A stretch of 34,609 nucleotides of DNA from a virus (IMGVR_UViG_3300017613_000771:1-34609), one strand, 5' to 3'; shown: positions 1 through 34,609, counted from the stretch's first letter. Translations and numbers: made by a program. The notes: generated by a model not told the origin, from the letters alone.

Positions 1-1
1 A

Positions 2-346
2 TCGAGTTCAAAATCTTCTTTGATAGCAGTTCCTCCTGCTTTTCCAGTTGGGCCGAGAAGACCCGAACTGATCTGGTATGACTGCTCATCGTCATCGTCA
101 AGCTCATCTGACTCGTCATCATCGAGTGAGTCATGGTCTTCCTCGTCAAGTACTAACGTTGTATCAGTAGTAATTCCCACAGGATGGTATAACGTTCCTG
201 TGATCATGGTAAGAGAGCCTGTAGTAGACAAATTTAATCTTAAAGTTTCATTAGTAGAAGATAAAGAGATCCCGATAAGGATTGAATCTATTAAGTCTAA
301 GAAGAAAAAGGTAGATATTACAATCAAAACGATAAAAATTAAGTAA
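2..346 (+). CDS. 3' end of a serine-rich virion structural protein (5' end outside window)
   Basis: The frame is open from base 2 to the stop at 344-346, so this is the C-terminal end (about 114 residues) of a longer gene. It shows a short Pro-rich piece (VPPAFPVGPRRPE), then about 25 residues that are nearly all Ser with single Asp, Glu or Trp interruptions, then a beta-rich segment ending in a Lys-rich tail (SKKKKVDITIKTIKIK). The poly-Ser linker is of the same kind as in the two large proteins at 23532-27453, so I infer a tail-fibre or appendage protein built from modules joined by serine tracts. A TTG at base 20 could be taken as a start but is probably internal. A late promoter for the next operon follows directly. 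Confidence 0.7.
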   Translation, partial: SSSKSSLIAVPPAFPVGPRRPELIWYDCSSSSSSSSDSSSSSESWSSSSSTNVVSVVIPTGWYNVPVIMVREPVVDKFNLKVSLVEDKEIPIRIESIKSKKKKVDITIKTIKIK

Positions 347-351
347 AAAAT

Positions 352-359
352 TATAAATA
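352..359 (+). promoter_or_regulatory. T4-type late promoter
   Basis: An exact TATAAATA box lies directly after the serine-rich gene and 32 bp before the preferred start at 392. In T4 such boxes are read by RNA polymerase carrying the gp55 sigma factor, with transcription starting about 6 nt downstream. It shares the extended form TATAAATATTAGTG with the box at 19218. Confidence 0.75.
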
Positions 360-391
360 TTAGTGAAACCTTATAGTAAATGGAGAAAGTT

Positions 392-1147
392 ATGAAAATC
401 AAAATTGATGAAGCCAAAACATTAGAATTTAAAATCGATGCGAGTAGTGGGTGTGCTACAGAAGATCTTGAAGGATATCTTAGATTTAGTTTCGGAGGAG
501 TCGAGTACGGATTCCCTGCAAAGATATCAGAGGGATGTTTTAAAGTAGAAGTGCCTCCATTTAAGAATGTAGTCAATGACCAGATTACGGAGTCAATTTC
601 TAAGAACAAAGCACTAGTAGTCAAAGGCCGATTAGATGTAATCGCCAACAAAAACGCCTACGTAACTCCCTGGAGCGGAGACATTGATATCGAAGTACCT
701 GTATCAATGAAGATCAGTGAAGGTGACGAGATCTTGAAGAAGAAGAAAGTCACTGTTAGTGATCCCGATAAGGAAAGTATCATCCAGGAATTTAATAAGA
801 TATTCGACCCTAAGACAGACGAGGCAGTAAAGGCGAGTAAGTTTAAGGATGTTCTGGTGGAAGAGGAAGATACAACGATAGTCAAAAACGAAGGTAAAGA
901 GATTTTAGTTTCAGAGGAAGAAAAAAAATGGGCCTATGGAACTAAAGATAAGAAATGGCATTTAATCGGAAAAGATGATAGAGATTATGCTGCTGCTATT
1001 TCTCAAAAAGAATTTAAAAAGCTAGGTAAAGAAAAAGCAATGAAGAAATATCTTTCTTTAGGAGAAGATGAGAAAACTCCGAAACCACCGAAAAAATCTC
1101 GCTTCGCTATGGATCTAGAAAAAACATATGTTAAAACAGGAGTATAA
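392..1147 (+). CDS. Late structural protein of unknown function
   Basis: First gene of a late operon. Two in-frame ATGs exist, at 380 and 392. I prefer 392 because GGAG at 382-385 is correctly spaced for it, whereas nothing resembling a ribosome site precedes 380. The protein (251 aa) has an N-terminal beta-rich domain of about 110 residues (with YLRFSFGGVEYGFPAKI), then a charged Lys/Glu segment, then a region with repeated Trp (KKWAYGTKDKKWHLIG) and a basic C-terminus. It starts MKIKIDEAK, so IDE/A may be a very short form of the capsid-targeting motif seen in neighbours. I do not recognise the family. Position and promoter suggest a late head-associated protein. Confidence 0.7.
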   Translation: MKIKIDEAKTLEFKIDASSGCATEDLEGYLRFSFGGVEYGFPAKISEGCFKVEVPPFKNVVNDQITESISKNKALVVKGRLDVIANKNAYVTPWSGDIDIEVPVSMKISEGDEILKKKKVTVSDPDKESIIQEFNKIFDPKTDEAVKASKFKDVLVEEEDTTIVKNEGKEILVSEEEKKWAYGTKDKKWHLIGKDDRDYAAAISQKEFKKLGKEKAMKKYLSLGEDEKTPKPPKKSRFAMDLEKTYVKTGV

Positions 1148-1149
1148 TC

Positions 1150-1605
1150 ATGCCACTGAAACGGAAAAAAGTAAACAAGAAGAAGAGAGAAAGTAAAAGT
1201 GCCTTCATGGATCGATGTATGCATGAGATTACTAACAACAGCGATACCAAACGAAATCAAGATCAGCGAGTAGCTATCTGTTTGACTTACTACAATAAAC
1301 AGGCTAATGAAGGCGAGATCGAAGACAAGATAGACATGATGCTTCATGAGAACTGCGGTGGTAGTCATGGAAAAAAGAAAAGAAAGAGACAAGGCAACGG
1401 AAAGGGAATGGCTGAGTCTGTTACAACCGCTGAAAATGGAATCATGGATACTCTTGAATACGGAGACATGACAAAAGATGAAGTATTCAAAATGATTAAA
1501 AAAGAATATGGATTAAAAAGACATGAGTTCAATCAGGCATGGGATACTTTGATAGAAGAAGGAGATATAGTCAAAGTAAGCGGAAACAAGTGGAGAAGGA
1601 ACTAA
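1150..1605 (+). CDS. Small basic head-associated protein with FMDRCM motif and possible winged helix
   Basis: Starts 3 nt after the previous stop. The N-terminus is very basic (MPLKRKKVNKKKRESKSA). It is followed by FMDRCMHEI...DQRVAICLTYY, a pattern I know as a recurring short module in phage head and portal-associated proteins (F-x-x-RCM ... DQ+x-A-x-C). The last 55 residues (from about residue 95) look like three helices and a basic beta hairpin, a possible winged-helix fold (DEVFKMIKKEYGLKRHEF ... GDIVKVSGNKWRRN). A DNA-contacting structural role is inference. Length 151 aa. Confidence 0.65.
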   Translation: MPLKRKKVNKKKRESKSAFMDRCMHEITNNSDTKRNQDQRVAICLTYYNKQANEGEIEDKIDMMLHENCGGSHGKKKRKRQGNGKGMAESVTTAENGIMDTLEYGDMTKDEVFKMIKKEYGLKRHEFNQAWDTLIEEGDIVKVSGNKWRRN

Positions 1606-1644
1606 AAAAATAGTACGTTTACAAATGGTTAAAAAGGGAGTATA

Positions 1645-2046
1645 ATGGACATCGTAAATAAAATCGATAAATTACTTGGAGATGAGACTACTACTGGAGA
1701 TGTAGCTACTAATACTGCGAAAGGCCACATCGACGTTGTAGGTGGTGACTGTCCTCCAGGTCAGAAATACTGCCCAAAGAGAAAGGTTTGTGTTCCTGAT
1801 ACTAATGAGGCTAATGTTGTAGGTGGTTCATATTTAGCAGGGACTACAGTTAATATAATTGGTTCTGGTCAAACTAGAGTAGTAGGAGACAAAATAAGTA
1901 CTATACTTGATTTATCTCGAAAGAATAAAAGAGTAATAAGTCCTGAAAGTCCTGATAAAACAACTGAAAATTTGGACAGACCAGGATTGAAGTTCAATGA
2001 TATATTAGGTGCTTATGTTCCTGATCACTGGAGGAGTAATGGCTAA
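1645..2046 (+). CDS. Small late protein with Cys-containing CPPGQKYC motif
   Basis: AGGGAG at about 1635 precedes ATG 1645. The protein (133 aa) begins MDIVNKIDKLLGDE, close to the KIDKYL-type N-termini of many other small proteins here, although the (L/I)xE cleavage motif is not exact (LGDE). At about residues 35-51 it has DCPPGQKYCPKRKVCVPD, a four-Cys motif I recall from phage head proteins of unknown role. The remainder is Gly/Thr/Ser-rich and probably flexible. Its stop overlaps the start of the next gene by 8 bp. Function not recognised. Confidence 0.65.
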   Translation: MDIVNKIDKLLGDETTTGDVATNTAKGHIDVVGGDCPPGQKYCPKRKVCVPDTNEANVVGGSYLAGTTVNIIGSGQTRVVGDKISTILDLSRKNKRVISPESPDKTTENLDRPGLKFNDILGAYVPDHWRSNG

Positions 2047-2242
2047 TAAAGATATACAGAAAGCATACGAGAAAACAGTCCTATTGACTGAAGTATTTAA
2101 AGACTTTGGGCCAGACGATAGGAAGAATCGGCAATTTACTAAGCTACTAGTCAAGAAGTTAGTAGCTGCTTTGAAGTCAGTACCAGAACCAAATAGTCAA
2201 GTTAAAGTGGCTATTAAGGAAGGTGACAAATGGCTAAAGTAG
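2039..2242 (+). CDS. Small late protein with IQKAYEK-LLTE N-terminal tag
   Basis: An upstream in-frame ATG exists at 2009, but GGAGG at 2030-2034 marks ATG 2039 as the start and gives a compact 8-bp overlap with the previous gene. The protein is 67 aa. Its N-terminus, IQKAYEKTVLLTE, is nearly the same as in the genes at 22392 (IQEAYEKNILLTE) and 31288 (IQAAYENSILNE), while the bodies differ. I interpret the first 18 residues, ending LTE18, as a candidate capsid-targeting sequence. The body is a basic helix (FTKLLVKKLVAALKS). No known family recognised. Confidence 0.65.
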   Translation: MANKDIQKAYEKTVLLTEVFKDFGPDDRKNRQFTKLLVKKLVAALKSVPEPNSQVKVAIKEGDKWLK

Positions 2243-2355
2243 GAGGCAGAAAATACCCTTGGGGTTGGAAATATCCAGACGGTTGGAGACATCCAGAATT
2301 TCCAAAATGGAGAGGAAGAGGATATAGCGATATTACTGGTGGAGGAGTCAGATAA
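2230..2355 (+). CDS. 41-residue Trp/Gly/Pro-rich mini-protein
   Basis: ATG 2230 overlaps the end of the previous gene by 13 bp, with GGAAGG just upstream, and its stop overlaps the next ATG (TAATG). The peptide is rich in Trp, Gly, Pro, Tyr and Arg: KYPWGWKYPDGW, then HPEFPKWRGRGY, and it ends in GGGVR. It fills the gap between two tightly packed genes exactly, which is the main evidence that it is real. It has no tag and no recognised family. Aromatic and basic composition suggests a disordered binding peptide rather than an enzyme. Confidence 0.55.
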   Translation: MAKVGGRKYPWGWKYPDGWRHPEFPKWRGRGYSDITGGGVR

Positions 2356-2570
2356 TGGATACTGTAAGTAAATATCTAAAAGAAGATACAATCACAGAAG
2401 AGAGTAAGACTTATAAGAGTCTCGCTGATAGAATCAAAAGAGCCAAGTCTACAAAAGACGTAACAGCAGTTTTATCCGATCTCAAGAAAGCCGTAGCTCA
2501 AAAAGACGTAGGCCAAAAGGAAGCTATCAAATTAGCGGATATGGCCGACGATAAGCTGGAGGAAGTATAA
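2355..2570 (+). CDS. Small helical late protein with capsid-targeting-like N-terminus
   Basis: Translationally coupled to the genes on both sides (TAATG at 2353-2357, and the stop shares a base with ATG 2570), with GGAGG upstream. The 71-aa protein starts MDTVSKYLKEDTITEESK, which contains LKE10 and ITE15, both matching the (L/I)xE signature of T4 gp21 protease sites. The rest is a charged helical body (LADRIKRAKSTKDVTAVLSDL, split around residue 35). No enzyme motif is visible. I infer a small internal head protein. Confidence 0.65.
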   Translation: MDTVSKYLKEDTITEESKTYKSLADRIKRAKSTKDVTAVLSDLKKAVAQKDVGQKEAIKLADMADDKLEEV

Positions 2571-2854
2571 TGGATCTGTTGGATAAATTTGAAGTAGAAG
2601 AGTTAATCCTAGAGACTAAAGAGCTACTGGCCGAACCAGATTTAAAAGAGATGGCTGTAAAGACTGCTGGATGGACTAAGGATTCTGTACAGAAATTTGG
2701 CGCTAGTATAGGCAAAGATCCAGGAGAGAAGGGATTCTTTGATGCTTGTGTTTTAAAAATGAAGACTAAAGTAGATGATCCAGATGGATTTTGTGCTAGT
2801 CTAAAAGATACCTATTACGGAGATACAAATTGGCGAGGAAAAAGCGAAAAATAA
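2570..2854 (+). CDS. Small late protein, possible internal head protein
   Basis: GGAGG at about 2558 precedes ATG 2570. The 94-aa protein has an acidic leucine-rich N-terminus, MDLLDKFEVEELILE, with ILE15 as a candidate protease site, followed by LAE and MAVKTAGWTKDSVQKF. The C-terminal half has two Cys in FFDACVLKMKTKV and GFCASLKDTYYGDTNW. The spacing C-x-K-M...DGFCASL-x-D resembles the FMxRCM...AVCxxxW type module seen at 1150, so it may be a divergent copy. Function unknown. Confidence 0.6.
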   Translation: MDLLDKFEVEELILETKELLAEPDLKEMAVKTAGWTKDSVQKFGASIGKDPGEKGFFDACVLKMKTKVDDPDGFCASLKDTYYGDTNWRGKSEK

Positions 2855-2881
2855 ACGATACACAAATAGGTAAGGATAAAA

Positions 2882-3061
2882 GTGAATCATTGCTACGAAG
2901 GATCGAACGATTTACCTTGTAAAGCATGTGAACATTATTGGAGAGATGTAAAATGGTGTCCACTTAAAGAGATATTCTTACCTGAAAAATTGTGTAGCGA
3001 TTTTAAAGAAGTAGTAGAAGATATCGAAAATGTGTCAGAAAATAGGAGGGACTGTGTATGA
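2882..3061 (+). CDS. Cys-rich mini-protein, possible zinc binder (GTG start)
   Basis: A 59-aa reading frame begins at GTG 2882 behind AAGGA (2872-2876) and ends at a TGA overlapping the next ATG by 4 bp. It contains HCYEG, then PCKACEHYW, then KWCPL, then KLCSDF, giving five Cys and two His in about 40 residues, with a CxxC pair. This is consistent with a small zinc-binding fold, but no family is recognised. It fills the only gap between two late genes and its coupling to the phosphoesterase gene supports it. Confidence 0.6.
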   Translation: MNHCYEGSNDLPCKACEHYWRDVKWCPLKEIFLPEKLCSDFKEVVEDIENVSENRRDCV

Positions 3062-4401
3062 CAAAAAAAGACAAGATTAAAGAAGCGTATTACGAAAATC
3101 CCGATTTCAAGAGAAGTAAACTAGCGAAGGAATTAGGAGTTGACGAAGCCTACATAAGAGCAACCATCCGACCTTTGAAGAAGAATCAAGTTAAGCAAGG
3201 TCACAAACCCCTAGAAGAAACAATGGACTTCAACCGAACGTCCAAAAACCATGCCAAATTAGATTTACAATCCCTGACAATTACTACCTTAGAACAAGCC
3301 TTAGAAGTTTCAAAGGTAGACATGACTCAGTGGAAAGTAGATCGATTTCACATTGGTTCCTGGCAAGTCACCATGAAGCTGCGTGAGGAGACAGGAAAAT
3401 ACGATAAACAGGATAGGCCGATCTATATAGACAAGCCGAAGACTGTTACCATGTATAAGATCCAGGCTTGGCTAGTCAAACTCCATAATATGGAATGGGT
3501 AGAAGCAATCCGAGATCTCATCAAAGAAATTCCTAAACTCGACACTCCAACATACACGCGACCAACGTTAGCCGAAGAAGATGCTGATAGATATCTTCTT
3601 GAGGTAGCATTGTTTGACGTTCACTTTGGTATGCTTGCTTGGGGCAAAGAGACACAGTATGACTATGACTTAAAGATAGCAGAGGATTTATTCCTTTATG
3701 CTGTACAGGATCTATTGAAGAAGTCAGCAGGATATCAGCCATCGAGAATCGTGTTTCCTTTCGGGAATGACTTCTTACATATCGATGATCCTACAAATAC
3801 CACTCCACAGAATCGAAACCCACTTGACGTGGATTCTCGACTCATCAAGATTTACCAGAAAGCCAAGAAAGCAGTCATCAAAGCTATTGACTACTGTAGA
3901 CAAGTAGCTCCAGTAGATGTGGTATGGGTGCCTGGGAATCATGATATGAATGTCTCTTACTACCTATGTGATGTCATATCAGAAGTTTTTGGTCATGACG
4001 AGGATGTCAGAGTGGATGTCGGGCCGAAGTGGAGAAAGTTTTACCCTTGGGGTAAAGGTCTGATTTGCTATACTCATGGAGTAGAGGAACCTTTAAGAGA
4101 TCTTCCAGGAATCATTGCTACGGAAGAGCCTCAACTATGGGCCGATGCCAGTTATAGAGAGATCCATATCGGGCATAAGCATAAGAAAACTGAAATGACT
4201 TGGACTAATGTAGATACGAAAAACGGAGCAGTACTTCGAATGATTCCTTCTCTATCTACAGAGGATGCTTGGCACTATCGGAAGGGATACATCAAAGGCT
4301 ATCATGCTGCGGAGTCTTATTTGTGGGATAATAGATTTGGTGTTGTCGGTCAATTCACTTCATACATTGACTATGACGAGCAAGTCAAAGGCAAGTACTA
4401 A
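3058..4401 (+). CDS. Calcineurin-like metallophosphoesterase with N-terminal helix-turn-helix
   Basis: The signature motifs of the calcineurin-like phosphoesterase family are all present in order in this 447-aa protein: DVHFG (187-191), GND (236-238), GNHD (293-296), THG (339-341) and GHKH (372-375). These ligate a di-metal centre that hydrolyses phosphomono- or diesters. The first 45 residues look like a helix-turn-helix (KLAKELGVDEAYIRATIRPL), suggesting DNA or RNA contact. It is not the T4 gp47 recombination nuclease, which is shorter and starts directly with the D-x-H motif. AGGAGG precedes ATG 3058. Substrate is unknown; a nucleic-acid substrate is inference from the HTH. Confidence 0.85.
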   Translation: MTKKDKIKEAYYENPDFKRSKLAKELGVDEAYIRATIRPLKKNQVKQGHKPLEETMDFNRTSKNHAKLDLQSLTITTLEQALEVSKVDMTQWKVDRFHIGSWQVTMKLREETGKYDKQDRPIYIDKPKTVTMYKIQAWLVKLHNMEWVEAIRDLIKEIPKLDTPTYTRPTLAEEDADRYLLEVALFDVHFGMLAWGKETQYDYDLKIAEDLFLYAVQDLLKKSAGYQPSRIVFPFGNDFLHIDDPTNTTPQNRNPLDVDSRLIKIYQKAKKAVIKAIDYCRQVAPVDVVWVPGNHDMNVSYYLCDVISEVFGHDEDVRVDVGPKWRKFYPWGKGLICYTHGVEEPLRDLPGIIATEEPQLWADASYREIHIGHKHKKTEMTWTNVDTKNGAVLRMIPSLSTEDAWHYRKGYIKGYHAAESYLWDNRFGVVGQFTSYIDYDEQVKGKY

Positions 4402-4529
4402 TGAGATATTTACCGTTATTTTTTATTATTACGATAGGAAGTGCTTTAGGTTACGTACTAGGTACGATACTTTTGGCAGTATTTCAAATGACAATAGGCA
4501 TTGACTTGCTATTGAGTTTATTATTATGA
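4401..4529 (+). CDS. 42-residue membrane protein
   Basis: ATG 4401 overlaps the phosphoesterase stop (TAATG), and the stop overlaps the next ATG by 4 bp, so the frame sits exactly between its neighbours. It is almost entirely hydrophobic: FFIITIGSALGYVLGTILL, then a second run ending IDLLLSLLL, with one Arg at position 2. One long or two short transmembrane segments are likely. The ribosome site is weak, so translational coupling probably drives expression. No family recognised. Confidence 0.55.
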   Translation: MRYLPLFFIITIGSALGYVLGTILLAVFQMTIGIDLLLSLLL

Positions 4530-4735
4530 TAGAACTTATTATCGCTTTTCTCCTGGGATGTCTATGGACGAGAACATACTATGCGAGAATTAACGTGAGA
4601 ACAGATTGGATGCGATCCTGGGATTGGAGCGATAATAAGTTTTACAAAAAGTTACATAGATGGAATTGCGAGTTATGTCCAAAGAGGTTGTACTGCGAAC
4701 GTTACTACACTGAAACCAAAGAAGTCAAATCATGA
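4526..4735 (+). CDS. Small membrane-anchored Cys-containing protein
   Basis: A 69-aa protein whose first 13 residues (MIELIIAFLLGCL) form a short N-terminal membrane segment, followed by a Trp/Arg/Tyr-rich cytoplasmic-type domain with WNCELCPKRLYC, a C-x2-C-x5-C arrangement. It starts inside the end of the previous membrane-protein gene, so the two are probably made together. Its last 31 bp overlap the end of the convergent uvsW gene. No known family. Confidence 0.6.
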   Translation: MIELIIAFLLGCLWTRTYYARINVRTDWMRSWDWSDNKFYKKLHRWNCELCPKRLYCERYYTETKEVKS

Positions 4736-6171
4736 TCAGTAGTATTAAAATCTAACTCCTCTATATCAAACCCTTCACTATCATAGAACATAATCCTTTT
4801 ATCGGCGTGCTTCTTTAAGTACCTCACTGAATCACAGATATCATAAACATATGCTCCTGTGGACTTATCCTCATGTAAACGTAAGGTACGTCCAATACTC
4901 TGGAGGACTCGTATCTTACTTTTAAATGGAGCCGCTAGGCATAGGTATTTCAGATTAGGTATATTGATACCCTGCTGGAATATCCCATAGGTAGCAATGA
5001 GAGCTATTCCTTTCTCATCGATCATACGTTGTCTCCATTGCTCTCTGAGTTCAACGTCATGCTTCCCATGTAAAAACATTACTTTCTTTTCGGATCTCCT
5101 CAGAAGATTCAATAAAAGATTACCTTCTTTATGGAGGCCGACGAGTAATAGAATGTTATGATCTACGGAGTCAACCAGATTCTTAATCAGACCTAACCTG
5201 AATTCATCATTGAAGGTTACCTCTTTGACTTCGTTATATCCTTCTGCTTCTATACCTCCAACATAGTTTATATTGACTACCTTTACGTTACACTTAGAGA
5301 TATATCCTTGCTCTGCTAGTAATCCAGAAGGATAGTCTCTCAAAACAGGGCCGAGAAATGCTTTAGTGTTGAGCATTTCTAAGTCATCCATTGGCATGGT
5401 TCCTGTAAATCCAAACCGATATCTTGCATTAGATTTAGAGAAGAGCTTCTTTAGCTCATGGGATTTGACCTGATGGCACTCGTCGCCAATTATAATATCA
5501 TAGTCATTCAAGCGTTTAGTGTTATTCTTTAGAGACTGCCAAGTAGTAATAACTATCGCTCTTGCCCATTGCTCTTCCTTCTTTTTTATCTTGTCATATA
5601 TACGACCTATGTACTTAGCTCCGATTCCATATTCTATCATATCAGTGTAGAACTGTTCAACCAAACTTTTCGATGGAACGATTACAACTGCGGAGCGAAC
5701 TCTGGTGATAGGTTTATTATTGAGAAGGTTCTTTATTATATAAGATATAACTAGTGACTTACCTGAAGCTGTGGCACTTCGAATGATGCCTTTGGAGTAT
5801 TTCAAGCAATACCTAACGCTCTCCTCCTGATATGGTCGAGGAGTAAGAGACAGATCGAATTTAATTTCAAATCCAGGCTTAAAGGTATCTCCCTTGAATA
5901 GCTGTTTTACTTCATCACTAGTGTCAAATTCAACATCAGGGAATTCTTTTCGGGAAGCATGTAGAAAGTCTGGTAGCAGTCCATAGGGAAACGTGCCAGT
6001 GTCAGTGATTAAAGATGCCTCACCATTCCACATTCCAGATCGATATTTTGGACTCCAGAAGTATCCCTTTACCTTATGGGTAAAGAGTTGCTTCATTTTC
6101 TTCATGTACTCGTCATTGTTAGTGAATATCTTGACTCTAATTTTTCTGTATAATTCTAACCGTACTACCAT
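4705..6171 (-). CDS. uvsW: UvsW-like superfamily 2 DNA helicase
   Basis: A 488-aa protein, close to T4 UvsW in length, with SF2 helicase motifs: Q-like RPYQEE (112-117), Walker A ATASGKS (133-139), DECH (230-233), FTGT (255-258) and motif VI QSIGRTLR (424-431). UvsW unwinds R-loops and branch-migrates recombination intermediates, switching T4 from origin-dependent to recombination-dependent replication. The N-terminal region of about 100 residues matches the position of the small UvsW substrate-binding domain. It follows uvsY in the same operon (1-bp overlap), the same pairing as in T4. Its 3' end overlaps a convergent late gene by 31 bp. Confidence 0.9.
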   Translation of the reverse strand: MVVRLELYRKIRVKIFTNNDEYMKKMKQLFTHKVKGYFWSPKYRSGMWNGEASLITDTGTFPYGLLPDFLHASRKEFPDVEFDTSDEVKQLFKGDTFKPGFEIKFDLSLTPRPYQEESVRYCLKYSKGIIRSATASGKSLVISYIIKNLLNNKPITRVRSAVVIVPSKSLVEQFYTDMIEYGIGAKYIGRIYDKIKKKEEQWARAIVITTWQSLKNNTKRLNDYDIIIGDECHQVKSHELKKLFSKSNARYRFGFTGTMPMDDLEMLNTKAFLGPVLRDYPSGLLAEQGYISKCNVKVVNINYVGGIEAEGYNEVKEVTFNDEFRLGLIKNLVDSVDHNILLLVGLHKEGNLLLNLLRRSEKKVMFLHGKHDVELREQWRQRMIDEKGIALIATYGIFQQGINIPNLKYLCLAAPFKSKIRVLQSIGRTLRLHEDKSTGAYVYDICDSVRYLKKHADKRIMFYDSEGFDIEELDFNTTDHDLTSLVSV

Positions 6172-6587
6172 TATATTCCTCTACGATCTCTATCGTTGAA
6201 TTGCTTCATATTCCATGACAGTTTATCAAAAGCCTTCCAAGCCATTTCAAAAAAACGTACCTTGATCTTTTGCTTCTTCATTATTTTTTTCATAGCAATG
6301 ATCTTTTCATCTGCTGGTAGGCAGTAGTCTTCAATTTCCTTTTTCTCCCAATGCTCATCAACATCAAATTTATAATGCTTGTATCTCTTACCTCTTAGAG
6401 CATCCATTTTCCTCTCTAGTTCCTCGTATATATCAAGCTCTGCGTAGTAAAGCTCCTTATACTGGACGAGTAGAAAGATGTTATCCTGGAGTTTTTCTTG
6501 GATATCAGTCTCGTCGAATTTAACCATCTCATCAATGGGATGCTCTGTGTGTAACTCAGTGAATATTTCTTCAACAGTTTTGCTCAT
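6171..6587 (-). CDS. uvsY: UvsY-like recombination mediator
   Basis: Assigned from length (138 aa, T4 UvsY is 137), position directly upstream of uvsW, and a matching pattern of helical segments: a leucine/tyrosine-rich helix (QYKELYYAELDIYEELERKM), then a basic YKHYKFDVDEHWEKKE stretch and the conserved-looking LPADEKIIAMKK segment. UvsY loads UvsX recombinase onto ssDNA coated with gp32. The frame extends to a TTG at 6593, but AGGAG at 6596-6600 is correctly spaced for ATG 6587. A sigma70-like promoter lies at 6614-6641 on this strand. UvsX and gp32 are not in the window. Confidence 0.7.
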   Translation of the reverse strand: MSKTVEEIFTELHTEHPIDEMVKFDETDIQEKLQDNIFLLVQYKELYYAELDIYEELERKMDALRGKRYKHYKFDVDEHWEKKEIEDYCLPADEKIIAMKKIMKKQKIKVRFFEMAWKAFDKLSWNMKQFNDRDRRGI

Positions 6588-6602
6588 AGACAATTCTCCT
6601 AT

Positions 6603-6610
6603 TATAAATA
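6603..6610 (+). promoter_or_regulatory. TATAAATA box, possible late promoter upstream of release-factor gene
   Basis: An exact late-promoter box lies in the divergent intergenic region, 115 bp upstream of ATG 6725. It could give late transcription of the helicase-polymerase block or be chance in AT-rich DNA. It partly adjoins the minus-strand uvsY promoter. Confidence 0.4.
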
Positions 6611-6613
6611 CCT

Positions 6614-6641
6614 ATCATATATTTACATTTTCATATTGTAA
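6614..6641 (-). promoter_or_regulatory. Sigma70-type promoter for uvsY-uvsW
   Basis: On the minus strand, TTACAA (6641-6636) and TATGAT (6619-6614) are separated by 16 bp and point at uvsY, whose start is 27 bp downstream of the -10 box. This would allow the host polymerase to express the recombination genes early. Confidence 0.5.
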
Positions 6642-6687
6642 CATAAGTAAGAGCATTCGTAAACCTTCAAACTTTTTTTTCTCTTGG

Positions 6688-6716
6688 TTTACAAATTGTG
6701 TCAAATAGTGTATCAT
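6688..6716 (+). promoter_or_regulatory. Sigma70-type promoter for the release-factor-like gene
   Basis: TTTACA (6688-6693) and TATCAT (6711-6716) are separated by exactly 17 bp. The expected transcription start, about 7 bp past the -10 box, falls at 6722-6724, immediately before ATG 6725, so the transcript would be nearly leaderless. Confidence 0.5.
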
Positions 6717-6724
6717 ACCTCATT

Positions 6725-7093
6725 ATGAAAAAAGAAAAGCTATTCTCCCTAAATAAAAAAGATTTCACTGTTCAGGTATTTCGCGCTGGTGGTAAAGGTG
6801 GTCAAAAGCAAAACAAGACTAGCAGTGGAGTTCGTATAATCCATAAAGAGTCTGGAGCTAGAGGCGAATGTAGAAACCATCGGCAGCAGTCTATGAATAA
6901 GAAGGTAGCCATGCAGAGACTATCCAACAGTATGGACTTTCGAATATGGCTTAATCGCAAAGCCCAGGAAGTCATAGAGGGAATAAAAATAGAAGACAAA
7001 GTAAAGCAGATGATGGGCGATGAAAATCTGAAACTGGAAACGAAAAATGAGGATGGTCAATGGGTGGAGGTAGAATTTGGAACGTTTAAATAG
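6725..7093 (+). CDS. Peptide chain release factor-like protein (GGQ domain)
   Basis: A 122-aa protein with the class I release factor catalytic loop: FRAGGKGGQKQNKTSSGVRI (GGQ at about residues 26-28), followed by HKESGARGE and RQQSMNKKVAMQRL. The GGQ glutamine enters the ribosomal peptidyl transferase centre and triggers peptidyl-tRNA hydrolysis. The protein lacks a stop-codon recognition domain, so it belongs with the short, codon-independent RF-like proteins such as ribosome-rescue factors. This compact form occurs in phages. A GTG at 6698 could extend it by nine residues, but it lies inside the putative promoter, so ATG 6725 is preferred. There is no Shine-Dalgarno. The next gene starts inside its 3' end. 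Confidence 0.85.
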   Translation: MKKEKLFSLNKKDFTVQVFRAGGKGGQKQNKTSSGVRIIHKESGARGECRNHRQQSMNKKVAMQRLSNSMDFRIWLNRKAQEVIEGIKIEDKVKQMMGDENLKLETKNEDGQWVEVEFGTFK

Positions 7094-8471
7094 TGACTTC
7101 TTAGAAAAGATCATAGTTAAGGGCATGACTAGTGATAAGGATTTCCTTGTACTAACATCGTCTGTTTTCGAAGCTAAGTATTTCGATGATCCTTATATAA
7201 GGCATGTATTCGATTTCTGTAAAAACTATTTTGTCGAGTATAACAACATACCAAATAGAGATTCTATTATAAATTCCTCCGAGGATGACTCAGAGAGCAT
7301 TAAAACTCTCTTGGAGGAAACAGAGCAGATGGAATTTGACGTTGCTCAGTCTTATGAGTTCCTTTTAGAGCAGTCAAATGACTACCTCAAAGAGAAAGCA
7401 TTGAAAAATGCTATAGTGGAATCCATAGAAGATGTTGAAAACCCCGAAAGGCGCAACCAGATCCGCAACAGGATAGAGGATGCGCTAGTCAAGGATCTCA
7501 AGATAGACTTAGGACTCCATTACTTCCAGCATTTAGCTGCACGCCTACGGAGAATCTTCCAGGCAAGTGATGAAAAGATACCTACCCTCTTCCCTGTATT
7601 CGATGAATTCATAAATGGAGGCTTTCCTCCTTTCACTCTCTCAATTATAACTGCAAAGATCCACGGTGGCAAGAGTAATACTATGGCGAACTTCGCAGCA
7701 AGGCAAGTTTTGGCTGGATATAATCCTGTAGTCATCTCATTGGAAATGGGCCAGGATGCTTTCGCTCAGAGATTCGATGGTATCTACTCATGTCTAGATG
7801 TTAATAGGATGTATGTATCAGATAATCGCAAGCGAGAACTATTTCAGAAATTGGTAGCAATAAAAGCTACGGAGAACAGAGGAGAGTTATTCATTAAACA
7901 GTTTCCGACAGGTGAGGCATCGGTGCTTGACTTTAAGATCTATCTGCGTGAGCTAATTATGCGAGATGTCAATCCGAGTATCCTCTATGTTGACTATATA
8001 AATCTAATGAAGACTGCTTTTAAGGTAGAGCAGAATATGTACTCTACTGTCAAGCGAGTAGCAGAGGAGTTAAGAGCGTTGTCCTTTGAATTTGAGATCC
8101 CTGTAGTATCAGTGTCTCAGCTAAATAGAGAGGGAACCTTTGTTAATTTTGATTCATTAGACTTTAACTACATTGCAGAGAGTCTTGGCGTTCCTGCCAC
8201 TGCTGACTTCATGGCTATCCTTGGCACCGACGAGGATAACATGGTCTATGAGAATGAAATACTCTATAAGATTACTAAAAATAGACTAGGTGGTCGAGTA
8301 GGGCAATTTGATAAATTTTATCTTGACGCCAGAAGTTTAAAGATGTATGATAGCTGTGAAGAAGATGTTTGGCTTGAAGATGCTGAGATTTCTGGTGACG
8401 ATAGAACTTCTGTAGATCATGACGCTATAGAGGAGAGAAACGGAAGAAGGAATGGAAGGAGAAGAGACTAA
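7077..8471 (+). CDS. gp41: Replicative DNA helicase, gp41/DnaB-like
   Basis: A 464-aa RecA-fold hexameric helicase. The N-terminal 150 residues are helical, as in DnaB-type proteins. The motor domain has Walker A AKIHGGKS (193-200), VVISLEM (218-224), Walker B ILYVDYINLM (302-311) and SQLNRE (347-352). It would unwind DNA 5' to 3' at the fork and work with primase and gp43. The start is TTG 7077, chosen because GGAGG (7066-7070) sits 6 bp upstream. The next ATG would remove 16 residues and has no such site. The start overlaps the release-factor gene by 17 bp. No gp61 primase or gp59 loader was seen here. Confidence 0.88.
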   Translation: MERLNSDFLEKIIVKGMTSDKDFLVLTSSVFEAKYFDDPYIRHVFDFCKNYFVEYNNIPNRDSIINSSEDDSESIKTLLEETEQMEFDVAQSYEFLLEQSNDYLKEKALKNAIVESIEDVENPERRNQIRNRIEDALVKDLKIDLGLHYFQHLAARLRRIFQASDEKIPTLFPVFDEFINGGFPPFTLSIITAKIHGGKSNTMANFAARQVLAGYNPVVISLEMGQDAFAQRFDGIYSCLDVNRMYVSDNRKRELFQKLVAIKATENRGELFIKQFPTGEASVLDFKIYLRELIMRDVNPSILYVDYINLMKTAFKVEQNMYSTVKRVAEELRALSFEFEIPVVSVSQLNREGTFVNFDSLDFNYIAESLGVPATADFMAILGTDEDNMVYENEILYKITKNRLGGRVGQFDKFYLDARSLKMYDSCEEDVWLEDAEISGDDRTSVDHDAIEERNGRRNGRRRD

Positions 8472-8770
8472 TGTTTGGATTAGGAATAGTCGAAGCTATT
8501 GGAAATTTTATTAAGAAAAAGAAACTACTAGGTTTATATTCAGAAGATCAGATCCACGCTCTAAGAGAGCTACAGGATCACTATATGACAGAGGAAGAGT
8601 CAGAGTTCACAGTTGGGCCTTCTTCTGGTAGTTCCTCTTGGAGTCCTCCTGCCAGTGGAGGAAGAGTATTAACTAGTGAGTATTTTCACGGTCTTGAAGA
8701 AAGGTTAGAAAAGTTAGGAATAGAGGAAGAAGAATTCTTCAAAAAAGAAGAATTTGATATAGAAGAGTAA
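8471..8770 (+). CDS. Small acidic protein of unknown function between helicase and polymerase
   Basis: ATG 8471 shares a base with the helicase stop (TAATG). The 99-aa protein has a short N-terminal hydrophobic/amphipathic stretch (FGLGIVEAIGNFI) followed by KKKK, a central Gly/Ser/Pro linker (PSSGSSSWSPPASGG) and a strongly acidic C-terminal helix (EERLEKLGIEEEEFFKKEEF). The pattern is of two short helices joined by a flexible linker. Its location in the replication operon suggests a partner of the helicase or polymerase, but no homologue is recognised. Confidence 0.6.
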   Translation: MFGLGIVEAIGNFIKKKKLLGLYSEDQIHALRELQDHYMTEEESEFTVGPSSGSSSWSPPASGGRVLTSEYFHGLEERLEKLGIEEEEFFKKEEFDIEE

Positions 8771-8828
8771 AATAAAATAGACTATAAGCAGATGGGCTGA
8801 GAAAAGTCATAATGCTTGAGGAGGTCGT

Positions 8829-11534
8829 ATGTTTAAGAATTGTTTTTATGATACTAGAAGAAGTGAAATGCACCTATGGGAGCAGATCAACGGAGAAGAT
8901 TTAGAGACTATCATTCCCTGGACGCCTTACGTTTACATGCCATCCAAGTCGTCACCAATCAAAACCATTTTCGGAAAATCAGTCTACAGAAAAGAATTCG
9001 AAACTTACTTTGACTACCATAAGTTTCAAAAGGAAAGCAATGCTAGTCACTTGTATGAGAACAGAGTAAGATTTGAGATCCAGTTCTTAGCAGAGCGGTA
9101 TCATGGGATACCAGATGAGGAGATCCCTGTACCTAAACTACTTGTTTACTACATAGATATCGAGGTACATGCTCCAGCGGGATTTCCAGAACCAAAAGAT
9201 GCCGCTGATCAAGTTACTCTGGTTTCAGTTAGGAATAGCAAAACAAATCATACTACTACCTTTGGTTTTAATCCTTGTATGAATCATTTCCAGGATACCG
9301 ATAGCATTTATGAAGCAGAAGGGGTTGACTACCATCATTGTGATACAGAAGAAGAACTGTTAAAGAAGTTCTTCCAGTGGATAGGTAGTAATCCTTGCGA
9401 TGTTCTTAGTGGTTGGAATATATGGGCGTTCGATTTACCATATCTAATCAATAGAACAGTAAACGTTTTTGGTGGTCAACAAGGTAAGCAGATGTACAGT
9501 AACTTCTCACGTAACGGAGTTGTGAATATCTGGAAGCAAAAAATGTCAGACGAGATCAACATCGATATGGGTGGTGTGGTTATTCTCGACTACTATAATG
9601 TTTATAGATGGTATGGAGAGAAACGTGAGCGATATACTCTAGAGTACGTTTCTCAAAAAGAATTAGGAGAGGGAAAACTTGACTATTCGCAATATAAAAA
9701 CCTTGGCGAGTTGATGGAGAAGGATTGGGATCTCTATACCGATTACAACGTAGTTGACTGTGAGCGAGTTCATGACCTGGAGAATAAGTTAGGATATATC
9801 AGGATGGTTCAAGGTCTAAGTCTATTGTGTAAGTCTCCTATGAAGTATTACAATGCTCAGACTCAGCTAATTGAGGGACTGATGCTAACGTATTATAGGA
9901 GGAAGAAACTTTGCGCTCCTCACCATTACGGAGGTGATCAAGTTAAGTTTAGAGCAGCATATGTTAAGAGTCCACAAGTCGGATTGCATGAGTGGGTTGT
10001 GGATGTGGATATCACTAGTAGTTATCCTTCTCATATTATTACTTTGAATATGTCTCTGGAAACCTTTGTCGGGAAGATCACAAGTGAACTGAAGGAGATA
10101 GAAATTATCAAGAGCGTTGCGAGAAGACGTTTTAATGATTTCAAGATGATTAAAGAAGACAAAGGAAAATGGAAAACGGTAGAAATGACCGAGGATAAAC
10201 TTGACAAGTTTAACCTTGCTCTGAAACGAGGACTACTCACTATCTCTCCTAACGGTGCGATTTTCTCTACTAAAAAGCATGGAGTTGTAGCTGAAGTTGA
10301 GAAGGCTGTTTTCTTCAAACGAAAAGAAGTAAAGGGTATGAGAGATAAACATGGGCATTTGGCTAATGAGACAAAAGATAAGGAGCAGCAAGAGCATAAG
10401 GAACGTGAGAAGGAATTCGACTCACTCCAGTTAGCTCTAAAGATTATGATGAATGCCTTCTTTGGAATTCTTAGCGTGCCTTACTCCAGGTACTTCAATG
10501 TCCATATAGCGGAAGCTATTACCTACGGAGGTAGGCATACCATTTTAAGAGGTCAAGATTTCTGTAATGACCTTTTAAATGACCCAACAAAAGACCTGAT
10601 AGACTTGTTTGATGGTGATCATACTCCTAATGTCGAAAAGAAGGATTATGTTAAGTATATCGACACTGACTCACTATTTGTTGGTTTAGGTGAATGGATC
10701 TGTGATCAAGGATATACAGAGAAATGGATTGCTCTACCAGATGAGGAAAAAATCAAATGGGTTCAAACTATTTCTGGAATTATGGAGAAGTATATTGATG
10801 ATCGCATATTCAATGAAGTACAATTAGGTGACTATAACTCACAGGTACATGACTTCAAGATTGGATTTAAACAAGAGATCATTGCCAAGTCTGCTCTCTT
10901 CGTAAAGAAGAAGAAGTACTCGTATCACCTAGTCAATAAAGAAGGAGTACCAAAGGACGATCTAAAGACTACAGGATTAGAGATCGTTAGGAGTGATAGC
11001 TCAGAGGCAATCAGACCGAGACTGAAGAGAATAATGGAAATGATTGTCAAGCAAGATACCGATGAGAACATAGCTGCTCAGATCCGTAAGTACAGGAAAG
11101 AGTTAATGGAAATGTCTCCTGCTGAATTAGCTGCTAACGTGGGAATAAACAATATCCGAAAGTACATCCGAAAAGATGACAAGTCCTTTGATATAGGTCA
11201 AGAGACAGAAGCAAGACCGAAAAAAGGTACACCTTGGCATGTCAAGGGAGTCTACAATTACAGGAAGCTATTAGAGCATATGGATATTCAGCATAAATAT
11301 GAGGATATTTACGAGGGACTAAAAGCCAAAGTGATCTATGTCAAAAAGAATCCTTTCAATGTGGATATGATTACATTCCAGGAATGGCCTACCGAATTCG
11401 ATGAAATGATTCAATATGATTATGAAACTATGATCGAGAAGTTTTTTATCAATAAGATTAGGACGTTACTGTCGCCGTTGGGTAAGGAACATATCGTCGA
11501 TCATGATGATACGAGATTGAGCGTTTTCTTTTAG
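8829..11534 (+). CDS. gp43: Family B DNA polymerase with 3'-5' exonuclease, gp43-like
   Basis: A 901-aa protein (T4 gp43 is 898). Exonuclease motifs: DIE (110-112), NIWAFD (197-202) and YNVVD (306-310). Polymerase motifs: A, DITSSYPS (394-401); B, KIMMNAFFG (538-546); C, DTDS (612-615); and a later KKKKYSYH. All catalytic acidic residues are present, so both polymerising and proofreading activities should be intact. GGAGG precedes ATG 8829 and a strong terminator follows the gene. It is a single uninterrupted frame with no intron or intein insertion. It works with the gp41 helicase encoded just upstream. Confidence 0.95.
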   Translation: MFKNCFYDTRRSEMHLWEQINGEDLETIIPWTPYVYMPSKSSPIKTIFGKSVYRKEFETYFDYHKFQKESNASHLYENRVRFEIQFLAERYHGIPDEEIPVPKLLVYYIDIEVHAPAGFPEPKDAADQVTLVSVRNSKTNHTTTFGFNPCMNHFQDTDSIYEAEGVDYHHCDTEEELLKKFFQWIGSNPCDVLSGWNIWAFDLPYLINRTVNVFGGQQGKQMYSNFSRNGVVNIWKQKMSDEINIDMGGVVILDYYNVYRWYGEKRERYTLEYVSQKELGEGKLDYSQYKNLGELMEKDWDLYTDYNVVDCERVHDLENKLGYIRMVQGLSLLCKSPMKYYNAQTQLIEGLMLTYYRRKKLCAPHHYGGDQVKFRAAYVKSPQVGLHEWVVDVDITSSYPSHIITLNMSLETFVGKITSELKEIEIIKSVARRRFNDFKMIKEDKGKWKTVEMTEDKLDKFNLALKRGLLTISPNGAIFSTKKHGVVAEVEKAVFFKRKEVKGMRDKHGHLANETKDKEQQEHKEREKEFDSLQLALKIMMNAFFGILSVPYSRYFNVHIAEAITYGGRHTILRGQDFCNDLLNDPTKDLIDLFDGDHTPNVEKKDYVKYIDTDSLFVGLGEWICDQGYTEKWIALPDEEKIKWVQTISGIMEKYIDDRIFNEVQLGDYNSQVHDFKIGFKQEIIAKSALFVKKKKYSYHLVNKEGVPKDDLKTTGLEIVRSDSSEAIRPRLKRIMEMIVKQDTDENIAAQIRKYRKELMEMSPAELAANVGINNIRKYIRKDDKSFDIGQETEARPKKGTPWHVKGVYNYRKLLEHMDIQHKYEDIYEGLKAKVIYVKKNPFNVDMITFQEWPTEFDEMIQYDYETMIEKFFINKIRTLLSPLGKEHIVDHDDTRLSVFF

Positions 11535-11559
11535 AAATAGTCTACCGTAAAGTGGGACA

Positions 11560-11598
11560 ATCGGCATAAGGTACTGAAACCTATGCCGATTTTTTTTT
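11560..11598 (+). terminator. Rho-independent terminator after DNA polymerase
   Basis: An inverted repeat ATCGGCATAAGG / CCTATGCCGAT, with one bulged A and a short loop (TACTGAAA), is followed directly by eight T residues and further T tracts. It ends the release factor-helicase-polymerase transcript and insulates the early promoter that starts 20 bp later. Confidence 0.85.
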
Positions 11599-11618
11599 CA
11601 TTTTTTTGCATTTTTTCC

Positions 11619-11647
11619 TTGACAGTCTATCTTATACAAGGTATAAT
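11619..11647 (+). promoter_or_regulatory. Strong sigma70 promoter, copy 1 of 3
   Basis: Consensus TTGACA (11619-11624) and TATAAT (11642-11647) with 17-bp spacing. About 55 bp around it (through GAATTATAAAACAATGAAAAAGG) is nearly the same as at 11960 and 12899, which points to duplication of one promoter-leader cassette. It should be read by unmodified host polymerase immediately after infection. Confidence 0.85.
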
Positions 11648-11660
11648 GAATTATAAAACA

Positions 11661-11786
11661 ATGAAAAAGGCAATAAAAAACATAACAATAGCGATCATGA
11701 TAACAATAAGCATAAACAGTGCAGCGACAATCAAAAATATAAATACTGAAAACTTTAAAACTATATCAATCCATCAACCTAAATAG
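11661..11786 (+). CDS. Possible 41-residue secreted or membrane peptide (weak)
   Basis: An open frame begins at ATG 11661, only 14 bp past the -10 box of promoter copy 1, with no ribosome site. It could start further upstream only by running through the promoter and terminator. The peptide starts MKKAIKNITIAIMITISIN and continues SAATIKNI, which looks like a Sec signal peptide (basic, hydrophobic, then small residues), followed by about 17 polar residues. It may instead be the degenerate remains of the leader and gene once carried by this cassette. A TATAAATA box lies inside it. Confidence 0.3.
   Translation: MKKAIKNITIAIMITISINSAATIKNINTENFKTISIHQPK
11738..11745 (+). promoter_or_regulatory. 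TATAAATA box, possible late promoter for the acidic mini-gene
   Basis: An exact late-promoter box 51 bp upstream of ATG 11796. If used, the acidic protein would be made late as well as early. It may be chance in a very AT-rich stretch. Confidence 0.35.
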
Positions 11787-11795
11787 GAGCAAAAC

Positions 11796-11951
11796 ATGAG
11801 TTATTACAATGACATAGATGATTACGATGCCGATAAAGAAGAAATGTTTAAATATGGGTTTTGTTCGGCTGCTGAAATGGAACTTCATGAGGACGAGGAA
11901 GAAAACCTAGATGATTTTTTCGATAGACTTCATGCCAATGTCGTTTGTTAA
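11796..11951 (+). CDS. 51-residue acidic early protein
   Basis: ATG 11796 has AGGAG at 11785-11789. The peptide is strongly acidic (YYNDIDDYDADKEEMF at the N-terminus, then ELHEDEEENLDDFFDRLH), with Cys at 23 and 51. Very acidic small early proteins in phages often act as DNA mimics or inhibit host enzymes, but that is only a possibility here. It lies between promoter copies 1 and 2, in its own transcription unit. No family recognised. Confidence 0.6.
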   Translation: MSYYNDIDDYDADKEEMFKYGFCSAAEMELHEDEEENLDDFFDRLHANVVC

Positions 11952-11959
11952 AATAATCC

Positions 11960-11988
11960 TTGACATTGTATATTATTCAAGATATAAT
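11960..11988 (+). promoter_or_regulatory. Strong sigma70 promoter, copy 2 of 3
   Basis: TTGACA (11960-11965), 17-bp spacer, TATAAT (11983-11988), then the shared leader GAATTATAAACAATCAAAAA with AAGGA as ribosome site in front of ATG 12019. Confidence 0.88.
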
Positions 11989-12018
11989 GAATTATAAACA
12001 ATCAAAAAGGAAATAAAA

Positions 12019-12480
12019 ATGGAATCTTACTGCTACACTGGCGATATAAAAAAATTAAAACCAAATGGCTGGATATTTCAGAAGCTATATGCCAGGAATT
12101 ATAAGACATATCGCAAAGACAATATCATTATGTACGTTGTTTCCAACATGCGAATAGAGATAGACAACATAAAAGCAAAGTATCAACCTAAAGTCATTGA
12201 ATTTATTATTGATAATATAGATAAACCAGATTCATTTTGGCAATCAAAATCCGAAATTCCGATTTTCAAAGATACATTGTTTGCAAATTGGGTACTCCAA
12301 GATGGCGAAATCATTACAAGAAAACAAGCAAACATAAACAAAAGAGATTGGCATCTTGCATGGGAAAAGGATAACGATATTGAATATTTGGAAGATGGCA
12401 CTCGTTTAGGAATTGAATTGATTAACTCCATAAAAGAACTAATCAAATTAGGAGGAGTTGAAAAATGGATCGAAGGTTAG
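12019..12480 (+). CDS. Early protein of unknown function
   Basis: First gene behind promoter copy 2, with AAAAAGGA as ribosome site. The 153-aa protein is of mixed alpha/beta character with many aromatic residues: MESYCYTGDIKKLKPNGWIF at the N-terminus, then a basic segment around YKTYRKDN and a C-terminal helix (GIELINSIKELIKLGG). No catalytic or metal-binding motif is evident. It overlaps the next gene by 16 bp, so the two form an operon. Expression from a consensus promoter suggests a role in host takeover or early metabolism, which is inference only. Confidence 0.65.
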   Translation: MESYCYTGDIKKLKPNGWIFQKLYARNYKTYRKDNIIMYVVSNMRIEIDNIKAKYQPKVIEFIIDNIDKPDSFWQSKSEIPIFKDTLFANWVLQDGEIITRKQANINKRDWHLAWEKDNDIEYLEDGTRLGIELINSIKELIKLGGVEKWIEG

Positions 12481-12893
12481 AGAGAAAACTCAAAAGAATC
12501 GAGCAGTTACAAGAAGAAGCCAATGATATTGCAGTGGACATCGTTATCAAAGAAGCCAGAAGAATCCTCAATGAAGACAATGACTTATTCGAGTTCGTCA
12601 TGGCAATGGGATCTTGCTTCTTTACCATTAAAGATGGTGGTCGTTATGATACAAATGATATGACCGATGAGGAATACGAAGAATGGTGTTATTCAGATGG
12701 TTATATCAACGTTCATAATGGAATTGCCGAAAATGATCACCATCAACACGATTTTTTTAAATTGGTCGATGATCTGGATGAGAATTTTGGTGTGACTGGC
12801 TATCCTGTTAGATTTACTGCGAATTCCGAGCGGGTTCATGATTGGGGAGACACTATAAAAGATCCAGTAATTTATATTCAAAGATGCAAATAA
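12465..12893 (+). CDS. Early acidic protein of unknown function
   Basis: AGGAGG just before ATG 12465, inside the end of the previous gene. The 142-aa protein starts with a coiled-coil-like basic/acidic helix (RRLERKLKRIEQLQEEAND), followed by an acidic domain with clustered His and Asp: YDTNDMTDEEYEEW, then AENDHHQHDFF and DDLDENFG. The His/Asp cluster could bind metal. I recognise no family. It is the second and last gene of this early unit; promoter copy 3 follows 6 bp after the stop. Confidence 0.65.
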   Translation: MDRRLERKLKRIEQLQEEANDIAVDIVIKEARRILNEDNDLFEFVMAMGSCFFTIKDGGRYDTNDMTDEEYEEWCYSDGYINVHNGIAENDHHQHDFFKLVDDLDENFGVTGYPVRFTANSERVHDWGDTIKDPVIYIQRCK

Positions 12894-12898
12894 AACCC

Positions 12899-12927
12899 TT
12901 GACATTGTATCTTATTCAAGGTATAAT
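12899..12927 (+). promoter_or_regulatory. Strong sigma70 promoter, copy 3 of 3
   Basis: TTGACA (12899-12904), 17-bp spacer, TATAAT (12922-12927). From TTGACATTGTAT through AATCAAAAAGG it is almost identical to copy 2, and is followed by AAGGGAG as ribosome site for ATG 12959. Confidence 0.88.
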
Positions 12928-12958
12928 GAATTATAAACAATCAAAAAGGGAGAAAAAA

Positions 12959-13150
12959 ATGCTATCAAAATTCGATCTTTACAAAACTGCGAGACTGAAA
13001 AAAAATACTCTTGATCACCTTCAGAGTTTAACTCACGATGGTTTTGTGAAGGTTTTAGGTCATCTCAATGAAGTTCTTATTAGTATCGAACTCAAAGATG
13101 GTCGAAAAGAATATGTCCATAAAACTCATCTTGAAAGATTTTGTTTATAA
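12959..13150 (+). CDS. Small early protein of unknown function
   Basis: A longer frame extends upstream through the promoter, but AAGGGAG followed by ATG 12959 sets the start, giving 63 aa. The N-terminal half is a helix (SKFDLYKTARLKKNTLDHLQ), and the C-terminal half looks like a beta hairpin (VLISIELKDGRKEYVH) that could be a small SH3-like or Tudor-like barrel binding nucleic acid. That assignment is tentative. It heads the long early operon that runs through to DNA ligase. Confidence 0.6.
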   Translation: MLSKFDLYKTARLKKNTLDHLQSLTHDGFVKVLGHLNEVLISIELKDGRKEYVHKTHLERFCL

Positions 13151-13164
13151 AAAGGAGATTACCA

Positions 13165-13449
13165 TTGAAAAAACAATTCGATACAGGTTGCCAGGATTTA
13201 GGATTTAGCGGTGTTATTTCGCTGTATGAGGCCAAAAATATTTTTCTAGGCCTTGGCATCGAATACGCTCATATCGTTGAAAATCGGTTCAATGAGCGCA
13301 ATGGACGTGTGAATTCTGGAATCCATGCATATTTTGTCAATGAAGATGGAAACGAGCTAGGCTATTATACACCTTGCATGGATTCTGTCATGGTTTTTGA
13401 AAAACCTAGAATCGTCGGAATCGTTCAAAATTTACATTTCATCGAATAG
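13165..13449 (+). CDS. Small early protein of unknown function (TTG start)
   Basis: The start is chosen at TTG 13165, since AAGGAG (13152-13157) lies 7 bp upstream. An upstream TTG at 13141 lies inside the previous gene and has no ribosome site. The 94-aa protein appears to be a compact alpha/beta domain: GVISLYEAKNIFLGLGIEY, then GIHAYFVNEDGNELGYY and FEKPRIVGIVQNLHFIE. No active-site motif is recognised. It is co-transcribed with the genes on each side. Confidence 0.6.
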   Translation: MKKQFDTGCQDLGFSGVISLYEAKNIFLGLGIEYAHIVENRFNERNGRVNSGIHAYFVNEDGNELGYYTPCMDSVMVFEKPRIVGIVQNLHFIE

Positions 13450-13462
13450 AAAGGAAATCATT

Positions 13463-14035
13463 ATGGGTTGGACTTATTTCCAAAAACCGTCAAATATTAC
13501 TGAGTGGTTTAAAGATACCCTAACCTGGGAATCCGACAAGAGGAAGAATACTTGTCTCAAGACTGCCATCAAATTCAGGGAAGCATATGCCGCAGTCGAA
13601 ACCGTCAACAAAGAGACTGGTGAACGTTACGTATGGGCTGCTGTTTTCATGCTGAACTACACCAGAGACTATGACTACAACTTCGGTTATAAGGATATGG
13701 ATGAAACCTATGGGCCAAATATCAGTAATTGCCCTGCTTCCATCTTGGATCTCCTGACTCCCCTAGAAGATCATCCTATCTCTGATGAGTCAAGAGGTTG
13801 GGCTGCTGCTTGGCGTGAGCGTTGCCGTAAGAATCTGAATACTACTCCTATCAAGTTCGGCCAGAAGATCGAATTTTTCAAGGCTCCTTATGGAATGCCT
13901 GATAAATGTCGAGTCTTTGAGAAGGTACGTTACGGACGCCGCCGCAACGTTTTCAAGGCTGCTACTGGCTATCTCATTCGTTTGTCGAAGTCAACTCTTA
14001 CTGGTTACGGATACAAAGTACTGGAGGCATCGTGA
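13463..14035 (+). CDS. DUF6927-like protein of unknown function
   Basis: AAGGAAA precedes ATG 13463; the frame is open further upstream, but only this ATG has a site. The 190-aa protein begins MGW and contains AAVETVNKETGERYVWAA, FGYKDMDETYGPNISNCPAS, ILDLLTP and WRERCRKN. From memory these conserved blocks are typical of the DUF6927 family, small proteins found in phages and plasmids with no known function. Codon use looks richer in C-ending codons than the neighbouring early genes, which could mean a more recent arrival. Its stop overlaps the GTG start of the next gene. Confidence 0.6.
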   Translation: MGWTYFQKPSNITEWFKDTLTWESDKRKNTCLKTAIKFREAYAAVETVNKETGERYVWAAVFMLNYTRDYDYNFGYKDMDETYGPNISNCPASILDLLTPLEDHPISDESRGWAAAWRERCRKNLNTTPIKFGQKIEFFKAPYGMPDKCRVFEKVRYGRRRNVFKAATGYLIRLSKSTLTGYGYKVLEAS

Positions 14036-14244
14036 AAAAATCTTTTCGAATTAAACTCAAAGTACAAAAATGCGATATCATATTCTCAGAAGGCATTGAA
14101 CCTGGAGTACTAGGCTTTAAAGATGTAGATTATGATCTCACAGAGGAAGAATATAAACATCCATTGTTTATCAAAAGTCTCCTTGACGAGAGAGAGGCTC
14201 TACTTGAAGAAATTATTGAATTCGAAGTGGAGGAAAATAAATGA
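14032..14244 (+). CDS. Small acidic early protein (GTG start)
   Basis: GGAGG at 14023-14027 is correctly placed for GTG 14032, which overlaps the previous stop. The 70-aa protein has a basic beta-rich N-terminus (KKSFRIKLKVQKCDIIF) and an acidic C-terminal helix (LLDEREALLEEIIEFEVEE). It shares 4 bp with the next ATG. No family recognised; the N-terminal beta segment resembles that of the 56-aa protein at 14410 (MKYRIKIVKV). Confidence 0.6.
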   Translation: MKKSFRIKLKVQKCDIIFSEGIEPGVLGFKDVDYDLTEEEYKHPLFIKSLLDEREALLEEIIEFEVEENK

Positions 14245-14408
14245 TTGATCTATCTCAAGTTATAAAAATTGACGGTATCAGTTACGAGGATAGAGAAAGA
14301 GCTATCAAAGAGAAAGAGAGAAAACTTTGGAAAGTAGTCAAGATCGGAATCGTTATTTCTCTCACTGCTTTTTTTGGTGGGATAGGAATGATAATATTTG
14401 GAGGTTAA
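14241..14408 (+). CDS. 55-residue single-pass membrane protein
   Basis: ATG 14241 follows AGTGGAGGAAAA and overlaps the previous stop by 4 bp; the stop is 1 bp from the next ATG. The first 30 residues are charged (YEDRERAIKEKERKLWKVVK), and residues 35-53 form a transmembrane helix (IGIVISLTAFFGGIGMIIF). The topology is probably N-in with the tail at the membrane. The exact fit between coupled genes supports it. Function unknown. Confidence 0.6.
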   Translation: MIDLSQVIKIDGISYEDRERAIKEKERKLWKVVKIGIVISLTAFFGGIGMIIFGG

Positions 14409-14409
14409 T

Positions 14410-14580
14410 ATGAAATATAGAATCAAAATAGTCAAGGTTACTTCTCCTTCTACGGAGCGACCTGTTAAAGACTTCGACATTGAGAAGGTAGAAGTTCAAG
14501 GGAAGAATATCAAAATCAAATTCTTACCGACATTGGCTGCTATCAAGAAAGCAATAAAAGAGGATATCTTCAGACCTTAA
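14410..14580 (+). CDS. 56-residue basic early protein
   Basis: GGAGG at about 14400-14404 precedes ATG 14410. The frame runs upstream to 14398, but the ribosome site favours this ATG. The protein is basic with a beta-strand N-terminus (MKYRIKIVKVTSPSTERP), a second beta segment (VEVQGKNIKIKFLPT) and a short basic helix at the end. It may bind nucleic acid; that is inferred from composition only. It lies 15 bp upstream of DNA ligase. Confidence 0.55.
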   Translation: MKYRIKIVKVTSPSTERPVKDFDIEKVEVQGKNIKIKFLPTLAAIKKAIKEDIFRP

Positions 14581-14595
14581 AAGGAGAAGTAAGAC

Positions 14596-15936
14596 ATGCA
14601 TGAAATTATAAAAGAACTCGAAAATGAGTCAAGCAAAAACGTTAAACTTGAGATACTGAAAGCAAACATCGACAATGACTTGCTTCGACAGTTCTTCGGA
14701 ATGGCGCTGAATCCGCATATTACATTTGGTATCAAAAAGATTCCTGCTCATACACCAAATGGCTCATCCTTTCCTATGGCAGATCTTCTGCCATTGGCTA
14801 GCCGTGAAATTACAGGTAACAAAGCTATCGAACATTTATGCCAGATTTTAAATAGCTGTTCGGCTGAAACTGCTGATCTTATTAGCCGTATAGTAGCTAA
14901 AGAAACAAGGTGTGGAGTATCTTATAAGACTGTCAATAAAGTTTGGAAAAAACTGATTCCTACTACTCCATATATGCGTTGTGCTTCTGCCAATGACAAA
15001 AACTATGATCGTGTACACTATCCCGCAATCGTGGAGAAGAAAGCAAACGGCGAGTTTTTGAATATCATTAAACGCAATGGACAGATTGAAATTCAATCTC
15101 GCAGTGGCAAAGTATTTGACTTGTTTAATTGTCTTGACGATGACTTGCTATCAATGGATGGAGACAACTTCGTTATTCATGGTGAAGGACTTGTCTTAAA
15201 AGAAGGTCGGAAAATCGATGACGAGGATGCCTTCCTTGATCGTAAGACTGGCAATGGTATCATCAACAAAGGTCTTGCTGGAACTCTCTCAATAGAAGAG
15301 GCAAGCCGTATAGTAGTTGAATGTTGGGATACTGTTGAGTATGACAAATGGATCGATGGTAAAGACGATACCGTTTATAATGATCGACTTCGCAATCTAT
15401 CTACTTTACTATCAGCTTCTAAAAAACTAATTGTCATCGAACATCGTATAGTCAACAATTTCGGAGAAGCAGCGAAGTACTACAATGAACTTCTACAACG
15501 AGGAGAGGAAGGCGCTGTACTCAAAAACCTTGATGGTATTTGGAAAGATCATACTTCACCGAATCAGGTTAAAATGAAAGTCAAAGATCCTGCTGATCTG
15601 CTTTGTGTCGGTACTTATCCTTTTAAACAGTCAAGCGTTAAACGTGGCAAGAAAACCGTAGACTCTAGTAATTGGATCGGTGGTCTGATTCTCGAATCTT
15701 CAGATGGTATTATTAAAGTTAGATCTGGATCTGGTTTGTCTGATGAAGATCGTAAAAAAGATCCTAGTGAGTATATCGGTAAAATTGTTGAACTTGAGTA
15801 TAATGAAATTACGGATGATAAATCAACTGGTCAGAAATCTCTGTTTCTGCCTATCTTTGTAGAAGTCCGTAACAACAAAGATGAAGCAGACGATTATGAA
15901 ACCATTCTGGAAAGATCAACGTATGTCAAGAAGTAG
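14596..15936 (+). CDS. gp30: ATP-dependent DNA ligase, gp30-like
   Basis: A 446-aa ligase that aligns well by eye with T4 gp30: shared blocks include LTGNAAIE-like ITGNKAIEH, NKVWKKLIP (T4 NKVWPGLIP), NGIINKGLAGTLS (T4 NGIANKSLKGTIS), EGAVLKNLDGIW and GGLILESSDGIIKVRSGSGL. The nucleotidyl-transfer lysine should be K149 in motif I, which here reads KANG (149-152) where T4 has KADG. Motif III reads HGEGLVL and motif V is VKMKV. The enzyme seals nicks in Okazaki fragments and recombination intermediates. A good AAGGAG site precedes ATG 14596. It is the last gene of the early operon. Confidence 0.92.
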   Translation: MHEIIKELENESSKNVKLEILKANIDNDLLRQFFGMALNPHITFGIKKIPAHTPNGSSFPMADLLPLASREITGNKAIEHLCQILNSCSAETADLISRIVAKETRCGVSYKTVNKVWKKLIPTTPYMRCASANDKNYDRVHYPAIVEKKANGEFLNIIKRNGQIEIQSRSGKVFDLFNCLDDDLLSMDGDNFVIHGEGLVLKEGRKIDDEDAFLDRKTGNGIINKGLAGTLSIEEASRIVVECWDTVEYDKWIDGKDDTVYNDRLRNLSTLLSASKKLIVIEHRIVNNFGEAAKYYNELLQRGEEGAVLKNLDGIWKDHTSPNQVKMKVKDPADLLCVGTYPFKQSSVKRGKKTVDSSNWIGGLILESSDGIIKVRSGSGLSDEDRKKDPSEYIGKIVELEYNEITDDKSTGQKSLFLPIFVEVRNNKDEADDYETILERSTYVKK

Positions 15937-15943
15937 AAACAAT

Positions 15944-15976
15944 GAAGGGGAATGCCTCGTCAAAACATTCCCCTTC
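15944..15976. terminator. Perfect hairpin between convergent operons, probable bidirectional terminator
   Basis: GAAGGGGAATG (15944-15954) and CATTCCCCTTC (15966-15976) form an 11-bp perfect stem with an 11-nt loop, between the ligase stop and the end of the minus-strand operon. There is no long T tract on either side, so it may be a weak intrinsic terminator or an mRNA 3'-end stabiliser for both converging transcripts. Confidence 0.6.
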
Positions 15977-16038
15977 TCCTCAATGGGATTACGGGCTTCC
16001 TCATAACCACGTTTCCCAATATTACTTATCTATTCTTA

Positions 16039-16218
16039 TCACGCTACTTCGTCCTCTACAGTAAAATATCCTATATATCCACAGGAAATACATCTAAAAG
16101 CTAACGATTTAAGGAACTCTTCTTCTGAGAAGAATAAGTTGAGAGTAGTACTTTCGCATTCGTCACAGCACAGTTGCTTCATTTTATTAAGCATGGGTAG
16201 CTTGACGATATCTGCCAT
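16039..16218 (-). CDS. Zinc-ribbon-like mini-protein
   Basis: A 59-aa frame on the minus strand begins at ATG 16218, with AGGAGGAGTC directly before it, one of the strongest ribosome sites here. It contains CCDEC (C18-x2-C21) and CISCGY (C43-x2-C46), a standard zinc-ribbon spacing. Such mini-proteins can act as transcription or replication accessory factors, but nothing shows which. It is the last gene of the minus-strand late operon. The rest of 15977-16038 holds no gene that I can see. Confidence 0.65.
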   Translation of the reverse strand: MADIVKLPMLNKMKQLCCDECESTTLNLFFSEEEFLKSLAFRCISCGYIGYFTVEDEVA

Positions 16219-16226
16219 GACTCCTC

Positions 16227-16424
16227 CTATTTCTTAATCATTTTTTCTACTTCCATCGAAATTTCACCTTGCCGATCCATTGATAGATTCTTAAACACAG
16301 GGATCTTCATCAGTGCCTTGTAGATATCATCAACTGTCTTGCTTTCTGTTAGCCACAGTTCCGTAGCGGCTTTTTCGACATCTGCTTGGAATTTCTCTAT
16401 CTTCTCTAATATACCACTCCTCAT
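16227..16424 (-). CDS. Small helical protein of unknown function
   Basis: A 65-aa minus-strand protein with AGAGG upstream of ATG 16424, overlapping the preceding gene by 4 bp (ATGA). It is mostly helical and charged: ILEKIEKFQADVEKAATELW, then DDIYKALMKIPVFKNLSMD and a Lys-rich end. It is probably co-translated with the proline/glutamate-repeat protein upstream. No family recognised. Confidence 0.6.
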   Translation of the reverse strand: MRSGILEKIEKFQADVEKAATELWLTESKTVDDIYKALMKIPVFKNLSMDRQGEISMEVEKMIKK

Positions 16425-16879
16425 TTCATATACCTCTCAAATGGAGTCTCTAATGACTCTTTGACCTTTTTCTTAAAGGCAGGGCCAACTTTTTTCTTTT
16501 TCGGTGGAGGATCTTCTTCCTCTTCCTCTTCTTCCTCTGGTGGTGGCTCCTCTTCCTCTGGTGGTGGCTCCTCTTCTTCTGGAGGTGGTTCGCCCTTCGG
16601 GTCTTCCTCGTCCTCTGGAGGTGGTTCTTCCTGTTTGACCTTAACTGGCGCTGTCTCTTTGTCTACATTACCCCACTTTTTCTTTTTGTCTCGTATATCC
16701 GCTACAATGGCGTCATTAGCATCATTGTTATCTTTACTCTTCATTGCATCGAGAGCTTTAGTGCAGATCTCTATATATCGCTTAACCTTCTCAGAAGCAT
16801 AATCTCCTCCGACCTCTGGCTCTGGTAGAGATAGTGCTTGATCAATAATGCTTCCTTCAAGTAGTTGTCTTAGTTTCAT
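16421..16879 (-). CDS. Protein with Pro-Glu repeat and capsid-targeting-like N-terminus
   Basis: A 152-aa minus-strand protein. It starts MKLRQLLEGSIIDQ, in which LLE8/G fits the (L/I)xE protease-site pattern and the length of a T4 capsid-targeting sequence. Residues about 88-130 are tandem PPPEEEE units, an extended and strongly acidic rod-like segment, followed by basic PKKKKVGPAFKKKVKESLE. The charge split suggests a spacer between a folded helical N-domain and a basic tail. Overlaps both neighbours by 4 bp. No homologue recognised. Its presence in the lysis operon is odd if it is a head protein. Confidence 0.6.
   Translation of the reverse strand: MKLRQLLEGSIIDQALSLPEPEVGGDYASEKVKRYIEICTKALDAMKSKDNNDANDAIVADIRDKKKKWGNVDKETAPVKVKQEEPPPEDEEDPKGEPPPEEEEPPPEEEEPPPEEEEEEEEDPPPKKKKVGPAFKKKVKESLETPFERYMK
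16502..16630 (-). repeat. Tandem coding repeat for EPPPEEE units
   Basis: Three to four near-copies of a 21-bp unit (GGTGGTGGCTCCTCTTCCTC as read on the plus strand) encode tandem EPPPEEE units. Repeat number could change by slippage or recombination. Confidence 0.7.
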
Positions 16880-17580
16880 TTCATTACACTCCCTTGATTT
16901 CCTTTTCCTGGGATATGAGAAGGAGTTCTAAAGGCAACAGTCATGCTACCTCCCATCATACGTGGCTTCTCGCTCCTCATGAATACTTTGCCTCCAGAGT
17001 CTATAGCTATAGAGCTTACTCGATTGTCTCTTGTCAAGACTCTCACGCTCCAACCTGGAGCTAGCTTCTCAATATAGAAATTTTTCTTAGATAGTACTTC
17101 CTTGGCTTTATTCTCTTTAGCCTTTGTCTCCTTATCATCGTTAGCTATGTCATTGATTTTCGCTTGGATCTCAGGAGTGTTAGGTTTGAGATAGACTACC
17201 TTATGTAATCCCATTTTCTGGATGAACTTCTTTACTTTCTTTTCTGCTGCCTCGACATCGAATTCTCCTTTGAATCCATCCCACGGCAACATCTTGGCAA
17301 GCTCCGTACTACCAAACATCCATTTTGTCTTGGCTTGCTTTATATTGACATCCTTACCAGATAGCTTGGCAGTCCAGTCTTTGCCTTTCGGTTTGATGTC
17401 CCAACCTCTACCAGCATAACGATTAGTCTCTACGTCTAAGCCAGCAGCATCAATGGCTTTCACCATTTTGGTTTCGAACTTCTTCCCGTTCTTACCCCAA
17501 TCCTCGATGGTCTTTTCAGACATATCACCATCGATGATATCTAGATCTTCATATCCATCTAAGTATTCTTGAAATTTCAT
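16876..17580 (-). CDS. Late protein of unknown function
   Basis: A 234-aa minus-strand protein, with AAAGG before ATG 17580. The N-terminus MKFQEYLDGYEDLD resembles the tagged proteins but has no (L/I)xE. An N-terminal domain (about residues 30-110, including GKKFETKMVKAIDAAGLD and NRYAGRGWDIKPKGKDW) has the look of a nuclease-type or structural alpha/beta fold: GWDIKPKG and NIKQAKTKW could be a PD-(D/E)xK-like D...QxK. That reading is speculative. The C-terminal domain is beta-rich and basic. Part of the late minus-strand operon. Confidence 0.6.
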   Translation of the reverse strand: MKFQEYLDGYEDLDIIDGDMSEKTIEDWGKNGKKFETKMVKAIDAAGLDVETNRYAGRGWDIKPKGKDWTAKLSGKDVNIKQAKTKWMFGSTELAKMLPWDGFKGEFDVEAAEKKVKKFIQKMGLHKVVYLKPNTPEIQAKINDIANDDKETKAKENKAKEVLSKKNFYIEKLAPGWSVRVLTRDNRVSSIAIDSGGKVFMRSEKPRMMGGSMTVAFRTPSHIPGKGNQGSVMK

Positions 17581-17612
17581 TTAAAAGCCTTTATTTGGTT
17601 TTTTCCTTTCCA

Positions 17613-18296
17613 TTATATCACTATATTGTCATCCATTTTAGTTCTATCAGCGCCACCCTTGACTTCCATGATAGTCTTAGCCATACGCCTATCACCAAAC
17701 CACCATGTTACACAAGATACAGTCAAGTAGACTACTATCGAGGTGGTATCTTTAAAGAGAGTCAATGCCTCAGTAGCAGAGATACTTGCTCCGCTTTTTT
17801 GCATGACTTCCCAAGCAAGCATTGTAACCCAAGTAGTTACGCCGCAGAGATACATGGTCAATGAAGGTCTGATCATTCCCTTAATAAAGTCAACTAGTCC
17901 AAAAAGGAGAGCGACTATACTAGCTATAGGAACCGTGAGAAGTTTCCAGGATAGGAAGTGTTTGTCTCCCCAACTGAAAAGATGACCTTCGATCTGTAAG
18001 AGATTGTCTATCCACTTGTTACTGAAACTTGACTTGCCTCCTTGCCTCAGACTTTCCATGTAGGCATCGGAATCTTTGATATCGATAGCGCCTTCTACTT
18101 GTGCTTGCGTGATTTTGATATTGGCTTTCGTTTCCTCGATCATGGCTTTCGTTTCTTCACGTACCATCTCGATCTCATGCTTATTTCCAACTACTTGCAT
18201 TTCCGCTTGCATTTTGGCGTGCTTGTATTTGAAAATCCCTCCGACTACATTACCGATTAAACCAGTTACTCCACCTAAAATTGTTTCTAAGATCAT
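17613..18296 (-). CDS. Multi-spanning membrane protein, putative holin
   Basis: A 227-aa minus-strand protein with a short N-terminal hydrophobic helix (ILETILGGVTGLIGNVVGGI), a charged helical region of about 90 residues (EMVREETKAMIEETKANI) and three likely transmembrane segments at about 117-137, 145-165 and 184-200. It ends with TWWFGDRRMAK and a polar tail. I recall similar proteins annotated as holins in marine phages, where the architecture is the same. A holin permeabilises the inner membrane at a set time to start lysis. Next to it are a DUF5675 protein and a single-TM protein, which supports a lysis cluster. GGAGG precedes ATG 18296. Confidence 0.55.
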   Translation of the reverse strand: MILETILGGVTGLIGNVVGGIFKYKHAKMQAEMQVVGNKHEIEMVREETKAMIEETKANIKITQAQVEGAIDIKDSDAYMESLRQGGKSSFSNKWIDNLLQIEGHLFSWGDKHFLSWKLLTVPIASIVALLFGLVDFIKGMIRPSLTMYLCGVTTWVTMLAWEVMQKSGASISATEALTLFKDTTSIVVYLTVSCVTWWFGDRRMAKTIMEVKGGADRTKMDDNIVI

Positions 18297-18715
18297 AATG
18301 TTCCTCCACCAATGATATTTAATACAAATGTTTGATCTTGCATGACTCTTCTGAATTTTTTGACTGTGATTCGAGAACTCAGTACTGCTCTTTGATCACC
18401 AAGGTATCCGAATTTTTTTCCTAGCAGTATGCATCCGTTTACGTGAGTCTTGAATCCGAATTTCGTGTCTCCTGCAAAATTTCCTGCATGTATAAGTATC
18501 CATGTTCTACTAGGCACCTTAGTTACCCAATAGACTGAACCATACTTCGGAGACTGTCTTATCTGTACCGTATACTCTCCAGATGGTATACAAGATATAC
18601 TTCTTTTATTCTCTCTCCAAGGTAGCTCTAGTGTCTTGCACATAAAGCCACCAGCAATTAGTATTCCTTCAGTTCCTTGATCGCTTTGTTTTGTCCGTAG
18701 TAGATATACTGTCAT
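18293..18715 (-). CDS. DUF5675 family protein, probable lysis-associated
   Basis: A 140-aa protein with the hallmark blocks of DUF5675: TKQSDQGTEGIL near the start, CKTLELPWREN, SCIPSGEYTV, SRTWILIHAGNF and NGCILLG. The ILIH...NGCILLG arrangement recalls the His...Cys layout of L,D-transpeptidase-like folds, so a peptidoglycan-related activity is possible, though the biochemical role of the family is not established to my knowledge. It overlaps the putative holin gene by 4 bp and the upstream TM-protein gene by 47 bp. No other lysozyme or endolysin candidate is visible in the window. Confidence 0.75.
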   Translation of the reverse strand: MTVYLLRTKQSDQGTEGILIAGGFMCKTLELPWRENKRSISCIPSGEYTVQIRQSPKYGSVYWVTKVPSRTWILIHAGNFAGDTKFGFKTHVNGCILLGKKFGYLGDQRAVLSSRITVKKFRRVMQDQTFVLNIIGGGTL

Positions 18716-19121
18716 TTCTCACACCTTTATGCAATCTATATTCTTTAAGATGATTTATAAAATCACTCATTATTCTGGCATCTTCTACTTTATGCTTAGT
18801 AAGATCTCTTTGCACGTAAGTAGTGAATCCATACGATCCGAAAACTCCTAAGATAATAAAACCCGCTATCCATAGAAATATTTTCTGAGGAAGGAATCTT
18901 GCGTTACATGCTTGTACTTGTTTTGATTTTGCTTCTGATATCCGTGTTTCTGATCCAGTGGTTAGCTTGTAGTTACTATCGATCAATTCTCTAATTGTCT
19001 TATGGTCTGCTTTGTTATCACTGTCTAGTGTTTTAAGCTGTTTACATAGACCATTTAGATTAGTAGCTACTTCTATTAGGATATCATGATCAGATTTATC
19101 CGTCACTGGTACTTCTGGCAT
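18669..19121 (-). CDS. Single-pass membrane protein, possible lysis accessory
   Basis: First gene of the minus-strand late operon, with AGGAGG upstream of ATG 19121. The 150-aa protein has an N-terminal coiled-coil-type helix (EVATNLNGLCKQLKTLDSDN), one transmembrane helix at about 81-103 (IFLWIAGFIILGVFGSYGF) and a basic/polar C-terminal tail. The layout of helix plus single TM resembles some small holin-accessory or haemolysin XhlA-type proteins. A spanin role cannot be excluded. The 47-bp overlap with the DUF5675 gene implies coupled expression. Confidence 0.55.
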   Translation of the reverse strand: MPEVPVTDKSDHDILIEVATNLNGLCKQLKTLDSDNKADHKTIRELIDSNYKLTTGSETRISEAKSKQVQACNARFLPQKIFLWIAGFIILGVFGSYGFTTYVQRDLTKHKVEDARIMSDFINHLKEYRLHKGVRNDSISTTDKTKRSRN

Positions 19122-19160
19122 TTGGGTTCACTCCTCCTATAGAAAATACTTGTCTAATGT

Positions 19161-19168
19161 TATTTATA
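19161..19168 (-). promoter_or_regulatory. Late promoter on the minus strand for the lysis operon
   Basis: TATTTATA on the plus strand reads as TATAAATA on the minus strand, 40 bp upstream of ATG 19121. It is the only intergenic minus-strand copy found and faces away from the plus-strand late promoter at 19218, making a divergent late control region. Confidence 0.7.
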
Positions 19169-19217
19169 TTTTTTATATGTTTTTTTCATATACTTTCGTT
19201 CAAAGGCGATAAAAAAA

Positions 19218-19225
19218 TATAAATA
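19218..19225 (+). promoter_or_regulatory. T4-type late promoter
   Basis: TATAAATATTAGTG, the same extended box as at 352. Transcription would start about 6 nt downstream, at about 19231, only about 3 nt before ATG 19234, implying a leaderless first gene. Confidence 0.75.
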
Positions 19226-19233
19226 TTAGTGAT

Positions 19234-19440
19234 ATGGCAGAATTACTCAGTAAAATAGATAACTACTTGGATATTCAAAACAAGAAGGAACGTATTGAAG
19301 AGTCTCAGAATATAAGCTCTGATATAAAAGAAGTAGTAGAATTGATTAAAAAGTCAGACAACAAAGAAGGGATTCTACGTTTACTTGATAAAAATGTCAG
19401 AGAAGAAATAGAGAAACTTATAGATGGAGGATTACTATGA
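19234..19440 (+). CDS. Small helical late protein, candidate internal protein
   Basis: A 68-aa, mostly helical and acidic protein starting MAELLSKIDNYLDIQNKK, then ERIEESQN, so IEE23/S is a candidate protease site. No Shine-Dalgarno precedes ATG 19234, and no in-frame Met follows that could serve instead, so initiation is probably on a leaderless message. The body (KEVVELIKKSDNKEGILRLL) is a simple helix pair. The gene overlaps the next by 4 bp. Function unknown. Confidence 0.6.
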   Translation: MAELLSKIDNYLDIQNKKERIEESQNISSDIKEVVELIKKSDNKEGILRLLDKNVREEIEKLIDGGLL

Positions 19441-19841
19441 GCATCAAAGACGCTTTAAATGAGGCTGCGAAGAAGAAAAAAGAAGGCAGTAAAAAAATGC
19501 TTCCTGAACTTCACGCATTGGATGATAAGATTGAAGACTTCATTCAAAAATTGGAAACGAAGATTAATGCAGTCAATGACAATCCTATCTTCGTTCAAAA
19601 AGCACATCAGCTATTAGGTGATATGAGCAAAGAGTATAGCGAGTTCATTTTCGCACTCAGAGCTATAGTCAATGCTGTTGATCGAAAAGGGCAAGTACTT
19701 CCTAAAGAAAAACCTTTTGGAAAAGTCAGAGATGTCAATTCTAACGCTGGTGGTGTACAGCCGCCAGAGGATCAAGAAGTAGATGTCGGATCTCCAGCAG
19801 AGGAAGAACAAAGCAAATTAAAAGAAGCATTGGAAGTATAA
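19437..19841 (+). CDS. Late protein with capsid-targeting-like N-terminus
   Basis: GGAGG precedes ATG 19437. The 134-aa protein begins MSIKDALNEAAKKKKEGSKK: LNE9/A closely resembles the T4 internal-protein leader (MKTYQEFIAE/A). The mature body would be a helical coiled-coil-like domain (KIEDFIQKLETKINAVND ... HQLLGDMSKEYSEFIFAL) with an acidic disordered tail (PPEDQEVDVGSPAEEEQ). No enzymatic motif is visible. I infer a capsid-internal protein. Confidence 0.62.
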   Translation: MSIKDALNEAAKKKKEGSKKMLPELHALDDKIEDFIQKLETKINAVNDNPIFVQKAHQLLGDMSKEYSEFIFALRAIVNAVDRKGQVLPKEKPFGKVRDVNSNAGGVQPPEDQEVDVGSPAEEEQSKLKEALEV

Positions 19842-19842
19842 A

Positions 19843-20082
19843 ATGGACATAATAGAAAAGATAAATATCCTTATGGGCGAAGATCGCATGGCTGGTTTAA
19901 CTAGTGGAGATAAGAAATCTTATGAACGGGCGAAGTATCGTAAGACGAAGCATAAGAAAAAAAATAGCCTAGAAAAACTGAAGCGATCATCGGAAGGAAA
20001 TAAACAGAAGAATAGTAAAGACAGGCTTGCTAAAGGTGGGAGAACTCCTACTCGCAAGCCTAAAAAAAGATATCACGTATAG
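19843..20082 (+). CDS. Very basic small late protein, probable DNA-binding
   Basis: A 79-aa protein starting MDIIEKINILMGED, of the KIDKYL-type, with MGE12 as an approximate protease site. The remainder is extremely basic: YERAKYRKTKHKKKNSLEKL, then SKDRLAKGGRTPTRKPKKRY. After removal of the N-terminus this would be a histone- or protamine-like peptide able to neutralise packaged DNA. The start is 1 bp after the previous stop. No named family; the DNA-binding role is inference from composition. Confidence 0.62.
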   Translation: MDIIEKINILMGEDRMAGLTSGDKKSYERAKYRKTKHKKKNSLEKLKRSSEGNKQKNSKDRLAKGGRTPTRKPKKRYHV

Positions 20083-20090
20083 GAGGAGTC

Positions 20091-20333
20091 ATGGCTAACG
20101 AAACATTGAAAAAAATCGATAAATATTTGGATCAGTTAAAAGAGAAGTCGAAGAAGAAAAAGAAGCTCCCGTTTCTAGAAGGAAAGGACGAGGAATACCA
20201 GAAAGTCTTTAATGCCTTGGCGAAGAAACATGGCTTCGATCCAGAAGAAATAGAAAACCTGGATAAGAAGAAAAAGAAAGCCTTCTTCGATGAACTCGAT
20301 TCGAAGTGGAAAGCCGACAAAGAAACCGACTAA
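20091..20333 (+). CDS. Small Lys-rich late protein
   Basis: AGGAGG directly precedes ATG 20091. The 80-aa protein starts MANETLKKIDKYLDQLKE and continues KSKKKKKLPFLEGKDEE. The KIDKYL segment is shared with neighbours; LKE18 and FLE/G are possible cleavage points but neither is ideal. The second half is a charged helical domain (YQKVFNALAKKHGFDPEEI) ending in acidic and basic runs. No family recognised. Part of the same late operon as the basic proteins on each side. Confidence 0.6.
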   Translation: MANETLKKIDKYLDQLKEKSKKKKKLPFLEGKDEEYQKVFNALAKKHGFDPEEIENLDKKKKKAFFDELDSKWKADKETD

Positions 20334-20344
20334 GGAGAGAGATT

Positions 20345-20767
20345 ATGAGTATTCAAGATAAGATAGAAAGCTATCTAACAGAAGACGATGAATTTGATGA
20401 GCTAATGGAGGAGGTTGATCTGGAAGATGACTCTAGAGTCATGGATCGAATGGTTGACTTTATGACTACTCTTTCTTTTGAAAATCTTACGGAAGAACAG
20501 CAAACGGAATTTGTCGGTATCATTGAAGATTTGGCCGATGAGAAAACAGAAGAAGAACTTTCTGAATTTGCTGCCAAGAGAGTCAAGATCAACAGAGCCG
20601 CGAAGCGTAAGAGAAAACGGGAATACCGTAGAAACAGAGCCAAGATGAAAATGAAGGCCAGGAAATTCCGCAGAACTGCCAAGTTTAAGCAGTATAAAAG
20701 GAAGAAGAAAAGAAAGGCCAAGTCAGGCAAGACAGCTACAGGAAAACGTATTAGAAAATTCATCTAA
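20345..20767 (+). CDS. Bipolar late protein: acidic N-half, Arg/Lys-rich C-tail
   Basis: AAGGAG precedes ATG 20345; an upstream start at 20306 lies inside the previous gene and has no site. The 140-aa protein begins MSIQDKIESYLTEDDEFDE (LTE13 is the candidate protease site), with an acidic helical half up to about residue 75, and then about 60 residues that are over half Lys and Arg (AAKRKRKREYRRNRAKMKMK and beyond). The tail resembles a DNA-condensing protein. The acidic half could keep the tail neutral until the head is filled or the protein is cut. Function inferred from composition and context. Confidence 0.65.
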   Translation: MSIQDKIESYLTEDDEFDELMEEVDLEDDSRVMDRMVDFMTTLSFENLTEEQQTEFVGIIEDLADEKTEEELSEFAAKRVKINRAAKRKRKREYRRNRAKMKMKARKFRRTAKFKQYKRKKKRKAKSGKTATGKRIRKFI

Positions 20768-20928
20768 TGACTAGAATATGCTGGCATATTTTCAGGTACA
20801 GTACAGGGACATTGACTAAAGCATTTGGTACAGATTGTCCCTGTACCCATGACCCTATAAATAATCCACATTGTAGTTTATATGAAGAGGTAGTAATACA
20901 TGAGCAGATTAAAGAAATATCTGAATGA
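20767..20928 (+). CDS. Possible 53-residue Cys/His mini-protein
   Basis: ATG 20767 overlaps the previous stop (TAATG). The frame encodes a peptide with C5, H7, then TDCPCTHD (C24, C26, H28) and NPHCSLYEE (H35, C36), a pattern that could bind zinc and is reminiscent of the Cys-rich mini-protein at 2882. Against it, the frame runs through an inverted repeat and a late-promoter box and overlaps the next gene by 29 bp, so it may be an intergenic control region that happens to be open. The acidic end EEVVIHEQIKEISE looks protein-like. Confidence 0.4.
   Translation: MTRICWHIFRYSTGTLTKAFGTDCPCTHDPINNPHCSLYEEVVIHEQIKEISE
20801..20846. repeat. 11-bp inverted repeat with 24-bp loop
   Basis: GTACAGGGACA (20801-20811) and TGTCCCTGTAC (20836-20846) are perfect inverted copies, located 10 bp upstream of a late-promoter box. 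They could be a terminator-like hairpin for the preceding genes or a protein-binding site. No T tract follows. Confidence 0.6.
20856..20863 (+). promoter_or_regulatory. T4-type late promoter
   Basis: Exact TATAAATA, 37 bp upstream of ATG 20900, just after the inverted repeat. It would restart late transcription for the 20900-23538 gene block. Confidence 0.65.
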
Positions 20929-21148
20929 AGCTATCACTCTAGATATAGAGATAGGTGATACTATACTAGGTGGTAAATGGAAAAACAAAAGGGTAAAAGT
21001 CAAGACTATTACTTATAACGAGAGGAATGAGCCTCTCGTTAACGGTAAGCCATTGATGAAGTATCGGCTTATTCCAAAACAAGAGGAAGAAGAGCCAGAA
21101 GAGAAGGTAGAAGTAAAACCTGAAAAAACTGGTTGGGAGACTAAATGA
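20900..21148 (+). CDS. Small late protein with strong capsid-targeting-like N-terminus
   Basis: ATG 20900 follows GAAGAGGTAGT. The 82-aa protein starts MSRLKKYLNEAITLDIEIGD. LNE10/A matches T4 MKTYQEFIAE/A in length, in amphipathic pattern and in the cut-site residues. The body is a beta-rich mini-domain (GDTILGGKWKNKRVKVKTI), possibly SH3-like, followed by an acidic tail (KQEEEEPEEKVEVKPEKTG). Overlaps the next gene by 4 bp. No family recognised; I infer a head-internal protein. Confidence 0.63.
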   Translation: MSRLKKYLNEAITLDIEIGDTILGGKWKNKRVKVKTITYNERNEPLVNGKPLMKYRLIPKQEEEEPEEKVEVKPEKTGWETK

Positions 21149-21564
21149 AATTCAAAAGATATATAAGAGAGTCTTCAGAAAGACAGGAAGGCACTGGACT
21201 AGGAGCAGACGGATTATCTAAAGCCAGATTAAAAACCTTACTCTATAAGGAAACGAAAAAGATTACTACCAATAAGATCTGGAAAGATACTGCATGGAAT
21301 GGGCCACAAGCCATTTGGGATACTTTCAATAGACTTAATCTTGGTTGGCATATGACAAAATCTGAGTATAAAAGATACAAAGATGATCAAGCTATGGGAG
21401 TGAAGATGCCTAGTAGTAAAGAATGGCAGTTTGAGATCTTTTGGAATAGTAAAGAAGGTGGACTAGGTAAACATATGAAAATGGGTGGCGTTGTTACGGC
21501 AGCAGGAGCAGGATCGATTGATGATCCTCTAAGTAAGTATGATGTAAATATGGTTATTTGGTAA
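21145..21564 (+). CDS. Late protein with capsid-targeting-like N-terminus
   Basis: GGGAG precedes ATG 21145. The 139-aa protein begins MKFKRYIRESSERQEG, with IRE9/S as candidate cleavage site. The body is a Trp-rich alpha/beta domain (KIWKDTAWNGPQAIWDTFNR, then LGWHMTKSEYKRYKDD and WQFEIFWNSKEGGLG). It ends in KYDVNMVIW, so the fold probably closes with a beta strand. I do not recognise a family. It lies immediately before the gp4 head-completion gene, which fits a head-related role. Confidence 0.62.
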   Translation: MKFKRYIRESSERQEGTGLGADGLSKARLKTLLYKETKKITTNKIWKDTAWNGPQAIWDTFNRLNLGWHMTKSEYKRYKDDQAMGVKMPSSKEWQFEIFWNSKEGGLGKHMKMGGVVTAAGAGSIDDPLSKYDVNMVIW

Positions 21565-21566
21565 TA

Positions 21567-22034
21567 ATGATAAAAAATAATAGACTTAGGAAGCATGAGA
21601 AGTACTACAGTCCTAAGAACATAGAAAAATATGTAGGGCAATATCCCATAATCACCAGGAGTTCATGGGAGTATCGATATTGCGAATGGCTGGATATAAC
21701 TCCAGCAGTTTTAGAGTGGTCTAGTGAGAGCCATTGTGTAAGGTATTTAGATCCTTTCAAAGTGAATAAAACTAGACGATACTATCCAGATTTTTATGTT
21801 TGCTTTCAAACTGAAAAAGGCAAACGAAGATTTTTAGTCGAGGTGAAACCTGATAAGGATACGAAGCCTCCGACTAAAAGAGGTAAGAAGAGCGCAAAGA
21901 CTAGAGCAACTATGACTCGTACTTACCTAGTCAATCAGGCGAAATTTAAAGCAGCAGAGTTGTATTCTAAGAAAATGGGATTTGTATTTAAAGTACTGAC
22001 AGAAAAACAATTATTTCGGAATAAGAGAGGTTAA
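21567..22034 (+). CDS. gp4: Head completion protein, gp4-like (nuclease fold)
   Basis: A 155-aa protein resembling T4 gp4 (150 aa) in sequence: a Tyr/Arg-rich start (KYYSPKNIEKYVGQYPII), then SSWEYRYCEWLD (T4 SLWERKFCNYLD), VLEWSSE (T4 VLEWASE), RYYPDFYV (T4 HRYFPDFWV) and FLVEVKP (T4 FLIEVKP). The E...PD...ExK arrangement is that of PD-(D/E)xK nucleases such as TnsA, although gp4 acts structurally to stabilise DNA-filled heads for tail joining. The frame extends to TTG 21558; ATG 21567 gives the expected length. Confidence 0.85.
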   Translation: MIKNNRLRKHEKYYSPKNIEKYVGQYPIITRSSWEYRYCEWLDITPAVLEWSSESHCVRYLDPFKVNKTRRYYPDFYVCFQTEKGKRRFLVEVKPDKDTKPPTKRGKKSAKTRATMTRTYLVNQAKFKAAELYSKKMGFVFKVLTEKQLFRNKRG

Positions 22035-22035
22035 C

Positions 22036-22338
22036 ATGGGAAAACATAGTTCAATAGAAGACAAGATAGGAAGTTTTTTAGACGAGACTACAGCAGTAGG
22101 TAGGCACTCTTCTAATTTCGTAGGTCATCGACCAATCCAGATTATGAAATGGTGGAATAACTACCGTCCAGGTGATAGGCTGAATGTGGATTTTTCAGAA
22201 GATAGTATTTCAATCTTCGGCACGAATTCAGAAGGTCAATTTGCTGGTAGTAAAGCCGAGAAGGAAATGTTCATCGATGATCCAGCAGAAATGGATGCCT
22301 TCAAAGATGCTTCTGGTGATATCTGGAATTTTGTATAA
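22036..22338 (+). CDS. Small late protein with capsid-targeting-like N-terminus
   Basis: Starts 1 bp after the gp4 stop, with AGAGG upstream. The 100-aa protein begins MGKHSSIEDKIGSFLDETTA, LDE17/T being the candidate cut. The rest contains IQIMKWWNNYRPGDRLNVDF, a small beta-rich domain, and an acidic stretch (KEMFIDDPAEMDAFKDASGD). No recognised family. The tandem palindromes at 22343-22380 directly follow its stop. Confidence 0.62.
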   Translation: MGKHSSIEDKIGSFLDETTAVGRHSSNFVGHRPIQIMKWWNNYRPGDRLNVDFSEDSISIFGTNSEGQFAGSKAEKEMFIDDPAEMDAFKDASGDIWNFV

Positions 22339-22342
22339 AGAG

Positions 22343-22380
22343 ATACAAGTAGTTGTATTGAAAGATACAAGTAATTGTAT
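22343..22380. repeat. Two tandem palindromes in front of a late gene
   Basis: ATACAA-GTAG-TTGTAT (22343-22358) and ATACAA-GTAA-TTGTAT (22365-22380) are near-identical 16-bp palindromes whose starts lie 22 bp apart, about two DNA turns. They end just before the AAGGAGGAG ribosome site of ATG 22392. They could be a dimeric repressor operator pair, or in mRNA two tetraloop hairpins (the second with a GNRA-type GUAA loop) that gate translation. Confidence 0.75.
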
Positions 22381-22391
22381 AAGGAGGAGTA

Positions 22392-22682
22392 ATGGATAAA
22401 ACAGTAGAAGTAATTCAAGAGGCATACGAGAAGAATATTCTCTTAACTGAAGAGACTATTGACTTTATGGCAGATGCTTTCGCTAGAATGCTAATAGGCG
22501 ATAGAAAAGCCGCAATGAAGCAACTACAAAGGGTAGTCAATTCTCCTATCAAAGGAATCGATGGTAAGGATGGAATTCTTAACAAGGTTCTGGATGACGA
22601 AACAGGAGACATGAGCGAGTATAACAACCTTTTTAATAACATGAGAAAAGGGTTCGCTAGAGTTATAAAACAAGGCAAGTAA
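22392..22682 (+). CDS. Small late protein with IQEAYEK-LLTE N-terminal tag
   Basis: A very strong AAGGAGGAG site precedes ATG 22392. The 96-aa protein starts MDKTVEVIQEAYEKNILLTE; the stretch IQEAYEKNILLTE is shared almost residue for residue with the gene at 2039, 20 kb away, and with 31288, although the bodies are unrelated. The mature part is helical (FMADAFARMLIGDRKAAMKQ) with a short flexible stretch (SPIKGIDGKDGI). No family is recognised. The shared N-terminus marks it as a candidate capsid-targeted protein. Confidence 0.65.
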   Translation: MDKTVEVIQEAYEKNILLTEETIDFMADAFARMLIGDRKAAMKQLQRVVNSPIKGIDGKDGILNKVLDDETGDMSEYNNLFNNMRKGFARVIKQGK

Positions 22683-22698
22683 AAGGAGATAATTTGTA

Positions 22699-23223
22699 AT
22701 GCCAGACACAGGTATAACTAGACATTTAAAGAAGAAATTTTCAGGTGTTCTTTGGCAAAGTGGTCACTTCTATAAGTTCAAATATCAAGGATGGAGAAAT
22801 GACAAGACTCCTCATATCATTTTCATGTACGCCTACTCTGGTAGGCATCCCAATACTGGAAGACAATGGAGATTCTTCCAAGCAATCAATCTGTCTTATG
22901 TTCCGAGAGCAAAAAGAAAGAAGTTCATGAAGTTATATCAACAGTCTTACGAGCGAAGAAAAGGCAAGATGACATTTGTTTGGAGAGATATAACGACTAG
23001 GTATCCTGGATTAAAAATAGCAGTACGGAGATACTTTTACTCTCCTAGTTACTACATTATAAATCCAGAAGAAGTTCCCTTCGATGAAGCGGAAGAATTT
23101 GTCATGGGAACCATGTTAAAAGATTTCAGTAAACAGACTATACGAGCATTAAGACAGAAGCTCAGAAATTTGAAAAAGAAAAAGAAGCAAAGGAAGAAAA
23201 ACAAAAAAGCGAAGAGGCTATAA
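22699..23223 (+). CDS. Basic late structural protein of unknown function
   Basis: A 174-aa protein with AAGGAG upstream of ATG 22699. The core is rich in aromatic and basic residues: HFYKFKYQGWRNDKTPHIIF, then YSGRHPNTGRQWRFFQAIN and LSYVPRAKRKKFMKLYQQ. The pattern F-x-Y-x(n)-INLSYVPRAKR reminds me of a T4-like cyanophage protein group with a G-x-NLHYL-x-P motif, of unknown role. The C-terminal 30 residues are nearly all Lys and Arg. It carries no (L/I)xE tag. A DNA-contacting head or neck protein is plausible. Confidence 0.6.
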   Translation: MPDTGITRHLKKKFSGVLWQSGHFYKFKYQGWRNDKTPHIIFMYAYSGRHPNTGRQWRFFQAINLSYVPRAKRKKFMKLYQQSYERRKGKMTFVWRDITTRYPGLKIAVRRYFYSPSYYIINPEEVPFDEAEEFVMGTMLKDFSKQTIRALRQKLRNLKKKKKQRKKNKKAKRL

Positions 23224-23538
23224 ATGGATAGAACATATCAAGAGCTAACACAGAATGACAGAAGAATAGTCGATCTAAACATCAATAGAAAAACTGGAGT
23301 AGCTTATACTCCTAGTGGTGCATCTTTTGAAGTAGTAGGTCACGAAAAACAAAACAGTGTTGTGCCTCTTACTCCTGCCACCGTTTTATATAACACAGTA
23401 TCGGCTTTTATCACAGAGACAGTAACCGCTAGTGCAGGAGATTATGATATTAAGTGGGAGATTCGTAAAGAGACTGGTAAAGGAATCCCTACTGTAAAAA
23501 GCTACCATTGCACACGCTTGCTGGTGATTGAATGCTAA
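23224..23538 (+). CDS. Small structural protein preceding the serine-tract fibre gene
   Basis: Starts right after the previous stop, with AGAGG upstream. The 104-aa protein has no tag and looks like an all-beta, immunoglobulin-like domain: VVPLTPATVLYNTVSAFITE, then DYDIKWEIRKETG and YHCTRLLVIEC. It overlaps the fibre gene at 23532 by 7 bp, suggesting the two proteins are made together and could form one appendage. No named family. Confidence 0.6.
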   Translation: MDRTYQELTQNDRRIVDLNINRKTGVAYTPSGASFEVVGHEKQNSVVPLTPATVLYNTVSAFITETVTASAGDYDIKWEIRKETGKGIPTVKSYHCTRLLVIEC

Positions 23539-24815
23539 GAGGCGAAACATATTATTATAATGATACAGACGTATTCATGTATGAGACTTGTTTACGGAGC
23601 AGTAGCTCTTCCTCATCTACGTCATCGTCATCATCTTCCGTAAGCTCCTCAAGTAAGAGCAGCAGCAGCGTATCTCTACCATTTAGATATCAAGATAATG
23701 ATCCTTGGGATTGTTACGACGAGATAGATGGAGCATCTTCCTCATCGAAGAGTACTTCATCCTCAAGCGAGTCATCTTCATCGAGCAGCGAGTCATCTTC
23801 ATCTTCGAGCGAGTCATCGAGCAGCGAGTCATCGAGCAGTTTAAGCTCATCCAGCAGCCTCTCGTCAAGCAGCCTGTCAAGCTCATCGAGCAGCCTGTCA
23901 TCGTCGAGTAGTTCCTCCTCGTCGGAATCGAGTTCGTCGCTATCCTCCTCGTCGAGTTCTTCTACTTCTTGTTATGTATCAGCAAACGATCTCTTTATAG
24001 GTATAAATGGATCTCAGCCAAATATTCACAGATGGTTGGAAGTTAGGAATGATGACATCCTGGCATCTATTCAAAATAATAAACTAAACTTCAATTCTGG
24101 AATCGGCGCTGTTGATAAAGAAGCAATATATAACTCTAGGTTTGCTATCTCTGGAGACTTTGATTTAAGAATTGAGTTTTCAGAATGGAGTCTAGGTGGT
24201 TCAACATCTGAGTCATCTCATATAAACTTTGTAGTTATAAGAGAATCCGACGATGAGGTACTTGGGCATCTCAGAAGAAGAAGAAAAGCTGAAGCTGCTC
24301 AATACGGATCGGATGGTTTAGATGTTACTATGGATTATGCTGGTAGCAGTGACGCATCTGGTCAATTCAGAATCACCCGAACCAGTGGTGAGATCAAAAC
24401 CTACGTATGGGATGTTGATGATTGGAAATGGGATGGTTTTACTACTGGAAGAGTAGTAACTAACAATGATAATTCTGATGTATACGTTCAATTAGCTTAT
24501 AAGAAATACAATGAGCATAGCTTAGAAGTAAACTTAGATAATTTCCATGTCTACTCAGGCTTAGTTGATTGTATGACTTCTTCCTCATCGAGCAGTTACT
24601 CAAGTTCATCAAGCCAAAGTGCTGGTGCTGATTTTAGAATAACAGAGGAATTAGATGGTAGAGTAACAGAGGAAGGAGATGTGAGAGTCTTGGAAAGTCT
24701 GTCTTCCTCAAGTACTAGTTCCTCAAGTGCGAGTTTTATTTTTACTTTTAGGCTAACAGAGGAAGGAGATGATAGACTAACTGAATTAGGAGATGACAGA
24801 ATAATTGAACCATAA
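23532..24815 (+). CDS. Serine-tract virion protein with lectin-like domain
   Basis: A 427-aa modular protein. It has a short N-terminal piece (MLRGETYYYNDTDVFMYETC), Ser tracts at about residues 23-47 and 67-147, a beta-sandwich domain at about 148-345 resembling a concanavalin A/LamG-type lectin fold (FAISGDFDLRIEFSEW ... HSLEVNLDNFHVYSG), two more short Ser tracts and a C-terminal repeat of RVTEEGDVRV / RLTEEGDDRLTELGDDRI. That last repeat type is common at the ends of phage fibre and appendage proteins. The domain layout suggests a tail fibre or surface adhesin that binds carbohydrate; no catalytic residues are evident. Codons for Ser are mixed (TCA, TCG, AGC, AGT, TCC). Confidence 0.7.
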   Translation: MLRGETYYYNDTDVFMYETCLRSSSSSSSTSSSSSSVSSSSKSSSSVSLPFRYQDNDPWDCYDEIDGASSSSKSTSSSSESSSSSSESSSSSSESSSSESSSSLSSSSSLSSSSLSSSSSSLSSSSSSSSSESSSSLSSSSSSSTSCYVSANDLFIGINGSQPNIHRWLEVRNDDILASIQNNKLNFNSGIGAVDKEAIYNSRFAISGDFDLRIEFSEWSLGGSTSESSHINFVVIRESDDEVLGHLRRRRKAEAAQYGSDGLDVTMDYAGSSDASGQFRITRTSGEIKTYVWDVDDWKWDGFTTGRVVTNNDNSDVYVQLAYKKYNEHSLEVNLDNFHVYSGLVDCMTSSSSSSYSSSSSQSAGADFRITEELDGRVTEEGDVRVLESLSSSSTSSSSASFIFTFRLTEEGDDRLTELGDDRIIEP

Positions 24816-24826
24816 CTTAAAAAATA

Positions 24827-24834
24827 TATAAATA
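24827..24834 (+). promoter_or_regulatory. T4-type late promoter
   Basis: TATAAATATCAATAG, matching the extended form at 28485. It sits 40 bp upstream of ATG 24874, which has its own AGGAG site. Confidence 0.75.
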
Positions 24835-24873
24835 TCAATAGAAAATAAATACTACTATATAGGAGAATTTAGA

Positions 24874-27453
24874 ATGGCACAGAAAACAATTACACAGTTA
24901 CCTTCAGCGGGATTTCCTGGTGGCGCAGACTTAGTTGAAATAGTCCAGAATGGTGGATCATATAAGCTATCGTTACAGGCCATCAAAAATTTCGTTTTAC
25001 AAAGCTCCTCTAGTAGTAGTGTATCCTCATCTAGTAGTAGTCTTAGCTCATCTTCACAGAGTTCTTCCTCATCAGACTCTCAATCTTCCTCTTCTCAGTC
25101 AGGGCCAGGATGGTTAACAGTCTGTGACGATGCCGATTGGATGGTATCAGGTGGAGAAGGGGCATGGAGTCCATCTGCATTTGGATGGAAGTCTACTACA
25201 GGCGTAGCTCCTTATTTTCTACAGCTAGTCCCGAAAAATGGTTGGGAAGTAGGTTTTAGACCTTCGACTTTACGTGTTGGTTATGTACCATCAGGTGGAG
25301 TTAATATGGAATTGGCAGTAAGTTCGGATGTATCACCATCTGGAATAGCTCTTGATTTAAATTACATCAGCGACTCAGAAATACCTCTTACTTTTGCTTC
25401 TCCATCGGCAGCATCGGATGATATAGCAGTAGTCAGATTTAAATCGGATACTGTATTTACTGTACCGTGTAGTGCTACCATTGAATTTTATTTGGGATCG
25501 AGTTCATCCTCGTCCTATTCGAGTTCATCGAGCGAGTCATCGAGTAGCTCTTCCTCTTCCTCGTCATTAAGCTCAAGCTCATCGAGCAGTAGTTCCTCGC
25601 TATCGTCGAGTTCATCCTCGTCGAGCGAGTCATCGAGTTCTTCAAGCTCATCGAGCAGCGAGTCATCGAGTTCTTCAAGCTCATCGAGCAGCGAGTCATC
25701 TAGCAGTTCTTCATCCTCGTCGAGCGAGTCATCGAGCAGTTCAAGCTCATCGACGAGTGAGTCATCGAGTTCTTCAAGCTCATCAACTAGCGAGTCATCG
25801 AGTAGCTCGTCCTCATCAACGAGCGAGTCATCGAGTAGCTCGTCTATCTCCGTTAGCTCATCTTCTACTAGCTCAAGCTCTGAGTCTACGTTCCCTCTTG
25901 AGTTAGAGCAATTAGATGTTGATGATACAAACTTTCCATCTTATCAAGGGGTAAAGGCCGATCAAAATTTTGATATAAGGCCATTTGCATACACTGGTGG
26001 TGAGTACTCACAAGGAATAAGAACCTATTCAGTTAATCCGTCATCTGGAATTTTGGACTTAGTAGATGAAACGCCTATAACTGATGGATATCTCAGGGCG
26101 ATATATACTGAATCTCCTGGCCCTTCTGCTTTAGTTTATGCCGCTGGAAATGAACTATATACTTGTTCAGTGAATACTACTGGAGGAGGAGTTCTATTAG
26201 ACAGCGTTGATAGTGGTAATAACTTTTATGATATTACAGGAGAAGGTGACGGTACTTATTTATATGCAGCATGTTTCCTTTACGGACTAGTCACTTTTGG
26301 ATTGTCGGGCGTTGGAATTCCTTATGAAATAGATCGTGAGAGAACTGGTGGTGGATCATCATTTAGGACTTATGGTATTATTACTGGTGCTGGATTTGTA
26401 TTTACCTGTGGAAGAAATAATCTACCATACGGAGTAAGGAGTTTTTCAGTAAGTGCTGGTATAATGACTCATATTGATACCGTAGAAACATCCTTCAACT
26501 TTAATGGAGTACACTACGCATTTGGATATTTATTTAGTGTTGGAAACCAGGGATTAAAGAGTTACTCAGTAAATGTCAGCGGTGGATTAACTAACATAGA
26601 TACTGATCATGACGGTGACTCTGATGAATGGATGAATGTATGGTCTGATGAGAGATGGCTATATGTTGCTTGTGGTAATGATCGTTCTATTAGAAGATAT
26701 TCAGTAAATGTCAGCGGTGGATTGGCAATGGAACAATATATAAATCCAGGTGAGTTTAATTCATTTAAAGATGTTCACGCATCCGAAGGCATTGTATATG
26801 TTGCTTGTGCTGGTGGTGGACTTAGAACTTATTCTATGTTACCACAAAGTAGTAGCTCAAGTTCTACTAGCTCATCAAGCGAGTCATCGAGCAGCTACTC
26901 ATCGAGCAGTAGCTCATCGAGTACCTCTTTTAGCTCATCATCATTGAGCGAGTCATCGAGTTCATCGACTTCAGTGTCTTATAGCTCATCTTCCTTTAGT
27001 ATCTATGATTATATGGGAACTGGTTGGCCTCTTGGTCGTGCTAGAATGCAAGTAGTAATAGGATCTCAATGGACAGGTGATGCTCCTTTTGAGGAAGATG
27101 ATGTAGTAACATTGATAGCGGGAAGCACAGGAGGAGCAAGTAATTATATATACTATTCCGAAGATGGCACTCAAACTGGTAATGATACAACTAATAGATT
27201 AGAAATCAGAATTGGTCAATTTACAGATCAGAGATTCTCGATAAGAGTACCGACTACTAGTTATAGTAATTTCCAAAAAGCTGTTTTAAAAACTGATATG
27301 GGAGTTGGTTCTAAGTATGATTTTAAAGAGTTTTGGGATGCATACACATCGTTTAGTGATTACAATTCATCCTTTATAACTCCTTATGGTGGTGGTTATG
27401 ATATATATTATCGGGATGAAGTATTTAAATCAATTACATTCTTAACACCATAA
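24874..27453 (+). CDS. Large serine-tract tail fibre/adhesin with propeller-like domain
   Basis: An 859-aa protein. Residues 1-42 (KTITQLPSAGFPGGADLVEI ...) match the start of many phage fibre proteins, probably the virion-attachment segment. Ser tracts lie at about 43-78, 208-339 and 659-709. Residues 80-207 are beta-rich. Residues 340-658 contain repeated blades: RTYSVNPSSGILDLVD, SYSVNVSGGLTNIDTD, RYSVNVSGGLAMEQY and repeated YVACxxxGxRTYS, typical of a lactonase-like beta-propeller. Residues 710-859 form a C-terminal domain of unknown fold. The likely role is host-surface recognition. The Ser tracts have an 11-residue period. Confidence 0.75.
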   Translation: MAQKTITQLPSAGFPGGADLVEIVQNGGSYKLSLQAIKNFVLQSSSSSSVSSSSSSLSSSSQSSSSSDSQSSSSQSGPGWLTVCDDADWMVSGGEGAWSPSAFGWKSTTGVAPYFLQLVPKNGWEVGFRPSTLRVGYVPSGGVNMELAVSSDVSPSGIALDLNYISDSEIPLTFASPSAASDDIAVVRFKSDTVFTVPCSATIEFYLGSSSSSSYSSSSSESSSSSSSSSSLSSSSSSSSSSLSSSSSSSSESSSSSSSSSSESSSSSSSSSSESSSSSSSSSSESSSSSSSSTSESSSSSSSSTSESSSSSSSSTSESSSSSSISVSSSSTSSSSESTFPLELEQLDVDDTNFPSYQGVKADQNFDIRPFAYTGGEYSQGIRTYSVNPSSGILDLVDETPITDGYLRAIYTESPGPSALVYAAGNELYTCSVNTTGGGVLLDSVDSGNNFYDITGEGDGTYLYAACFLYGLVTFGLSGVGIPYEIDRERTGGGSSFRTYGIITGAGFVFTCGRNNLPYGVRSFSVSAGIMTHIDTVETSFNFNGVHYAFGYLFSVGNQGLKSYSVNVSGGLTNIDTDHDGDSDEWMNVWSDERWLYVACGNDRSIRRYSVNVSGGLAMEQYINPGEFNSFKDVHASEGIVYVACAGGGLRTYSMLPQSSSSSSTSSSSESSSSYSSSSSSSSTSFSSSSLSESSSSSTSVSYSSSSFSIYDYMGTGWPLGRARMQVVIGSQWTGDAPFEEDDVVTLIAGSTGGASNYIYYSEDGTQTGNDTTNRLEIRIGQFTDQRFSIRVPTTSYSNFQKAVLKTDMGVGSKYDFKEFWDAYTSFSDYNSSFITPYGGGYDIYYRDEVFKSITFLTP
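25498..25888 (+). repeat. Serine-coding tandem repeat, 33-bp period
   Basis: About 390 bp encode almost only Ser, with Glu, Leu, Thr or Tyr every 11 residues (SSSSSSSSSSE, later SSSSSSSSTSE). The 33-bp unit around TCATCGAGTTCTTCAAGCTC occurs as exact neighbouring copies at about 25627-25692. Six different Ser codons are used. Confidence 0.85.
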
Positions 27454-27469
27454 AAAGAAGAGGTGAAAA

Positions 27470-28489
27470 ATGGTAGTAATAACTGGTGAGCCGAGAAGCG
27501 GCACTTCTTTAATGATGAGAATTATTGACTCTCTATTTATCGAGATAGCAGGAGAAAAAAGAAATCAATCTCATAGTAAAAAGAAAGAAGAAAGAGCAAA
27601 TTATTTGAATCCAGAAGGCTTTTGGGAAACCGAAGTCGTTACTAGAGGAATCAGGACAGAAGAAGAACTAGAGAAGTATAAAGACAAAGCTATAAAAATA
27701 ATTACTAGTGGGTTGTTACGAACTGTTAAACCCGCTATTGATGAGATTGATAAGATTATATTCTGTTTGAGGAATCCAAGGGAGATCATACAGAGTCAAA
27801 CTAAATTAGTCTCGAAAGTCATGGTAGCAAATAAGAATGATTGGAAGTTTGCTCCTGAACAAATGAAGACAAATTTTAATCGTTATATCTTATCAGTCGG
27901 TAGGTATATACTACAATCAAAAGATCTATGGAATAAAACACTAGTAGTTGATTACGGAGAACTAATAGAAGATCCTGATACGCAGATCAAAAGAATCTCA
28001 GAATTTCTTGAAGTTCCTCATAATCCAGAGAGTATGAGTATCATTAGAAAGGATCTCTATAGATCAATTCAATCACCAAAGAAAGATGAGTTAGCATATG
28101 ATATCTATAACTCAGTCAAAGTAAAAAAATTCTCTGAAGAAGTCATCGAAGAAATTAGAGAATTTATAGAAGAACTAAGAATCAAAAAAGTGACGTGGTT
28201 AGATGATACAGAATTTAAAACCTGGGTAATAGCAGGATGGAATCTCCACAGATCGCTTGCAATTAAAGAGAAACTAAGAAATACTTTAATTGAAAGTATT
28301 AGTCAAAGATCTTTGCCTATTGAATGTGGTTATTATGATTCTACTGGTAGTGACTATACGATTAAACGAGTAGAGGATTTGGGAGACTTGACCAGAAGTA
28401 CTATTAAATGCAGTGATAAAAATGAAGAAGTGACGAGAGAAAAATGTTTTAATTGTTGGGAACGAAAAAAAATGGGTGAAAAAATATAA
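27470..28489 (+). CDS. Sulfotransferase-like P-loop protein
   Basis: A 339-aa protein opening with MVVITGEPRSGTSLMMRI. The TGEPRSGTS (5-13) loop corresponds to the 5'-phosphosulfate binding loop of PAPS-dependent sulfotransferases, and IIFCLRNPREIIQS (96-109) to the 3'-phosphate site (R...S). In this family, sulfate is moved from PAPS onto hydroxyl or amino groups. The C-terminal part has Cys pairs (KCSDKNEEVTREKCFNCWER) that may bind metal. It lies directly after the serine-tract fibre gene and before the head operon. A role in modifying virion or host sugars is possible. AGAGG precedes ATG 27470. Confidence 0.7.
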   Translation: MVVITGEPRSGTSLMMRIIDSLFIEIAGEKRNQSHSKKKEERANYLNPEGFWETEVVTRGIRTEEELEKYKDKAIKIITSGLLRTVKPAIDEIDKIIFCLRNPREIIQSQTKLVSKVMVANKNDWKFAPEQMKTNFNRYILSVGRYILQSKDLWNKTLVVDYGELIEDPDTQIKRISEFLEVPHNPESMSIIRKDLYRSIQSPKKDELAYDIYNSVKVKKFSEEVIEEIREFIEELRIKKVTWLDDTEFKTWVIAGWNLHRSLAIKEKLRNTLIESISQRSLPIECGYYDSTGSDYTIKRVEDLGDLTRSTIKCSDKNEEVTREKCFNCWERKKMGEKI

Positions 28490-28492
28490 ATA
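28485..28492 (+). promoter_or_regulatory. T4-type late promoter for the head operon
   Basis: TATAAATATCAATAG overlaps the stop codon of the sulfotransferase-like gene and lies 37 bp upstream of the portal start. Confidence 0.8.
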
Positions 28493-28528
28493 TCAATAGT
28501 AAATATGTAATGTTAAAGGGAGACATTT

Positions 28529-30112
28529 ATGGCTTTATTTAAAAAAACGGATGCGAATCCAGAAGTAATAACAGAAGAGATTAAAGCATTTGAGCAAAAG
28601 GGCCAGTATAAGACTAGCCTAAAGAAGATCATGCAGACTAAGGGAGAGGGTTGGGAAACTATAGCCGATATTCCTGGGTATGGTGCGACTCAAATGCAGA
28701 GCTTCAATGTCTTCTACAATACCTATATCAATAGAGTATTTGAGACAGAGCTACAGCGAATAGAAGAGTATAGAGAAATGGCCTATGCTCCTGAGATCTC
28801 TGATGTTATAGAGGATGCCGTTAACGAGAGTACTCAAGAGGACGATGTAGGAGAAGTATTTCACCTAAACATCAAAGATAAAGACCTCCAGAAGAATGAG
28901 AACGTAGTAAGGAACTTAAAACGAGAGTTCTATGATATGTTCGTGGAGCGTCTACAGTTAAAAGAAAAAATTTGGGATCTCCTATGGACTTACTATATCG
29001 ATGGAAGAGTATACTATGAGAGAATCATAGACTCTGCTCATCCAAAAAAGGGAGTAATCAATATCAAGAGACTTCCTACGGAGACAATGGACTACTTCTA
29101 TGATCCACTATCAGGTAAGATAGTAGGATTTATACAATATCTTAAAAAAGTGAGGCGTCCAGCTAATATCAAGGAAGCAAAAGAAAGAGATGGAAAGGAT
29201 CTCATCTTCTTTAACCCGAATCAAATAGGGTTCATCGACTACGGTATCTATGGTAAGACAAGATACGAGGTCAGAGGATACCTTGAGAAGGCCAGAGTAC
29301 CTTATAATCAGCTAAAACTTCTTGAGACATCAGCTATTATCGCAAGAGTAGTAAGAGCGCCAGAGCGTTACGTGTTTAGGATCGATACAGGCAACATGCC
29401 TAGAGATAAAGCACTAAAGTATGTCGAGAAGATTAAACAGAAAATGCAGAAGAAGCAAACCTATGATCCAAAAACAGGTACGCTTACTCATGAGCCAGAA
29501 ATATTAGCTATCTTGGAGAACTTCTACTTGCCTCAATCGGCTGAAGGTAGAGGATCGAGTATAGAAACCATCGGTGGGAATACAAATATGTTTTCCGAAC
29601 TGGATGATATCTACTACTTCCAAAATAAACTTTACAGATCCTTGAAATATCCTATGAGTAGAGTACAGAATGCTCAAGAAGGTCGAAGTGGTGAGACAAT
29701 GTTTGGTCAAGGTGGTACTGCTGAGATCTCAAGGGACGAAATTAAGTGGGCCAAGTTCTTAGAACGTCAACAGAAGAGAATGTGTAAAGACTTCTTGGAT
29801 ATGTTCATACTCAACCTTGAGTTTAAAGGACTCAAGAAGCAGTATGAGTTGACTAGTAAGAAGATAGAAGTAACAATGAATCCTCCGTCACGCTATGACG
29901 AGCAAATGGAGCAGATGTTTAATGATACTCGATTTGCTAACTATGGGCAATTAGCCGATAGACCAGAGTTCTCGAAGTACTATCTAATGAAGAGATACTT
30001 GAAATGGGATGACGAGGAAATTAAAGAAAATGCTGAATCCCGTAAGAAAGATATCAATCTTGGCTTCTCAGAAGCAGACGATGGTGGAGGAGGAGGAGGC
30101 TCAAGGTGGTAA
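28529..30112 (+). CDS. gp20: Portal vertex protein, gp20-like
   Basis: A 527-aa protein (T4 gp20 is 524) with recognisable gp20 blocks: EYREMAYAPEISDVIEDAVN, WTYYIDGRVYYERI, IKRLPTETMDYFYDP, APERYVFRIDTGNMPRDKA, YVEKIKQKMQKKQTYDPKTG, ENFYLPQSAEGRGSSIETIG and DDIYYFQNKLYRSLKYP. Twelve copies form the channel through which DNA enters and leaves the head and on which the prohead is nucleated. It ends with a Gly-rich tail (DDGGGGGGSRW). GGGAG precedes ATG 28529. It heads the head operon just as in T4. Confidence 0.93.
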   Translation: MALFKKTDANPEVITEEIKAFEQKGQYKTSLKKIMQTKGEGWETIADIPGYGATQMQSFNVFYNTYINRVFETELQRIEEYREMAYAPEISDVIEDAVNESTQEDDVGEVFHLNIKDKDLQKNENVVRNLKREFYDMFVERLQLKEKIWDLLWTYYIDGRVYYERIIDSAHPKKGVINIKRLPTETMDYFYDPLSGKIVGFIQYLKKVRRPANIKEAKERDGKDLIFFNPNQIGFIDYGIYGKTRYEVRGYLEKARVPYNQLKLLETSAIIARVVRAPERYVFRIDTGNMPRDKALKYVEKIKQKMQKKQTYDPKTGTLTHEPEILAILENFYLPQSAEGRGSSIETIGGNTNMFSELDDIYYFQNKLYRSLKYPMSRVQNAQEGRSGETMFGQGGTAEISRDEIKWAKFLERQQKRMCKDFLDMFILNLEFKGLKKQYELTSKKIEVTMNPPSRYDEQMEQMFNDTRFANYGQLADRPEFSKYYLMKRYLKWDDEEIKENAESRKKDINLGFSEADDGGGGGGSRW

Positions 30113-30117
30113 AAAAA

Positions 30118-30125
30118 TATAAATA
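30118..30125 (+). promoter_or_regulatory. T4-type late promoter
   Basis: TATAAATAGTAATAG lies 15 bp before ATG 30141, so the predicted transcript starts right at the AGAGG ribosome site, giving a leader of about 10 nt. Confidence 0.75.
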
Positions 30126-30140
30126 GTAATAGAGGTATAT

Positions 30141-30446
30141 ATGAGACTAGCGAAATTCTTAGACAAGAAAGTAAAGAACATGGAAAAGGATAACGAGAAG
30201 TATACCAATCCTAAGAAAGATCCTAAGAAGAAAAAGGTCAAAGGCATGTGGGCCAGGAAAATGGATAACATGCAGGAAAGCATGTATATGGCTGGATGGA
30301 TCGCTATATATAATGGTAAGAAGTTGGAAATAAAAAAGTCAGAAGCAAAAGATCTATGGGCAGCAAAACAGCTAGCTATCAAGAAGCTGAAAGTACCCAA
30401 ATCTAAGCAAGGTCTTTTAGCTATAGATGTAGCATATGAAGAATAA
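30141..30446 (+). CDS. Small basic head-operon protein of unknown function
   Basis: A 101-aa protein with AGAGG before ATG 30141. The first half is very basic (MRLAKFLDKKVKNMEKDNEK, then KKDPKKKKVKGMWARK). The second half is a small alpha/beta domain, YMAGWIAIYNGKKLEIKKSE, then AAKQLAIKKLKVPKSKQG and LLAIDVAYEE, which I have seen as a stand-alone domain of unknown function in T4-like marine phages. It sits between portal and the gp67-like gene, where T4 has no counterpart that I can name. Confidence 0.65.
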   Translation: MRLAKFLDKKVKNMEKDNEKYTNPKKDPKKKKVKGMWARKMDNMQESMYMAGWIAIYNGKKLEIKKSEAKDLWAAKQLAIKKLKVPKSKQGLLAIDVAYEE

Positions 30447-30464
30447 ATAAGGAGGATGTGAATC

Positions 30465-30647
30465 ATGGATAAAGAGAATATCAAAAAGGCATTGGATCAT
30501 TTTGAAAATGATGAATTTGTTGACGCAAAAGAAATTTTAACCAAGGAAATTCAAGGCAAGAGAGATGACTTCGTTAAGGATAAGGTAGGTCTTAAAGATG
30601 ACATTACTCCAGCCGAGAAGAAGGACGACGACGAAACGGAGGTCTAA
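30465..30647 (+). CDS. Prohead core protein, gp67-like
   Basis: AGGAGG precedes ATG 30465. The 60-aa protein starts MDKENIKKALDHFENDEFVD and continues AKEILTKEIQGKRDDFVKDK, ending in an acidic tail (PAEKKDDDETEV). T4 gp67 has the same design: a short helical N-domain (IEAIKSNDLVAARKLF) and a highly acidic C-terminus, at the same place between portal and protease. gp67 is an internal core component that helps set head shape and is cut by gp21. Similarity is by pattern rather than strong identity; gp68 is the alternative. Confidence 0.65.
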   Translation: MDKENIKKALDHFENDEFVDAKEILTKEIQGKRDDFVKDKVGLKDDITPAEKKDDDETEV

Positions 30648-30651
30648 GACC

Positions 30652-31281
30652 ATGAGTAGATTGGGAAAACTAATAACAGAGTATAGCCAGGACTTCGAAA
30701 TTTCAGAAGAGAAGGGTAGTAAAGATATGTACGCAGTAGGTATCTTCTCTTCCGCTGAAATGAAGAATAACAACAAACGTAGGTATAAGAAAGAGATCCT
30801 TGAGCGAGAAGTAACTAAGGTTCAAGAGAAGATCGGGAAGAAATGCCTTTGGGGAGAGTTAGGTCATCCACCGAATCCAGAAGTTAATCCAGACAAGATT
30901 GCTTTACGGACTACTCAACTGGAATGGAAAGGAAACAACCTATACGGCAAGGCAAAGATCCTCGATACTCCTATGGGCCAGATCGCTAAAACTCTAGTCA
31001 AAGAAGGAGCAATGGGAATCTCTTCCAGAGGACTTGGTACAGTCGGTGACGATGGATACGTGAATGAAGACTTCCATCTAATCACTTGGGATCTTGTAAC
31101 AGACCCTAGTAACAAGCCTTCATGGGTAAACGGTATCTACGAGGGACAGGACTTCTCTATTCCTGGAGGTACAAACGGACTCAAAGAAGATCCTTCAGAG
31201 GATGATATCAGGGAAGCTCAAAGTTTTCATTATAGACAACTTCTGAAAATGATCGCTGAAATGCATAAGTTGATCGGATAA
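30652..31281 (+). CDS. gp21: Prohead core protease, gp21-like
   Basis: A 209-aa serine protease like T4 gp21: GIFSSAEMKNNNKRRYKKEI (T4 GIFMQAEVVNRNKRLYPKRI), GELGHPPNPEVNP with the likely catalytic His at 72 (T4 GELNHPPRANVDP), WKGNNLYGKA, and MGISSRGLG with the likely catalytic Ser at 124/125 (T4 GVSSRGLG). It cleaves scaffold, capsid and internal proteins after (L/I)xE during head maturation. Its own N-terminus has LITE10 and ISE19, possible self-cleavage sites. GGAGG at 30638-30642 selects ATG 30652 over an upstream in-frame start inside the previous gene. Confidence 0.92.
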   Translation: MSRLGKLITEYSQDFEISEEKGSKDMYAVGIFSSAEMKNNNKRRYKKEILEREVTKVQEKIGKKCLWGELGHPPNPEVNPDKIALRTTQLEWKGNNLYGKAKILDTPMGQIAKTLVKEGAMGISSRGLGTVGDDGYVNEDFHLITWDLVTDPSNKPSWVNGIYEGQDFSIPGGTNGLKEDPSEDDIREAQSFHYRQLLKMIAEMHKLIG

Positions 31282-31287
31282 GGATAT

Positions 31288-31575
31288 ATGAAGTTGCTAT
31301 TCGAAGACGAAAAAATACAGGCAGCATACGAGAACTCTATCTTGAATGAGTCTGCCGATAGGCAAGTAGCAGCAGCTATCGAGAAAGTCTTCAATGTCAA
31401 AGTAAAGAAGGTAGAAGAGAAGAAGAAGATTATCTTTCACCTATCCGATTTTGTTGACAATGAAGACTTTGATAACTTTGGTAAGATAGATGCAGTGGAG
31501 AAGTTTATCAAGAAAAAATACAAAGACGCTATAGTCGATTGGAAAACTAGGACTGTAGAGGTAACGGAGTTATAA
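31288..31575 (+). CDS. Small head-operon protein with AYEN-LNE N-terminal tag
   Basis: ATG 31288 follows TAAGGATAT. The 95-aa protein begins MKLLFEDEKIQAAYENSILN, then ESADRQ; LNE21/S is the candidate gp21 site and IQAAYENSIL matches the tag of the 2039 and 22392 genes. The body is a small alpha/beta domain (AAIEKVFNVKVKKVEEKKKI, then VEKFIKKKYKDAIVDWKTRT). It has no T4 counterpart between gp21 and gp22. I infer a capsid-internal protein. Confidence 0.65.
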   Translation: MKLLFEDEKIQAAYENSILNESADRQVAAAIEKVFNVKVKKVEEKKKIIFHLSDFVDNEDFDNFGKIDAVEKFIKKKYKDAIVDWKTRTVEVTEL

Positions 31576-31577
31576 CT

Positions 31578-31826
31578 ATGGATAGAATAGACGAGAAAAT
31601 CATAGAAGCCTATGATACAATAACCAAACCGAAACTCGATGAAGGCAAGCTGACTAAGAAGGATTTTAATGAACTAGCTTCTATAATGAAGAATGCTAGT
31701 ACTCTAGATCAACTTAAATCCAATATTGTCGGTTGGGCCAATAAGCAGAATCCGATGTTCAATGCCGAGCAGTTCAAGAAGGCTGCTGGTGTCAGTGAGT
31801 CAACAGAGATCGTAGACAAGGAGTAG
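31578..31826 (+). CDS. Small head-operon protein with capsid-targeting-like N-terminus
   Basis: An 82-aa protein starting 2 bp after the previous stop. The N-terminus MDRIDEKIIEAYDTITKPKL, then DEGK, contains IIE10/A and LDE22/G; the IIEAYD part is related to the AYE tags. The body is helical (KKDFNELASIMKNASTLDQL, then KQNPMFNAEQFKKAAG). No named family. It is the second of four small genes inserted between gp21 and gp22. Confidence 0.62.
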   Translation: MDRIDEKIIEAYDTITKPKLDEGKLTKKDFNELASIMKNASTLDQLKSNIVGWANKQNPMFNAEQFKKAAGVSESTEIVDKE

Positions 31827-31828
31827 TC

Positions 31829-32176
31829 ATGGACTTAGTAGAAAAGTATATCGGCGGCACACTGGATGAGAGTATGCAAGTTGCCAAGACAATCTCGAAA
31901 CAGTTAGGCAACAAAGCTCTAACAATGATGGGAGCTAAGAACTTGGTTGCTGGTAAAAACGATCTCTCATTTCGTATAGGTAGGAATTCCAAAGGAGTCA
32001 ACTATGTCAAGATTACTTTGAATTCGATGGATACCTATGATGTGGAGTTTGGTAACATCAGAGGTATGAACTACAAGATAAAGAAAGCAGTCGATGGAGT
32101 CTATGTAGACAATCTGCATGATGTCATCGAAAAAAATACTGGAATGTATCTTAGTTTAGGTACTATGGGGAGGTAA
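31829..32176 (+). CDS. Head-operon protein: tag fused to a widespread phage domain
   Basis: A 115-aa protein. Residues 1-14 (MDLVEKYIGGTLDE/S) form the candidate capsid-targeting tag. The rest, VAKTISKQLGNKALTMMGAK, then NDLSFRIGR, NYVKITLNSMDTYDVEFGNI, RGMNYKIKKAVDGVYVDNLH and TGMYLSLG, is a domain that I recall as a stand-alone protein of unknown function in many unrelated phages and bacteria. A common domain carrying this tag is a strong hint that the tag is a transferable module. AAGGAG precedes ATG 31829. Confidence 0.68.
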   Translation: MDLVEKYIGGTLDESMQVAKTISKQLGNKALTMMGAKNLVAGKNDLSFRIGRNSKGVNYVKITLNSMDTYDVEFGNIRGMNYKIKKAVDGVYVDNLHDVIEKNTGMYLSLGTMGR

Positions 32177-32181
32177 ATATT

Positions 32182-32505
32182 ATGAAGAACTTAGTAGATA
32201 AATATTTAGGTGAAGCAGTTACAACAGACTACAAGAAAGTACAAGGCAATGATTGGATTATCTATGACGAAGGTTCTGGAAAAATCCAAAAAGTAGTCAA
32301 GGCTGGTAAGAACATCGATCCGAAGAAGCATTTTGTATCCTCAAAGTCTGCTGCTGTAGTAGCACACACCGCAGCTACCAAAATGGCCTACTTGTTTTTG
32401 AAGAAAAACAAAGGGTTTTCTACTCTCGTAAAGACAATGGCACTAGGTGCCGAGACTGATCTTGTACCCGCTGATGGTGGTGCGAAGTTTAAAAAGAGAG
32501 GATAA
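32182..32505 (+). CDS. Head-operon protein with strong capsid-targeting-like N-terminus
   Basis: GGGGAGG precedes ATG 32182. The 107-aa protein starts MKNLVDKYLGEAVTTDYKKV; LGE11/A matches the T4 leader-and-cut pattern (MKTYQEFIAE/A) closely. The mature part has a beta-rich segment (DWIIYDEGSGKIQKVVKAG), a helix (SAAVVAHTAATKMAYLFLKK) and a basic end (KFKKRG). No named family. Last of the four inserted genes; the scaffold promoter follows. Confidence 0.64.
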   Translation: MKNLVDKYLGEAVTTDYKKVQGNDWIIYDEGSGKIQKVVKAGKNIDPKKHFVSSKSAAVVAHTAATKMAYLFLKKNKGFSTLVKTMALGAETDLVPADGGAKFKKRG

Positions 32506-32569
32506 TTCCTATTTCAAAATTCTGATATATCCACAAATTACACCGAAAACATATAAAACATATATATTC

Positions 32570-32577
32570 TATAAATA
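32570..32577 (+). promoter_or_regulatory. T4-type late promoter for scaffold and capsid genes
   Basis: Exact TATAAATA in a 106-bp AT-rich intergenic stretch, 34 bp upstream of ATG 32612, which has AGGAGG upstream. Probably gives high late expression of scaffold and major capsid protein. Confidence 0.78.
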
Positions 32578-32611
32578 TTATATAGAAATAGTATAGGAGG
32601 TATTATAGCTT

Positions 32612-33463
32612 ATGGAAAAACTTCTTGAGTTGTTAGGTATTCAGAAATTAGACGAAAGTGAACAGGAAGTCATCAAAGAGAAGCTAGAGACTCTTATCGA
32701 AGTCAAGGCTCAAAAGCTCATGGAGAGCAAGCTGGAAGAGGAAAAGGGCAAGTTGATTGAAGCCTACGAAGAGAAATTCGAAACGTACAAGGATGACATT
32801 ACTTCGAAGTTCTCCACCTTTACAGATGAGATCCTGGAGCAAGAGCTACAGATTCCAGAGAAGGTTCTGGAATTTGCCAGAAAGGGCGAACTGTACTCCG
32901 ATCTAATCGAGCAGTTTAAAGTCCGACTTGGCGTTGACGAAGGTTTACTGGATGAGGAAGTCAAAGCACTTCTGAAGGAAGCCAAAGATGAGATCGTTAG
33001 CCTTAGAGATGAATTAAACGAGTCTATCTCTGAAAAGTTGCAGACCAAGCAAGACGCTACAGAGCTTGCTGCGGAAGTCTATCTACATCGGAAAACATCT
33101 GGCCTGACAGAGGGACAGAAAGAACACGTCCTGGAAATGCTAGACGGAGTAACCGAGCGTGAAGAGATTGACCGCAAATTCGATATCATTGTAGAAGCGT
33201 ATAACGGAAACGACGACGACGACAAAAATGGCGACGACGACGATGCCGATGACGACGATGATGATAAGAAGAAAAAGAAGAAAAATGACAAAAAGAAAGA
33301 CGATGATAACGACGACGACGACGAGAAAAACGAGTCTAAAGACGGAAAGGGCAAAATCGATGCCGACGATGGCGACGACAAGACCTTGAAGGAAGAAGAC
33401 AATTCTCCTTTTCGCGCTCATCTCGATACTTATGTCAAAGTTCTCCAAGAGAACAAAGTTTAA
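32612..33463 (+). CDS. gp22: Prohead core scaffold protein, gp22-like
   Basis: A 283-aa, highly charged coiled-coil protein between protease and major capsid genes, the position of T4 gp22. Residues 1-190 are nearly all helix (SEQEVIKEKLETLIEVKAQK ... EVKALLKEAKDEIVSLRDEL). Residues about 195-262 are Asp-rich with Lys runs, and the C-terminus (PFRAHLDTYVKVLQENK) is probably the capsid-binding end. It has many (L/I)xE sites, the first at LDE15/S, consistent with being degraded by gp21 before DNA packaging. The Asp-rich block is coded by GAC/GAT repeats. Confidence 0.85.
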   Translation: MEKLLELLGIQKLDESEQEVIKEKLETLIEVKAQKLMESKLEEEKGKLIEAYEEKFETYKDDITSKFSTFTDEILEQELQIPEKVLEFARKGELYSDLIEQFKVRLGVDEGLLDEEVKALLKEAKDEIVSLRDELNESISEKLQTKQDATELAAEVYLHRKTSGLTEGQKEHVLEMLDGVTEREEIDRKFDIIVEAYNGNDDDDKNGDDDDADDDDDDKKKKKKNDKKKDDDNDDDDEKNESKDGKGKIDADDGDDKTLKEEDNSPFRAHLDTYVKVLQENKV

Positions 33464-33524
33464 TTCTCAGGAGACATAGTAAAGAAGTAAAATGATTTAA
33501 AAATAGTACAGGAGGAAATGACTT

Positions 33525-34609
33525 ATGAATATCAATGACCTAGTTAAAAAATGGGATGCTGTCCTTACAGAGGGAAAAGCTATCCAGTCAGATAAGGTCA
33601 GAAAGGCTACTGCCGTAATGTTAGAAAATCAGCACAATCATCTGATGGAAGGAACCACTTGGGGTGGGCCTGGAAATGCGGGTGGTAATGATGCACTAGG
33701 TGCTGGTGACGGTAGAGGTATCAGCGGTACTACATATCCTACATCGGGTATGTTTCATAAGATCGCCGTTCCTATGGTAAGGCGTACTTTCCCTGAGTTA
33801 GTAGCTCACCAACTAGTTGGTGTACAGCCGCTTACAGGGCCAGTCGGTCTTGCTTTCGCTCTAAGGTTCCGTCCAGGCCAGAGTGTCGGCGCTTATACTG
33901 CAAACGTTACCGAGCTTGGATATAATACCATCGAGTCAACATATTCTGGATCGTATATCACCTCCGCTGGTGAAGCTCTTGGTTCAAAGGGTGACGCTGG
34001 TGCTGGAGTTGGTGACGATATCGGTCTAGGTGTTGGAACTGGTAACCATATCCGAGAAGTCAACTTGACCGTTGAAAAGACTCAGGTTGAAGCCAAGACT
34101 CGTAAGCTAAGAAGTCGCTGGTCGTTAGAAATCGCCCAGGATCTCAAAGCAATGCATGGTCTTGATCTTGAAGAAGAAATGATGGACATCCTTGCCTACG
34201 AAATCACGCAGGAAATTGACAGGGAGTTAATCGCAGCTATCGACGCTACCGTAAGGGGTGTGGCTGGTTACGATACTACTTGGGATTTCTGTGCTTCAGG
34301 TTGCGGCGTGAGAGGTAGATGGGAGATGGAGAGATACCGTGAACTGTATCACAATATCATCAGACGGACTCAGGATATCGCAATCAACACTCGTAGAGGT
34401 TCAGCTAATTGGCTAGTGGGTAATCCAAGAGCCGTTGCCATCCTTGAGACTCTAGCAGCTTTCGCTATTGCTCCAGTCCCAGGTGACGTGACTACTCAGC
34501 CTACAGGCGTAAGCCGAATCGGTTCCCTAGACGGTAGACTCGTAGTTTACAGAGACACCTTCGAAAGCCGTGATCAACTGATCATCGGATACAAGGGGCC
34601 AAGCGAGTA
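33525..34609 (+). CDS. gp23: Major capsid protein, gp23-like (3' end outside window)
   Basis: Open from ATG 33525 (GGAGG at 33511-33515) to the end of the window, about 361 residues of an expected 500 or so. An ATG at 33518 is in another frame and stops after six codons. Typical gp23 blocks: FPELVAHQLVGVQPLTGPVG (T4 LVGVQPMNGPTG), LAFALRFRPG, TRKLRSRWSLEIAQDLKAMH, EEEMMDILAYEITQEIDREL and NTRRGSANWLVGNPRAVAIL. HK97-type fold. The N-terminal piece has LTE16/G and LME42/G, either of which may be the gp21 maturation cut. Follows gp22 as in T4. Confidence 0.93.
   Translation, partial: MNINDLVKKWDAVLTEGKAIQSDKVRKATAVMLENQHNHLMEGTTWGGPGNAGGNDALGAGDGRGISGTTYPTSGMFHKIAVPMVRRTFPELVAHQLVGVQPLTGPVGLAFALRFRPGQSVGAYTANVTELGYNTIESTYSGSYITSAGEALGSKGDAGAGVGDDIGLGVGTGNHIREVNLTVEKTQVEAKTRKLRSRWSLEIAQDLKAMHGLDLEEEMMDILAYEITQEIDRELIAAIDATVRGVAGYDTTWDFCASGCGVRGRWEMERYRELYHNIIRRTQDIAINTRRGSANWLVGNPRAVAILETLAAFAIAPVPGDVTTQPTGVSRIGSLDGRLVVYRDTFESRDQLIIGYKGPSE

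Follow-up and report, generated by a model that had tools for sequence, protein, structure and literature searches.

Tail-tube, capsid and fibre proteins of phages can carry added Ig-like domains (Big_1, Big_2 and FN3; PMC8718954, on tail tubes; Fraser et al. 2006), and those on tail tubes have been proposed to bind carbohydrate weakly (PMC8718954). In the polysaccharide-degrading enzymes of Saccharophagus degradans and Cellvibrio, polyserine linkers (PSL) separate functional modules; with the binding module kept on the substrate, the flexible linker leaves the catalytic module free to move (PMC2386152). Phage receptor-binding and baseplate proteins show contemporary mosaicism (PMC10684548). 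Here we describe a locus of a T4-like phage, located on a linear IMG/VR fragment of 34.6 kb (the whole stretch of DNA analysed, hereafter the window), and compare it with these systems. Like the Ig-like add-ons, the locus and its relatives have a promiscuous β-sandwich domain fused to virion proteins of unrelated phages, tail tubes included; unlike them, the folds here are lectin/CBM jelly rolls, and no Big or FN3 Pfam match was found in the window proteins or in the relatives' domains checked. As in PSL enzymes, poly-Ser separates a carbohydrate-binding(-type) domain from another functional domain, allowing movement. However, PSL enzymes are secreted, bacterial and catalytic, whereas the window genes are of phage virion type, have no catalytic domain found by Pfam and contain a 33-nt array and a 130-residue tract. 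As in the described mosaicism, protein fragments are shuffled among adhesion proteins; the main text of PMC10684548 mentions neither linkers nor serine nor disordered tracts, whereas the junctions here are poly-Ser and extend to sheath and tube paralogues. A literature search, with subscription journals mostly outside it, returned no paper on poly-Ser in phage virion proteins. Which hosts a phage infects and how it attaches to biofilm, mucus or particles depend on exchangeable adhesion domains, and our comparisons suggest a mix-and-match system for surface attachment in a group of T4-like phages.

Serine-tract genes of a T4-like phage

A gp20-type portal and a gp23-type capsid protein place the window among T4-like phages. 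Its marker genes are as follows.

8829: family B DNA polymerase
21558: head-closure protein
28529: gp20-type portal (PF07230, 8.5e-96; phrog_213/phrog_138 among the PHROG matches)
33525: gp23-type capsid protein (PF07068, 3.7e-72; phrog_213/phrog_138 among the PHROG matches)

All the material consists of metagenomic fragments. A portal query retrieved five near relatives (79–82% identity) plus contig L002 (99.76% identity to the window across 6544 nt), and a capsid-protein alignment query retrieved about 25 contigs (77–93% identity). Relatives encode a contractile sheath (phrog_23, 7e-98), a tube (phrog_45, 2e-31) and a gp6-like baseplate protein (phrog_219, 3e-36). One further contig, G026 (27.5 kb), was found by a single degenerate Ser-tract pattern; because it comes from the same sample as L002 and has leader repeats (34–42 nt) and exact tract DNA (26–32 nt) in common with the window, the two probably derive from one phage. 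More distant T4-like contigs (head-closure match, 41–46%) had no Ser tracts in the portions compared. The genes of interest, which we call B and A, lie upstream of the portal together with a sulfotransferase-family gene.

2..346, + strand: partial Ser-tract gene at the contig edge
23224..23538, + strand: 104-aa ORF overlapping the start of gene B; no match
23532..24815, + strand: gene B, 427 aa, open ORF
23598..23675, + strand: B Ser tract 1, residues 23–48
23736..23981, + strand: B Ser tract 2, residues 69–150
23982..24578, + strand: B ConA-like domain, residues 151–349 (BLAST segments, AF2, Foldseek)
24579..24812, + strand: B C-terminal part, two short Ser tracts and two RxTExGD segments
24874..27453, + strand: gene A, 859 aa, open ORF
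24874..25002, + strand: A anchor, residues 1–43 (ITQLPSAG..GADLVEIVQNGGSYKLSLQAI); weak N-terminal matches
25003..25101, + strand: A Ser tract 1, residues 44–76
25102..25497, + strand: A FRPS domain, residues 77–208 (AF2, Foldseek, BLAST homologues)
25498..25887, + strand: A Ser tract 2, residues 209–338, with a 33-nt period array at 25618–25838
25888..26847, + strand: A 320-aa domain with repeated 'YVACG..SYSVN' motifs; no family match
26848..27000, + strand: A Ser tract 3, residues 659–709
27001..27450, + strand: A C-terminal 150-aa domain; no family match
27470..28489, + strand: sulfotransferase-family protein (PF00685, 8e-17), starting 16 bases past A; no relative among cultured phages

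The initial annotation had described three structural genes with poly-Ser tracts, and this architecture, which can be read directly from the sequence, holds for 23532–24815, for 24874–27453 and for the partial gene at 2–346, in which a tract occupies residues 29–50 and the contig's first bases are already Ser-rich (SSSKSS...). Gene B, to which the 104-aa ORF is probably translationally coupled, runs N-module, Ser, 20-aa segment, Ser, ConA-like domain, Ser, RxTExGD, Ser, RxTExGD, with tracts at residues 23–48, 69–150, 350–363 and 389–401; its two RxTExGD segments (25 residues each) are 62% alike. The N-module of B stands alone (70 aa) in a relative (L005:73-282), whose product stops 22 residues past a 26-aa Ser tract of the same length as B tract 1. 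Gene A runs tail-fibre-type N-terminus, Ser, FRPS, Ser(130), 320-aa domain, Ser, 150-aa domain, with tracts at residues 44–76, 209–338 and 659–709. Across the window proteins, tracts of 13–130 residues separate blocks of 20–320 residues. The A anchor weakly matches annotated phage proteins (41–51% identity over 34–39 residues, E 0.01–0.3); these are the only three matches among 50,697 records, all at or near N-termini, namely a minor tail protein (Shewanella phage S0112), a tail fibre (ctpbd312) and a carbohydrate-binding protein (vB_OspM_OC). We infer a virion location for the window proteins. Queries with genes A and B returned no match among cultured phages, and gene A returned none in IMG/VR.

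Predicted lectin-type and CBM-like folds

The AF2 model of the ConA-like domain of B (pLDDT 71, pTM 0.75) is a jelly roll matching L-type lectins, GH16 and PL7, with 47 PDB matches in Foldseek (E 6e-5 to 0.001, probability 1.0, TM 0.44–0.59); the model is moderately confident, and its rmsd to the matches is 6–10 Å. Pfam returned DUF1583 only, below the cut-off. The fold points to putative carbohydrate binding. Members of the ConA family occur in window B, in a 2275-aa protein and a gp6-like baseplate protein of G026, and in three copies in a relative, G021; further domains in G021 are Laminin_G_3 (LamG, E 1e-12 to 8e-16), DUF2341 and a weak SPRY match.

The FRPS domain of A was modelled with higher scores (pLDDT 87.8, pTM 0.82) as a CBM-type jelly roll. 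Foldseek matches include CBM86 (6sgf, TM 0.65) and CBM29 (TM 0.6), within a TM range of 0.6–0.66 and E values of 3e-3 to 2e-2, 3e-3 being the best for CBM matches. FRPS is thus predicted to be CBM-like, which again points to putative carbohydrate binding. It had no PHROG match and no significant PDB sequence match, and 1 of 11 members weakly matched a Pfam family (DUF5640, E 0.049); FRPS defines a CBM-like family of phage domains that neither Pfam nor PHROGs contains. Its consensus found no match in cultured phages, and a BFVD fold search gave nothing below 1e-3, with several tail fibres among the weak matches. A DNA pattern for FRPS gave four matches in GTDB genomes and none was a domain relative, two being short ORFs with the motif by chance and two having no ORF that bears it. 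The remaining two domains of A match no family, although the 320-aa domain looks propeller-like by eye, and neither A nor B has a GH, PL or CE Pfam match.

One domain family behind several anchors

We cut all Ser-tract proteins at their tracts and compared the pieces, which fell into clear families. FRPS occurs behind four anchors in one phage clade, with a Ser tract at every junction.

Window A, residues 77–208: tail-fibre-type N-terminus, 33-aa Ser
L003/L007: post-capsid gene N-module, 89-aa Ser
G021, 42502–43386: sheath N-terminus, 14-aa Ser
G013, 12551–13600: tail-tube paralogue, 39-aa Ser

Homology across the anchors is direct: five of the six FRPS pairs align with BLAST E values of 3e-6 to 9e-14, and the window and L003 align with E 0.003. 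The anchors also occur in other states. The post-capsid N-module is present in L002 without Ser tract or FRPS, and the tail-tube paralogue (phrog_45, E ~1e-27) is bare in G011 and G005, carries Ser and FRPS in G013 and has three copies in G021, each joined through Ser to a different set of lectins. In G021, moreover, the first 115 residues of the sheath recur as a paralogue (87% aa and 77% nt identity to the full-length sheath gene of that genome), followed by Ser and FRPS; given the 87% identity, this fusion is fairly recent. The clade shows how an adhesin can arise from a partial structural-gene copy, a Ser tether and a lectin, and it widens the range of such add-on domains to the sheath, tube and baseplate proteins of a phage with a contractile tail. 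Beyond the clade, the unrelated contigs L119 and L120 encode a tail-tip-type protein (PHROG 'tail protein', E 2e-47) followed by a Ser tract and then FRPS, and L121 has FRPS with Ser/Thr linkers. The tract is not required for exchange, since FRPS in L123–L125 and the ConA-like domain of the G026 gp6-like protein come without one.

These comparisons bear out the proposal that domains are swapped between proteins at Ser-tract borders, one family standing behind different anchors in relatives. Calling the proteins fibres was too narrow, because in relatives the tracts occur on tail-tube, tail-sheath and baseplate-type proteins. Elsewhere in G021, a Ser-tract gene (t3) ends within DUF2341 at 53168–53189, and the next ORF, reached by an ATGA overlap, carries ConA and LamG, so that the two form a split or coupled pair. 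We considered a programmed frameshift joining 53168–55057 and 50805–53189 and rejected it, because translational coupling at the ATGA stop-start overlap is simpler.

DNA of the serine tracts

The largest tract (A residues 209–338) has 130 residues, 86% of them Ser, and an 11-residue/33-nt period (TRF at 25618–25838: period 33 nt, 6.7 copies, 80% match), its length and period being as first described. Interruptions are E, L, T, K and Y, so that the tracts are Ser-rich rather than pure poly-Ser. The long window tracts use all six Ser codons and yet contain exact copies, as had been claimed: the longest exact repeat is 44 nt in the 130-residue tract (maximum 27 in 200 Ser-codon shuffles) and 20 nt in the 82-residue B tract (shuffle maximum 17). 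Identical neighbouring Ser codons are depleted in the 130-residue tract (9 versus 17.1 expected, P=0.012) and strongly so in relatives (0 versus 15.1 in L003, among 78 Ser codons; 7 versus 21.8 in L006; 5 versus 14.9 in L004), whereas the remaining window tracts are not depleted. Codon scrambling therefore holds for the largest tract and the relatives, with no excess in the other window tracts. The proposed stabilization against slippage is an inference; neighbour avoidance is significant in just one window tract. The codon mixing may reasonably be read as a result of selection against slippage of triplets, although other readings exist.

Similar DNA is present in several genes, as the initial annotation stated. 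The longest exact match between the A and B tracts is 23 nt (shuffle maximum 19), and genes of what is probably one phage match exactly over 26–32 nt (shuffle maximum 17–18), including 32 nt between B tract 2 and a G026 tract, whereas tracts of different phages match over only 12–13 nt. Tract lengths also change in frame: those of L119 and L120 have 106 and 118 residues, with flanks of equal length. Neither constant tract length nor an absence of shuffling thus describes these relatives. Recombination within tracts may drive the exchange, as tract DNA common within genomes and fusion junctions at tracts suggest, but domains have also moved without tracts.

The 33-nt array and the in-frame length differences could also be explained if the tracts were neutral or slightly harmful expansions by slippage or unequal recombination, with the domains acquired by illegitimate recombination and the tract incidental, and the occurrence of the same domains without tracts fits this view. 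We consider it very unlikely: recent slippage of triplets would give the reverse of the over-mixed codon neighbours in three relatives and one window tract, many unrelated phages have tracts too, often several per genome, and a tract sits at the junction of each of the clade's four FRPS fusions.

Short-read misassembly at repeats might likewise create such tracts and fusions. Assemblers do struggle there, as five clade contigs (the window, L004, L006, L007 and L047) start or end within a Ser tract, and counts of presence and absence are consequently lower bounds. This explanation is nevertheless largely refuted and, in our judgement, extremely improbable, because L003 and L007, from different assemblies, have the same 89-residue tract and flanks, L004 equals L007 over their common 138 nt, reading frames are open through every tract and the fusion domains recur in independent contigs.

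A proposed tethering mechanism

We think it rather probable that poly-Ser tethers display exchangeable, putatively glycan-binding domains on the virion and that in-tract recombination assists their exchange. On the simplest reading, the design would be an anchor, a poly-Ser tether and a glycan-binding-type domain, optionally followed by another tether and a further domain. The anchor would fix the protein to the particle, by a fibre-type N-terminus in the window and by a tail-tube paralogue, a partial sheath copy or baseplate proteins in relatives. A soluble, disordered Ser tether would let the ConA-like or CBM-like domain reach outward and sample the polysaccharide of host cells or surrounding matter, and domains would pass between anchors and between phages with Ser tracts as the usual borders. 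In a contractile tail the tube lies under the sheath (review PMC8718954), where a tube-anchored domain would also lie; the tube paralogues may therefore sit at a tube end instead, or their domains may get past the sheath by way of the tether.

Poly-Ser in other environmental phages

Poly-Ser had been considered unusual in phages, which proved wrong as to frequency. A mixed-codon degenerate Ser pattern matched 102 IMG/VR stretches, and many of these belong to unrelated phages. Among the 80 loci listed, after removal of duplicates and doubtful cases, there are at least 78 poly-Ser ORFs in at least 48 loci, and 17 loci have two or more; genes for portal, capsid, minor tail and baseplate proteins are among the neighbours sampled. 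Judging from such gene contexts, poly-Ser in virion genes is recurrent, not rare, among environmental phages, and the pattern indicates that these proteins are common yet fragmented in short-read assemblies. Among the listed poly-Ser ORFs, 36 end C-terminally in the tract and 34 continue for at least 15 aa. Bare C-terminal Ser tails in other phages mean that tethering is not the sole use. Across loci L130–L209, many unrelated phages have poly-Ser tracts in several structural-region genes, about half of them bare C-terminal tails.

Tails with nothing left to link would be expected if the main role of Ser tracts were to be modified (by O-glycosylation, sulfation or phosphorylation), forming a hydrophilic virion brush with linking secondary. 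The sulfotransferase-family gene beginning just past A fits this, as do the epimerase/dehydratase (PF01370, 2e-23) and methyltransferase genes at G026 21869–24128 (L104), which suggest that this phage modifies sugars; glycosylated virions are known in mycobacteriophages, going by a citing paper (Freeman et al. 2023, as cited in PMC10877033). We nonetheless regard a primarily modifying role as unlikely. No sulfotransferase gene lies beside the portal in L003, L004 or L005, which have Ser tracts. Sugar-related families near poly-Ser genes (two GT25, one DegT and one epimerase among 109 ORFs) are not clearly above control phage loci (four cytidylyltransferases of 109). Most tracts of the clade, moreover, separate domains and lie where exchanged domains are joined.

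A broader version of the tethering reading is that codon-mixed poly-Ser serves as an in-frame joining element, at once a tether and homologous DNA, through which lectin or CBM domains could be moved onto any virion protein, partial copies of sheath and tail tube among them; several virion genes within a genome would then maintain long tracts of varying length for this purpose. We offer this tentatively and with some doubt. If true, the element would be a general, unrecognized diversification system of environmental phages, which the breaking of assemblies at the tracts would have concealed.

Other genes of the window and its relatives

Several further features were seen in passing. In G008 (25354–30770) and G025 (117–2825; L106 and L117), ORFs upstream of the portal resemble, by eye, radical-SAM enzymes, a DegT-type aminotransferase and an acetyltransferase, and occupy the place of the window's Ser-tract genes. 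One relative (G005, contig L035) encodes a PrkA–DUF444 (YeaH)–SpoVR trio at 10162–12162, 12167–13462 and 13462–14961 (Pfam E 1e-102, 4e-86 and 2e-94), a protein kinase gene set of the bacterial stress/sporulation type, here found in T4-like phages; PrkA-, DUF444- or SpoVR-like ORFs were also seen by eye in G008, G010, G011, G013, G016, G018, G021 and G025. The same contig encodes, at 15906–17003 within the phage genome, a protein with a PilX-type pilin N-terminus (E 4e-4, below the Pfam cut-off). In the window, a stand-alone RF-1 domain protein (peptide release factor-like, PF00472, 1e-18) lies at 6722–7090 beside a DnaB-type helicase. Many small window proteins (at 1645, 2355, 20900, 21145, 32182 and others) begin with a similar motif, MKFKxYLxE or MDxVxKYLxE; by a crude count it occurs in 7 of 40 (shuffles: mean 2.5, maximum 9), and these starts are reminiscent of the capsid-targeting sequences of T4 internal proteins.
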